Part shown: in pieces, positions 1 to 64,000 of the stretch | Layout of the letters: each line of letters begins with the position of its first letter | Position numbering within the stretch: the stretch's first letter is position 1 | Assembly (NCBI GenBank): GCA_037783545.1 | Contig: JBBELK010000298.1 | Location: forward strand, 5,146,001 to 5,210,000 | From: Henricia sp. BOLD:AAB3569 | Lineage: Eukaryota > Echinodermata > Asteroidea > Spinulosida > Echinasteridae | Reading direction: 5' to 3' | DNA length: 64,000 nt | Translations under genes and position numbers: made by a program | Notes under the pieces: model-generated | What the model was told of the DNA's origin: nothing | The model's database searches: none | The model's input: only the letters and a program-made list of their open reading frames with translations

Positions 1-24
1 AAGTACATGTATCAAGGTCTATAA

Positions 25-207
25 GTATGTTGTGTTTTTGGAATTTTTTTATTTTAAATTACTGCTTTTACCTATTCCTGTGAAAGGTGTGTCTGTCATG
101 CAGATACAATTGTCTAATCATATACAAAATCATTCAAGCGGAATAATACCCTCAATAAAATATCTGCGTACACCCCACGATATCCCTAACTTATTGTAAG
201 TAGTGTA
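25..207 (+). repeat. Interspersed repeat, copy 1
   Basis: This stretch is similar to 7251-7440 in the same orientation (shared GTATGTTGTGTTTTTGGA, TGTCTGTCATGCAGATACAA, AAAATATCTGC). It lies in the SMYD4 intron upstream of the first visible exon. No terminal inverted repeat was seen. Confidence 0.65.
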
Positions 208-324
208 GGTATAAAAAGACATGCTTGTAACAAAATCCTGAATGAACTGATAGTAATAACTAGAATCATTGCTTCAATTTGCTTCATGTTCTCATTTCAA
301 CTTGAATGTGTGTCTTGCTTGCAG

Positions 325-448
325 TTGGCTGTGCAAGATTGTGACAGAGCGGTATGTTGTGGCTATCCCTGTACATTAATGTACAAGGTACTCCAACGCA
401 AGGGACAGTGTCTCCATAAACTGGGCCAACAAGCTCAGGCTGCACAAG
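325..448 (+). CDS. SMYD4: SMYD4 exon a (TPR-like)
   Basis: Acceptor TTGCTTGCAG, donor CAAG|GTTAGA; phase 0 in, phase 1 out. It encodes a TPR-like helix pair containing GYPCTLMYKVLQRKGQCLHK, similar to the N-terminal TPR of vertebrate SMYD4. Upstream exons lie outside the window. Confidence 0.9.
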
Positions 449-3400
449 GTTAGAGAAGATATTTTTTTTTTGTCACAACTGTAATTTAAAAATCATTGTT
501 TGCCCTCAATGTTTTTTCTAACTGGCTAGTAACAGGGCTATAAAGTCTTCACTGGCTTGTCGGCATTTCGAGTGGCCATGTTCAAATTTCTAGCAGATCC
601 ACCTGTTAAATTTTCTTCACTATTTTCTCGAAAATGAGGCACTGTGATAATACTCCACCTAATGCAGATCTTATTAACAGGGTAATAAAACATTGTGTGA
701 GTTACGGCATGGGTCTGTTTTATTTGAACTGGCCAGCCGGACCATTTGGGAAGGGCTTTTAAACTGGCCCGAGGTGATTTAAACTGTCATTTGATCAACA
801 GACTATTGCTAATGCGAACACTCTGTAAGGGGGACACTGTCTCTCGTTTTCATTGAATTCTTGTACAGTAATCCAAGAAACTATAAACAAATGCAACCAA
901 AGTGTGATTGACTTCTTTGGTGTGAAGAACTTTTTTTCCCAACACCAATAGGGCCATTCCAAAAAAGGGTATTACCGTAATTTTCGGAATATAAGCCGCC
1001 CGGGGTATAAGCCGCGACGCCCGAAAATTCCAGAAACAAGATTTACCGTCGGCGTATAAGCCGCCCGGCTTATTAGCCGCACCATTTTGTCGGCCACAGA
1101 TCGATCACAAAGAACTGCCGCCGTAAGTGCCTCACCGCGGGCCACGTGCGCGCGACCACGCACTGTAGTCACACTCTCTGTCGGCACGGCATGTCGCCTC
1201 AAAGAGAGCTTTGTGGTCCAGGTTGTTTTGATGACAGCACACTCAAGAGAAAACGTTATTGAATCAAGAAGTGGCTTTATCGGAAAAGGCGTTACATGTT
1301 TATAATAAGTTATAGCAAGGTGCAATATTGCACTCAAAGTAGGCTAATTTTGTTTCAGTTTGTTTTGTAAATAGATAAAGTACATGTAACTTGACATATT
1401 TTAAAAATGCCTTGGAATGTGCATAATAAGAAATCTCCAAAAAATAAAGGAGAGTAGAAGACATCGATGACGTACGAAGGCCGCAAGCCATCAAGATGTT
1501 CGCTGGATTCTCCGACGGCGGCCGCACTGTGCACCAGGCCGCGGTAGGCCATGCACAAACACGGTAAGTGAAAGCAGGGCTTTGTTCCAAATACACGCAC
1601 ATTGTTAAACGTTTGCAACGTTCGCCAACAACATAGTATACCCAGCTTGTACGCATGTGCACAATATCAAAGAGCACTGTAACCAGAGGCGAACGTTGCC
1701 AACGTTCGCATTCAGTGGAACGCAGCCCACGTGTACAAATTGTACACTGCTTTCGCCCGGGCCCGACGCATTATGCTAGGCATGTACGATAATAGCCGGC
1801 CGAGTCTCTCCATTACGCGCACCGCGATTGGCTATTTTCATTGCACATGGTGACTTTGATCTCACCGGCCAAAATAAAATATGCCAAACGTTTTATGTTT
1901 GATTGCTTCCGTATTGTCTGCCACTACATTGCATTTGTCGTGCGTTTGGGTCCATCACGATTAAACTAAAAACGCAAAGGACAGTGACAAAGAATTAGAC
2001 ATTGTACTGGACCAGATGGACAGGGGTTTAGACCGAAGCTGCAACATCAATAACTGGACGGTTCATGGGTCTCAATTTTTGCAAAAAGAGTAATAAGAAA
2101 ACCAGCTTCACAGTGGTTCTTGCCTGCACGGCCAGCGGCAAGAAACTAAAGCCGATGGTCATCAATGGGCATCTAATTGAGCGGAGTATACATGTACCAA
2201 GGCTGTGCAAACGCTATGCCTTCTTTTTTTCCGATTTCAATAGATCATTCTATGTTGATTCACTATACATCATTCAAAATTACTTGAAAAAGGAGATTGC
2301 AACTTCATGACATAAAGGAGTTTCATGGGGATTGGGTGATATTAATATTTGTAATTCAGCGGAAAAAGAATGCTACATAGATCTATCGTCTTTTGCTTGG
2401 TACCGGGTATTCCCGATGATTTATCGCATTTGCGTCCGCCCCATATTTTTGTTCATTCACCCCCCATTGTATCAACGGCGGTGAATGAACTATGGCGGCG
2501 TCGTGTTCCGAATTTACCTTTTACCTTGCCACGTGCATGCACCGCGCGCGAGATACCGAAAAGGCTTATTAAAATAGGGGACCGTTTGCCTGCCTTTGCC
2601 TGCGGACGTATGTACACGTATGCCGCTTGGGTGAAATGGCTTTTGGGCGAAAGGGCTCAAGTTGGGCAAAGTGACTGTACGTACATTGTTGGAAAAACAT
2701 CGTTAATTAAAATTACTTGTAATGATTTTCCATCTAAAACACACATTTCCACAGACAATGACAAACACAGAACTCTTTGGATTTTAAAACAACGCCGACT
2801 AAAAGTAAAGAATTGAAGAAAACACGGAAGGAACAGACGCACCAAACGATTTGTTCGGTGTTGGACGAATACTCACGACCGATGGCATGGTCCGATGGCG
2901 AACTGGTTGCCTGCGCTTGTGCAGTGTCACATCGATGTATGGGTCACCAACGAAGATCGGTACACTCTGCACCTGGGAAAATTGCACACCTTTTCGTGCG
3001 CGTGCGACGGCCTTCAACATCGTTTTTTGACAATAAAAAATTCCCATAAAAGATTGATAGAATTATTTCAGGAACCACATTACATAATGTACATGAGCAT
3101 ATCATGATTTTTATCTTTAGAGCTCGGCGTATAAGCCGCCGGGATTTTTTTTTTGGCAAAATCAACGTATAAGCCGCGGCTTATATTCCGAAAATTACGG
3201 TACATGTATATGTAAATGTTCTGTTTTATTTTCTGTTATAGTTTTTGAGCAGGCTTTGCAGTCATTGGAGAGAGCAGCTAATCTGACTTCAGAGAAGAAA
3301 GGTCAGTACCTGTCCATGGAGTCTTGGATTCTCATGAAATAACCATACCTCTACTGTACACCACACCTTTTGAGAAGTGTCAATGTTATACATGTAAAGC

Positions 3401-6400
3401 AATTTTAAGTGAGTCTTTCAAATATAGTAAAAGGAGCATTTTGGCAACACAGACCATATTTTCCTAGAAAATACCTTTGTCTGGTCTCAAAATAAAATAA
3501 ATAAATTTCAGTTGTTCTGTAGAGATAACTTAGGCCCCAAAAAGGTTACAAATTGTGTGACAACATGCCTTTCTAAAAACCCTGTGTACACATTTCCAAT
3601 ATACGCTCGTAACCGGGACGTCTTAAAATGTAACACAAGTGTCCGTCCCGGATACGAGCGTATATTGGAAATTTGTCACACTATTTGTAACCCCTTTTGG
3701 ACCTAAGTTATCTCTTCAGAACAACTGAAACTTATTTCTTTTATTTTGAGACCAGATAAAGGTATTTCCTTGAAAATATAGTCTGTGTTGCCAAAATGCC
3801 CTCTTTACTGTGGAAAGACCCATGTACGGTCATAATTATTTTTTTATTCAGTTAATAGACATCAAAGTGACAACATAGGAATCTAGGCCAAAGGTAGTTT
3901 TACTGTACTCATTTCAGTAATCGTTTGATTTACTGTACTAATTTCAGTAATTATGTTTGATTTATTATTTCTGCAGATTCCTTGAGGTTAGGCTTAGAAA
4001 AGCTTCACCAGAGCTGCTTGAACTCAAGGTAAAAAGTAATCAAATGGAATTGATTTCATCACAAATAAATAATGGCAAACTGGCTGTATATTTATTTATA
4101 TTATATGAGTAAACAGTATTTCTAAGTGGTTTGGTTCATTGACTTGCAAACGTCAGGTGGAAATAGCTTGAGGTTTTCCTGCTTGACTATGTGTTCCTCT
4201 CAGCATCACATTTCTAATAAAGTGCTGTTTTTTTGCAAATCCTAGTAATTTTGCCTTCATTTTACACTAGATTTATAACCTTCATTCATAAATACCTTAG
4301 ACAGTTTACGCATCCCCATTCGCTGAGAACACATCACGTGGCCGGTTTTAAACGAATGATAATAACCAGTGATTAAAACTAGCTGGCTCGCGTTCTGCCT
4401 GCGCCCTAGTAAGCGTATGGAACACGCACACGCAAACAGAAAATGCACGCTCCCGACAGCAAAATGTATACTGTGACATCTACCCGGTCATGTGCGTGCG
4501 CGTACACAACACCCCGCATTACGAGTAATGCGCGCGATTGAACAAACAACTTGCTGCACACACAGCTAGCAGTTTGAATGTACAAACAAGAAGATGAAGG
4601 GAAAAAATGAATGCAACGACAAGCTAATTTTAGTGAGTTTTACTGATTTACGAAAAAAAGGTATTTATGAATGGGATTAAAAGTGGGTTTGGCCGGTCTT
4701 AAAAAATCCATTTAAAGCCGGATAGGGGCCTGGACGCTGATAATGGCACGCGCCTTCGGCTTGGGCCATTATCAGTGTCCAGGCCCCCTATCCAGTTTTA
4801 AACATATGTTTAAGACCGGTCAAACCCACTTTTAATCCCTAAATTAATTGCCCCAAACATCACATTTTTTTCCTTGTTGCTTGACCAAATTTTGTGTCAT
4901 GTATTTAAGGAAATTTTAATTTAATTGTTTTGTGCTTTGTTTCAGTATGGATGATGTGCCAAATGCCTCAAGCCAAACCTATATTCCAGAGAGGCTTGCT
5001 AGACCGTCCGTAAGACTCACTAGTGCCTCCTGTTCTGTGGGCCTACGGCAGAGCACAGACAAAGGCAGATACCTTGTGGTGAGACTTGACTTCGCTCAAA
5101 TTAGGGTGATGTTTTTAATGGCCCTTTTGATTTGTTAGAATATAGGTTGTACTAAAACTGAGTGCCTGAATTTTTGTAACAATCTGCAAAGAAAACAAGG
5201 CTGGAAGTGCTTTTGTCATCAAGAGGCCTATGTGGCATTTGTACAACCAGAATTTAACTTTCCATGCATACTTCAAGTTGCACTGTCCGATTTTAGGCCA
5301 ATTTGTGCGTCAACATTTTTTTTTAAAGCTATTTTTCTAGAATAGAAAAAGTTATCAGCTTTCATTTGGTACCAAGAACGTAAAAATCCGTCAAGGATTA
5401 ATGCCAGTCGATTAAAAACAAGAAATAATAAAAGACAGGCCCTGTCTTTTATTCGACAGGATTATGATGTAAATGTACATGTGTGCGTACGTGTGTACAT
5501 TGTACACATACTATGTACATTGTACACATGTATATGAGCATACGCGCAAGAAAAAGGCTTGTATCTCCAATTCCCGACGTTGGAAAGCTTTCTAAATTCA
5601 TTCACTTGTGTAAATTAATTTTTCCTTTTACCCAAACACGGACAGTGCAACTTTAATCTGTTGCCTCTGACACAACGACACTGCATCTTTAAGTTTTCTA
5701 GGGCATATGCAGTCCCGGCTTCTGTTCAAATACTCGTGGGCTAATCACACACATATCACCTTATCCTCGCAGCTACCCATTTAATTCTGGGTGGAAAAAG
5801 GCAATTTATGGTAAAGTGCCTTGCCCGAGGGCACACACCATAGGAGAGCCAGGACTTAAATTCAAACCTTTAGAGGTAACCAAGGTTTTGTTTGGGCACT
5901 AATTACCAGGGCACTTCAATGAATAAACCAAATTGCACTCGCTGTCAGGATTTTGTAAAGCCCGCTGCACACCTTTGCGATTTACCGGATAATCAGATCA
6001 TCGGACAACATACCGGAAGGGTGGGCACTGAAACAATTCGGGCCGGTCTGACCATACGTTATAGACCAGAGCAATTCGTAATGGATCCGATGGTCCGGTG
6101 TCCGATGGGCGGGTAAATCGCAAAGGTGTGCGGCGGGCTTTAGCCCTTTACATCTGTTTTTCTTTGCATATAGGCTGATATGCCATTGCACGCCGGTGAG
6201 CTAATCATCAGAGAGACTCCCTATGCCGTGGTCTTGTTGCCAGAGTACCACTTAACCCACTGCCATTACTGCTGCCAAACAACCTTCAATCCAATACCGT
6301 ATGTAATATTACAGCATGTTTCCATCGGCTCTTTGGATTATTCTCACATTATTAAAGGTGCACACCAGCCTACTGTTTCATAATTTAGTGATGCAGCATC

Positions 6401-9400
6401 CTTGACAATAATTTTTCGATGGTCGTTGTAAAAAAAGATCATAAAAATGTCCCGTAATTAACAACAAAAGCTTAAAATTAATAAAAACGGTCAATAGTCG
6501 AGTTATACAATTTACCAGCTGTCACTATCGCGCGAGACTCCCGACTTTGTCGGAAACGATTCGCTCTTCACTTGGCAGCTACATGTATTTGCCTTGGATA
6601 TCTCTCATTTTCTGCTGAAGATTTCACTGGACAGCCTGGACGACCGAATGGGTTTTTCCATTTTCTGTAGAGGAGCTGACTTCACGAACGTACAATTGTA
6701 CTGGTTCCACGGCAACGTACCGTTCCCAATGTGTGTGTGCCGTGGGGCTAAATGTCACATTGTCTGGTAGACTGTCCACGGTGGAACTAGCTTCGGTTCC
6801 TCTGACTTTGTCAAAATTGGAAAATAAAAATTAATTGGAATTTAAACAATGCTAGATGCCGCAATAGGGCGACATTTCGGGAAGACTCTCACCGGAGACC
6901 ACCAAAATTTCGGCAAGAGTCACTCAAAATGACACCTTATTTTTTTACCCGAAGCTTCCGGAGATGCTTCCAGACCGAAGAGAAACGGCTCCAGTCCCGA
7001 TAAAAATGGTTCTCGACCTAAACAAAATGGTTTTTGACCTAACAAAATTATTTTTAAACTAAAAAATATTAGGGCGACACCAAAATGTCGCCCTATTGAG
7101 CAGGTCGCCCTAATATAGCTTTTTTACACACGATTTGTCGCCCTATTCTAGCATTGATAGTAATTTATTTTGGAAAGAATTCCACATTCAGCAACACTGT
7201 GCCTTGAAATGTTTCCGTCCTACACTACTCGCAATAAGTTAAGGATATCGGTATGTTGTGTTTTTGGATTGTTTTCTTTCTTTTTCAAATGAATGTTTTC
7301 ACCTATTCCTGTGACAAGGTGTGTCTGTCATGCAGATACAAATGTCTAATCATACACAAAATCAACCAAGCAGAATGCATACCCTTGGTAAAATATCTGC
7401 ATACACCCCACAATATCCCTATCTTATTGTGAGAAGTGTAATTTTGTGTTTTTAATCATCTATAGCCCTTTTCACACGAGGCCAAAAAACTCGCAAGGCT
7501 TGAGATATTTTCTCATGCTTGAGAAAATTTTACAAAAGTGCCATCGTGTGAAAGGACACCATGCTTGACAGTCTCAAGCATTCCTTGAGAAATTTTCTCA
7601 ATGCTTGAGATATTTTGTCGGAGGTCCGGACCTACGACAAAATATTCCGCTAGCGGAAGATTTCTCAAGGTATGCTTGAGAACGATCGTGTGAAGGGAAA
7701 TGTACAACGTCCTTTGCGACAGCTAACGCAATGCGCATGCGTGGGGACTTCAACACACGACCTTTGTGATAGCGTGCCCTAGCCACGTGTGTGCACTCTG
7801 CACTGCAGACAGATCCGGCCAATGATCGAAACTCCGATCTTCCCCGCGCGAATTGTATAGCGATGGCCAACTCCAACATGATTTTACTGCTATTTTGGCT
7901 CCACTCTGTATCTCGATCTTCTGGACAATTTCCCTCCAAACATATGGCTATTATGTACCATTCCATCCATTTTAGACTGGACGGAGGTGGTCTCCATAGC
8001 TTCGACTTTTTCCGCTTTTTCGACGAATCCGTTTCTTCTTTCGCGCTACGCTTTTTCGTTGACATGTTGTTGTCGGCCATTTTGTCTGTGTTAACCGCTG
8101 GTACTATCAACATTTACGCGCATACTTTATTGGTCTGCTGGCGACCAGCGAAAAAAGCATACTCGTCTCAAGGAACGTTAGCGAAACGTTTTCCTGTGCC
8201 GTGTGAAAGTATGCGAAATCGCCCAACCGCATAATTGTAAAGTAAACAATCGCCGCTCGTAAAATTTCTCTCAAGCCATGCAAGTTTTTTTGATGTCGTG
8301 TGAAAAGGGCTTAACTAACACTTTCACATGGTTTGTGGGTCATAAGGTAAATCCTTGCGGGCTGGATGTTTGCCTTTTAACATGATGTGGGGATTGTGGG
8401 GTGTTATGGCCGAGTGGTCTAGTGCATCGAACTCAAGTTCCTGTGCCAGTACTAGAATGTGGGTTCGATTCCGGGCCGTGACGTGTTGTGGCACTTGTGC
8501 TCTTGAGCAAGGCACTTAATCACACTTGTTCCGTCCTTCGGAAGGGATGTAAAGCCATTGGTCCAGTGTTTGGTAATGCACTTTAAAGATCCCAGAGCAT
8601 TCTTCGTGAAGAGCAAGGGGAGGGATCCCCCGGTGTCTCTGTCCGTTTCTAATTCAACTTAGAAGTTGATAGTTATTTAAATATCTATGTTAATTGATCC
8701 CATTCCTGTAATTAACGATCCTTCCGCTGTTGGATGTGATGAATAAATAAATAAATAAATAAAAAATAAATGATGCAGTAGACACTATATACTCGGTACT
8801 TTTTCTGAGACACGCACTAAAAATTTAAAGCATGCCCACAGCTTGGGTGGGACTCAAATCCACGACTTCCTGCATACTAGAGCAAACATCTTAACCACTC
8901 AAACTCCAAACTTGCCAATGGTTTGAATATCCTTCAATGGGCAACTACAGTCATCTTGGTAGTTGGGTGGTCAGTACATATTACATACTATGCAGGAGGT
9001 CATACATTGAAGTCCCACATTTATAATATTTCTTTTATTAGAGATGAATTTAGAAACATGAGAAAATTGCGATGCCCCGACTGGGATTCGAACCCAGGTC
9101 CTTGGCATACATGGCCAACTGCTCTACCAACTGAGCTATCTGGGCTTCCCTTCGGAGCATCACAACAATCTCGTGCTTGCCACTCTTTTTCCAACAATGC
9201 AGTGGGGCATGATGGCCCATTTATTTTATTATACAGTTGCCCATCTTGCACTGAAGTCCAGTACTGCAGTGACCAGTGCTTGCAGTCAGCCCAGGAGGCT
9301 TATCACTGGCTGGAGTGTGGTCTTGGGGATTGCTTGAGTCACACCGTGAGTCATATTTATCTTCCCTTTTTTTTTTTTAACAAAACTGAAAATCAATCTT

Positions 9401-12400
9401 TTTTACGACTAGAAAGCTTCATGTTTTGTTACATGTTACATGTAATTGTTACATGTTACATATGTAATTGTTACATGTACATGTACTGAGTTGGCCACTT
9501 TATGTACACTTGAGCTTCGCTCGTACCCACCGCCCTTATACAGGGCATTGGGACGGGCTGATCTATTTGTGCTCTCATTAGCCAAAATTTATACGACACG
9601 TGACCATGAGGTCACCTCTTTTCCTTGTAAACGGACGTAAAAACTTTTTTTTTCAGCAGGTTTCGCACACGGTACACTTATTTCATTCGTAAATGGGTCT
9701 TTCCACGCTAATGGGCCTATTTGAAAAATAAGTTAATAATTCATTTCAGATGTCTTCAGTTTATCTCAAACTTAAAGAAATTCCCTTGTACTGTTCCCAG
9801 GAAATAACTTTTGCCCAAAAAGTTAAGAAAATGCTGCCACAACATACATTTCTGAAAAGCTTGTGTACAAATTTCCCCTTTTACGTATGTAACTAGACAG
9901 ACAAAATTGTGACAAACTAATTTATTTGGTTCAAAGCAGTGCTTCTACATCCAAATTGGGGATTAGAGAAAAATTGTAAAGGCCTTATCAGTATTCAAAC
10001 CCGAGACCTCTGACTCACCGGGCAGATGTGCTACCAACTGAGCTTCAAGGCACATTAAAGATTGCAGATTTCCTGTCTTCTTCCCATGGATAGAATTGTG
10101 GGGAGGTATTTTATATCATCATTAGGTTAGAACAAAATCCATTTTCTCGAAAAATCTCATTTAAAGAGTTCCTGTTTTACTTTGTCTTTGCAGGTGGACA
10201 CTTTAGCCTGGCTTAGCTTACGAATGCTGCTTCGAGGATATTCAGAATGTATTTCTGTTGCACAAGATAAGGCATCTGTGAATAAAATGAAGGACCTCAT
10301 CACATCATGTTCTCGAACCTCCGAAGTAATTGATGCTAATAAACAAGCCAATCTTCATGAGCTTGATGCTAAAAGTGGAGAGATGGTGCCACTTCGTGAG
10401 TGTTTCAGAGAGGATCGTGAAACAAACCACCAAACCTCTCAAAATAATTCTATCGGAGAGAAATTGGGTCTCTGTGAAGTCGGACCTCAAACAATAGAAG
10501 CAGTAAGACTTTTTAACTGTTCCGGAGAGTGCAGTCAGACAAATCTTCCAAATTCACAGGGCTGCTCTGTCGGAAAGAAATCAACTCTTTGTGAAGTTAA
10601 AGCTCAGAGTTTAGAAGCAGCGAATGCTTGTGACTGTTGCGGAAAGTGCCTTCAAGTACACCATCCAAGTTCACAGGGTGATTCTACGACAGAGAATGCA
10701 ACTCAAATTTATTCTGATCCAAAAATTACAAATTCTTCACTGTGTACTCGTTGCAAAGACCATATTGATACCGATTCTCAAACTGCTCAAGGACTTGTCA
10801 TGAAAGAGCATCCGACATGCGAGTCTGAAAGCCAAATAACAGAAACATCCTACTCTCATGGCTGTGGACAAGATGGCATCTACCGAAGCGACTACCGAGC
10901 CGTATATAACCTGATGCCTCACACAGAGCATCATGCAACCCAGGAACTGTTCAACATGACTGTGGTATGTAGACGTACAACACAGGGCTTTTGCAGAATT
11001 ATCGGGACTTTGATTTGAATTCAACACTTGCACGGTCGCGTTCAAAACCAGGCTTTCCTGGCATACGTCATATGTTACAATGGATAGACGTCAACGTCAC
11101 AGCCACCGACATGGTAACGACGCGAGGGAGTCATTGTTCATGCAAGGAAAGCCTCGTTATTTTGCCAATATGCCAGTTCCGTGCAAGTGGTGAATTGAGG
11201 TTGTGCAGACCACTACACACGTGCGTTTTCTGTGTAGTTTTGGGAGTCAAATGAACCACGTAACAGTGCATTAAGCATGTTTTGCACCTTTTCAAATACA
11301 GACGCACAGCAAAACACTAATGAGATGCCTTAATTTTGACTCCCAAAATGGCAGTCTGCACACGTGTGCGGTGGTACGCACTAGCACAATACTTGACAAA
11401 TAAGAATGCTAATTTTTTGCAACTGCCAATATTTTGCAAATTTAATTAGCTACCACAGAGCAGTGAAATTTCACGCCAGTTTAGTGAAGTATTGTAAAAT
11501 TCATCTACTCCAATTGTCTAGGCTTGAGACCTTGTTAGGTCGCCATACATGTTCCTACAAAATTGTTCTCTGAAGCCCGTTCAGTGTTCTTCCCAGGTTG
11601 TTTGAAAATGTGTCGGGTTCTCGTCTGTTATCAATTCGTAATAGATTTCTTTGTTTTCCAGACTTCTTTTCTGCTTTCCAAATGCGTCCAACCAAGGCTG
11701 TCATGGCCGGCAGAGTGGGACGACTACACTGCTAAAACGTTTCACCTTCCAACGTCCAGTGAGAGTAGCAAAACCAACAAGGAATCATTGCAAAGCAGAG
11801 ATAAAACAGAAAGTACGTCGGGCTGCAGCAACAATTTGAATTTTGGCACTGACGGTTGCAAAGATGCTCCTAACCTCGGAAACAAATCGGACCCAAAACA
11901 CGGAGACGAAACAGAAGAAAAGATCGCAACTCTTTTACTGCGACACCTCCAACAACTGAAGTGCAACGCTCACGCCGTGACGGCCATTGAAACAGAAATC
12001 CCAACTCTTGCTGATTTGAGCTTGGATGAACCCTCAAAAACAACATCCGATATTGCAGAAAGGCCGTCAAGTTCAAAGCCCACGAATACGAGGGTACACG
12101 GTGGTGGTCGTAGAAATATAGCGACAGTAGTTGACACAACAAAACAGGTCCGCTTGGCGATTGCTGTGTACCCGACTGCCAGTTTGTTAAACCATGCTTG
12201 TGAACCCAATGTTATTGCAAGGCAAGTACATGCAGTCTCGTTATACGGTCATTTTCATTACAAAAATTGTTTCGATAAAAATCTGTATATTGTGGTCAAG
12301 GCCATCCCAAGTCTCCACAAGTGCATGGGTTTTAATACATGTATTAAAATTTAGAAAATTTTCATACCATTGAAGAAAATTTGTTCACATTTGGAAAATC

Positions 12401-15400
12401 ACTTTGGGGGCAGTTCTCAAGCTGCCCTTGGGTCAATCTTGCGACGACGCAGAAGAGGCGGCAACTAGGTTTTTATGACCGGGCTGCACCTGAGCTACGC
12501 TCGTCGACATCAGAATCATTCGGCGATTGTTTTGCGATCTGAGTGTAGTTCTAAAGGCATTACGACAACCGGATCAGGCGGCGCTAAAAAAAAAAATCAA
12601 CAATCGCAAGAGTTGAACATGTTCAACTTTTTAGACGATTGTCACAGCCAATAAAGGAAGTTCTATGGAAGAAAACAAGATGCGTGCATCACGCGCACTT
12701 AGCTCACACATCCATATTTCTTTAGCCAATCAGCGTGTGGAAAACTCACGCCATCATGCGTGACATGAGCATGGTCGCAATTATTTTGTGTCGAGTTGTC
12801 GCCACAGGATACTCGCACAATTCGTTCATTTTTGTGACCTGAGTGCTACATTTTTGCTTGATGCTGAGTGTTCTGTTGCAGCGCAAGAGAATCGCAGGTT
12901 GATCTGAGTGCAGCTTTAGGTGCCGAGCGTCAAGTGCCTGACGTTTTGAGCGCTCAATGTAGTTTTCATTTACGGTGTTCATATCAAAGATAATGTAGTG
13001 CCCTCGACGCAAAATAGATGAGTCGCCTTTTGGTGTAATCTGTGTTGTGGCGAAACGTTACAGCAGGATCCACGACTGGCATGTCAAACAGACACAAGGC
13101 GCGTCTAGATTGCTTACTCAAATGGCACCTTTTAGTACTTCACTCTATTGAATTGAGTGGTCTATCTTGTGCCTATGGTGCTATATCATTTTTGGTCCAC
13201 ACATCCATGGAGCATAAAAAAATGTTCAATAGTAAGAGGATTTATTCCAATGATTTTTTTTGTCTATAGTTTTGACGGTGCAGTATTGAGCATGCGAGCC
13301 ACAAGAGACATACAGCCAGGAGAAGAGATTCTGCATTGCTATGGTATGACAAAACCAGTGAACAGATTGCAATTAATGTACACAAAACTTTCTTCTTTAA
13401 GGCCATGACAACATTTTTAGATGAGTCTTTCCATAAAAATGAGAGCCGAAGTGTGACATTGTGATACATTTGTAAAAAGAAAAGTGCTTTTCCAAGTTAC
13501 CAAATTTGTAAAAAGAAAGTCTCGCGCAATTTTTAAATAGTGTAGAATTTTTTTCACAAACATTTCTCAGTTTCATAGTTTTGATATTTGATTGCTTTCC
13601 GGTGACGTCGCGCCTTCCATCCACCATTTTGGTTGTCATTTTTCATGACCCACATGGCTCGAGTGATAACCGGCCAAAAAATCAATAAAAGCGCATTGGT
13701 TGCACTTACCTCTGTTACTTAACCTTGCTTTATGTTGTTGCGCCATGGCTGTTGCATGGCTGTTGTATCGCTAAAGATAAAAATGTATTTCTTCAGGCAA
13801 AAAATTGTGATCAAGCAAAACCACTTTCGTTTTTTACAAGCTGCAGTGCATGCTCAATAATTTGAACGTATCGCAACGCGTGCGTGCGGCATCTTCGAAT
13901 GAAAGTACACTGGTGAGTAATTTTTATGCGTGTTCATGTGCGTCTAGTGGCGCGTGGGTGTACGCGTGTGACCGTTGACCACCAAACATTCGCGGATGTT
14001 CTACGTCACGGAAAGCAATCAATATTCGGGTAAATTGTTTAATGATACAAAAGGGGACAAAAGACATTTTTTAACTGTTACATTTCAAGTCTTTTTGACC
14101 AGTTCTGTTCTGAAAAAAGTAAGCTGCTCGTTTAACCCCCTCTTAGGAAACTTAATATTCTTTAACATTTCAGTAAAGGTTTCAAAAAGTCACTTGCATT
14201 AGTTTATTGAATAATTTTCATCTTGTTATAAAAATTACAGCAAACACCAATGTTAAATGACTTTAATTTAAACCTTGCTAATTTTTCTCAACTACAAAAC
14301 AGGACCTCATGCCAAACACATGACAAGAGATGACAGACAGAGGGCGCTTCAGAAAGAGTACTTTTTTACTTGCACTTGCCATGCCTGCTCATCAACACCT
14401 GATGATGAAATTGAGATGTGTGATTGGTCCAATGCATACGGGTATGTGTTTCAGTTTGAGCAAATCACAACAAATGTGCCACTGGGAGTTTGACGCAGAA
14501 AGACCACTTTCACTGTATCATGGGGAAAAAGTTGACATGTACATGTACATTGCTAGTCATGTGATAAAGCTGATAGCATGTATATTATCTCCAGGAATTG
14601 TAGCATAGATTTGTTTTCTTCGCAAACACTTTGTATTAATACTGTGTTTTAATACTGTAGGCTTCCTGAATAGAATTTAATCTCTAATCAGGTATTTCTT
14701 TTTAAATCAAACCTTGGTAAATGAGTTCACCGTCAACTGCACAGTCAAAAATGCCCTTTCCAACAGAATATCTTGGTGGCATCCGAATTGCCAATTAAAG
14801 GCCCTATATAATTTAGTTCTGAACAATCTCTATTTTTTTTGTAAATAAGTTAGATTGATACACAAGTTATTCGCATAAATATGTTATTTTTAGGATTCGT
14901 TATTTAGAGTTCATAGACATGACAGGTTTTTGTGTTTACTATTTTTTTTTCATGACCTCTCCCAAACAGTTGCTTAAGATGCGGACACGTTCTTCAGGTT
15001 CAAAGCAAAGGAGAAAACCAAGTTGGAGTTTGTACAAATGGCAAATGCAGACACAAGCACAGTCTGAGAAAGTTATGCAAGGTGATTGCCACTAGACAAT
15101 CTTGTGAGAGGCCTCAATATCAGGAAAAGTAGTATGCAAATATATAGCATGATTTGAGCAAGCTCAGTGGATAGGGACCCATCCATAAAGTACGTGTGCT
15201 GGGGGTGTTAGAGCCAATGTGTACACCCAACGTTAAAGTATATGGGTGACGCAGAGCTGCCGACCCTCACGGATTTTGGGGAAGACATCTGGGAAAATCT
15301 GTTCATTTCGTGACTCCAAAGTTCCAAACACATCTAAAAATCCCCAAGGTTGTTAATTGACAATCCAGGAGGGTTTTTATCCATGTCAGGACTCGCCAAA

Positions 15401-18400
15401 TTCTGAAGAATCTGTTGCAAAATCTGGGAGGGTTGGCAGCTCTGGTGACATCACACATTTTGCGTATAGGGGGTGGTCTAAAAAGTCGGCATTTTGTGCT
15501 TACGTACTTTATGGACGGCCCCTTAATCGGTTGTCTAACAGTACTTGCATGTTTACGCTCAAGGGCCAATTTCATAAAGCCTGTAATTTTAAGCACCTAT
15601 TTTCTGCTTAAGCACTCGCCAAACCAAACTGCATGCTAACCTTAGTGGCGGATCCAGTCTCATTCAAATACAGGAATACAAAGGAAAAGCGGGGGCTACA
15701 GCCCCCTGAAATCCATTGTATTCCTGTATTTTAATGAGGCTGGATCTGCCACTGAACCTAATGTTTTTGTGCTAACGCAATGCCATTTATTTTCCCGTCA
15801 CCATACACGGCAAAATTTGATGAGACGTGTATTGATTGCTTTCCGTGACGTAGAACATCCGGGAATGTTTGGGTGTCATTGGTCACGCGCGTACTGCGCG
15901 TGCCAATAGATGCACATGAACACGCATACAAAAATGCCGCACACGCGCGTTGCGATACGTTTAAATTATTGAACATGTAGTCACCTTGTAAAAACGAAAG
16001 TGTTTTTACTTGATCGCGATTTTTAGCCTGAAGAAATACATTTTATCGATACAACAGCCATGGCGCAACAACATAAAGCAAGGTTAAGCAACAGAGGTAA
16101 GTGCAACATTTTTTTTGCTTTTTGGCCAGTAATCACTCGAGCCACGTGCACGTGGGTCACGAAAAATTAAACCCAAAATGGTGGATGGCAGGCATGACGT
16201 CAACGGAAAGCAATCAATTTAAACAGAAACCCAACTTACAGCTGTTATTGAAAAAGCCTAGTCATGTAAAAATACTTACTCTAAAGCTACAGATGAATTA
16301 GATGTGGTCATTCACGTTTGTGGGTACAAGGCTATGATTTACCAAGCAGGACTGGTTACGTAAAGCATTACGTAGAGCATTTTAAAATTTCTGCCATTTT
16401 TCTCGTTTATTGTTGTATAGGAGAAGATGAGGGCATCCAATCTTTTCCAGTTGGCCCAGCAATTAATTGATTGCAATAAGATTGAAGGTAGGTACGAGGC
16501 CAATAAATCAACATTATGGTTATTTTAAAGAAGTCATCCAGAGCTCCCGAAATAGTACTTAATAATTTGTTCTTGTGTAGACTAATCCAAACATCGGCCA
16601 TATAACTTTGTTTTTCCAATGACAGAAAGTCTGGCTTGCCTGCATGAAAGCTACACCATTCAGTGTGATGTCTTGTATAAACACCACAAGGCAGTGGCAG
16701 AGACCGAGGATTGTCTGGCGAAATGTTATTCCCTTACTGGTAAGCAATAGGATTAGGGGATTTCAGCACTTTTGAAGTAGACTCTGATATCCCAAAAAGG
16801 AACCGCGATTTCATTCGGAATCGATTCCATTTTTGGATGGGAAAACATTAAAGATGCAGGCTCGTCAATGCGCGAGGAACAATTTTTTGCCGCGAAATTC
16901 ACCGTGCTCCATACTGGTTGGGCAGTCAGCTGTTACGATCCCGGACGGTGCATGGCTTATTGGTTTATGTACGTACATACAACCCCCACGTACGCGCGCG
17001 CGTGATCCGACTTCATATCGTTCGCTGTCAAGCGTGCCTGCACGCTCCGGGATCGTAAGAGCTCGGGCAAGGTAGGGAGCTTGGTGAATTTCGTGGCACG
17101 AATTAGCTCATCGAGCATTGACAAGCCCTCCGTCCTTAAGTTCGTTTACATTGATTATACTGCATACATGTACTATATGCAGACGATGATCCAATTATTG
17201 GCACCGAATAGAGCTTTTGCACCGGCGGCCATGACAGGGGGCAGGTTTTCATAATTAAATGATGTGACAATAGATCCACAAAGTGACTACTCATGTTTGA
17301 CATACTGTGACAATGTGACTGCCCCCTGTTATGGCCGCCGTGCAAAGGCTCTATAGCACTACATGTTCATTAAATGATGCCGACCTGTGGCACAGACATG
17401 TTCCTGATATGCGGAAATGATCAGAGGCTGAATAATCTTGCAGAAATTAAGTGTTGTGGCTTCAGAATTTCTAGGTAATTTCTAGAAGCAAGCTATCACT
17501 GGGAATCGAATCCTTCTGGAAATCAATCCTCAATTTTTTTTTTTAAATGTGGAATCATGATTCTGATTCTCCCAAAGTTGAATCGATTCTACTCGAATGC
17601 AGCGTGGAATCACCCAAGCCTACTTACCAATAATTTCTAGATTGTTATGACTCCACAAGTTGCACTAACCTTGTGCAAGTTCTCTAACTTACTTTTCGAA
17701 TATTTTAATGAAATATTCAATCGAATATCAAAAATGTGACGTGCTCTGTGAAAATTAGTCACTTTTTGCACAACCTGGACCGAGGTTTGATGAGTTGCCA
17801 GTTAATGTTTGCCTTCTTTGTCATTTAATAATGTGTATGGATTTTTAAAAAGGTGTGTATTTACCATGTTTTTGCACCAAGTTTGCTTTCACAATGTTCT
17901 TGTGTATGCCAAACAAAACATGTACAAATGTACACTGTGACCCAAGGAGTGGTTGTCATATTTGACTCTTTTTACAGGTGACTTTAAAAAGGCCGGGACG
18001 TATCTGCGACTGAGTGTGGCTACAGTGGAGAAACAGTTTGGAGCAGAGAGCATTGAGCTGGCTCATGAACTGCACAAACTGGCCCAGGTCCTATTCAATG
18101 GGTAGGTCAGTAGTTCATGTGTTAAGTTTAATATGAATATAGGGGGCGGGGTGGGGAAGAACACACATTGCAGTTCCACTGCGTGTCTCTTCATTGTGTC
18201 ACTGAGACACGATACATGTACTGATACACCACCACCCTCCCAAACCTTATTCATATGAGAATGTATCCAATGTTCGTATCCAATCCTTGCCACAAGAAGT
18301 GGTCATTATCGTTTGCTGACCGATAAGATATGTTATACAGGCATGTAACTTTTAAGATGATCCGCTGATACCTTTAAAAAAAATTTTTCCTCATCTTTCC

Positions 18401-18686
18401 TATTAAAAATGAAAAAGAATTTTTAGTTTTTTGTTTTTTGTAATGACACAGTTACATGCCTGGTTATATCTCTCAACCTTCTCATCCTTTTGGTCAGAGG
18501 ATATCTTGTATTTCTTTTTTGATTGTATAATTTTTGCATTTGTTTCTTTTTTTCTTCAGAGGTGAAATACAAGAAGCCCTTGGCATCATAGGTGGAGCCA
18601 TTAGGTTGCTGACGCTCCACTATGGCCCAAACCATGCAGATGTGCAGGAGCTGAATCAGATGAAAATGTGCTTGCTGTCGATTTAA
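325..18686 (+). CDS. SMYD4: SMYD4, SET and MYND domain protein (3' 15 exons, 5' end outside window)
   Basis: Putative protein-lysine methyltransferase of the SMYD family. Joined exons 325-448, 3242-3301, 3977-4028, 4946-5078, 6174-6298, 9237-9345, 10194-10964, 11662-12221, 13270-13343, 14303-14441, 14970-15081, 16421-16487, 16626-16739, 17978-18101 and 18560-18686 give 896 codons and a TAA with matching phase at every junction. Seen in order: TPR-like N-terminus (RKGQCLHKLG), start of the split SET domain, MYND zinc finger (CHYC, CPSC, YCSDQC, HWLEC), linker ending YRAVYNLMPHTEHH, SET core (LLNHACEPN, GEEILHCYG), post-SET cysteines (CTCHAC, CLRCG) and C-terminal helical repeats ending NQMKMCLLSI. 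This order matches vertebrate SMYD4, which unlike SMYD1-3 has N-terminal TPRs. Known from the family: SAM-dependent methylation and a heart-development role in fish; neither is shown by this sequence. Odd points: a 39-residue repeat block in exon 7, a Ser/Asn-rich insert in exon 8 and a GC donor after exon 8. No start codon is in view. Confidence 0.95.
973..3202 (+). mobile_element. Fossil pogo/jerky-like DNA transposon with 27-bp perfect inverted ends
   Basis: The ends 973-999 and 3176-3202 are perfect reverse complements, starting TACCGTAATTTTCGGAATAT and running into AAGCCGC, with TA at each outer edge as in Tc1/mariner-pogo targets. Further copies of TATAAGCCGC lie just inside both ends (about 1012, 1049, 3129 and 3167). 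The interior holds a broken transposase: a + strand reading frame at about 2065-2310 contains FTVVLACTASGKKLKPMVIN, typical of DDE_1 (pogo/Tigger/jerky) transposases, and ends in a stop. It lies in the SMYD4 intron between the first two visible exons and is inactive as read. Confidence 0.85.
2065..2310 (+). pseudogene. Pogo/jerky-type DDE transposase fragment
   Basis: An 81-codon open stretch with the DDE_1 signature TVVLACTASGKKLKPMVI. The rest of the catalytic domain is broken by stops and frame changes. It is a remnant, not a host gene. Downstream text to about 3030 has other short open frames without recognisable homology. Confidence 0.7.
3242..3301 (+). CDS. SMYD4: SMYD4 exon b
   Basis: Acceptor TTTTCTGTTATAG, donor AAAG|GTCAGT; phase 1 in and out. 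It encodes FEQALQSLERAANLTSEKK, the helix following exon a in the TPR-like region. Confidence 0.88.
3411..3821. repeat. Foldback MITE family A, copy 1
   Basis: Arms of nearly 200 bp face each other: the left arm contains GCATTTTGGCAACACAGACC, and the right arm GTCTGTGTTGCCAAAATGCC and GGAAAGACCCA. A second, interrupted copy spans 24201-25541. It lies in a SMYD4 intron. Confidence 0.85.
3977..4028 (+). CDS. SMYD4: SMYD4 exon c
   Basis: Acceptor TTATTTCTGCAG, donor TCAAG|GTAAAA; phase 1 in, phase 2 out. It encodes SLRLGLEKLHQSCLNS. The short length makes it weaker alone, but phase and position fit. Confidence 0.8.
4283..4848 (+). repeat. Composite hairpin element E, copy 1
   Basis: The body 4283-4674 has inverted ends (CATTCATAAATACCTT and AGGTATTTATGAATG). 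It is followed by a long hairpin 4675-4848 (GATTAAAAGTGGGTTTGGCC ... AAACCCACTTTTAATCCC). The same composite lies reversed at 39797-40310. A third, body-only relative is at about 44144-44360. Confidence 0.85.
4946..5078 (+). CDS. SMYD4: SMYD4 exon d (linker to SET start)
   Basis: Acceptor TTTGTTTCAG, donor CTTGTG|GTGAGA; phase 2 in, phase 0 out. It encodes the linker ending SASCSVGLRQSTDKGRYLV, aligning with the start of the split SET domain of SMYD4 (SSSVGL...KGR). Confidence 0.9.
5275..5653. mobile_element. MITE with AAGTTGCACTGTCCG ends
   Basis: A 15-bp perfect terminal inverted repeat (5275-5289, 5639-5653) bounds about 380 bp with no coding potential. Target duplication unclear. It lies in a SMYD4 intron. 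Confidence 0.7.
5745..5885 (-). mobile_element. Degraded SINE fragment
   Basis: It contains AAAGTGCCTTGCCCGAGGGC, the reversed core shared with the SINEs at 8403, 38763, 55166 and 60995, followed by a decayed B-box (AAATTCAAACC). Confidence 0.5.
5956..6142. mobile_element. MITE with TAAAGCCCGC ends
   Basis: The inverted ends are about 30 bp (TAAAGCCCGCTGCACACCTT / AAGGTGTGCGGCGGGCTTTA), total 187 bp. It ends about 30 bp before the MYND-start exon of SMYD4. Confidence 0.8.
6174..6298 (+). CDS. SMYD4: SMYD4 exon e (SET-N and first MYND cysteines)
   Basis: Acceptor TTTGCATATAG, donor ACC|GTATGT; phase 0 in, phase 2 out. It encodes ADMPLHAGELIIRETPYAVV followed by HCHYCC, the first zinc-ligand pair of the MYND finger. 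The intron interrupts the finger, and the next exon completes it. Confidence 0.93.
6355..6622 (+). repeat. Interspersed repeat family R, copy 1
   Basis: Reverse-complement match to 39062-39339; shared text includes GACCGTTTTT, CTATCGCGCGAG and ACTTTGTCG. The starts AAAGGTGCACACCAGCC and reversed CGGTGTGTTCCTTTAA suggest a defined end. Confidence 0.7.
6848..7155. mobile_element. GTCGCCCTA-type MITE, copy 1
   Basis: The ends are inverted (AATGCTAGA ... AATAGGGCGACA / TGTCGCCCTATTCTAGCATT), and the interior holds short tandem units of the type GACCTAAACAAAATGGTTTT. A relative is at 54803-55122. Confidence 0.8.
7251..7440 (+). repeat. Interspersed repeat, copy 2
   Basis: Direct-orientation relative of 25-207, in another SMYD4 intron, with scattered substitutions and small indels. 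Confidence 0.65.
7464..8311 (-). mobile_element. Non-autonomous TIR element (AGCCCTTTTCACACGA) with an internal lysine-rich frame
   Basis: The 16-bp perfect inverted ends AGCCCTTTTCACACGA (7464-7479 and 8296-8311) are flanked by TAT and TAA, close to the TWA target duplication of PIF/Harbinger elements. Inside, the minus strand holds 171 open codons (7598-8113) with a basic stretch, STKKRSAKEETDSSKKRKKS. I recognise no family. It may be a captured exon or chance. Confidence 0.75.
8403..8771 (+). mobile_element. tRNA-derived SINE, full length
   Basis: The head has pol III boxes (A-box TGGCCGAGTGG at 8407, B-box GGGTTCGATTCC at 8461) resembling Leu/Ser tRNA. The body contains CTTGAGCAAGGCACTTAATC and TCCTTCGGAAGGGATGTAAA, and the tail is (AAAT)n. 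Related minus-strand copies lie at 38763-39061, 55166-55447 and 60995-61170. Confidence 0.9.
9074..9145 (-). mobile_element. tRNA-like SINE head or tRNA pseudogene
   Basis: Read on the minus strand it folds as a 72-nt cloverleaf: acceptor GCCCAGA/TCGGGGC (6 of 7 pairs), D-stem GCTC/GAGC with AGTTGGTA loop, anticodon stem TTGGC/GCCAA, and T-arm CTGGGTTCGAATCCCAG. The anticodon loop CATGTAT has A instead of U at position 33, so a working tRNA is doubtful. It lies about 90 bp upstream of the SMYD4 MYND exon, on the opposite strand. Confidence 0.6.
9237..9345 (+). CDS. SMYD4: SMYD4 exon f (MYND zinc finger)
   Basis: Acceptor TTATTATACAG, donor CACACC|GTGAGT; phase 2 in, phase 0 out. It encodes CPSCTEVQYCSDQCLQSAQE and AYHWLECG, supplying the remaining Cys and His ligands of a canonical MYND finger. 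Confidence 0.96.
9429..9485 (+). repeat. Short tandem repeat of TTACATGT/AATTGTTACATG
   Basis: Repeated TGTTACATGTAATTGTTACA-type units of about 23 bp, just after the SMYD4 MYND exon. Confidence 0.7.
9890..10170 (+). repeat. Interspersed family K with internal tRNA-like segment
   Basis: Text such as AACTAATTTATTTGGTTC, GGGGAGGTATTTTATAT and AACAAAATCCATTTTCTCGA recurs at 21935-22255 and, reversed, at 42780-43050. This copy also contains a minus-strand tRNA-like head at 9981-10051 (GAAGCTCAGTTGGTAGCAC, GGGTTTGAAT). It ends beside the long SMYD4 exon. Confidence 0.6.
9981..10051 (-). mobile_element. tRNA-like SINE head
   Basis: The minus strand reads GCCTTGAAGCTCAGTTGGTA (A-box) and TCTCGGGTTTGAATACTGAT (decayed B-box) about 30 nt apart. 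It is a SINE remnant rather than a tRNA gene. Confidence 0.5.
10194..10964 (+). CDS. SMYD4: SMYD4 exon g (long exon with four 39-residue repeats)
   Basis: Acceptor TTTGTCTTTGCAG, donor CTGTG|GTATGT; 257 codons, phase 0 at both ends. The start (VDTLAWLSLRMLLRGY) and end (YRAVYNLMPHTEHHATQELF) align with SMYD4. Between them lies an insert of four imperfect repeats with unit starts near 10434, 10551, 10668 and 10782 (spacing 117, 117 and 114 nt). Shared features are SQ at the unit start, LCE in the first two units and a Cys pair near the unit end (CSGEC, CCGKC, CTRC). Human SMYD4 has only a short linker here as I recall it, so the repeat looks lineage-specific. Confidence 0.93.
11662..12221 (+). 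CDS. SMYD4: SMYD4 exon h (SET core, GC donor)
   Basis: Acceptor TTTGTTTTCCAG. The exon ends ATTGCAAG followed by GCAAGT, a GC-AG intron; phase 0 in, phase 2 out. The N-terminal part is Ser/Asn/Asp-rich and low complexity. The C-terminal part carries LQQLKCNAHAVTAIE and VRLAIAVYPTASLLNHACEP, the SET NHxCxPN motif. The nearby GT at 12226 would leave the next exon out of frame. Confidence 0.93.
12360..13025. other. SMYD4 intron, no recognised feature
   Basis: Intron sequence between exons h and i. Short open frames only. Pieces such as CGACAACTCGAC-like text and TTTTGAGCGCTCAATG resemble old repeats, but no bounded element was found. Confidence 0.4.
13270..13343 (+). CDS. SMYD4: SMYD4 exon i (SET core)
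   Basis: Acceptor TTTGTCTATAG, donor CTATG|GTATGA; phase 2 in, phase 1 out. It encodes FDGAVLSMRATRDIQPGEEI and LHCY, the C-terminal SET motif GEEI-x(2,3)-Y that forms the SAM/lysine channel. Confidence 0.95.
13588..14022 (+). mobile_element. MITE pair member 1 (TTGATTGCTTTCC ends)
   Basis: Bounded by TTGATTGCTTTCC and GGAAAGCAATCAA. It is the reverse complement of 15832-16217 (shared ACTTACCTCTGTTACTTAAC, CAACAGCCATGG reversed). The two copies flank SMYD4 exons j and k in opposite orientation. Confidence 0.85.
14303..14441 (+). CDS. SMYD4: SMYD4 exon j (post-SET)
   Basis: Acceptor ACTACAAAACAG, donor TACGG|GTATGT; phase 1 in, phase 2 out. It encodes RQRALQKEYFFTCTCHACSS, the post-SET CxCxxC cysteine cluster. 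Confidence 0.94.
14970..15081 (+). CDS. SMYD4: SMYD4 exon k (Cys-rich)
   Basis: Acceptor CTCTCCCAAACAG, donor TGCAAG|GTGATT; phase 2 in, phase 0 out. It encodes CLRCGHVLQVQ, then VCTNGKC and KLCK, the second cysteine pair region after the SET domain. Confidence 0.9.
15172..15535. mobile_element. MITE (CCATAAAGTACGT ends) with a second MITE inside
   Basis: The outer ends are GGGACCCATCCATAAAGTAC and ACTTTATGGACGGCCCC. Within it, 15253-15443 is bounded by AGAGCTGCCGACCCTC and GAGGGTTGGCAGCTCT, a nested insertion. It lies in the SMYD4 intron after exon k. Confidence 0.75.
15643..15753. repeat. 111-bp palindromic MITE
   Basis: Arms AGTGGCGGATCCAGTCTCAT and ATGAGGCTGGATCTGCCACT, extending inward through CAAATACAGGAATACAA / TTGTATTCCTGTATTTT. 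Confidence 0.85.
15832..16217 (-). mobile_element. MITE pair member 2 (inverted copy of 13588-14022)
   Basis: Ends TTGATTGCTTTCC and GGAAAGCAATCAA, interior reverse-complementary to 13588-14022. It is slightly shorter. Confidence 0.85.
16421..16487 (+). CDS. SMYD4: SMYD4 exon l
   Basis: Acceptor TTATTGTTGTATAG, donor GAAG|GTAGGT; phase 0 in, phase 1 out. It encodes a helix with NLFQLAQQLIDCNKIE at the start of the C-terminal helical repeats. Confidence 0.88.
16626..16739 (+). CDS. SMYD4: SMYD4 exon m
   Basis: Acceptor CCAATGACAG, donor TACTG|GTAAGC; phase 1 in and out. It encodes LHESYTIQCDVLYKHHKAVA and LAKCYSLTG, matching the helix pair of the SMYD4 C-terminal region. Confidence 0.92.
16889..17097. 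repeat. Palindromic MITE inside 16780-17622
   Basis: Arms of about 50 bp with TTACGATCCCGGA / CTCCGGGATCGTAA near their inner ends. Confidence 0.8.
17209..17353. repeat. 145-bp palindromic MITE
   Basis: Arms of about 35 bp (GGCGGCCATGACAGGGGGCA / TGCCCCCTGTTATGGCCGCC) around an unpaired centre. Confidence 0.85.
17978..18101 (+). CDS. SMYD4: SMYD4 exon n
   Basis: Acceptor CTCTTTTTACAG, donor CAATGG|GTAGGT; phase 1 in, phase 2 out. It encodes YLRLSVATVEKQFGAESIEL followed by AHELHKLAQVLFNG, closely resembling vertebrate SMYD4. Confidence 0.95.
18560..18686 (+). CDS. SMYD4: SMYD4 terminal exon
   Basis: Acceptor TTTTTTTCTTCAG; phase 2 in; stop TAA at 18684-18686. It encodes LTLHYGPNHADVQELNQMKM and CLLSI, the SMYD4 C-terminus. 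Confidence 0.95.
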
Positions 18687-18701
18687 TAATGGAGGTGATT
18701 T

Positions 18702-18707
18702 AATAAA
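18702..18707 (+). terminator. SMYD4: SMYD4 polyadenylation signal
   Basis: A canonical AATAAA starts 15 nt after the stop codon, which would give a very short 3' UTR. A second, longer 3' UTR using a later signal cannot be excluded. Confidence 0.6.
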
Positions 18708-18709
18708 GG

Positions 18710-19117
18710 CCCTGCATCATTTGCAAGATAAATCTTTTTACAGATTCGTGGAATAAGAGTAACATATTTAAGGAAGAATGTTGGTAAACTAGCCTGAAGA
18801 AATTTTAGCTATATAGATGCATCAATGCTTCAAAAAACCTTGAAAATCTATAAATGGATTTTGTGTACTAGTGAATGGTAAAAAAAGTCCCAAGCACCGG
18901 GACTTTTTTAGAAAACCACCTCGGGTTGTCAATTTTCAACATGAAATACCATTTTGGAGGGAAATAAATTCATGTGGTGTTTGTTACCATTGCTATCAAC
19001 ACTTTGAGTAAGGTTTTTCTTGTCAACTCATGAAAAACAAAATAATTTGCAACATGGTAAAATTTCAAAAAGTCAAACTTCGAGAATAACTCTGCTATAA
19101 GAACCGCTGATATATAC
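18710..19117. other. SMYD4 3' flank, no gene seen
   Basis: AT-rich flank. The only structure is a small hairpin near 18882-18912 (AAAAAAGTCCC / GGGACTTTTTT). Confidence 0.5.
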
Positions 19118-19279
19118 TGCAAGATATGAGACCGAGTGACTTCCCTCCCCCTACCGCCCCTATACCTCAACACACTCTTCCCTTTTTTTAACGTACGACT
19201 ACCCCCTAAAATTCATCGGATGTTCGACATACAATGGGGGAACAATGGAAGGGGGAGTCACTCGGTCTCGCATCTTGCA
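19118..19279. mobile_element. MITE with TGCAAGATATGAGACCGAGT ends
   Basis: The ends TGCAAGATATGAGACCGAGT and ACTCGGTCTCGCATCTTGCA are near-perfect inverted repeats of about 28 bp around a pyrimidine-rich centre. Confidence 0.85.
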
Positions 19280-20169
19280 CCAAAGGACCTATATTATTAT
19301 TATTATTTATTCGGCCAACACAAGCAACAATACAACAGAATATTCCTATAAACGAGAGAGGAAATAAATAGGGTAATAAATTGATAAGTATATAAATTAA
19401 AAAATTAAAAAAAAAAACCAATTCAAGCTCATTCTTTGCAATTCATGCACGATTATTATGTTGCGAAGACATTACAAGTGTTATTTTTCTAAAAACCCTT
19501 TATACAGGATTTGCATTTTAATAAACCGTTTAAGTAGTTATATGCACAGGTTATAAATAAACATCTTTCATCAAATTTTCTCATGGCATGAATTTGGTTA
19601 CGGGTAGTTTGCGTTATGTTGAAGTGTAAAGTTTGAGGCAGAAATAGTCGACACTGGCTCACGAACATCATGAACTGAACATGCTTAATGCTCAAGTTTA
19701 CCATGTTTTACTGCCAACGAAATTCAAGGAATTTTGCTGAATTACATGTACATTGATTGTATGTATGATAAAGTATTGATGAATACAAATAAATGTGTGT
19801 TAGGCCGGTATTTAACATTTGGTTTAAAACTGGCTTGGATGCATTGTAATAATAAAAATATAAATGTTGGATTCTTGTATAGCGCACATGTCTACCCTGC
19901 AGGGTCCTCCTGGCGCTGTTGCCATTATAATCGCTGCCATCGGGGAATCAACAGAACCATGTCATGATGATCTGCACGATGACCTGCACGTTTATAGCTA
20001 CTAGGCGATTTGTGCAGTACCAGACAGATACAGATAACTAGGTGGCTGCACGGCCAGGGTGCACAACCGTATCAGCACTTAGATTGTGGCATTCCCCATA
20101 ACAGCTTCCCAAACATCGCTTGGGTTGAAGAGGCAATTGAGCTTTGAGTGTTTTTCCCGCAAACACGTT

Positions 20170-20268
20170 GGTACAAGCATGGGTACAAGTGGGGCTCGAA
20201 CCCATAACCCCTCGATCACGAGCACAGCTGTGTACCCAGTAGACCACACGTACCCTTGGCTTTGCCTC
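20170..20268 (-). mobile_element. tRNA-derived SINE remnant
   Basis: The minus strand reads GGGTACGTGTGGTCTACTGG, then TGATCGAGG and a B-box-like ATGGGTTCGAGCCCC. Flanks (19970-20170) resemble no other copy here. Confidence 0.55.
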
Positions 20269-20394
20269 TGGTAGTTATTCATGTCCAGGCCTTGTGTTTT
20301 AAAACTGACCAAAGAGTTATTTGTTATTTTTTGAACTAAGGCCAAGTTGGCACGACTTAAAACTACATTACCGCAGTTAGACAACTCTACTTGG

Positions 20395-21150
20395 CTGTAG
20401 GATGTACTACAGCCAAAAAAAACGTCCTACTTTGTTTGTCATTTTCCAATGGATTTAAACCAACATTTCAGATTATGTAAACGAGCCTTAGCAAATTTTA
20501 TTTAACAACTTAGAATAGAATAAACTTTATTATCCACCAAATTACAAGCATAAAATGGAAATTTGTCTTTAGCTCACATTACACAAAATAAACAGTTATA
20601 TTTGTTACACACATTAAAATCACAAATTAAGCTCGGTTATTGCTGATGGTACAAATGATCTCTTATAGGCATTCTTACGGGCAAGTGGTACCCTGAGTCG
20701 TCGCCCAGACGGGAGCAATTCAAAGGAACTATTAAGAGGGTGTAGAGGTCACCCATGATTTGAACTACCTTCCTTCTCAAGGCCCGAGTATACATCAGCT
20801 TTGTTTCAAAGGGTGAGATTTAAAAGCCATACAATTAAAAAAAAAAAAAAAATCAGAATTTGCCACTTGGTGTCCTCCAGTGTCAAGGAAAGTGTATCTC
20901 CAGGGTCCCTTTGCACCTCTTGATAAGTTGCACAAAACGATCTAGGAGATGTGTATTGACATTAGGTATGACTAGTTGACTAGGGGCAAATTCTGAAATA
21001 GTTTTATTTGTATGGCTTTTAAATCTCACCCTCTGGACAAAGCTGATAAAACTCACTCAATAAAATGTGTCGGGCCTTGTTTACATGATCTGAAATTTTG
21101 GTTTAAATCCGCTGGCAAATGACAAAGTTATTTATAGGATCAAAAGTAGG
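20395..21150. repeat. Nested inverted-repeat region with retroelement 3' end
   Basis: The outer arms around 20430-20495 and 21068-21135 are inverted (CAATGGATTTAAACCAACAT / TTTTGGTTTAAATCCGCTGG). A second pair at 20796-20835 and 21009-21047 (GTGAGATTTAAAAGCCATAC / GTATGGCTTTTAAATCTCAC) lies inside. Between them, 20504-20740 reads on the minus strand as a retroelement-like tail (AATAAAGTTTATTCTATTC). Confidence 0.65.
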
Positions 21151-21754
21151 ATTTGTTTTGTTATTTATTTTTTAAATACGTAGTACATATGTGCTGTAAC
21201 TTTGTGTTCATTCCGTCTTTCCTGTATAAAGCAAAAAACTAGAAGCACAATAAAGCCAGTGTTATGTTTATTTCATCATTCACTTTGATAATTCTGTTGA
21301 CATTGATACAAATTGCAAAGCAAAGTAATGTTAAATGGTCTCAAAGTGCATTTCAGCATGTGTAGTGTTTGGTTAATGATTCTGGCTTGTTTATATAGGG
21401 ACCTGTGTAATGATTTCAACTATTGTGGACATTGTTTCTGTCATAGATAATAGATCACATTTAAACTTGGATACAAGTCAACAGACAATGCCATGTGTGT
21501 CAATCATACGGAGGGACAGAGGTGTGTGTGAGGAGGGGGTGAAGGGAGGGGGAAGGTGGAAATTTGCTACTTTAACAGGAGGCAGTGAACTTTTCCCGAG
21601 ACCTTTCCCAAAATTGTTTTCAATATTGACACTAAGGATGTAGTCGAGACCTACCTATAAGACCTTTATGAATGCCGCATTTTCTACATGAACAAATCAC
21701 AATAATCACTTTGAATGTATAGAAATGTGACAAAAAAATCCCTTAAAAAATTAC

Positions 21755-22400
21755 TGTTTCATTGCAAATTTTTGTTTAGAAAATTAATACTATTGTTTTT
21801 GTATTCATCTATTTTCTTTGTTGAAACATTGATAATAAAATAAACTAATTTGTCAGCAATTTTGAAGTTGTTCTAAAACATGATTGTCCCTGATTTCAAG
21901 TATAACCCATAAAAATATACTGCTGAAATATATTTAAAGGAGCGTAACTAGATCACATTTTTGAGCCACCCATTAATTTGTTGAGATTTTGATACCATAT
22001 CAGTTGTCATATTTTTCTCATTACCATTCTGAAGTTTTGTGTTCTCAATCCGTATAGTTCCAAGGATATCGTTGAAAAACCATCAATGTTTTGTAAACTA
22101 ATTTATCTGGTTCCATAGAACAGAGCAGTGATTACACCAACCTTTTTTTCTTCCACTTCCATATTGGAAATTGCGAATGGGTATTATTTTGAGGAGGTAT
22201 TTTCCATTGTTGGGTTAAAACGAAATCCATTTTTCTGAACACTCTCCTTTAATTGTTTTATTGCAAAATTTTGTTTAGAAAATTAAACCAAAGGGAAGCT
22301 AATTTACAGCAATTGTTTAATTGTTCCATTTTATGTTGTTGTTGTTGTTCTCAAGTATAACCCATAAAAATAAACTGCTCAGATATATTTAATATTTAAT
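21755..22400 (+). repeat. Direct duplication flanking a family K element
   Basis: 21755-21935 and 22255-22400 share text (TTTTGTTTAGAAAATTAA, TCAAGTATAACCCATAAAAA, AGATATATTTAA-like). Between them lies a family K repeat (21935-22255) with TTTAAAGGAG / CTCCTTTAA ends, related to 9890-10170 and 42780-43050. Confidence 0.65.
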
Positions 22401-23580
22401 ATTTTTTTGCACAATAAAAGTTAACTTGAAAATCATCATTATCCTTGTGTGTGCTTTGTTTATGGTTTGCAGTTAATTGGTTTGGTTTCGGGCATGCTAC
22501 TGTCTGAATTGTTCCCAACTTTCAATTTGACCAGATACGAAATATTGAAAGAGTTTTGAGTAAAAGCATGGCTGACTATGTTAGAATGGATTATTTGAGA
22601 TACCAAATAACAAAAAAAACACAAACAAACGACCCTAAACCAGCAAACAAACAAAAACATATGTTCATCCACTTCCCCGAGTATGTCAAACTCTGATAGT
22701 GACCGTTGATTTTTCTCTCAAACTATATCCAGAATGTCAGTGAATAAGCTAACTTTGTTTATTAAAATTTATGAGATTTCACTGGACATTTTTCTTTTTC
22801 TTTTGACTTTGTAAAAATACATGTACGGTACTCCCTGATTATGAGTTGGTAAGCTGGATGTCACCAAACTTTTCTATATGGTTGACAAATATACCGTCAA
22901 TGATACTTGATATATAGGTGCAAAAAAAATGTGCCATTTGCCTTTTTTGTATGAAAAACAGTAGGAGTTCACAATGGTTTGGGAATGAATTCAAAGTAAA
23001 TGAAAAATAACTGCATTTTCATTCTACACTTATTTATAACTCTGTCTCTGTATTAACATGTAAATCAAGTTTTTGAAAAGATACATTTTTTACCCAAAAA
23101 TATATAAATACGTGTAACCCAAATCAAATTTCACCCTTTCACTTGTTCTACCAAATATTACCCGAATTTACAACAATGTAGGATCCTGGATGAATGTTCT
23201 TTTCTTCATTCTTAGAAAGAAAAAAATGAATAATTCAGGCTAGTTCTGTAGGTTTTGTAAGCAGGGTTTTAAGTCGGAGTACAAAACTGTACTCGGTTCT
23301 TTGCGATATTTAAAAAAAACACCATCCAGCCGAAACGGCGAGTGTTAGGGCGCCCCTCTTGAATGGCCCAATACCCAAACGCGTTCCCTTCAACACTACA
23401 GGCGCTTTATATCACTGGGCACACTCGCCTAGTCGAGGTCGTTGCATTGGTACGAAATATCATCTCACAAAATACCACTGGATTTGAAATGTGGGTCCCT
23501 GGAAATTACGAGACTTGTAGTGATCTTTAGGATTACTGTCCAGACTGAAAATTTGTCTTGAAGGGAACAAAAGTTGAACC
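22400..23580. other. Intergenic DNA, no recognised feature
   Basis: AT-rich, short open frames only, no bounded repeat. 23330-23460 is locally GC-richer and leads into the promoter-like region. Confidence 0.45.
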
Positions 23581-23664
23581 ATGGAGTTGAACCGTCAGGT
23601 ACGAAAAAAAGTTTGGAATTTCAGAGGGAGTAAGATCGTTGCGGCTGTTCTACAGTTTCGGAGC

Positions 23665-23675
23665 AAAATGGCGGC
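23665..23675 (+). promoter_or_regulatory. YY1/TISU-like ATGGCGGC promoter element
   Basis: AAAATGGCGGC matches the YY1 core and resembles the TISU element (SAASATGGCGGC) of short-5'UTR metazoan genes. Its own ATG opens only a 7-codon frame before TAG. It lies about 130 bp before the proposed first coding exon of the TTC28-like gene. Confidence 0.5.
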
Positions 23676-23797
23676 GTATTTGACACTTTAGCGACGGATT
23701 ATGCTGTCCTTTTTCTGTGGATTTACACGTGCCTAGACCGCTGCATGTTGATGTCGAAAGGAATATCTTGTTGTGGTGCCCTTTTTAAAGAGGTACC

Positions 23798-23830
23798 ATG
23801 GAAAAATCGGTGGAAAGGAAGGTAGATAAG
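23798..23830 (+). CDS. TTC28: Proposed first coding exon of TTC28-like gene
   Basis: ATG in ACCATGG context encodes MEKSVERKVDK, then donor AAG|GTAGGT, phase 0, compatible with the acceptor at 46810. It lies just after the ATGGCGGC promoter-like element. It is short and could be chance. Confidence 0.4.
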
Positions 23831-26800
23831 GTAGGTTTGGTGAGGTAAATTGTCAAGAAGTCGAGAAATCCACTTGACAACCACGGCCACGCGTACACAC
23901 GTACACATTTGCTTGCAATGCATAGCACTGCAGCTTTGCGACTTGCTATGCCTATGTATGTCATGTGTTGCCGTTGTACTGATGGTGGGTTTCCCGTACG
24001 GTGTACGGTAGCCTTTCTCCTGCAGCTAGCTGCACGATTGTGGTAATTTAGCGCCTATAGTGGCTTTATATGGTGCTTTCGTGTTTTTGAAAAATTTAAA
24101 AGCTTAGTGTAGGTAGTCAATCATGACAGTGGTTTGTACTTTGTTGTCATTTTGCCTCGAAATTAGAATCACACCCAAATATTTCCTCCGGATTGTGCTT
24201 GAGTCTTTCCACGGTGAAGGGGGCATTTTGGCAACACAGACCATATTTCCAGAAAATACCTTTGTCTGGTGTCAAAATAAAAGAAACAAGTTTCAGAATT
24301 CAGTTGTTCTGAAGAGATTTATAACTTATGCACCTGTCAATTGTAATCCCGGCCCCGGGGGCCCCGGGACTTTGGAGAAAGTAGCGGGGACATGGCCGGG
24401 GATGTCCAAAAAATCGTGCCCCGCTAGCCGGGACAATAGCGGGGACTTGGCCGGGGTTGTACAATTTGTTGCCCCGCTATACCGGGACAATAGCGGGGAC
24501 ATAGCCGGGGTTGTACAATTGTGTTGCCCCGCTATAGCGGGGACATAGCCGGGGTTGTACAATTGTGTTGCCCCGCTCTACCGGGACAATAGCGGGGACA
24601 TAGCCGGGGTTGTACAAATTTGCTGCCCCGCCCCACCGGGACAATAGCGGGGACTTTGCGTTGTACTGTTATGCTCCGCAAGTTAGGGCCGGGACCGCGC
24701 GGGGGTTGTCCAAAATGCCCCGCATGTCGGGGCCGGGATTGTGCGGGGGTTGTACTAAATGCCCTGCATGTCGGGGCCGGGATCGTGCGGGGGTTGTACA
24801 ATAATACCCCGCATACCGGGGCCGGGGTATAGCTGGAGATGTACAAAATCAAGTGCCCCGCAGGGCCGGGCACGTAGCGGGGACGTAGCGGGAGTGTCAC
24901 GCTGGGCCACTTGGACATCCCCGGCCCAGTCCCCGCTAGTCCCGGGTCTCCCGGGGCCGGGATTACAATTGACAGGTGCATTATGCCTAGCTAAGATAAT
25001 CTCAGCTCTTGCTTTATCATTTTTCATTGGGATGTGGTCTTTTCACCAGTAGAGCTGAGAATGTTTAAGAACATGAACACGCTATCACAAAAACAGGACA
25101 AAACAAATGTGTCATTTTCTCACCGTGACACACTCATTCCCCCCTGGGACTCACCCAAACCTTGTCAGGCATAACCACTTTGCAGGTCCTTGAGGGAAAT
25201 AACAAGCCACGATAAATATTAAGCCAACAATTCCAGCGAAACAAACCGGTATGCTCACAGCCTAGCCGTTTTTGTCTTGTTCAAAAACAACAATGTGTCT
25301 AGTCTGTGTACAAAGGAATACCAATGCGCATTGGTTACCAGACGAGATGTGATAGCGTGTTCATGTTCTTAAAGCTTCTCAGCTCTACTGGTGAAAAGAC
25401 CACATCCCAATGAAAAATGATAAAGCAAGAGCTGAGATTATCTTAGCTAACTTATGCCCACAAAGGGTTACAAATAGTGTGACAACATGCCTTTCTAAAA
25501 ACCCTGTGTACAAATTGCCCCCTTTACTGTGAAAAAACCCACTTCTCTTCATAGCGCAATCCTCCAAAGCCATGAAGTCTACTGAATGCTACTTAGAGGG
25601 TAGACAAGGTAATACCTCGGCTCGAATTTTTTCATATGGTAATCTTTTAAATAAAGATTACCACATGAAAAAATTTGAGCCGAGGTAACCTTGTCTACTT
25701 GGAGGGTAAGAATTGGAAAGTTTATCAGATTTTTTTTTCTTTAAAATGATTTATCTAGCATTGGAATGTGCAGATTTGAAAAAAGACCCAATATTTCAAG
25801 TGGGAAAAATTAAAGATATTGTGTGGAAATACTTCAACTTCCCAATTCTTTCTTTTCACAATTAGGCAAAGAATTTGCATTGCTTTTAGAATATATCAAA
25901 ACCACAGGGGTCCAAATTAACAGTAGTCCCCTAGTCCGAGGCTAGTGGTTTTTAATAGCAAGAGGATCGTTGTTATATGTTGGTACCGGTATATGTAGTC
26001 CAACCAGCTAGTGGGCCTATATGCTGCGCTACATTATACATGTTTTTATAAATGTTTTCTGTTAACATTTCAACGTTGAGAAAACAATAAGCAGTTTCTC
26101 TGCAGCCGATTTCACGGCTGCAGATTACAAATGGCATAACCATAGCTTGCGTGTAATTATTGCAGGAATGTAGCGCAACTTGCGCAATAAAAAAGTTCAA
26201 AGTGGGCTTAAGCAGTGCGTACGTGAAATCGACTGCAGGATCTTTTATAAATTTTGCTTTTTTAATTTGATAAATCTACAAAATTAACGAATTTCCAAAA
26301 TGTAGAAATCATTTCTACAGGACTACCAATAAATGACGGCGGACTAGTTAAATGTTGATGTGACTAGTCCTGTGGGATACCATAACATTCAAGTTAATTT
26401 CGACCTCTGAAACCATCAATTTAGTAAATTTACGTATGTTTAGGGTAAGGAAATCAGTTTTTTTTGTTTAGAGTACCATTAACCAAAGAAAAAATATCCG
26501 CATTTAGGGGTACTTTTCAAAATCCGAAAACGCAAATAACTACGTGGAATTTTTTAAAATGAAAGTACATGTACATGTAGTCAGTAGACTTGAACATCGT
26601 ATACACAGGTCTGTACATCTGTGTATGACAATCATAATCTCAGCCCTTATCACATCAGTAAAGTAAGGATAGCAGAATAAATCGTATGCCATTTTAAAGC
26701 ACTTAATCAGTAGAGTGATAAAATATCAAGGATTGTGTGTTTGCAATATGTAAATACCGTAGATAGTGCCAAAGGCACACAGATATTTCTGTTGATATTG

Positions 26801-29800
26801 GAAGTGCAGTCAACTGGCCTTTAGTTTTGGCAGCTTAGAATGTACGGTACGTACATTGTATACTTGCACCTGTAGCCTATTACAGACCTACACATACAGC
26901 TACAAACTTTGGAGAAAAAAAACTGTGTTGATAAACCAGCAATGTAAATGATTAATTTTAATACATAGGGTATGATGCATATTTTCTAATGCAGTTAAAC
27001 ATGAATACAGTGCATGTACATGAAGGGGTTTAGGATTTTTTTTAATAGAATGAAAATGATGCATCAAACCGTACATTGAATGCACTGGTGTCAACTCAAT
27101 GGACAAATGATGTTTCTGCAACTTGTATTGAAAACTAAAAAAAACACTATTTTATAATTTTTTTTTTATGTTAGAGTTAAATTTAAAAAGTTTCAACAAT
27201 CAAAAGGCTGGCAAGGACTGAGGAAAATGGAAGAATGACGAGACTTTTTTGTGTACCTCGGTTGCATTACAAAATTAAGTCCATTTGATTGCTACATTGT
27301 AGGTGTGATCAGTTGCCAGGGTAACTGGGTCTAAACATTCACTGGTACATGATGCATGATGACTTAAATAGCAGCCAATCATCAACGCGGATACGGCCAG
27401 TGCAACTGAGTATTACACTGTACTGTGTAAACTCACATATCTGCGTGCGTGTATTTGAATGCCCGCAATGTACTGCCAAGCATCCTGATTGGCTCAGAGC
27501 GGCGACAATATTTCTGTCGCTGCTTCCACAGTGAAATGGGGCGGATTTCAACAGGGCCTCAGGACGCACGCAAGTGGATATACGGTAACTGGCTATGCCT
27601 AATTCTCCCAAATATGTTAGGCTTTTTTATTTTTATTTTTGTACAGTAGGCCTACCGCCCGGGTATGTAAAAATAACTGCCCCAAAATTCTACCTTAACA
27701 AAAATCCTACCCTGAAAATTTTTGCCTTTATTCATATATTTTCATAGCCACTGTGACCCCGTTCTTGTATTTTGATTCTGAGCATTGCAGACATATTTAC
27801 AGCCTTTAATCTCCTAAATCCGATCACAGTGTTTGCGCTAAAAATGTTTGTATTAAGGTGCATTGCTCTCGCAGTCTAATGAAGCGAACAAGTTGGGACA
27901 AACTGCCACACAGGCAGTCCCTCCCAATCATGCAGAGACACAAAAGGCAGTGTAATGCCCCCTTCATAAAACGGTCCTAAGGCCATCTATCTTTGTAAAT
28001 AGTCTGCCTTTGGGATATTTTCTACATTTCCTTGGACTGCCACTGGTATTTTTGCAGTAAGGTTGCATTCAGTGTACATCTCATGTAGAATTTTCACTGA
28101 AGAAATGTACAGTAGGACTACATGTACTAGGTACCGGTATTGCATGTTTATGTTCTTTGTATTTTCCCAATCAATTTCAGAGAATTCAACAGTACTTTCA
28201 GCATGTACCGGTACATGTAGGCCTACCGGTCATGCCGGTACTTGGAAGATTTATACTTTTATGCTAATGAGAATTTCATGATCAGGCCAAGAAAAAGAAA
28301 AAAGCCTTGTTTCCTATTACCCGCCCCAACTCATTGTGTCTACCTAAAACCTAAATTTTGTGTACATTGCCTTTATTTTTTACCACTTCAAAGCATGAAA
28401 AAGTGGCTCACTCTTGTATATTTGCAATGTTGTAATGTGCAAGTGGTAAACAAAATACTGACGGTCATCCCACCTTAATATTTTTGGCTGAAAATATTTA
28501 GAGCAAAATAAAAAGAAACTTCCCACCTACCTACCCTGAATATTTTTTGGATGTAATAGGAAACACACTATTTTCTTTTTCTTGGCCTCAAAGATGTGAT
28601 GTTTAATGCCTAGCGTACTTCGACATTGCAACTGGAAGCAACTCAACTGATCAGTTGCTGTCGATGTGTGCCTAGCGCGCTCATTGAAAGCAATCAGTTG
28701 GGCAACTAGCGCCAACTGAGAGCATCAAGTTTTTAGAACGCCCACATCGACACTGCAACACGTTAAAGCCTAGAGTACATCGACTTTGCAACTGGAAGCA
28801 GCTGTTGCTTTGAGTTGCTGTCGATGTGCGCGCATGTATTCAGACACACACGTGCAACTGACAGCAACTAGTTGTAACTACCGGTACGTGTACATCGACG
28901 CAACTATTAAACTTTTCCCAAGTCCAGCGGTTAACTTTTTCTGGCCAATTTCTCCCCAGGAAAATTAACCAGGGAACTTTTCCCGAGACGAAAAGTCCAA
29001 TGCGGACACAGCGAATCGGTAAAATCGCTCTGGAGTGTACGTCCGGGTCGTGAAGGTCAAACTGCGAAGGGACATTGCGCATGCTCTTCCACGATCTTGG
29101 TAAAATTTTACTGTGTCAAAAAGTCCAAGTGCGGACAGCAGTAAAATTTAGCCATTTTTCATTTTACCATCGGCTGGGTAATTATAAAACCTTCCAAAAA
29201 AACAAGTCCAATGCAGACACAGCTATAGAGTACACATTCCAGTACATGTACATAGTGTGTAATCACCTGCAGAGTGGCATGGCAACTAAACCACAAAATT
29301 CATTGTCTGGTTAACTGGGTTTATCTTGACCTATTACAAGGACACACCAAGGCTGCATACATTCTAGCTACAGGTGTTAATCCCTAAAAACTGTCTCCCA
29401 GCTACATTGTGAAAGCCTCAAACCTGTTTATGCTGGAGTGTGGTAAACCACTACAAGTCAGGACAGTTATATTTTGTAAAGAGCTGGTGGTTCTTGAATT
29501 TCATTGAAAGGTCACTGGACAGTCCATCTACATGTACAGGTACTGGTAGACCACTTGAATTAGTTTTTAAAGCACCATTGCACAAATGTCACATGTACTT
29601 GTGCTTTAAACTAACTGATTAAACATGATTAGAAAACTTTTAAAAGCAGGACGACAGCACGGAGAACAGGAACAACAGCATCGCCCAGTCTCAACTCACC
29701 TCCCTTTGTCTGCTAGTGGCTAGCGCTATAGCCAGTCTAGAGCCTCATTCTTGCCCGTCGGCCATCTTGTTTTCTGATGAAAGTCATGTGCAACACAAGC

Positions 29801-32800
29801 TCCTGTGCGATGTCTTTTGAAGAAAAATTTGGGTTATATGGGTAATTCCCAAAATTAGGGGTCCAAAAGTGTGACATGCTTTTTAAGATTTCCAAGTGTT
29901 TTTAATGATTGAAAGTGGTTTCCCAGTAGAAACTAATTATTTTTTATTTGAACAAATGCCACTCAAATTTAATGTTTGTGTGTACATGTAGATAACACCA
30001 AGGTTAATATAACCAAGGTTAATGCAAACTCATTCTGCAACAAATTTTCATTGGCGTAGGTAACCCAGGACACCAAACTCCTGTCCAATACCATAGAACA
30101 AATTATAAGCCTTTATGGTCTTTTGTTTTAAATATTTTTCAGGAATCAGAAAACAAAATATTGAAAAAGATGATGCTGCCCCTATAATCACAGGCCACAG
30201 TCCATTACTGAGAATTTGTGGTCATAAGTGGTAATTTTTGAAGCAGAGAGTGTCGTACGTAACTGGGACACCAACAATTTTGGACCCCTAATTTTGGGAA
30301 TTACCCCTATAGCAAAGAGTACTACGACCACTATGGTGTGTACACTGTAGGGAGAATTTGGTTTTAACCTAAAATTGAAGAGTCAAGTAAGGCCCGTTGT
30401 GCTTGTGCCGTGTCGAATTAAATTCAATTTTGTGTGATGGTACCGGTACCGTTAGCACGGTGTAAGCACGGCAGTGGTTTCAAACGTCGAACTTAATGCA
30501 TAGTTCCGAGATTGCAAATTAACCCCGCCCCTCTTGGATATTGTTGCTACGCCTCACACGCTATCATCAAACCAATGCACAAACCAATGGGACTTTCAAC
30601 GGAAAGCACAGATTCATTGGAGAATACTCAAAGTTATTCATGTTTCTGGGTCGACAGTTACCGTAGCACACACTGAGTAAAAGGCCAGTGATACAGAGAT
30701 GTCATATATTCATAACAATTCGCTTTCTTACCTTTGAACAGCGAATCTCCCGGCCCTGGAAACCAAAAATTTACCCGGAACCCCGCATAGGCCGTACACA
30801 ACGTATCGGCAAAATATCGCGTGATATTTGACATGTGCGCGATGACGCGCGCTGTGATCTGCGCGCTGTCTGCGCGCTCTGTTGTGATTGGTTGATAGGT
30901 TCGGTTGATTGACAGGTCGGAACTGTGTATTGCAAACTCCCAGTCGAACTTAAATACATCCAACATGGCAGATACATGCAAGTCGTGTGCACGTGTCATG
31001 AACGTTGTGCACGTGTGTTTTCCATTCTGTCCATTGTAAGTCGCCATATTAATTGTTTTGATGCGCTTGTTTGTTGGTTATTTCACATACCCCGGTACAT
31101 GTACACGCTGCGAGCATGCGCATTCCTATTTGTGAACAAAATTACGGACCAACTTGAACTGGAATTAAATTCGACACGACAGAAGCACGACGTTTGAAAC
31201 AGCGCCGTGCTACTGCCGCACTAAATTGAGTTAGCATGGCAGACCCTGTCGAGCTAAATTCTTCTGCCGTGCCGAATTCAATTTGCCGAGCCAAATGGTT
31301 TCAAACGTCGTGCTTGTGGCAGGTGTGTCGAATAAAAAAAAAAATCAAGTTGAATCTAATTCGACACGGCACAAGCACGACGTTTGAAACCGGCCTAAAA
31401 CTAAAGAACTCAGTCAAAGAAAATAGAAAGATTTATTTATTTTATTTATTTCATTTTCCGGGATATACAAATCAAAGACAAATAAATTACATGCACATAT
31501 TACATACATATACAAATAAACACTGAGCAAGAAACATAACAGAAAACAATCCCCAAATAGCAGGATTACCCAAAAGAAACAAGTTTCTATCGGGGGGGCT
31601 CTCCAAACTAATTGGGATAAATACATTTATTAAAAATATTTACAAAATTAAGCAATTATTGAAAATTATAATACTTGTAAATAAAATAAATACTGGCATG
31701 CATACTATATATTTAAATTATTCTGTTTAGTGTTGTGAACAAGATGGGAGCCTAGCAAAATTTTATCACCCTGAAACTATGAGTGAAAGTATTGCCCAAA
31801 AGAATGTCCTCCTAGTAAAATGAGCACTACTTTCAGCTATCTGGAAGTACATGTAGTGTTTGCTGAACAGCCTGTTACAGGGTATGAACTTGAACAAAAA
31901 AAAAAATTTGAAACACCTCTATTCAGGCTACTACCAGTATCACATGTTTATCACATGTAGGCCCCTAAAGTGGCATGCAATTGCAAATGTACAATGTACC
32001 TGTACTTGGAGGCCTACCTGTACATGTTTTTCACACTCAAAGATATTTTATCAAATGTGTTAAGTCAGTTTTGTTATCTTCACCTGGAGTGGCAGCCAAC
32101 AGATTACCTGCCAATTAATCAACACTTTATTTCCTCTTGTCCGACCTTGACCGCAGTTTTCAAATAAAGGTGTGCACCTGTAGAACACCTGTAGGCTCTT
32201 AACAAATATAAGGCATTCCTGAACAACTTCAAAATTAAAATGTAGCAGGGCAGCGTGTTATATTGACATTCCAGCATTCTTCAGCTTTATTGATTTGATT
32301 TAGACATTTAGAGAGTCATACATTCGATTTTGTGTAGACATTTTCTTTGACACTTAGAATTTGTCCGGAAGTTTACTCGCGGAAGGCCCACACTTGATGA
32401 ACTCATTCAACTTGAACATTTCCTTTGTTTCTTGTTAATTATGTTTCGTACACCACTCAAAAAAATTTAAATCGCAGTGGGGAAAGGTTATATGGGGGAC
32501 GAGATCGGATGTAATCGGGGTTAAGCCTTGGTTCAACCTTTACACGAAAGCAAACTCGAATGCAAATCAGATGTCAAACATTTCCCGGCTGTTTTTGTGC
32601 TCTTTCGAATTGGTATCGACAAACACGGTGGTTGATCGGTTAATATCTGCCTACACATGTAGAATGCAGGAGGTTGTGGGTGTGAGTCCCACCCCAGCAT
32701 ATTAAACATAAGTTTCCTGCTTCTTCTCTGCAAAAAGACCTGTACAACCTGTAATTTATGGGCAAATTAACTTCTATTTACTGTAGGCTTGGGCGATTCC

Positions 32801-35800
32801 ATGCCAGAATCGATTCCACTTTAGGAATCGGAATCGCGATTCCAGATTTTTGAGGAATCTGTTCCCAGTTGAAAAAGATTCCCTTTCATTTAGATTCGAT
32901 TCGATTCCCAGTGATAGCTTGCCGATTCCAGAAATTACCTAGCAATTCCGAAGGCAAAACTCCAATATTTGTAAGAATATTTACCCTCTGATCATTTCCA
33001 CATTATTAAGAAGGTGTGTGAGGTTCCAATAATTGGGTCGTCGTCAGCACAATAAGTAGTATCGTGATTCGTCGATGTACATGCACATAAACACGCTTAC
33101 TGTATTTACCTATTAAACATGCCGAGTATATAAATTTTTTCCTGCGAAAAATGGAATCGATTCCGAATGGAATTGCGATTCTTTTTTGGAATCGGAGTTG
33201 ACTCCGAAAATGCTGGAGTCCCCCAAGCCTAATTTACCGGGGTAATATCGTTTGGACTGACAAAACAATTACTGTTACATTCACATGTTTAGTAGAGCAT
33301 TTTATGAAGGTACCGGTATGTGTATGGGGCCCAGTACATGTTTTTGTATATTCTGTTAAGTTCGGAATAAAATGCCTAAAGTGGTGTTCCCATTGGACTA
33401 ATTTTGGTAAAACTCCCGTGGTTGTGCGGGAGGGTAACAAAATTTAGTCCAATGGGGACGCACGGAGAATTAGCGTCCCTGTAAAGCTACCGTGACCACG
33501 ATGTAAAACTTACAGGGTAAAAGAGTCCGCGGAAACTTTCCGCTCAGCCGCGGGAGTTTTACAGGGCCATCGAAAAGTCCAATGGGAACAGTTTCGTACG
33601 TAAAATGAACACGATCCTGCAGTAAACTATGGGCCTGCACGGCAAAAGTTTACTGCAAGGTCGCGGTAGCTTTCCGCATGGGCACTGAAAACAATTGCAA
33701 ATGGGAACGCATGGGAAGATTACACGAAGGAATGTTACCGAAGGTCGCGGTAACTTCCCGCGAGGCAGCGGAAAAGAAAGTCCAATGGGAACATGCCTTA
33801 AATTTCCAAGTCTTGAAATCTAATTACAATGTACATAAATTATGTATAACATATTTGGTCTGGAATAGGTTTTGGCATTTGACAATTTGCAAGTGGCATT
33901 TTTATGTATTTGCCCAGATTGCTTGACACACTCCAACGTTGATATGGCTACTTAACTGCATAACCCATATCCACTCCACCCTGAACTGCAGATGGGTTAA
34001 TTGTTAACACAGATTACACCACCTGGTAAAACCATATTCCTGTATCCAAATCACTAAAGTATGTTGTATGGCTCAATTCTGACAGTGATGGGCTCTTGAG
34101 TTTAGACTTTGGGTACTCTAGCTATGCTTTTCTTCTTGTATTTGGCCAGCGGATAGCGTTTGTGTGTGTTGGGAATGCCAGACCGATGGGTGTTTTGACA
34201 GCTTTTTCACTGCAGAAGCTGATAAAGCATTCCTGGAGTTGGGTGTACGGTATATGGTGTGTGTATTGGTCTCCTGCCAGACGTGGCCTTGTATTACACC
34301 AACTTACCCAAGCCCTGTCTGCATTGGAAATTGTGGTAAAATTACCGATCTGATTGTTGTAGATGGCCCAGGAAATGTTCTGGTAAGGTTATTTTTACCT
34401 AATCCAGTGGTTACCCGGTACTTTAATTAAATCCTGTATAGACAGGATTTGCAATGTCTTAAGATTTTGATCAACTGAGAAGACCTTAAGGCCTTTTCAC
34501 ACTATGAACGTTTGACACGTGTCGAAATCTACACGGTTCCAACCAGTGTAGACTTTTAAAAATGTCAACACGGTTTAATTTGGCCAAGCTAATCACACTA
34601 CAAAACGCAACACCGGCAATTTGTTTACACGCATAATGTTTCGACCCGTGTATCGTGTGATCGTTTCACACTACACACACACGGCTGGCTGTCAAACGGG
34701 TAAAATTTGAGGGGAAACAAATTCAAAGCACCTTGCTATCAGGGCTTTTTCTTGTTGTTCCATCGAGCTGGCTTTGAATAGAACTAGCAGTCCAAATAGC
34801 CAGCATTGCAGTTCGTATTCGCTCCATGTCAGCCTTTTGTCCGATTTTGAGCTCGATTTATCGGACAAGCTGTATTTATTACATTTCGCACGAAATAAAA
34901 TACCTACACGAATGTAATCTGTCTTTAACCTGCCAACCTCTGCCTAGAAGAACTGATAAGGGATGGATTTCATCAATCATAAGGTAAGGTCCACAAGACT
35001 TTCGATGGATCATTGCAATGTGCAGGCCATAATATTAAGGGAGGCGTCCAAGGTCAATGGCTTCATGTTCTGCTGAGTTGGCCTCAATGCCACTTGATAT
35101 GATACACGTGTATGTGTAGCCTACACTTTCCGATGCCAACTTGGCTAGCATGCCTTGATCTCATAAGGCCTTTTACACTACGTATAATGTCCATCTCGTG
35201 TCGAAATCTACACGGTTCCAACCTGTGTCGACTTTTAAAAATTTCAACATGGTTCAATTCGGTTACGCTTTCACGGCACAATTTCGTGGCACAATTCTCA
35301 TGCCCTTCCCCCTCCCCCCGAGTAAGACATAAAAAGTTATTAATAAACAAGAAATTACAGAACAATTTGTTTTTGCACCTGCACTTGCAGTAATTCATCC
35401 ACCGTCAAAAAACAGATTAATTTTCCTGGGCTAAATCTCAAAAAATTGTAGTGGGGATGGACCTAATAAAGGACTTTCCCCACTAGAACGTCAACCCCGG
35501 GGCGAACTCGCCCCAGGGCCACCCCGGGTTGACTCACCCCAGCATTCAACCCCGCGTCGATTCACACTTGTTCTAAATCTCCTCTTGGGGCGAACTCACC
35601 CCGGAGATCGGCACCTCATCCCTCACTTAAAGAAGTAAGAACTCGCCCCTGCCCCTTTTCCCGCTACCGTTCTCGCCCCAGGGAAAGTGTCTAGCCCCAG
35701 GGCAACATTTTTCAACCCTGGTCCTGAGCAGGGTTAAACTCGCCCTGGGGAATGAGCAATCTCGGCGGCGGTTCGGGGGTGAGACTTGCAAGTGGGAATC

Positions 35801-38800
35801 AGGGCTTATTTTTACCCCGGCGTCGCCCCAGGGCCACCCCTGAGATTTTGTCTAGTGGGAAAAGGCCTTAAATGTGGTGTTGGTTTTAATGATATTATGT
35901 ACTGGTACATGTATATCTTGTGTTGCAGGCCTATCAATTCATCACATTTTCTTTGCTACATGTATGCATGTCCATTTTAGAAGTACAGTAAATGCATTTC
36001 TGTTTACTGGTACTGGTAGGATAGTTGGCTTTAGGCGTGTTCCCATTGGACTTCTTTTTCCGCGCCCTCGCGGGAACTTTTCGCGACTCCCTGTAAACTT
36101 TCCTTCCTGTAATCCTCCCGTGCGTTCCCACTTACCATATATTTTACATGACGCGAGCGGAAAATTTAGTTACTCGGCTGGCCATATGTGGTCAATTGAG
36201 GGCGTGGTGTACATAACCTTTGACCTAACAGGATGTTTGACATGCCATGCGATACACATATTGGCGCGAAATTATTAATTGTGTGCATGCTGCACGAAAC
36301 CCAATCAAATTTCGAACAACTTCGATTAAACTTGCTATTATATTTGCGAAGAAAAGATCATGAAAAAACACGTGCGTACGTACATACAGGGCCCGTACAT
36401 AATAACTATAATTTTTTCGCGCAATGTGTGGTGGGATTGCACGATGCATGAAGTGACGTCATCCATTTGGCATTTTACACAGCGGCAGCGGTAGTTGTAC
36501 AGCGTGGCGCTGTTCCCATTGGACTTTTCGAGGGCCCTGTAAAACTCCCGCGGTTTAGCGGAAAGTTTCCGCGGCCTCTCTCACCCTGTACGTTTTACAT
36601 CGTGGTCGCGGTAACTTTACAGGGACGCTAATTCTCCGTGCGTCTCCATTGGACTAAATTAACAAAAAATAGTCCAATGGGAACACCACTTTTGTGTAAA
36701 CCATGCATATTTTTCCTCCCACAAGAAGCAACCCCAAATTGTCATATTTGCCTCATTGGAATTCTTCGACCTGGTTTCACTGCAACAGTGAACCTTTTCT
36801 ATGGGAATAAAATAATGTGGGTGTATAGTGTCATGGTTTTGTACTATATGGCAAACAATTAGTGTCTGGTATGCGAATGGAATTTTTTTAAATTTTTGAT
36901 GTACTGGTACAAAATTTTGCAGAGTAGTGTAATCAATATATGTAGGCCTACTACCTCAGAGTTTTTGTTAACTTGAAATATAGACCAGTCTTAGCAGGTC
37001 CGACATTAGCCGGCTAAGTGTATCTTTAGACTGATCTTAAACTGCTTATTGCAGTCGGCCCTAGTACCGCGTCAAATTGGTCTGGAAACCATTTATGAGA
37101 TCAAGTCCTGTTTCACAGCAGGAAAATTGCTTAATTCAACAAAGGTTAGTTAATAATTGTTAGTTGATGAAGCCTGCGTTCACAATCACATATTGTTGAA
37201 CGAAGATCAAATATATTTATTGAAAAGTGATACCATTCACATTATGCAATCACAAACTAAGATCAAATATAGAAGTATGATACCCCACAAAAACGTGCCA
37301 CCAAATTTGATTCTGTGGGTTTCAATGTGCTGTTTTACTCCAAATTTCCTGTGTGGCATGTTTTCCCGAAGTGACGCGCATCAGATAACAGGCATAACGC
37401 ATTAAAAAAGTTCAGTGCGAATTCACTCCTTGGAGAACCAATCATTATAGGCCTGTTCTGCAGCATTGGTCTTGGAGCAGCGCAGGTTGTACATGTACAT
37501 TGGACATGTGGCCTACATGTACAAGTTGATTCACGACTTTTGACTTGGCACTTTTCTGCCAAGCTGTGTCATAAACGGTTGTGTTTTCTACTCCTATCTG
37601 CAATTTGGCAGAGCGGATGATTTGTGACAGTTGTGACCCAGGGAGCCAGATTGGTGTGTACACTACATGTAGCAGTTGCACCAAACCTTTCTTGTTGAGT
37701 TTAGGGTACATGTGCGGTACCTTGTGCGGCTTTAAGCATGCCTTAAAAGTTATTAAAAGAATTTGACATGTCCCGAAAGCCCTGACATTCCAGATATTTT
37801 GTTAAATGACTACTTCAATATGGATCATGGTCTGGAAGTTGGGGATATTAATGTGGCTAGGTACGTACGTCCATAATCATGACATTTTGACCTTTGATTG
37901 AATGATTGCAGGAAGTTAAATTGTCAATGGGAATTAAATACCTGGGAGGACTGTTTTTTTGTGAAGAATTTTAAATCCCTGGCAAGTCAAAGAAAATTTT
38001 GATTTTAATCTGTTAGGTGTATTGCCACTTACATGTCTGAGCGAGTTTCAGCATTCTGACTTTAGTGGCCGAGAGCTCCTGTCCACTTTGGCTCAATACT
38101 GGTACATGTCAAACACATTAAAGGGTGCCAGTACATGTCAGTTAGTGTTACGATAGCATTTTGCATGGCACAAAGTCAAATTATTAATAATTATTTTTTT
38201 AATTGGACAGAAAGTGCAGGAAACTTTTTCCGTCCGATATTTTGCACAAAATTGCCAGGCAGATTACACACCGTGTTTGTTGAACTGGAACTGCATGTGA
38301 TGTCTTGCAAATACTGCCATTGGAACTTTTAAACAGTATACACAGCCAGCATTCTGAATAGCTGTCGCATAGACCCTGTGGCTGTATGCGGCATTTCATG
38401 ATTTTCGCGATCAACATGATATATACATGTACATGTAATATGAAAAATCGAACATAAAATTTTGACTCGGAGTGGGAGTAAAGGAAGCATGTTCCACTGT
38501 GGACAGTGTATGGGCGAACGAGACATAAAGCCCCGTGGCAGTACATATACTGCGACCGGTATACGGTGCTGTGGTTCGTGGCATGCATTGAACATGTGAA
38601 ATGGGCAGGGAGCCAGACCACCGTGTGTGTTTCGTCTTTAGGTGTTTTAGTCTGTACACCTACATTACTCTTAGCTCCACGCAGAACTGCCACAACAGCC
38701 GGTTGCTGCAGTTGTACGTTCGTGAAGACAAACCATAAATGTCAGCTCCTCCAAAGAAAATGGAAAAACTTATTTATTTATTTATTTATCACATCCAACA

Positions 38801-41800
38801 GCAGAAGGACCGCCAATTACAGGAATGGGATCAATTAACATAGATTTTCGAATAACAATCAACTTCTAAGTTGAATTAGAAACGGCTAGAGACACCGGGG
38901 AATCCCTCTCCTTGCTCTTCACGAAAGAATGCTCTGGGATCGTGCGTTACCGAAACCTAACACATTGGACCAACGGCTTTACATCCTTTCCGAAGGACGG
39001 AACAAGTGTGATTAAATGCCTTGCTCAAGAGCACAGGTGCCACAAACCGTCACGGCCCGGAATCATCAGCAGAAAATTAGATATATAATCCAAAGCAAAA
39101 GCTGCCAAGAGAAGAGTGTATCGTTTGCGACAAAGTCGTGAGGCTCGCGCGATAGTGAACGGCTGGTAAAGCGTATAACCCAACTATTGACCGTTTTTGT
39201 TAATTTTAAGCTTTTTAAGTTAATTACTGGATATTTTGCTGATCTTGTTTCACAAGGACCATGAAGAAATAATAGTCAATGATGCTACATGTACATCACT
39301 AAATTAAGTAAACAGTGAGCCGGTGTGTTCCTTTAAACTACCGTGGTTGATCAGTAGAATAACAAAATTAAGTCCAATAGGGACACACGGAGAATTAGCG
39401 TCCCTGTAAAGTTGCCGCAACCATGATGTACAACAGGGTGAGAAAGGCTGCAGGAACGTTTTCGCTCAGCTGCAGTACCGTAGTTTTACATAGTCCAGTG
39501 GTAAAAGTTTCGCCCTGTAAAATTAACATGACCCTGCAGTAAACTATGGGCTTGCACAGGAAAAGTTTACTGCAAGGTCGCGGTAACTTTCCGCATGGGC
39601 ACTGAAAGCAGTTGCAAATGGGAACGCATTGAAACGGAGTAATGTTACCGCAAGAGGTCACGGTAACTTTTTGCGAGGCAGCGGAAAAGAAAGTCCAATG
39701 GGAACATACCTTAAGGTGACGGACAGTTTCATGTTACTGTCGGTGAAACGTTACTGCCCTCTCTTTTTGAGCAAAAGGCCTGGAAGATTTAGGGGTTAAA
39801 AGTAGGTTTGGCCAATCTTAAACACACGTTTAAAGCCAGCTAGAGGTTCTGGGCACTGATAATGCCCGAGCTGCCAGGCGAGGGCATTATCAGTGCCCAG
39901 GACCCCTAGCTGGTTTTAAACGGGTTGTTTAAGATTGGCCAAACCTACTTTTAATCCCATTCATAAATACTTTTGCATTTACTTTCCTATGCCTACAGTC
40001 TAGTGTCAACACGGCGTTCGTACAACTGGGAGTTGTGCGTGATGTTGTTTTTGTTAGATCGCTTGTTACGCTCAACGCAGGCGTGTTGCTCGCGCACGCA
40101 CACGACTGGGTATAAGTGCACAATTTGCTTTCAGGCGGGTGCAGTTTCTTTGTGCATGTGCGTGTTCCATATACGCGCTGACTAGGGCACAAATGTGGGA
40201 CAGCCAGCCGGGCATTATCACTATTCTTTATCGCTAATTTAAGACTGCCCACGTGACGTGCTCTCGGCCAATAGGGATGCGTAAACTGTCCAAGGTATTT
40301 ATGAATAATGTTTTGGCATATACAGTATTCAGAATCTGTATTTTAAAACATGTTGCCAAATTTTTAAAAAGTGGTAAAACTTAAAGCATTGTTAGAATCT
40401 AATGTGGTAGGCCGCCCACCTTTTTTTGTACATTTAGCCTATACACCCACTACCACCACTATTCAACTGTGACAAACTCTGTGCAAGTTCAATGACTGAA
40501 GTTGGTGAAAAGTTGTAAACAAATTTATTTGTCCTTGACACAGTTAGGTTGGCCCCAATTCCTACTTGAAATTCTCACTCCTGTGCAGGGTTGTAATGAC
40601 TCAGACTCGAGTGGACTCGAGTCCCAATTTTCCTGGACTTGACTTGAAACTCGAACCTCACTTGACTTGACTTGAGACTCGAACCTCACTTGACTTGACT
40701 TGAGACTCGAACCTCACTTGACTTGACTTGAGACTCGAACCTCACTTGACTTGACTTGACTTGACTTGACTTGAGACTCCAACCATAAATAAAAAATAAA
40801 ACGGAACTTTTATGCATTTTGTTGTCATTTTGGGGACCGAATTGTATTTCAGCACTAAAGAAACCTAGGCCAAAGCAACGTGAATGTGAGTTTCAGCGTT
40901 TAGACTCATTTTGAAATTAGCTTGAACAAATACAGTTGTGACTACTTGACTTACCCGACTTGACCAATACATGTACATGTATGCCTGACTTGACTTGGGA
41001 CTCGAAGGCAGCTTGACTTGACTTGACCTGGGACTAGAAGGCAGCATGAATTGACTTGACTTGTCTTGGGACTCGAGCAGAGGGTCTCCCTTACAACCCT
41101 GCCCCTGTGCCACCCCCTCCCCCATCCCCCCCCCTCCCCCCCCCCTCCCCCCCCCCCCCCCCCTCCCCCCCCCCCCCCCCCTCCCCCCTCCCCCCCCTCC
41201 CCCCCCCCCCCCCCTCCCCCCTCCCCCCCGAGCCACCTCTGAGATTGCTCTTTCCTCGGGGCGAGTTCAACCCTGCTTGGAATGAAAATTATTCCTCCGT
41301 GTCAGAATGGTAGTGTGAAATGGTACAGGGGTGAGTTCTCACTTGTTCAACTGAGGGATGAGGTGCCAATCTTTGGGGCAAGTTTTGAGAACTCGTGTGA
41401 ACAGGTCATGGTAACGTAACGTTGGGTAGTGGAGGAGGAAGTCCAGTGGGAACATGCCTTAAGCCGTGTCCTCATTGGACTTGTTTTTTCAGGAGGTTTT
41501 ACCGAGACGATTGTAAAATGAACTGAACTGTACTGCTGTCCGCATTTGGAATTTTTGACACGGAAAATTTTCCGAGACCGTGGGAGAGCATGCGCAGTTT
41601 CCCGTCGCAGTTTGACCTTCACGGCCCAGACGTATGCTTCCAGAGTGCTCTTACCGACTCGCTGTGTCCGCACTGAACTTATCGTCTCGGGAAACGTTCC
41701 CTGGTCAATTTTCCTGGGCAGCAGTTGGCCTGGAAAAGTAACCACTGGACTCAGGAAAAGTTACTGAGAGGAAAACGTCCTAGGCTGTCCGCATTGGACT

Positions 41801-44800
41801 TAAAATGAGACAAGTACCCGGTAAGTTCGGTAAGTTTTCCCAAAAAAGTCCAATGCGGACAGGCCTTTATCCATGATTCAACCATGTCTGTACATGTGTA
41901 ATCTCCCCTTGGTACCCCAAACCAGACAACTCAATTAGGATATATAACCCCAGTCAGTGGCCCACATCAGCACAGGCCCAAGGCTAACCAGGTGTCATTT
42001 TGTTTCCCTTCTCTGCCAAACATAGAATGACACATTTATCATCCGGAAAAATTCCTGATTCAGCTCCTTGGCCTCCAGTTCTTCTGTCTACAAGTTCAAG
42101 GGAATAGGGTATTCACAATTTGACTCCTGTTTGAGTCTGCGTTGGCCCTTGATGAATTAAGGAATTCATCTGGCTGATTGGGGTGGGGTCCGGTGAATGA
42201 ACTCCTCACCCAGCAAAATCAGTGTAGGCTTTATACCCATAGGTAAGACTTTATGCAAGGTGGAAATCATCGTGTGTATGGGTTTACGGTAGCACCATGT
42301 GAATCTCTTTTGTATACGTGTGTTTTTTTTCAGAACCACACATATGGGTCTTTCTATAAATTAGGGGTCCAATGTTGGTGCCCCCGTTACATTTTACATC
42401 TTGTTTTTGTAAATTCAGGACACATTCTTTAAATACTTTCCATCTCAAAGAGTGAGTACATAAAGTACAATTCATACAAAATGGTTTAAAAGCCATTTTA
42501 ATGATTTTTGTACGAAAAATAACACATATCAGGTGTAACGGGGGACACCAAATGTCACACTTTTGGACCCCTAATTTATAGAAATACCCATATACATGTA
42601 CAAAAGAGATTCACATGGTGCTACCATAAACCCATACACACTTTATACCCATGTTCACACCAGTTCAGATCCTGGTTGGGTGATTAAATGCCCTGGAAAG
42701 TATAATTTGCAAAATGAAACTTGTATACACATTCTTGAAATTGAGTAGCCTGCCAAAATTTCAGCTACCATACATACAATGTACCATGACCAGATTTTAA
42801 AAAAATGGATTTCATTCTAAAAATCATATAAAATACCTCCCCAAAATACTACACGTACCGGTACCCATGGGAAGAAAATAGGAAATTTGCAATCCACAGT
42901 TTACACATGTACATTGTAGACATATATAACCAAATAAATTAGTTTACTAAATTTCGGATTGAGGGCGCAAAACTTATGACACATGAAAAATATGACACCC
43001 ATGGGGAAAATTGGGGGCTCAAAAATTTTATCGGGTCTTTCTCCTTTAATAATAATTGATGAATTGTTTTTGTGTTAGAACGAAAAGCACGCATCAATTG
43101 GCATTACATGCACGTGATGCACCCCCTTCACGTACGCAATCTTACAAAGACGCGCAACTTGTTCGAAGCATGTCTTTATAGGATTGTGTACACGAAGGGG
43201 GCGCGTCGCATGTTTGTAATGGATGCACGCTTTTCGTTCTAACAGCAACACAAAACGCACAGTCCATGCACTGGAAGCACCCCAGCTACTGGTATGGCGG
43301 ATATGCAGGGGAGGAGACCTTAGTTACCAGATTGGTCTGATAGTATTAACACTTTGAGTAATTTTTTGGTTTTTTTTTTTCAACTTTAGATGTAAGTAAA
43401 ATTTTGGGTTGTTGCAAATGATACACTACATGCAAGTGTGAAAATACTTGTGCTGTAGCATTGGATTATAAGTTGTAAAACTCCCTGTGTGGAAATGACC
43501 TGTAGGTATTGTACAGTGAATGGAAATGACCAAATCATGGTCCAGTTGAATGACGAAATAACCCTGGCTTTGCAACCCTTTCAACACAATTAACGAACCT
43601 ATCATTCATTCTTGTAGAACTTAGAAGTCCCCAACTTTCAAATGAGAGTGGCAAGGCTGAAAATTGGTGTATGTGCAGGATGCATGGTTTGGCATGGATA
43701 TTTGTGGTCTGAGTGTGCGATTTCAATGTAGGCTGTATGGCAGTTTGCCTGAGGGTGTCTGTGTCAGTCATAGACTGAACAAATGAAGTTATGAGCAGTG
43801 TGATACATGTACTTTAATCCTGAGGACAACACTCAATAAGCTTGCTGGAATGGCTAACATTAAAAAGCCATCATATTGTACATGTATCCTCTTAAAATAC
43901 CACATACCGGTATGGTACTTTCCTGAGATTGGGGCTACATGTACCTGTATTTGAGGCAACAAAAAGTTGAATGCATGATACCGGTATATGACAACAGGAT
44001 CAAAAAGTAGAGGTACATGTAGGAGGAATCACAAAAATAGTACAGTGAAACTTGTTTATAATAGTGGCCACCCTCGGGACCGAAAACAACTAGCCACAAC
44101 TGGGGCCAATAGACAGATCCAGTAAGCTCTGCCCATTTAGCAATTGCCTAGCAACATGGCACACGTGAGAGGCATGCGGCCGCACCTGGTCAGCATGTAT
44201 GGAACACGCACACAGAAACTGCACGCTCCCGAAAGCAAAATGTGCACTGTGACAAGTATCCGGTCGTGTGCATGCGCGTACAACACGCTTACTTTAAGCG
44301 TTACGCGCGCGATCGAACAAAAACAACTAGACGCACAGTTGCTAGCCAGTTGACGTGCGCGCATTGTTGACGAGCCTGTGCTTTTAAGCACTAGCAGACA
44401 AGTTGTGCAAATGTTATGGCTTTTTCATAGCCATGGCATCCTTATACATGCGCATGCTTGTTGCAAATTTTGCCTCTGAAGCTAACAGTTTGGCAGTGCT
44501 TAAACTTAAAGGCCCAGTGGATCATTTGCAATGACCCCAAAAAGTAATTGATGAGCTTACAGGGGAAAAGTTCTGAAAGTAAAGATTTAATTAATAGCAA
44601 CTACCCAATGAAAGGTTTCCTGCTCAAAATGATATAATTTTACCTGAAATAATACGTAAAGATGAAATTATTAAGATCGTTTGCAAACGATTTACTTATT
44701 TTTGGTTCGCATCTACGCGGTCCAAAATGTATGGGCGCTGTGTACTGCGTATGCGTGTTCCAACGCGATGCATTTTTATGGATCGCGCGCACACGCAGTA

Positions 44801-47152
44801 TATGATGTGCGCCACAGAGTGCATGACGCAAGCCACATAGTACATTTGTATACCCGATCCACTGAGAACGAGTATTTAAAACACCTCGCCAAGACCAGGA
44901 AAACGCTTATGGATTTTTTAAACGTGGTACATTTGACAAAGCTGAAATTTCTTTGGATAAATTTGTTAGGCCAAAAAAAAGAAAGTCTCCGGTTTCTGGT
45001 ATGCGCGCGCGTCGCCCTAGCCATGCGCGTCGGCAAAATGAAAAAGTTTTTTTTTAAAATGTAAGACGATGACTCAAAACTGCCAAACTCACTGGTTCGT
45101 CTAGAATTCTGCTGCTGCACAATTTGAACGTGTATTTAGATGGGGTTACCATCGAGTATATGCTTTATGTGACCTGTCTGGGCTTCCATATATTTTGCAC
45201 AGAATAGTCGGGCACCATTTGCAGACGGCGTTGTATTTTCGTGATTTTGTGTATAGAAGCCAGACGTGAGTGGAAGCGAAGGTCGTGTATCTGGAACTTG
45301 TAACCGCTTTTAATAACTGCAATATGTAAGGGAGCAGACTAATACCAGCATTGCGGCACACATGTGCACGATGTCGAAGTCGCGGTACAGTCTGACGTTG
45401 TTTTCTTGATTAAGTTGCCCATCATTGCCAGGATTATTTATTTTAAGTTTGTTTTATGTGGAGTGCAATAGAATAAATATTACTATGAGGTGAACAAATT
45501 GTTGGAAATGGAAAATATTTTATTCTTCACCCCATAGGAATATTCCTTCTGCATGACATTCGGTTTGCAGTTTCAACTCAACAAGTTTCCCATTTTGACT
45601 TGTGAAATAAAGAGTATACAAGAGACAGATCATACTTTGGCATTTTTATTTATTCTCAACAAACATTAGATGCCACAACATGTCCATGTATATTTTCACT
45701 ATTAATCCAACATTCTTGCTCTTTTTATATGCCCCCAGTTGTCCATTCATTACACATGTATTACAAAGTGGCTTATTCGTGCATCTCATAGCAGGGTCAC
45801 ATGTTATGTAGCCCAAACACACCTGTTTGGAAGGGAAAAAAAGTAGAGAAAAAAAAAAAAAAAAGCCGCATCGCCGCACCACTTTTGGGGCAAGCTCCAT
45901 ACCAGAAACCGGAGACTTTTTTTTTTTGGCCTTATCTTTCTTTTGATTTATAATGGTTTTATTCGCATAATCGCTCAAAAACAGATCATCTACAGGGCCT
46001 TTAAGGTTACGGTCTCCATGAAATAGCCGGAGCAACCATAAGCACAAAATTGGTTGCTAAACAGCGCCATAAAATTGGCCCCAGTTGGCCACATTATTAG
46101 AAAGGTTGCATTAGCATAAATACATTGTATGCGTGGTGTTTGTACCAAAGACGGGTGGCCACTATGTTTGGTGGCCTCTTTATCGAGGTGAGCAGGTTTG
46201 ACTGCACTTCAAAATGTGTTTGGCTGTATCAAACCTTGTGTACATTTGCAAAGGTTGATTGGATAAAATGATAAACACTGCCAGTGAATGCATACAACTT
46301 TTTTACTCAAATTCACAAAAACCAAAAAGAGTTTAACTAAAGTCTTTTAAGCATTTTTTTCTTTGAACACATCAGGCATATGCTTTGCATTTTTTGCTCG
46401 CATTTTGCATTTCGCTGGCAATGTTTCTCATCCAATTCCGTGAGCCTAAAGCAAATGTACGCGGGGTTTAATTTCTGACAAGGAAAAACATTAAAGTTCC
46501 TGAGACCTAATTTTCATCCCCGAAACTCATGGCTTCTGGTGCCTGTACGTATGTATAGAGCAGTTTTATGCTGTTGCGGTTCACTAAACATCTCCCGTGT
46601 TTGTCCTCCACATTGGGAAGAGAACAATGCTTTTATGCAAGCAGCCACATGCGTTTCTGCAAGTGGCTCTATTGTTCTCTCCCCGATCTGGAGGACAAAC
46701 ATGGGAGGGTTTAGTGACCCGTGACAGCTTGAAACCGCCGAAACTATATGGACATGTATGTACAAATGTATGTTGCTCATTGCAATTATGAAATGTCTAT
46801 TTTCCCACAGAAACCTCCCACTGCCGATTCCATTAGTGGTGCACCAATGGCTACAAGCCGTGAACCCACCGTCCCAGGTTCGATTCCCACCAATGCCACA
46901 ACGGCTACAGGTTTGATGCCTCTCGAGGACAAGCGCCAGCTCTTCCAGGAGAAGGTGCGACTCAGCAACGAAGCCTGCCAAAATGCAGACTTTGAGCGAG
47001 CAATACGATTGTACACGGAAGCGTTGGTCCTTGATCCGGCCAATCACATTCTCTATAGCAATCGATCGGCGGCGCACATAAAACTGAAGCATTATGAAAA
47101 GGCACTGCACGATGCGGCTAAAGCAAGGGAGCTCAACCCAAAATGGTCAAAG
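23798..47152 (+). CDS. TTC28: TTC28-like TPR protein, first two coding exons (rest not seen)
   Basis: Join of 23798-23830 and 46811-47152 (125 codons). The second exon is certain by content: VRLSNEACQNADFERAIRLY, then DPANHILYSNRSAAHIKLKH and KARELNPKWSK form TPR helices very close to the N-terminal TPR of TTC28, a large TPR protein with a C-terminal CHAT-like domain linked to midbody and cytokinesis in mammals (family knowledge). The exon stops at NPKWSK with donor AAAG|GTAAGT, phase 0. I infer the first exon from a strong-context ATG (ACCATGG) and donor AAG|GTAGGT in the same phase, 23 kb upstream. Alternatively, translation starts at ATG 46847. No later exon of this gene was found up to 64000, so the next intron would be large, or the copy is incomplete. 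Other TPR proteins cannot be fully excluded. Confidence 0.7.
24329..24980. mobile_element. Element C: PIF/Harbinger-like MITE filled with a GC-rich minisatellite
   Basis: The ends TGCACCTGTCAATTGTAATC and GATTACAATTGACAGGTGCA are perfect inverted repeats extending into CCGGCCCCGGG. TTA lies directly on each side (24326-24328, 24981-24983), the target duplication usual for PIF/Harbinger. The interior (about 24410-24880) is tandem 50-60 bp units built on CCCCGCTATACCGGGACAAT and AGCGGGGACATAGCCGGGG. Confidence 0.9.
24988..25449. mobile_element. Element B: foldback transposon with a 9-bp target duplication
   Basis: The ends TAGCTAAGATAATCTCAGCT and AGCTGAGATTATCTTAGCTA extend into arms of about 100 bp (TGATAAAGCAAGAGC; CATCCCAATG; GAACATGAACACGCTATC). 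ACTTATGCC follows the right end (25450-25458). The left copy is split by element C into ACTTA and TGCC. A 9-bp duplication suggests Mutator-like or hAT relatives. Confidence 0.85.
25601..25697. repeat. 97-bp near-perfect palindrome
   Basis: Arms TAGACAAGGTAATACCTCGG and CCGAGGTAACCTTGTCTA, continuing inward through GAATTTTTTCATATGGTAATC. The loop is only a few bases. Confidence 0.9.
25720..28600. other. AT-rich intron DNA, few features
   Basis: No gene recognised. Two PuTTTCAC-type pieces at 26097-26125 and 26215-26245 (GCAGCCGATTTCACG / CGTGAAATCGACTGCAG) form a weak MITE. Possible small exons near 27530-27590 (GCTTCCACAG acceptor, TACG|GTAACT donor) are too short to support. Confidence 0.35.
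28606..28905. mobile_element. GCAACT-rich MITE, copy 1
   Basis: It begins GCCTAGCGTACTTCGACATT and is built almost wholly of GCAACT/AGTTGC words in both orientations (GCAACTGGAAGCAACT, TCAGTTGCTGTCGATGTG). A second start (GCCTAGAGTACATCGAC) at 28768 suggests two elements side by side. Confidence 0.8.
28905..29225 (-). mobile_element. CATTGGACTT-type TIR element (family M), partial
   Basis: Contains AAAAGTCCAATGCGGACACA and AACAAGTCCAATGCAGACAC plus text shared with 41459-41868 and 62865-63260 (GCGCATGCTCTTCCACGATC). Confidence 0.7.
29836..30310. mobile_element. MITE with AATTCCCAAAATTAGGGGTC ends (family H)
   Basis: The ends ATGGGTAATTCCCAAAATTA and TAATTTTGGGAATTACCCCT are long inverted repeats, continuing through GGGGTCCAAAA / TTTTGGACCCC. 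Relatives: 42343-42590 and a truncated copy at 55466-55596. Confidence 0.85.
30388..31397. mobile_element. TIR element with GTGCTTGTGCCGTGTCGAAT ends (family G)
   Basis: The left end GTGCTTGTGCCGTGTCGAAT and right end ATTCGACACGGCACAAGCAC are inverted; inner copies of CGACGTTTGAAAC lie near 31190 and 31385. The middle contains an ATG frame starting MADTCKSCARVMNV (30966) that meets a GTAAGT at about 31034, a possible captured exon but weak. Confidence 0.75.
31420..31785 (-). mobile_element. Possible retroelement 3' end
   Basis: A TTTATTTATTTTATTTATTT tract followed by text running to about 31680 reads on the minus strand like the AAATAAAT-tailed 3' end of a LINE or SINE. No protein remnant was identified. 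Confidence 0.35.
31790..32780. other. Intron DNA, no recognised feature
   Basis: Short open frames only. An open stretch ending in TTTTCAAATAAAGG near 32160 looks like a terminal exon with poly(A) signal but has no homology I know. Confidence 0.3.
32784..33232 (-). mobile_element. AGGCTTGGG-type element, copy 2
   Basis: The ends TAGGCTTGGGCGATTCCA and TGGAGTCCCCCAAGCCTA are inverted, rich in GGAATCGATTCC words. The interior (CCCAGTGATAGCTTGC) matches 16780-17622 reversed. Confidence 0.8.
33373..33801. mobile_element. CCCATTGGACT-type TIR element (family N), copy 1
   Basis: The left end AGTGGTGTTCCCATTGGACT and right end AGTCCAATGGGAACATGCCT are inverted, with TAA directly outside both. The interior holds repeated mini-modules such as CTTTCCGC, GCGGTAACTTC and TTTACTGCAAGGTCGCGGTA. 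Confidence 0.85.
34150..34382 (+). CDS. Possible exon 1 of 4, unrecognised Cys-rich protein
   Basis: Acceptor TTCTTCTTGTATTTGGCCAG, donor TTCTG|GTAAGG; 77 open codons, phase 2 in, phase 0 out. It contains VCVCWECQTDGCFDSFF, CVLVSCQTWPC, CIGNC and DLIVVDGPGNVL. Another frame of the same DNA is also open, so chance is possible. It forms a phase-consistent series with 37055-37144, 37614-37716 and 37794-37860. I do not recognise the product. Confidence 0.3.
34487..34690. mobile_element. Partial AAGGCCTTTTCACAC-type element, copy 1
   Basis: TTAAGGCCTTTTCACACTAT leads into GTGTCGAAATCTACACGGTT; the same text recurs at 35163-35290. A matching right end was not clearly found. Confidence 0.6.
35163..35290. 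mobile_element. Partial AAGGCCTTTTCACAC-type element, copy 2
   Basis: AAGGCCTTTTACACTACGTA then TCGTGTCGAAATCTACACGG, matching 34487 onward in direct orientation. Confidence 0.6.
35466..35870. mobile_element. TIR element with TTTCCCCACTAGA ends, TAA target duplication
   Basis: The left AGGACTTTCCCCACTAGA and right TCTAGTGGGAAAAGGCCT ends are inverted with TAA outside each. The interior is rich in GGGGCGA and CCCCAGGGCC words. 41230-41400 carries related text (GGGGCGAGTTCAACCCTG). Confidence 0.8.
36026..36692. mobile_element. CCCATTGGACT-type TIR element (family N), copy 2, composite
   Basis: Begins GGCGTGTTCCCATTGGACTT; further ends at 36508 (CTGTTCCCATTGGACTTTTC) and 36671 (AGTCCAATGGGAACACCACT) show one element inserted beside or in another. 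Internal modules match 33373-33801 (GCTAATTCTCCGTGCGTC). Confidence 0.8.
37055..37144 (+). CDS. Possible exon 2 of 4, unrecognised Cys-rich protein
   Basis: Acceptor ACTGCTTATTGCAG, donor ACAAAG|GTTAGT; exactly 30 codons with no stop, phase 0 at both ends, containing QIGLETIYEIKSCFTAGKLL. The other two frames have stops. Confidence 0.3.
37614..37716 (+). CDS. Possible exon 3 of 4, unrecognised Cys-rich protein
   Basis: Acceptor CAATTTGGCAGAG, donor GTGCG|GTACCT; phase 0 in, phase 1 out. It encodes RMICDSCDPG, then YTTCSSCTKPF and GYMC: two CxxC pairs spaced like a zinc ribbon. Confidence 0.28.
37794..37860 (+). CDS. Possible exon 4 of 4, unrecognised Cys-rich protein
   Basis: Acceptor CCTGACATTCCAG, donor GGCTAG|GTACGT; phase 1 in, phase 2 out. 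It encodes ILLNDYFNMDHGLEVGDINV. No convincing continuation was found; two alternative acceptors near 38020-38055 give open but different frames. Confidence 0.28.
38763..39061 (-). mobile_element. tRNA-derived SINE, head truncated
   Basis: Starts with (TTTA)n tail, then reversed body shared with 8403-8771 (TTCCGAAGGACGGAACAAGT; CTTGCTCAAGAGCACAGG). It stops at CACGGCCCGG where family R begins. Confidence 0.88.
39062..39339 (-). repeat. Interspersed repeat family R, copy 2
   Basis: Reverse-complement relative of 6355-6622. It abuts a broken SINE, so the junction marks an insertion or deletion. Confidence 0.7.
39340..39717. mobile_element. CCCATTGGACT-type element (family N), copy 3, decayed
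   Basis: Contains GGAGAATTAGCGTCCCTGTA, TTTACTGCAAGGTCGCGGTA and right end AGTCCAATGGGAACATACCT followed by TAA. The left end is eroded. Confidence 0.75.
39797..40310 (-). repeat. Composite hairpin element E, copy 2
   Basis: Hairpin 39797-39958 (GTTAAAAGTAGGTTTGGCCA / TGGCCAAACCTACTTTTAAT) followed by the body to GTATTTATGAATAATG at about 40310, the reverse arrangement of 4283-4848. Confidence 0.85.
40600..41078. repeat. ACTCGAGT / CTTGACTTGA minisatellite
   Basis: Tandem units of about 28 bp (CTTGACTTGACTTGAGACTC, GAACCTCA) at 40617-40790 and degenerate units at 40945-41078 (CTTGACTTGGGACTCGA) flank unrelated DNA. The GACTCGAGTGGACTCGAGTC start suggests the expanded interior of an inverted-repeat element. 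Confidence 0.8.
41105..41230. repeat. Polycytosine tract
   Basis: About 125 bp of C runs broken by single T residues. The minus strand is G-rich with G-quadruplex potential. Long Pro- and Gly-rich frames here are artefacts of composition. Confidence 0.95.
41459..41868. mobile_element. CATTGGACTT-type TIR element (family M), full copy
   Basis: The left AGCCGTGTCCTCATTGGACT and right AAGTCCAATGCGGACAGGCC ends are inverted, with TTA on both outer sides. Relatives: 28905-29225 and 62865-63260. Confidence 0.85.
42272..42641. repeat. 370-bp hairpin with family H arms
   Basis: The outer arms GTGTGTATGGGTTTACGGTA and ACCATAAACCCATACACAC surround a family H element (AAATTAGGGGTCCAA / TTGGACCCCTAATTT). 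Confidence 0.85.
42780..43050 (-). repeat. Interspersed family K, reversed copy
   Basis: Contains AAAATGGATTTCATTCTAAA, AAAATACCTCCCCAAAATAC and AACCAAATAAATTAGTTTAC, the reverse of 9890-10170 and 21935-22255; ends CTCCTTTAA. Confidence 0.7.
43075..43242. mobile_element. MITE with TTAGAACGAAAAGC ends
   Basis: 168 bp with inverted ends TTAGAACGAAAAGCACGCAT / ATGCACGCTTTTCGTTCTAA and inner complementary CATTACATGC / CATGTTTGTAATG. Confidence 0.85.
44043..46205. mobile_element. Large pogo-type non-autonomous element with nested insertions
   Basis: The left end CAGTGAAACTTGTTTATAAT...GGCCACC and right end (reversed) CAGTCAAACCTGCTCACCTC...GGCCACC resemble pogo/Tigger termini. Inside are an element E body relative (44144-44360) and a TTA-flanked element (44969-45931). 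No transposase was identified. Confidence 0.55.
44969..45931. mobile_element. PIF/Harbinger-like element, GGCCAAAAAAAAGAAAGTCT ends, TTA duplication
   Basis: The ends GGCC-A(8)-GAAAGTCTCCGG...CTGGTATG and the reverse are inverted over about 35 bp. TTA lies directly outside both (44966-44968 and 45932-45934). The interior has short frames with no recognised domain. Confidence 0.8.
46210..46800. other. Intron upstream of TPR exon, weak inverted repeat
   Basis: 46582-46720 holds facing CTCCACATTGGGAAGAGAAC and GTTCTCTCCCCGATCTGGAG text, a small decayed palindrome (CACTAAACATCTCCCGTGTT / AACATGGGAGGGTTTAGTG). Otherwise nothing recognised. Confidence 0.5.
46811..47152 (+). CDS. TTC28: TPR exon of TTC28-like gene
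   Basis: Acceptor TTTTCCCACAG, donor TCAAAG|GTAAGT, 114 codons, phase 0 at both ends. The first 40 codons are Pro/Ser/Thr-rich. From residue 41 come the TPR helices VRLSNEACQNADFERAIRLY, ILYSNRSAAHIKLKHYEKAL and AAKARELNPKW. Confidence 0.85.
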
Positions 47153-47572
47153 GTAAGTTTCAGTATTCCAGTGTATGCTTGTGTGGAAAATATCTGTTAT
47201 CTTGTACATGCACCCTGTAAAATTAGACTGAATAGCACGGCACAATAATGACGGCACGACTGTTGCACGCATGCTTCAAAAAACCGGAACTCAGACACTT
47301 TCCATCATTTTCCGTTGCAAGGGATGGTACGGTACAAATTGACAGGACTGACAATGACAACAATTTTCACCCTCGGAATAGCGACGAGTATACGAGGGCT
47401 GAGGTACAGTGAGTTTACATTTGCACAAAAAGTGCAATTTTCCATCCGTTTCAAGACCGTTTTTCCATTACCGGTACTTGGCTTGCGTGATGATCCCGCA
47501 TAGTATCGCAGCATGTACAGTAATTGATGTCAATACTTTGTGTATTTTGCTTCACATGCGTCACTTATGCTA

Positions 47573-48446
47573 CGTTTACACCATGTCCCCGGCAGTCCCG
47601 GCGCCCCGGTAGAGGAGCACCGGGAGGCACCGGGATGGACGTCGGGGAGCGTAGGGGACCGGGGTGGTGAAAATTGAATGACCGTAGCTCACCCTTGCCA
47701 CCGGCCGGTGACCGGCCAGTGAGCAGCTATGTCAACAATTTTGCCCGGCAGTCCCGGCACTAATGAGAATCGTCCTGGGCCGCAGTGGGACAGGGCTTCC
47801 GTCACATGGCGTGACGGATTGCAGTGTGCCTTGACTCACCGGGGTGTGGCACCATGGTGTGCCGGGGACCTCTGATCGCGGCCGGTGCCTCGCGCTCCGC
47901 CACGTTTGGAAGCCCGGCACCCCACGGTCTGCCAGGGCCTGTCACGGTAGTGGCCACAGCATGGTGTGAATGCGGCCTGGTGAACTGCGGCGCGCCAAGG
48001 TGTGTGACGGTTGTTGCTAACGGCCAGTTACGCCTCATTGCGTCGCGCTCCAGGACGAAGTGAAAATGAAGTTATGGAGCGCACTATTTATAGCCACCGG
48101 GGCTTACCGGGAGACCACCGGGTGACCACCGGGGCGTAAAACGTGACAGCTGCCACGTTCAGTCGCAGGGCGCCGCAGCAGACCCTCGCACACTGTCGGG
48201 AACGTATTGGGCAGGGACAAGAAACGTGACACGAACTGGACGGACGTGAGGCACCGCATCAGAACTTAGCAGGCCGGCCGGCCTGGGACGTGGACCCATC
48301 CGTAGTAGAACGGCGCTTGAAACGTAGCGCGCTGTCCCGGTTCCGGGGCGCGCCGTCCGCCTTGTAATAAAAAGACAATAAAAGTTCCACGGCACACCAC
48401 GTTTTGGCCAAACCGGGGCGCCGGGGGACATGGTGTAAACGTAGCA
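47573..48446. mobile_element. PIF/Harbinger-like GC-rich element, TGCTACGTTTACACC ends, TTA duplication
   Basis: The ends TGCTACGTTTACACCATGTC and GACATGGTGTAAACGTAGCA are perfect inverted repeats of at least 23 bp. TTA precedes and follows. The interior is rich in CCGGGG, GCACCGGGAGG and GTGACGG words, with no coding domain recognised. Confidence 0.88.
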
Positions 48447-48449
48447 TTA

Positions 48450-49340
48450 AGCCATTCTTAACGAAAATAATGATAACTGTCCTCGTCGTCCACCCTCCGG
48501 CAAACTTCTAAACTCCATTTTACGATAAAGTGAATTGGTAATAAGCTTGTGCCGATGGACGATACCTTCGTCTATCGCAATCATGGCAATGATTCTTTCC
48601 CACGGTAAACTAATCATCTGTAATTTTGAACAATCGTAACATCGCGGTGGTTCCACGATGGCACAAAAATAATCGCGATGCTGATGCTGAATTACCTCGT
48701 ACGGTGGCCGCTGCGCCGACAAAACCATGCAATTCTCGGCATACTTTTCTATGTACGTTTGCACTTGTTAAATATGTTTTCTTCCAGCAAAATGGCATGT
48801 GCAACATTAAACGTGAGCTATCGGTTGTTTGCTTTCGGACACAATTTCTTCCCAAAACTGTGACTTTTGACAAGCAATTTTACAACAAACATACACGCGT
48901 GCATGTTTCATGCTGTTTGGTGTCATGTACGAGTTCGGTTGCTCCAGAACTAAATTCTGACTCGAGCATACCGGTACGTGTTGGTCTGGAAGCGTTCACA
49001 TGTCACGCCTCCAGTGCGACGCGTAGTGTTATCCAGTCACTCCAGTCCCCTCCGGTAAATTCTGATTTTTAACCAGCGAAATTTGGCAACTGCGTGCTTT
49101 ACACTTGACAATTTGATGGACATGTACCAAGCAAAGTGCTTGTTTGCGTGTCTGCAGGCCACAAGCGCAGTTGGCACGTGGGATTTATCGTCCATAACTT
49201 AAGGACCAAACTTGATCATGTTGATAGATGTTTCTCTGTTTTCTATTAATAAAAATCAACCAACTAGCATGGGCATGATGAGTGTTGACTGAAATAGAGG
49301 TATTGATCAATCTATGGAAAAAGTTATGTGCAACCAGGAA
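48450..49340. other. Intron DNA with an unassigned minus-strand open frame
   Basis: 48447-48764 minus is open for about 105 codons (includes HRDYFCAIVEPPRCYDCSKL) and an overlapping frame is also open. No family recognised; not called as a gene. Confidence 0.3.
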
Positions 49341-49345
49341 AAGTT

Positions 49346-49690
49346 ATGCCTACATGTAGCGTACATCGACATTGGAAGCAACTAAACTGAAAGCAACTCA
49401 ACTGATCAGTTGCTGTCGATGTGTGCGTAGCGCTTATCGACAGCAATTGATTAGTTGCGCAACTAGCAGCAACTGAGATCGTCCAGTTTTCAGAGCGCAC
49501 ACATCGACACGGCAACTCGGTAAAGCCTAGAGTACATTGACCTTGCAACTGGAAGTAACTGTTGCTTGCAGTTGCTGTCGATGTGCGCACACATCGACAT
49601 TTTTGAGCAACTGCTTCCAGTTGCCGAAAACAGCAGTTGCCACGAGTTGCTTCCAGTTGCAATGTCGATGTACATGTACGCTAGGCTTTA
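49346..49690. mobile_element. GCAACT-rich MITE, copy 2
   Basis: The left GCGTACATCGACATTGGAAG and right CAATGTCGATGTACATGTAC-GCTAGGC ends are inverted. The interior alternates GCAACT and AGTTGC words. Confidence 0.88.
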
Positions 49691-50307
49691 CACCGATGGA
49701 CCACATCAAGAGGTGGTATACGATTCCTATCAGGATAACCAGCATCATACAAAAAAAGTTTGTACTGAGCCGGTGAACCGGTTCTTTTCTGAAAGTACAT
49801 CGCGTCAACTTGCAAATACTCCTCTGTTGAAACACGCTGATTCTGCCTGATAAAACACAGATATTTTGTCAACATGAGTTAAAGATGACCTTCAACTTAT
49901 TAGAAAGATGGGTCACATATGTTTAAAGCAAACAGGTCCTTTTTATTAATTGGAATTTGACCATAACGAAGGTGAAAGTTGCAAAGGATTGTTCGTGCTA
50001 GAAGTCTCTCCATCAACCCGCTTTGTAAGGGTCTGGGTTTTTTTAACGGCTGTTTTGTGTACCGGTAGGTTTAACCTGGGGATGAGCACGAATGATTCAC
50101 AACTTGTGCAGAGACAATCCAAGTGGGTCATTTCATGAAAATAGGACAGTGTCCCACTTGGGTTGTGACACTTCTGGAGTTGATTTTTTATTTTTTACCA
50201 GGTTTTTATTTTGTATTTTTTAAATACATGTACCTTATACCGGTTGGGTATACCTACATGTAACAAACTGATGGGGTAAACCTGCGATGGACTGGCATCC
50301 TATCCTA

Positions 50308-50423
50308 GGGTCGATTTCACAAAGACTTCCAAATCCATCGCAACTCGCCGAACCCTTTGTAAGTTTGCCACAGGTTCGGGGAGTTGTGACGCGTCGCAAA
50401 TCTTTTGTGAAATCGACCCCTGG
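50308..50423. mobile_element. Short MITE with GGGTCGATTTCACAAA ends
   Basis: GGGTCGATTTCACAAAGACT and TCTTTTGTGAAATCGACCCC face each other, with inner complementary TCGCAACTCGCCGAACCC / GGTTCGGGGAGTTG. Confidence 0.85.
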
Positions 50424-50477
50424 GGGAGTAGCAATGCTCCTACTGGTACAGTACTGTATGTACATGTACGTCGTTAC

Positions 50478-51152
50478 TTACGGCAATCCTTAACCCCGAG
50501 ATACCCTGGGGCAGTTTGAGCGTTTCCACTACTCTTTTTCCGCCCCGGGTTAAGACAAAAAATTTGGCCGTTACCACAGGGTTCGTTAACCCTGCCAGTG
50601 ACCATGGTTAAGGATGGCAATCTCCGGGTTAACAGCCAAACCCCGGGGTTATCATTGTAGTGGGAAACCAAGCAGGGTTAAGTGTTCACAGGCAATCTCG
50701 AAGGTTAGCGCACGCTGCGCTTGCACGGATCATATACGTACGTACGTGCACATTTTTGCTCTCCCAATAAGGCGTGACTTCTCAAGCACCGTAATACCGG
50801 TATCTCAATTCATAATGAAAAGAAGAGGACAAAGCCGTGGAAAGAAGAAGAAATAAAGCTCCTTCTCCAGGTCTGGTCGATAGACAAGTTCAGTAACAAC
50901 TCGATGGGACTACTCGAAAATCGGAATAATATGTTTGCAGATTTCCGTTCCTCCAGTCCCTACATACAGATATGCCCGCATCTAGTGGGAAACCTCACTG
51001 CGCTAACCCGGGGCAAGCTCACCCTGGGTTTAGCGAAACTCCGGGTTAAGGAAACAAATAGGAACATAACTCGAGGTTAACGAACCCCGGGTAAGAAAAG
51101 CTTAACCCGGGGCGGCAAATCTCCGGGTTAAGCAGTTTGTAGTAGGAAAAGA
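50478..51152 (+). mobile_element. CCGGGTTAA-type element carrying a Myb/SANT-like fragment, copy 1
   Basis: Dense CCGGGTTAA / TTAACCCGG words at both sides (50490-50680 and 50990-51140) and AGTGGGAAAC / TAGTAGGAAAAG edges mark the element. In the middle (50814-50944) a + strand frame encodes RTKPWKEEEIKLLLQVWSID and ENRNNMFADF. Confidence 0.75.
50814..50944 (+). pseudogene. Myb/SANT-like DNA-binding domain fragment
   Basis: The frame reads KPWKEEEIKLLLQVWSIDKF then MGLLENRNNMFADF, matching the W-x(2)-EE-x(3)-LL-x(2)-W helix and the RN-x(2)-hydrophobic helix of Myb/SANT-like (MSANTD/PIF accessory) domains. No start or full-length protein is present. Confidence 0.65.
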
Positions 51153-51159
51153 CATACTG

Positions 51160-53845
51160 TACATGTGTCTGTCTGAGCAAAGTGCCTTGTGGTACAATGT
51201 ACATATCACTTAAAAATTCAATTTCCATCCTGAATTATTTACCCTACCGGGTACATGTAACATGTACTTGTACCATACATGTATGTACAAGTACGGTACG
51301 CGCTATTTAATCTATAAAAGAATGGCCCTCAATTCATTTTTTGACACTTATTGTGCAATAGGACTACTGGTACATGTACATGACTGTTTGGTGCCGTTTT
51401 TGTTCCTTTATGTTCACTATACAGTACACTTTGACATGCATTGACAAGATCATTTCATCACACAAAGAAATCCACAATGTCCCCTGTACCCCCAGAAAAT
51501 GGAGTGAAAACCCAGCGAGTTATTGCTCACTCCGCTTTTGACCTTCAGAATTCTCCAGAGAACCCATTGTTTCCAGTCAAATGGAGTGACTTTTTTAAAT
51601 CGGTGTGAGTCCGTGGCGCTCCATTAGAATGCTCCAGCAGGCGCTTTGAATAGACGATTTCGGGAGTTGCCCGGGTCAATCGCTTCAAAGCTGTTTATCC
51701 ACCAGGGTTCGTGTCTCGACAGCGTTCTAGCGTTGTTGTTTGGGGGTGGGGGGGGGGGTTACTGTTCTGTTTCACTGTTGGGAATTCGCCACAAAGGAGC
51801 CAGATTCTTTTTATTATATTGTCAGTTTACTGTTAGGAATTGCACATTTTTTCTTCAATTATTTCTGCTGGGATGCACTGCTACCATTTCCTCCTATAGC
51901 TCACCCGCTCAACCCTCCTGCTACCGGTACCGTACATTTACCTACATGTACAGCATCCCTTCTCAAGGCTTCTGCTGTTTTTTAAATTACTTTGTGTAAT
52001 TCTGCCCGATTACTTGAGTTACCATTTTGAACAAACCTATCAGATTATAAATGTAACTTGCATAAATTATGCTAACATGTGTGTTAGGCCTGCGTCGTGT
52101 AACAGGGGGTTTACCCTGGGGGAAGCCCCCAGAAGATGCAAAACGAACGACACAGGGTTTCGCTTTGAATTCTGGCAACACAGGTCAAAGGTTGTTGACG
52201 GGTGGGGCTTTATAAATGCTGTTATCGTGACTCACGATGAAAAACGAAGCCGCGGGGCCACGCAAAAATAGTTGCCCTAAAGTACCGCAATAAACTTTGT
52301 CAAGACATTTACTGATTAAGCAAAATGTATTTACAGCCCTGTTCCCTCGTATTTTGTGTCATAAATCTGTGTTTTTCTTCGTACTCGCGTCGCGATTCCA
52401 AACTGTCCGCCGTGTTTTACTACTCGTGGTTACTAGGTGATGTCATTACACCGAGCCTTACACCAGAGACCCGCCCGTGAGCTCGGGCAGTGGTGGCTGC
52501 CACCGGGACAGACTCGTGTATCACGTAATGGCTAAAAGAACGATCCGGTGTAAGTTGGTGTTACACTGTCTATTAGCATCTCAAACGCCCCTATAATAGG
52601 CCTAATATCAATGACTGTGTACCAGTCCATTATTGTTATACTGGTACAAAGAACCAAAAAATTATGACCCATATTACAAGGCATCGCGGCGATTGCCAAG
52701 TCAGGTTTTAAGTGGGTCATACATGTACATTTTGTTTAACAATAATATATGGGTTGCACTTGTTTGAAACAAGACTTTTGTTTTCTTGGGGATACAAAAG
52801 TATGTACTGGTAGTACATACATAAAGCCATGGTTTTTCCCAACTACATGTACCGGTAGTGCAAAGCGCAAGCTTATAAATGCTTTGGATAACTTGCATTC
52901 ATTCATTTTTACTTGTGTTAAACGATCGCTAATTTTTTCGAGACCTTTTTAAAATACCAAAGAACTTTTTAGAAGCATGTCTCGGATCTTTTTAAAAGGT
53001 CACCCCGACCAGTCCTGTTAGTATTTCTGTGTTGCCCTTTTTGGCTTGAACTGAGATTGAACTTGTGGCGATGTTCCTCCATTTATTCTAAATGGAACAG
53101 AAGAAAGAAAATACTGCTCGAACTAATCCTTAGTTACGCGTGACGAATTTCCAATAAAATTCTGGTATGACGAACATAAGGATATTGCTACAGTATCCTG
53201 AAGCCAGATTGTGTAATAGGGTAAACATTTCTTTGTAAATGGTAGGTGTTTTTTGATACAGAATGGAATCCAAGGAAATATTTTGCACGGTGCGCGGTTT
53301 CGGTTTTTGACGTGCTTTTGAAAGGTTTTTTATGGTTTTAAAATTTTGAGAATTGCATGGCCTGCTTTATCTTCCTTTCCACAGGTATTCTTCACCATTC
53401 CAGAAATAGCCTTTTGACAAGAATTTTTTACTGGTTTATTTACAAAAGTGGTAATGTACGAAGGACAATTTGACCAGTTGACTGAATTTGGTAACTGGCG
53501 AGATCCTCTGTACATCCGCCATTAGTTGGGGCTTCCAGTGCATGAACTGTACGTTGTGTGTTGGTGTGACAGTGTGTGAACCGTTGCATTTGTAAAAATG
53601 CGTATGCCAAAGGATGCGCACTGTTCGGTTCAGCAGAAGTACACAATGTTTAGTTCAAGCCTTTTAATCCCCGGCTTACACAATTCATACTACATGTATA
53701 TTACATTGTACCTCTGCCCAAAATGAATTGACAAGTCACGTTTACCAAACTACGGTACATGTATTTTTATCAAACCATTGTAATCATGCATACGTTTTTA
53801 TGAACTGTACAACATTTGAGGTCTTCACAAACGTCATTGTGTTGA
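51160..53845. other. Intron or intergenic DNA, few features
   Basis: 52085-52200 resembles 62660-62745 (GATGCAAAACGAACG, TTTGAATTCT), an old repeat. 52448-52560 has a weak inverted pair (TTACACCGAGCC / CGGTGTAAG). No gene recognised. Confidence 0.4.
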
Positions 53846-53850
53846 AAATT

Positions 53851-54361
53851 TAAGCCTAGCGTACATGTACACGTACATAGACATTGCAACTGGAAGCAAC
53901 TTGTGGCAACTGGTGTTTCTGGCAACTGGGAGCAACTCACAGCGACTGGGAGCAACTCATCAGTTGCTTAAAAAGGTCACGCACTTGCAACTAACTACTG
54001 GCAACTAACTACTAGCAACTAGAAAAATCCCAGTTGCCGCGAGTTGCTCATGTTCTACATTGTACTTTCTGACTACTAGTTGTACCCAGTTGCGGTCAGT
54101 TGCGTTGCCACTGGTTGCTGTCAGTTGCTCGCGTGCATCTGATCACATGTGCGCAAATCGACAGCAACTGCAAGCAACATTTGCTTACAGTTGCTGTGTC
54201 GATGTGCGCGCTCTGGAAATGTAGACATGGCTGGATGCTCCCAATTGCCGCTATAGTTGCGCAAATGATCAGTTGCTGTCAATGAGCGCGCTATGCACAC
54301 ATCGACAGCAACGATACAGTTGTGTTGCTTCCAGTTGCAGGGTCGATCGATCTACATGTAC
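53851..54361. mobile_element. GCAACT-rich MITE, copy 3
   Basis: Starts TTAAGCCTAGCGTACATGTA, full of GCAACTGGAAGCAACT and CAGTTGCTGTC words, ending AGTTGCAGGGTCGATCGAT. Confidence 0.85.
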
Positions 54362-54802
54362 ATGTTCTCAATTTCAAGTGGCACTGGGAAATAAAATACT
54401 ATGTACATGTTGTGTCAAGAGACAAGTTATGGGAGACAAAGTTGAATTGTTAAATCCATTACACAATATGATCAATACTCCCACCTGGCCTTCAACTCCT
54501 GAACATTTGACCTTCATGTTTCAACCACACTTTCAACTATTTAACTGAACCCAAACATGCCATCAAAATCAGAATGTGACAAACAGGAGCTGAGGTATGT
54601 GACATTCATTGCTTTTTATTTATAGCCAAAATTTAGCTGTGGGCTGCTCATCCATTGAATGCCGTTTATCATCATCAGGTACAGTGAAGAAGTTGGCTGT
54701 ATCCTGCCAATAGAGGGCCCCATCACTGTTTTGTGGTGTGACATCAACTGGAGAGGAGTACACACTATACATACTGTACATACGTGTACATGTGTGATGA
54801 CT

Positions 54803-55122
54803 TTTTTGTGTAAAAAAGCTATGTTAGGGCGACATGCTCTATTAGGGCGACAATTTGGTGTCGCCCGAATATTTTTGAGGTTAAAAACCATTTTCTTAGG
54901 TCAAAAAACATTTTTGAGGTTAAAAACCATTTTTTAAGGTCAAAAAACATTTGTTTAGGTCAAAAACCATTTTTATTAGGTCTAGAACCATTTCTCTTAG
55001 GTCTGGAACCATTTTTGGAAGCTTTGGGTAGAGAAATTTGGTGTCAATTTGAGTGATTCTTGCCGAAATTTCAGTGGTCTCTGGGGAAAGGTTTCCCGTA
55101 ATGTCGCCATTTTATAGCATCC
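54803..55122. mobile_element. GTCGCCCTA-type MITE, copy 2
   Basis: Contains TTAGGGCGACA and GTCGCCCGAATA, then six tandem units of about 19-20 bp (AGGTCAAAAACCATTTTT type), ending ATGTCGCCATTTTATAGCAT. Reversed relative to 6848-7155. Confidence 0.8.
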
Positions 55123-55125
55123 AGG

Positions 55126-55165
55126 GTTCTTATTGTTATTATTATTATTATTATTATTATTTCTT
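55126..55165. repeat. (ATT)n microsatellite
   Basis: About ten ATT units at the junction between the GTCGCCC element and a SINE. Confidence 0.95.
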
Positions 55166-55447
55166 TCTGGTATTCATACCGAGGATTCCTCAATAGTGCT
55201 CATTGCACTGTCACTCGCAAGCGTGAGGAAACCCATGAAGAATTAGAATTAGAAATGGTCAGAGACACCCGGGAATCCCCTTGCTCTTCACATAAAAATG
55301 CTCTGGGATCCTTAGAGTGCGTTACCATTACCTAACACACTAGACCAACAGCTTTACATCCCTTTCGAAGGATGGAGCAAGTGTGGTTGAGTGCCTTGCC
55401 CAAGGGCACAGGTACCGCAGCCGGATTCGAACCCGCAACCCCCAGTT
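55166..55447 (-). mobile_element. tRNA-derived SINE, near full length
   Basis: Reversed body with TTACATCCCTTTCGAAGGAT and CCTTGCCCAAGGGCACAGG, then reversed B-box GGATTCGAACCCGCAACCC. The head is cut near the family H fragment at 55466. Confidence 0.88.
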
Positions 55448-55465
55448 TTCACCTTGGAGAACAAA

Positions 55466-55596
55466 ATATTCAAGAAAATGATGCTGTCCCCTATAACCAC
55501 AGGCCACAGTCTATTTTACTGAGAATTTGTGATCATGAGTGGCGATTTTTAAAGCTCAGACAATTTTTGACCCCTAATTTTGGGAATTACTCATAT
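55466..55596 (+). mobile_element. Truncated family H MITE
   Basis: Right half only: GATGCTGTCCCCTATAACCA, then GACCCCTAATTTTGGGAATT, matching 30165-30305. Confidence 0.8.
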
Positions 55597-56341
55597 GTAC
55601 GTATGTATGTATGGTACATGTACAACTCTTTCGTGCATTCCTACATGTACATGAATCCCCACGAAAAAGTTCAATTAATTAAGTTCCTGACCACCCAATT
55701 TTCTGTATTGTTAATATTGTTTACACAACAGTCCCACCCTGGCTGTACTGCTACCCTACAATCACTTTCTGTATACACAACTTGGTCTTTTCTTCACTGT
55801 CATTGTGTTTACAATGTAGGTGTTGGTGGTGGAGTGTCAGTAACCAAGTTTGTATATTTTGTCTGAATGTGCTAAAAGTCGCCAAAGGCACTCCATTGTG
55901 CGGCTGTTAAAATCTTCAATTGGATACAGTTTAGATCCAGGGCTCAGGTACTACATGTACGCGATGGCTACATGTATACCGTATGTTCAGACTACATGTA
56001 GTCGTCACCGTGCGGGGCACTTCTCTAAAAAAAATACTTTATCACCAACACTTAATGTGCCAGTGACAAGGCGATTTTTCCTGGAAAACCACACCCATCC
56101 CCTAGTGACCTATAATTTCAAGAAGCAGCCAATTAATTCGGCCTTGGGCTTGGACCACAGATTTCTATTACCAGCTAGATAAGAAACGACTGTGTTATTG
56201 AATGGCACATCACCGTAACTAGTTGGAACGGGTGTGCGTGTAGCGTGTTTTGTGTTCGAACATAACACTTGCGATCGTCACACACATTGAGAAAATGCGC
56301 ATGCGGGAGGTTTTACATTGTTCGTGTCATTCAATGGGAAA

Positions 56342-56413
56342 GTGCCCAAAATTATGCAAATGAAGGTGCCCAAAATTATGCAAATGAAGGTGCCCCAAAA
56401 TATGCTAATAAGA
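56342..56413 (+). repeat. 24-bp tandem repeat with octamer motifs
   Basis: Three units of GTGCCCAAAATTATGCAAAT-GAAG, the third diverged. Units 1 and 2 contain the POU-type octamer ATGCAAAT (56354-56361, 56378-56385). Confidence 0.85.
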
Positions 56414-56616
56414 AGGCGCTGTTATGCGCGTACGGCATCCATTTCTTATCTACATGTGTAGCTTTTGATGGCTATCTGTGGCTTGGACACACAAACAGTC
56501 TGGCACCCAATCAGCAGGTTACATTTTTACAGAACTGATTAAGGAGGCATGACTGAACTTTTTATCCACACGAAAAAAGCTGTACACGATGAAGTAACAC
56601 GGGGTCTCCCAAGCTA

Positions 56617-57202
56617 CACTACCCATCAAAACTTTGGGAACACCTTGAAGGTTTTAGGTTTTTGAGAAGGAAGTATTATTTTGTTTATTCATAATAAACA
56701 AAGCTATTAAAGCAAACAGAGGTGTAAGGGGTATCTCTGGAGAGAAAGCAGTCATTTGAAGTGCTGTCCATCATGGAATGGCCTGCCCAGTCACCTGATC
56801 TAAATCCCATTGAGCTGCTCTGGGAGGAGTTGGATCGTAAGGTCAGAAAGAAATGCCCAACCAGCCAAGAAAACCTTTGGAGAGTCTTAATAGAGGCATA
56901 TTTCCACTGAATGTTATGATGCAGAGATTGTGTGTAGCTATCATAGCTGCTAAGGGGAAATTATTTGATGGACATCAAGTTTTGCCGTTTTTTTTTGCAT
57001 GCTCTCCAATTTGTTGATAAAGCCCACTGCTGAGGCCGAAGATGGCACTAGAATTAACATGTATGTATTGCTTTTTGTTAGAAAACACCTACATTTGCTT
57101 TCACAAAATTAACATTCACAAAATTAACATTCACAAAATTGTACGTTTTCTTCTGAAAAACCTGAAACTTTCAAGGTGTTTCCAAAGTTTTGATGGGTAG
57201 TG
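56617..57202 (+). mobile_element. Tc1-like transposon, internally deleted
   Basis: The ends CACTACCCATCAAAACTTTG and CAAAGTTTTGATGGGTAGTG are inverted (with TA outside each), about 35 bp long. The interior keeps only the transposase C-terminus (56773-57000). Confidence 0.93.
56773..56910 (+). pseudogene. Tc1-family transposase C-terminal fragment
   Basis: Encodes MEWPAQSPDLNPIELLWEEL, the hallmark WPAQSPDLNPIE-LW segment holding the last catalytic Asp/Glu of the DDE triad. A frame change near 56905 separates it from AIIAAKGKLF downstream. Inactive. Confidence 0.92.
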
Positions 57203-57911
57203 TACATGATGTAGGGGCCTGTGTATGTGTAGTCAAGATGAACCCCAGGTACAACAACAGAAGCTCAAGCCATGTTGTTTCTTCGACCCCTCATGGCCCT
57301 TTTTCACATTTCCTGTTTCTTTACGTAAACATTTACCCAACTTGGGACTGTCCCAGCGTTTTGGAATCATTTAGAAACCCTGAAAGCGGGGATGATTTAG
57401 TGAACTGATGAAACAATTATTACACGTCTTTATGGGCTCTGCAAGTGAATTTGTTGTGAAACTGTGTGTGGTACAATCTGATGATATTAACCTTTTGAAA
57501 AAAAACTGTCGGGTTTGGGGAGCTAAGTGGCGTTTTGATTGTTATAAATAAATTATTTTTGCTGTCTTCTGTGTGTGTAAGTATGTACAGCATGGCTGTT
57601 TTGTGCTCTCCGATTTGAATTTAGCCATGCAGGGATTTTATTCCTTTCCTGGTGTAAAACTTGTTGAGACTAGCTGAATGCCTGTGACTGAAGACAACAT
57701 ATCAGATGTCCCGTGTTGCTATTGACCCAACTATTACAAAGAAACAAAAATTATTCTTCAACCGCAAAAGCAAATAATGTTTATAGCGCTCCTAGTCCTA
57801 CATACATGTACATACTGCACTGCGTTCTGTTGACTTCCCGATTCCGCAATCAGATTAACAGGACGAACTACATGTACACGTAGTCAAAAGTCCATTTTTC
57901 TTCCAGTACGG

Positions 57912-57922
57912 ACAATGGCGGC
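57912..57922 (+). promoter_or_regulatory. YY1/TISU-like ATGGCGGC element
   Basis: ACAATGGCGGC matches the YY1 core. Its ATG (57915) opens a 76-codon frame ending at 58145, directly before the ATG cluster of the exon described next. As at 23665, it probably marks a promoter or start region. Confidence 0.5.
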
Positions 57923-58295
57923 CCTACAGATTACTTTGTTTACGCGCTGCCAGCCTCATCAAAAGTCATTGACTTTATCCAGAAGACTCAAGTTTGTGGA
58001 CAGTCCACGCGTGGCCGAAAGAACAAGTGCAGTCCGGAGGAAAAAAAGTCTGGCATGTGAAAACCAACAGAGGGGGAAAAGTTTTAATAATGGGGGTAAC
58101 ACTATCTTGTTTGAGTCTGGCTGGGTATATTGTCTGCGCGGTTAATGTTACATGGTAATAATGGCAACAGGACATGGAAGACATAGCATGGATGGAGAGA
58201 ATAAACCAAAGCTTGAGGTTTTGGAAGGACCTGGGACGGATTGGGACGAAGACGATTACTTGGGAATCTTTAAACTTTTCATTGAGAGAGGAAAG
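57915..58295 (+). CDS. 5' exon of an unrecognised gene continuing beyond the window
   Basis: After the ATGGCGGC element, a frame opens at TAA 58143 with ATGs at 58152, 58161 and 58188 and runs to donor GGAAAG|GTAGGT at 58295 (phase 0). From 58161 it encodes MATGHGRHSMDGENKPKLEV and DWDEDDYLGIFKLFIERGK. The acidic end before the donor looks like real coding sequence; FKLFIERGK faintly recalls an ankyrin-type helix, but I assign no family. The coding start is more likely 58152-58188 than 57915, in which case the 76-codon frame is an upstream ORF. No acceptor-exon pair in phase was found from 58300 to 64000. An alternative first exon of the TTC28-like gene is possible, since phase 0 would fit its next exon. 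Confidence 0.42.
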
Positions 58296-58299
58296 GTAG

Positions 58300-60360
58300 G
58301 TTGAGTAGTGTTATTCCGTGTGTGAAATTTATAATTTGTCATACTGCAGTTGTAAAAAGTTCTGACAAAATTATTTTGTAGCTTGGGTCTTTGAATGTAT
58401 GTATTGTGTTAATTGACCTGAAAGGTTGAATGATATATCGCTTTCAAGTGTTGGAGGAGCTTTATGGTCCATGATTTATTTAATTGCATACAGTGGCTGT
58501 GTACCAGCGTTCTGCACTACCGGTTTTGTCCGGGTGCACCACCCGGACAAAATTATTAGAGGTACCGTTGACGCCTAGAAATAATTTGCAGTCCGGACAA
58601 CAAACTCAGCTGCCCGGACAAAAATAATCAATTTTTCCCCTCTAAAGCACTTCGAAAGTACAGCCAAGTCATTCCAAAATTAGGTGTAAAGTCACCAAAC
58701 ATGATTCGCTAGCCACTGGTGTTGTTATTGTTCACTTACTTGTACCACGCATACCGGGTATTTATCGCATCGGCGACCCAAACCACGATCCATAACGGCC
58801 ATGGCAGTTGCTTTGCTTGCATTTGTTTTGAACAGCGCCCTCACGCGCCCCAACAAAATATTTAGCAGTGGAGAACACTGGTGTACAGGGTACATGTACA
58901 TGTACATGTACATGAACATGAAATTTCTCTCAATCTTTAAAGGGCCCCTTATTTAGGATTTTTATCAATAAAATCTATGCTTTAAAACCACTATACTCGG
59001 TTACATTCATAAAAATCATATTTGGAGCTTGTTTTGGGGGTTAAAACAAAGGTTTTTAATTTTTATGCTAATGAAATATGCATATTCATGACCAAGGTCA
59101 TGATGTCACAAGAGGCAAACACAGGAAAATCAAATTCAACTGTGCACAAAAGATTCCACCTTTTTTTCTCAATTTACTGAAACTTTTAAAATCCATGGCT
59201 GTTTTAGTTTGTTTTCCATGTTGCCTGCTGTGGGTAGAAACTGCAGCAATTTGCCACAAGTCCAACTTGAGGTCTTATGTTTTTTGTTAACTTTTCCCTT
59301 CTGTCTTCCTTACGTGATGCACTCCAAACAACGCCCTCTGTCTGTGGTTTATTGCAATGAAATCTTCAAAGTTGAAAAGGCTATCTTTTAATTTTTGTTT
59401 CATGTACATCTAAACGAACAATAGTACCGGTATGTCTTGCTGAGTAATCCATCATATTAAGCAAAGCTTAGGCATAAAGTATCTTTTCGGGCGGAATCAT
59501 CACATTTGACAGTTGGAACCACTTCTGTCTTTCATTTGAGTGAGGTTTTTCCTCTAAAATATACCCCTTTCCCACTACAAAATCTCTGGGTTACATGTAA
59601 CTGTGAAATCGAGTGCTACTTGGTTAACTGTGAAATCGAGTGCTACTTAGTGATGGCAAATAGACAACTGAGAATTGGGCTTTCAGTCACAAGTAATGTT
59701 CTTAAACTTGTTCACAGGTAATCACGATACAACAACATACAATTTTATTTAAAAGTTCAAATGCTTGGATAAAAATGCTGTGCATGCTATTTTGTTCAAC
59801 TTTTTCTGGGAGGTTATCTGTTTGTTATTGAGATTTTATCAGACCACATACAAGTATTATCTCTTTGTCCCTGCTTCTCGTGCAGCTATTTCATTTGACA
59901 TAAAAGCATGATTAATAAGCACCCCAAAATAACAGGTCCACATTTTTAGGTGATTTGAATATCTTTATAATGAGGTTAAGGTCCAGATTCAAGTGCTCCC
60001 CTTTTTTCTCTAGTTTCAATAATTTCTACTTTTTGTCAAAAAAATATCGCAGAATCCTTGCGATAGAAAATAAAGTTATCTCTGTCTCGCTGATAAATTC
60101 TTATTTCTCTTGTGAGCACCAAATCTTTTGTAGTCGATAGGATTCTTTTTTTTCTTTTTTTACGCATTTATTTTAAAATAATAGACTGCTCAACTGATTT
60201 GGTTGTTAACGGTCATTGTTGGAAACTTCCCCAAAAGTAGGTTATGCTGATTAGAAATTAGACAGCTAAAATAAATTAGACACTCTATAGACTATAGTCG
60301 ATACTCGTGAGCTGTCCAACCTGTGAAGCAAGATATGCCAGTTTTTCATGTTGTATGAAA
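58300..60360. other. Probable first intron, few features
   Basis: 58885-58915 is (TACATG)n. 59599-59650 is a 27-bp unit (AACTGTGAAATCGAGTGCTA-CTTGGTT) present twice. CCGGACAA words recur at 58530-58625. No exon recognised. Confidence 0.45.
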
Positions 60361-60364
60361 AGTG

Positions 60365-60937
60365 TTAAGCCTAGGGTACGGGTACATCAATGTTGCAGCT
60401 GGAAGCAACTAGTGGGAACTGGTGTTTCCGGCAACTGGAAGCAACTCATGGCTACAAGGAGCAACTTGTGGCAACAAGGAGCAACTCATCAGTTGCTTAA
60501 AGAGGTCGATGTACGCGCACTTGCAACTACTGGCAACTGGAAAAATCTGTTGCTGCGAGTTGCTTATGTTCTACATGTACTTTCTAGCAACTAGCTGTAT
60601 CCACTTGCGGTCAGTTGCGTCGATGTACATGTACACGTACATGTACTTGCAACTAGTTGCTGTCAGTTCCATGAGTGTCATACGTGTGGCGCACATCAAC
60701 AGCAACTAGTTGCTTCCAGTTGCAAGGTCGATGTACCCGAGTTGCTGTGTCGATAGGTGCGCTCTTGAAATTATACATATACATACATGTACATGTAGAC
60801 ATGGCTAGATGCTCCCAGTTATGCCTGGTTGTCCAACTGATCAGTTACTGTCGATGTGCACACTACGCACAAATCAACAGCAACTGGTAAGTTAAGTTGC
60901 TTCCAGTTGCAAGGCCGATGTACATGTACACTAGGCG
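60365..60937. mobile_element. GCAACT-rich MITE, copy 4 (longest)
   Basis: Starts TTAAGCCTAGGGTACGGGTA, ends GATGTACATGTACACTAGGC. The interior is GCAACTGGAAGCAACT, GCAACAAGGAGCAACT and reversed AGTTGCTTCCAGTTGC words. Confidence 0.88.
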
Positions 60938-60994
60938 AACATAATACAATCTGGAGACTATATACTGGTAGCTAAGATGTGGCATGCAAAGAAA

Positions 60995-61170
60995 ATCATG
61001 ACCTAACACACTGCACCAACTGCTTTACATCCCTTCCGAAGGATGGAGCAATTGTGTTTAAGTGCCTTGCTCAAGGGCACAGGTATGTACCCCAACAGGT
61101 ATCGAACCCGCAACCTCAGGTTTTTAACCCCAGTATTGCGAGTCAGTGACCTAAACCACTCTGCCACAGT
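60995..61170 (-). mobile_element. tRNA-derived SINE, tail missing
   Basis: Reversed body TTACATCCCTTCCGAAGGAT and CTTGCTCAAGGGCACAGG, B-box (reversed GGTATCGAACCCGCAACC) and A-box (CTAAACCACTCTGCCA) are all present. Confidence 0.88.
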
Positions 61171-61673
61171 GTATATGTTGATGTGTGAAAAACATTTGAC
61201 ATTACCCATTTTTAAGGTAGACAAAATATGCTTTTTTTTTCTTCAGAGTCCAGCAATTTGTTGAACCACATTTTGACAAAGCAAATTCCATTGTTTATAA
61301 ATGTTTAAGGAGTTGTGCCACATGTACCTTGCCTACGATAAAGTGACTTTATCTGGTGCTAATGTTCAACATGATGACACACAATGATAGCAAAGATCAT
61401 TTTTTGCTACCTGTGTAACTTTTCAAGTGGTATGCACTTGTGAGATGAATTTAAAGTACATGTAGAGCACGCTAAAGAAACGTAGAATAGCATCCATTCA
61501 TTCCAGAAAGTTTTGATGACATAGCATGACATTACAGAAGCTGGTCTGTCTGCTTACTCATACTGCGTTTCTGAAGTCCTCAAAATGTCTCTTTTACCAT
61601 AGTTGCATTCAAGTAGCCTGAAGTAGCTTACCCCGATATACACAGGGTTTAAATTACACCAGGAAAGCCTCAA

Positions 61674-62662
61674 GAGGCCTTTTCCCACGGCACTTTAACC
61701 CCGAGATGACCCGGGTAACAGAAAAATTTTACCCCGAGATTACCCGGGTTAAGGGTTCGTTTCCCACGGCAAATCTCGGGGTTACGAATTACCCGGGTTA
61801 TCTGGCCAAAAATGCCACTTAACCCGGGTAATTTCTAGCCCTGCTCGGGAGGTGGGTTAACCCACCAATCTCGGGGTTAACGGCGACCTTGAGACGATTC
61901 TCCGGGTTAACGTTTGTCGTGGGAAACGACGACAATAGCCTACCCGGGTAAGCTATTTAGCGAGTTAAATTCTTGCCGCAATAATGATTGGGTCAAAGGC
62001 TGCAAGTGCGCTCGCGCTTGAATAGACTGGTTCCCGTCCCAATGATACGTTCCACAACAACTAAAAGATGTCTGGAGATTACGTAGGGAACGGGAACCAG
62101 TCTAGCGCTTGAATGGCACTGTCAAACTGGTACTCTTCTGAAGGTAGTGTACAACAAAATACGCGTGGGGCCAGTGACAAAGCACACATCGATAAATATT
62201 ATCGATCGCGCGCGTTATTTATTCATGAACGCCCGACTCGACCTGTTGAACCAAGAAAACACGATGGAAAACGCTTCATCAGCTGCAGCAAAGGCTTCTA
62301 AAAGGAACAAAAATTGGACGGATGGAGGAGTTAGAAATCTTGGCCTTGTAAAGGCCTGTGGCAATGAGACAATACAGGACCAGTTGTGTGTGCGTGCGCA
62401 GCCTAATCGATCGATCGATTTACACACGCAATGGTTTCTGGGTATTTGTGCTGATTGGTGTACCCGGGTACGTGCGCATGCAGAAATGCCGTGGGAAAAG
62501 GGTCGCTGTTGTACCCGTGTAAGAGACGACCCGGGTAAGTGCTTCTCCGGGTTAACGCTTGTCGTGTGAAAAGAAACTCCGGGTTAAATGTTACCCGGGT
62601 TATTTACCGCTACCCGGGTAGAAAAGTTACCCGGGTCGGAGGTGGGTAGTGGGAAAAGGCCT
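61674..62662 (+). mobile_element. ACCCGGGTTA-rich TIR element carrying a Myb/SANT-like fragment, copy 2
   Basis: The ends AGGCCTTTTCCCAC and GTGGGAAAAGGCCT are inverted, with possible AAG duplication. Both flanks are packed with ACCCGGGTTA palindromes (61700-61950, 62515-62640). The middle holds a decayed Myb/SANT-like frame. Confidence 0.8.
62264..62396 (+). pseudogene. Decayed Myb/SANT-like domain fragment
   Basis: An ATG frame with SKRNKNWTDGGVRNLGLVKA then CGNETIQDQL resembles the first helices of Myb/SANT-like domains (NWT-x-E-E-x-R-x-L; W replaced by C in GNE-IQ-QL). It reads on without a second half of the domain. Confidence 0.6.
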
Positions 62663-62864
62663 AAGGTGATGCAAAACGAACGCCAGGGGGTTTTGCTTTG
62701 AATTCTAGGAAAAGGTTGTTTCCAGGCGGAAATTTAAAAAACAACTGCCGACTCACAAGGAATACTGGACCAGGTGCCATACGAAATTAGTTAACTCTTC
62801 AACCATCAAATGTTTTGAAGATCGCAGAAATTGCACTATTTTAATGTTTTTTGGCTTCTTGTGG

Positions 62865-63260
62865 GTTAAGCCGTGTCAGTATTGGACTTGTTTTTCGGGA
62901 GGTTTTACCGAGACGATGGTAAAAAAAAAAAAGGCTAAATTTTTACTGCTGTCCGAATTTGGACTTTTTGACACGGGAAAATTTTACCGAGACCGTAGGA
63001 GAGCATGCGCATTGTCCCTTCGCAGTATGACCTTCACATTCAGGACGTATGCTTCCAGAGCACTTTTACCGATTTGACGTGTCCACATGGGATATATCGT
63101 CTCAGGAAAAGTTCCCTGCCTGGTAAGTTTTCCTGGGCAGCAGTTGGCCAGGAAAAGTAACCGTTGGACTTAATAAGAAAAGTTACTGAGAGGAAAACAG
63201 CCCAGGCTGTCCGCATTGGACTTAAACTGGGAAAAGTACCCATCGTCTCGGCAGGGTGTC
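62865..63260. mobile_element. CATTGGACTT-type TIR element (family M), copy 3
   Basis: Starts TTAAGCCGTGTCAGTATTGG, with GGAGGTTTTACCGAGACGAT and GAGAGCATGCGCA shared with 41459-41868, and GTCCGCATTGGACTTAAA near 63210. The right end is eroded. Confidence 0.8.
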
Positions 63261-63715
63261 TAAAAATCCATATCTTTTTGGGCCGACAGAGGTTTCTCAA
63301 TAAACTCTCAAATAACTCGCAATCCTCCCCATCTCGCCAGCATTAATAGAGGAGTTCCGTCTTGCAAGAAAAATGTTCTCCCAAAATGTATATCGATAAT
63401 CGTCACAAAAATCTCTAGAAATTAACATTCACAATTTGAATCTTGTTACATGTATTACCAAAATTGCCCAACACCGGACAAATTACACACTTACATACAT
63501 TGTACATGTTGTACATGTACCGGTACCTTTAATAACATGTTTGATTTTTTCATACATTTGGGAGCTCATTTTCAAAGCTGTGCATTGTTCAGTGAATATC
63601 TAAATGTACACACATTATGTCAGAAACTACATTGGAACATGCACTAACACCCACAAGTCGGACAGGCCAGAATGGCTGACTAAACACTGTACGTAGGCGT
63701 ACTCAGACTTGCAGA

Positions 63716-63945
63716 TGAGACATATTTGGGGTTCTAATTTTCCAAAAGCAGTGTTTAGACGACCTCCCATTGGGGTCGAGCAATGAACAATGTGCCAATG
63801 TGCTCGAGCAGTATTTGTACATGTATGCCTCAATTTCTTTGTGAGTCAACTTAAATGCTATACATGTAGGACATATTTGGAGTTCTAATTGGCCAAAAGC
63901 AGTGTTTAGACGACCTCCTTTCTTTGTGAGTGAACTTAAATGTTA
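63716..63945 (+). repeat. Tandem duplication of about 155 bp
   Basis: GACATATTTGG-GTTCTAATT and CCAAAAGCAGTGTTTAGACG (63718-63765) recur at 63869-63920, and TTTCTTTGTGAGT-AACTTAAATG follows each. The second unit is shorter. Confidence 0.85.
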
Positions 63946-64000
63946 GCAAACTAACATTTTTGGACGCACCCTTGCATTCCTCTTAGAGGTACGTCAGACT

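Follow-up and report, generated by a model that had tools for sequence, protein, structure and literature searches.

PIF/Harbinger transposons and their shortened derivatives are the closest described counterparts of the elements reported here. The superfamily prefers a 9-bp target around a 3-bp TSD, and in rice the non-autonomous deletion derivative mPing is mobilised by a transposase together with the Myb-like ORF1 protein (excerpts of PMC2836001). In Medicago, the MtPH-M-3 subfamily comprises elements of 776-905 bp that are internal deletions of a two-ORF PIF/Harbinger core and were described as possible emerging MITEs (excerpts of PMC2213677). Animal Harbinger transposons are characterised by a 3-bp TSD, TIRs and two genes, one for the transposase and one for a fast-evolving Myb-like protein (excerpts of PMC9179366).

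Here we describe two elements, E1 and E2, in a window of 64,000 nucleotides from the sea star Henricia sp. BOLD:AAB3569, whose genome measures 741 million bases. As in mPing/Ping, we find probable deletion derivatives and, in E2, a 3-bp TSD and an extended target preference; unlike mPing as described in the excerpts of PMC2836001, E1 (~690 bp) and E2 (988 bp) are longer, are dense in CCCGGGTTA subterminal words, have kept gene starts and come without an identified autonomous partner. They resemble MtPH-M-3 in size and in their internal deletions, whereas the excerpts of PMC2213677 describe a known core and a group of 10, against a missing core and hundreds of candidates here. The likeness to the animal Harbingers extends to the 3-bp TSD and the TIRs of E2 and to the modestly Myb-like frame of E1, but compared with the excerpts of PMC9179366 our elements hold no complete coding sequence, and we only infer how the parent genes were oriented. 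A literature search for truncated Myb sequences in Harbinger MITEs, including amphioxus, gave no match, from which we claim no absence from print.

We conclude with good confidence that E1 and E2 are MITEs of two PIF/Harbinger-type families, which arose when two-gene parents lost internal sequence and which are mobilised in trans. An earlier note on this DNA had seen a decayed Myb/SANT-like frame in each element and had considered deletion from one autonomous transposon or Pack-type capture of host MSANTD exons. Its observation is confirmed in part and its interpretation supported in part.

Results

Two word-rich elements in the window

The words CCGGGT and GGGTTA cluster at both places named earlier: the 500-bp bins that start at 50500 and 51000 contain 7 and 10 occurrences, those that start at 61500 and 62500 contain 20 and 14, and the only other bin with as many as 3 starts at 58500. 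The places thus stand, and the borders were corrected to those in Table 1. Both frames lie on the + strand as had been reported, KPWKEEEIKLLLQVWSIDKF at ~50817-50942 in E1 and the ATG at 62264 in E2. Such elements insert in either orientation, so the shared strand is uninformative and carries little meaning.

Table 1. Coordinates of E1, E2 and their parts within the window
Feature	Position	Strand	Remarks
E2, 988-bp non-autonomous element	61675..62662	+	TIRs AGGCCTTTTCCCAC (61675-61688) / GTGGGAAAAGGCCT (62649-62662)
E2 left TSD, AAG	61672..61674
E2 right TSD, AAG	62663..62665
E2 left arm, subterminal CCCGGGTTA words	61689..62202	+	common to 750-790-bp sister except nested insert 62023-62104
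E2 middle, leader and ORF start	62203..62383	+	whole at 3 places only (2 are one duplicated insertion)
E2 ORF from ATG, MENASSAAAKASKRNKNWTDGGVRNLGLVKACGNETIQDQL	62264..62386	+	ends at right-arm junction; Myb-like by eye, not statistically
E2 right arm	62384..62648	+	common to sisters; class A/B minus strand runs into ATG, MADDT
Nested 82-bp mini-element in E2	62023..62104		ends TAGACTGGTTCCCGT / ACGGGAACCAGTCTA
9-bp TSD GCGCTTGAA flanking nested mini-element	62014-62022, 62105-62113
E1, ~688-bp element of older related family	50468..51155 (approx)	+	ends degenerate, placed by eye
E1 Myb/SANT-like frame	50774..50966 (end approximate)	+	family reading begins ATG; window copy has GTG at 50774

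Both elements are dispersed repeats. A first look with DNA queries returned 1226 candidates genome-wide for E2 and 513 for E1, counts that are raised by duplicated contigs, and the best 40 of each were scored. Many copies without a complete gene qualify E2 as a MITE, and the same is true of E1.

E2 has the build of a PIF/Harbinger element

The 14-bp TIRs of E2 are exact in the window copy, and in the family rows counted neither end has more than one mismatch. Flanks are identical over exactly 3 bp at 24 of 42 copy ends against a shuffled mean of 2.5, with other lengths at chance level; the rows were taken uncleaned, the ends of L016, L044 and L060 being probably mispaired and L004 and L020 probably one duplicated insertion. 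The 24 sites with identical 3-bp flanks show the target preference CAC-WWN-GTG, and G is the first base after the TSD in 21 of them. A TSD of 3 bp, rather than 8 or 9, excludes hAT- or Mutator-type ends. E2 combines TSDs of 3 bp and TIRs with a target preference that is both extended and palindromic, in agreement with the PIF/Harbinger type, and we file it as a PIF/Harbinger-type MITE only. The PIF/Harbinger reading proposed earlier also agrees with the many PIF-type transposases of the genome and with the Myb-like frame of E1.

Sister copies have the same arms, 95-98% identical on average between classes, around different middles. The description as deletion products fits E2 because these sisters show at least four distinct internal junctions between the same arms. 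Classes A and B have the same inner breakpoint, which indicates one deletion event there and not two. The left arms of the best E2-family copies are 97-98% identical to E2 and class A copies are on average 98.5% identical to each other (five of the 49 rows of the family tree repeat a place already included); judged by these identities, the best copies are young. The nested mini-element is missing from the class A copies examined.

One sister middle contains a minus-strand start, MADDT[E/A]TSLAILLLIFRMF, and SLAILLLIFRMF is retained in 29 of the 37 occurrences of this frame, overlapping loci counted. We presume it to be the start of a transposase from its position and from its likeness to such N-termini; it has no support from a family search.

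The E2 frame resembles a Myb domain by eye

The E2 ATG sits in a 160-aa open frame on the + strand (62087-62569). It looks Myb-like by eye, but this identity fails every statistical test. Pfam returned no family at E<=10, a home-made Myb profile gave 0.4 bits, and in a comparison with nine genomic Myb domains, chosen from 49 Myb_DNA-bind_4 matches, shuffled sequences reached the best score in 634 and the summed score in 232 of 2000 trials. With the last residue included, shuffles reached the score in 522, 404, 621 and 1066 of 3000 trials at four gap costs. The lack of a significant HMM match, or of the frame in all other copies, had been named beforehand as grounds against the proposal, and for E2 they apply in part: there is no HMM match, and 37 of the 40 scored copies lack the frame. 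Leader and ATG frame are whole at three places, two of them one duplicated insertion.

The frame may accordingly have arisen by chance or have an unrelated origin within transposon sequence that underwent deletion, a reading that we rate as somewhat less than even and that draws on the silence of Pfam, on the frequency with which shuffles match the score and on a 122-aa frame on the opposite strand of the same DNA. Against it, the E2 frame ranks first of the six frames in the comparison with the nine domains (35 versus 19-26), aligns in register with the Myb domain of L085 from the first Trp, and begins at an ATG behind a leader common to sister elements.

Capture of host exons

Pack-type capture, in which pieces of host MSANTD-like genes are taken up between existing transposon ends, would explain why the 181-bp middle of E2 is low-copy and its arms high-copy. 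Host donors could exist, since for 43 of the 49 Myb_DNA-bind_4 matches no transposase is listed at a distance of 20 kb or less. However, no donor for E2 was found elsewhere in the genome: a 41-aa piece of its frame matches the three element places only. A leader/ORF probe gave 34 matches in 28 copies, of which 26 were read (all but C485 and C403); the 26 show short elements only, and in 24 of them the match lies between these arms, the left arm not being visible in L053 and L056, which show the right arm only. The E2 leader, together with the DNA for roughly the first dozen codons, is found again in class C sisters that have another downstream junction, as expected of element sequence. We therefore reject capture for E2 and, for the elements generally, hold it to be very unlikely.

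E1 carries an amplified and decayed, modestly Myb-like frame

The best 40 of the 513 E1 candidates are 79-89% identical. The window copy is too decayed for a clean TSD and has a 7-bp insertion before KPWKEEEIKLLLQVW. E1 and E2 are at best 59.6% identical (over 235 columns) and their first codons differ, MASQAPYIS versus MENASSAAAKAS. Since they are two families with different first codons, they are not products of one parent, and the proposal of one autonomous transposon does not hold.

The Myb/SANT-like character reported for both frames survives in E1 only, modestly and below the Pfam cut-off. The 77-aa window frame has a weak unrelated match alone (REC1, E 0.067), a 42-aa piece matches REC1 (E 0.057) and Myb_DNA-bind_4 (E 0.069), and shorter pieces match Myb_DNA-bind_4 alone (E 0.056 and 0.048). 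The HMM search proposed earlier gave its best result with the majority reading of 11 copies, which matches Myb_DNA-bind_4 alone (E 0.033 and 0.016, 15-16 bits); one of three single copies matched this family, and all E1 matches lie below its cut-off of 27 bits. In the comparison with the nine genomic Myb domains, 0 of 2000 shuffles attained the summed score of the window copy and 12 of 2000 attained its best score; for the family reading, 1 of 2000 attained the summed score. These comparisons suggest that the E1 frame is modestly Myb-like beyond chance. PDB sequence searches with the E1 and E2 frames found nothing relevant.

The frame was amplified along with the element and was found in all 10 copies whose middles were sampled, the nearer ones among the best 40 of 513. 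Changes fall evenly over the codon positions (27, 27, 34), the synonymous share of 24/88 = 0.27 is close to the 0.24 expected without selection, indel columns occur in 9 of the 10 copies and stops in several; by this pattern, the frame drifts without constraint. Retention of a useful short Myb peptide, for example one that competes for the ends against the complete helper, could account for the stretch being in every sampled copy, but is largely refuted by this neutral decay and is hardly credible.

Candidate parents in the genome

The genome holds 151 matches to PIF-type transposases (DDE_Tnp_4), all listed above the cut-off and many with open frames of 400-555 aa. The six Myb-transposase pairs less than 20 kb apart are all convergent. 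The full-length relative between the same ends that the earlier note suggested looking for was not found: no DDE transposase lies between E2 ends in the elements or copies read, as expected for a non-autonomous element. Two exact-pattern hunts for the parent gave one match each, both sister copies, the first inside sister L012 by position and the second in class A, where the copy bears a small insertion; an exact search for ACCCGGGTTAACCCGGGT gave 0 matches. A much-repeated PIF-type transposase family was rejected as parent on one copy (L081), in which the 601 bases that precede the domain have no similarity to the arms. Six other frames of the window have no Pfam match to a transposase, only TPR and MYND matches and one weak unrelated match. 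The frame RRSIAIENVIGRIKDQRF at 46.5-47.1 kb looks faintly transposase-like by eye and has no Pfam match.

Discussion

We propose that the lost parent of E2 carried a helper (Myb-like) gene on the left and a transposase gene on the right, each running inward from its arm, so that the two would have been convergent. Serial deletions of this parent would have left each derivative with the start of one gene: E2 would retain about 40 helper codons, and the commoner 750-790-bp sister about 19 from the presumed transposase gene. The founder of the E1 family would be a derivative of another parent, with some 60 codons from a helper of Myb/SANT-like type, later amplified and decayed. Mobility would need the arms alone, bound by helper and transposase supplied from elsewhere, and the gene fragments of E1 and E2 probably have no function.

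A more far-reaching reading, which we consider unlikely as a whole, has one lost two-gene parent seeding the genome with complementary miniatures, some with the helper leader and start codon and others with those of the transposase. Should the leaders be promoters, the genome would contain two convergent promoters with start codons at hundreds to perhaps a thousand sites; neighbouring sequence could then be driven, with hybrid proteins starting MENASS or MADDT. Since the best E2-family copies appear young, insertions of this family might be used as markers and to trace such promoter donation. The apparent hollowing-out of E1 and E2 is an ordinary route to miniature elements, and their biology is otherwise standard for PIF/Harbinger MITEs. 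With the same arms around at least four middles, the E2 family is a clear if small example of the origin of miniatures: the remains of the missing parent may reveal in which order the deletions took place and, perhaps, how its genes were laid out.

Two separate transposon families

E1, an older repeat element bearing a Myb/SANT-like frame, and E2, a 988-bp element, were each run as a DNA query against the whole genome (740.7 Mb in 2104 contigs; the window is C298:5146001-5210000). Word counts in the window show clustering of CCGGGT/GGGTTA at both places. The earlier note had taken the two for deletion products of one autonomous PIF-like transposon, or for Pack-type captures of host MSANTD exons. 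We conclude that they are two ordinary non-autonomous families of PIF/Harbinger type, well supported for E2 and indicated for E1 by its build and by its fragment of the helper, the Myb-like second gene of these transposons. The note's superfamily and its origin by deletion are right where E2 is concerned and likely right in the case of E1; its idea of one common parent is wrong.

Features located in the window
Feature	Position	Details
E1	~50468-51155 (+)	
E2	61675-62662 (+)	ends are exact 14-bp inverted repeats; target site duplication (TSD) AAG
Mini-element nested in E2	62023-62104	82 bp; inverted repeats TAGACTGGTTCCCGT...ACGGGAACCAGTCTA; perfect 9-bp target duplication
MYND finger and TPR repeats in frames	8881-9489 and 46733-47248	MYND E 1.9e-4, under its cut-off; TPR E 1.3e-10

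The mini-element is presumably of Mutator type, as its target duplication suggests; an insert with similar ends lies at a different place in a sister element, at locus L006. The MYND and TPR frames are of the sort found in SMYD-type and TPR co-chaperone genes.

Copies and target sites of E2

The E2 query gave 1226 first-look candidates genome-wide, of which the best 40 were scored. The element is present in full in just three of the 40, namely the window copy and those in contigs C201 and C331, the latter two being one insertion seen twice because their flanks are common to both; a match to 62203-62383, the stretch with the E2 frame, is listed in none of the other 37. Four contig pairs (C201/C331, C542/C502, C514/C274 and C1413/C939) have a common insertion with identical or nearly identical flanks, so some contigs of the assembly are duplicates or haplotypes, which inflates the copy counts. 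The right end of E2 with its flank (62650-62711) resembles 52117-52178, 10 kb off (79% over 62 bases), and E2 therefore seems to be inserted into another repeat.

Among 42 E2-family rows with distinct flanks and both ends readable, the 3-bp flanks are identical in 24, against 2.5 in shuffles, and identity at lengths 1, 2, 4 and above is at chance level; among the 18 rows that fail, three probably have their ends mispaired, and two of the rows used probably represent a single insertion. The 24 sites with a 3-bp TSD share the target consensus CAC-WWN-GTG. For PIF/Harbinger elements, PMC2836001 describes a 3-bp TSD with an extended target preference, and PMC9179366 also gives the 3-bp TSD.

Sister classes of E2

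Sister copies share the arms of E2 and differ in their middles. Class A measures about 750-790 bp when free of inserts and has a different middle of about 60 bp; its strict tag occurs in 22 of the first 30 loci, and L006 and L007 also read as class A. On the minus strand this middle begins with ATG and reads MADDT[E/A]TSLAILLLIFRMF; the opening 14 bases of this start occur 37 times (some loci overlap), and SLAILLLIFRMF is kept in 29 of these, the remaining eight being broken, shifted or changed. In class B, whose tag is present in 11 of 30 loci from a search with the E2 leader and frame, the left arm runs on to CTCGACCTGTTGA and then meets the minus-strand start at the same base as in class A, so that class A looks like class B deleted further. 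Class C (L061 and L062) consists of the E2 leader and the DNA of about the first dozen E2 codons, followed by the right arm from just before the minus-strand ATG, which is changed in L061. Six further places of class C type (L063-L068) carry a 4-base insertion in the codons, and their leader is interrupted by 390-680 bp of another inverted-repeat element whose inverted ends are of the GGCTGCGTTC type; relative to the E2 query all these inserts share one position, and one nested compound element was therefore probably amplified. Class D is E2 itself, with the leader, about 40 codons and the right arm, and forms a single clade in the tree of copies (support 0.92). Arm identity between classes averages 95-98%.

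Adjoining the class A copy at L006 (about 105-413 of that locus) is a 308-bp element with the terminal inverted repeats of the E2 family and TSD AAA, which is a yet smaller derivative.

Myb likeness of the two frames

The E1 query found 513 genome candidates; the best 40, scored, are 79-89% identical over the main match (the query itself excepted), and most cover nearly the whole element. The E1 frame, unlike that of E2, belongs to the amplified unit. Middles read from 10 of these 40 copies give the majority reading MASQAPYISIHNEKKRTKVWKEEEIKLLIQAWSIDKFSNNSMGLLENRNKMFADFRSSSP; in the window copy the start ATG has become GTG and 7 bases are inserted. Myb_DNA-bind_4 is the sole Pfam match of the family reading, at 15-16 bits against a cut-off of 27. 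Among single copies, L075 matches it at E 0.041, L077 gives an unrelated weak match only and L079 none; the window copy matches REC1 at an E similar to that of Myb_DNA-bind_4, and its longest piece REC1 alone. Compared with nine genomic Myb domains, the best score and the sum are reached by 12 and 0 of 2000 shuffles for the window copy, and by 16 and 1 of 2000 for the family reading. Changes at codon positions 1-3 number 27, 27 and 34, and 24 of the 88 are synonymous (0.27 versus 0.24 expected): the frame has drifted freely since amplification.

The E2 frame fails as Myb-like on statistical grounds: it matches no Pfam family at E<=10, and its best and summed scores against the nine domains are reached by 634 and 232 of 2000 shuffles. 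Once the final Leu is included, the best score is reached by 522, 404, 621 and 1066 of 3000 shuffles under four gap costs; against the L085 domain alone, under the first of these, the figure is 184 of 3000. By eye, NWTDGGVRNLGLVKACGNETIQDQL of E2 aligns with RWSEDEVSKLVAVWGDNEIQKQL of L085, and the E2 frame is the highest of the six frames in its stretch against Myb domains (35 versus 19-26). On balance we lean, with some reserve, towards the frame being the start of the helper gene. Capture of host exons is unsupported for E2, a 41-aa piece of its frame being found at three places only in a genome search.

The presumed parent of E2

A probe of 206 bases covering E2's leader and frame gave 34 matches, counted as 28 copies. 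The 26 that were read, all but two of the weakest (C485 and C403), with some 3 or 10 kb taken for each, show short elements and no parent. The longest, L038, is about 2.0 kb and carries an insert in its right arm; of L053 and L056 only the right arm and some of the leader are seen. Exact-pattern searches for the minus-strand start followed by a different continuation, which are blind to diverged parents and to any parent that has the sisters' bases right after the start, matched twice, both times in sister copies. Arms of the E2 family were not seen in the 601 bases inspected from a single member of a much-repeated transposase family.

Genome-wide, DDE_Tnp_4 has at least 151 matches (606 candidates, 150 of them scored), each listed one above the cut-off and many within open frames of 400-555 aa, and Myb_DNA-bind_4 has 49 (103 candidates, all scored). 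Among the matches listed, six pairs of the two lie <=20 kb apart, and all six are convergent; the C570 and C104 pairs probably represent the same element in two copies, and a gap of 15.9 kb separates the C315 pair, which leaves four or five independent cases. They agree with an inward-reading layout, without showing E2's parent. The simplest reading of classes A-D is that one parent, with two genes that would read inward from either arm, underwent successive internal deletions; we infer that MADDT is the start of its transposase.
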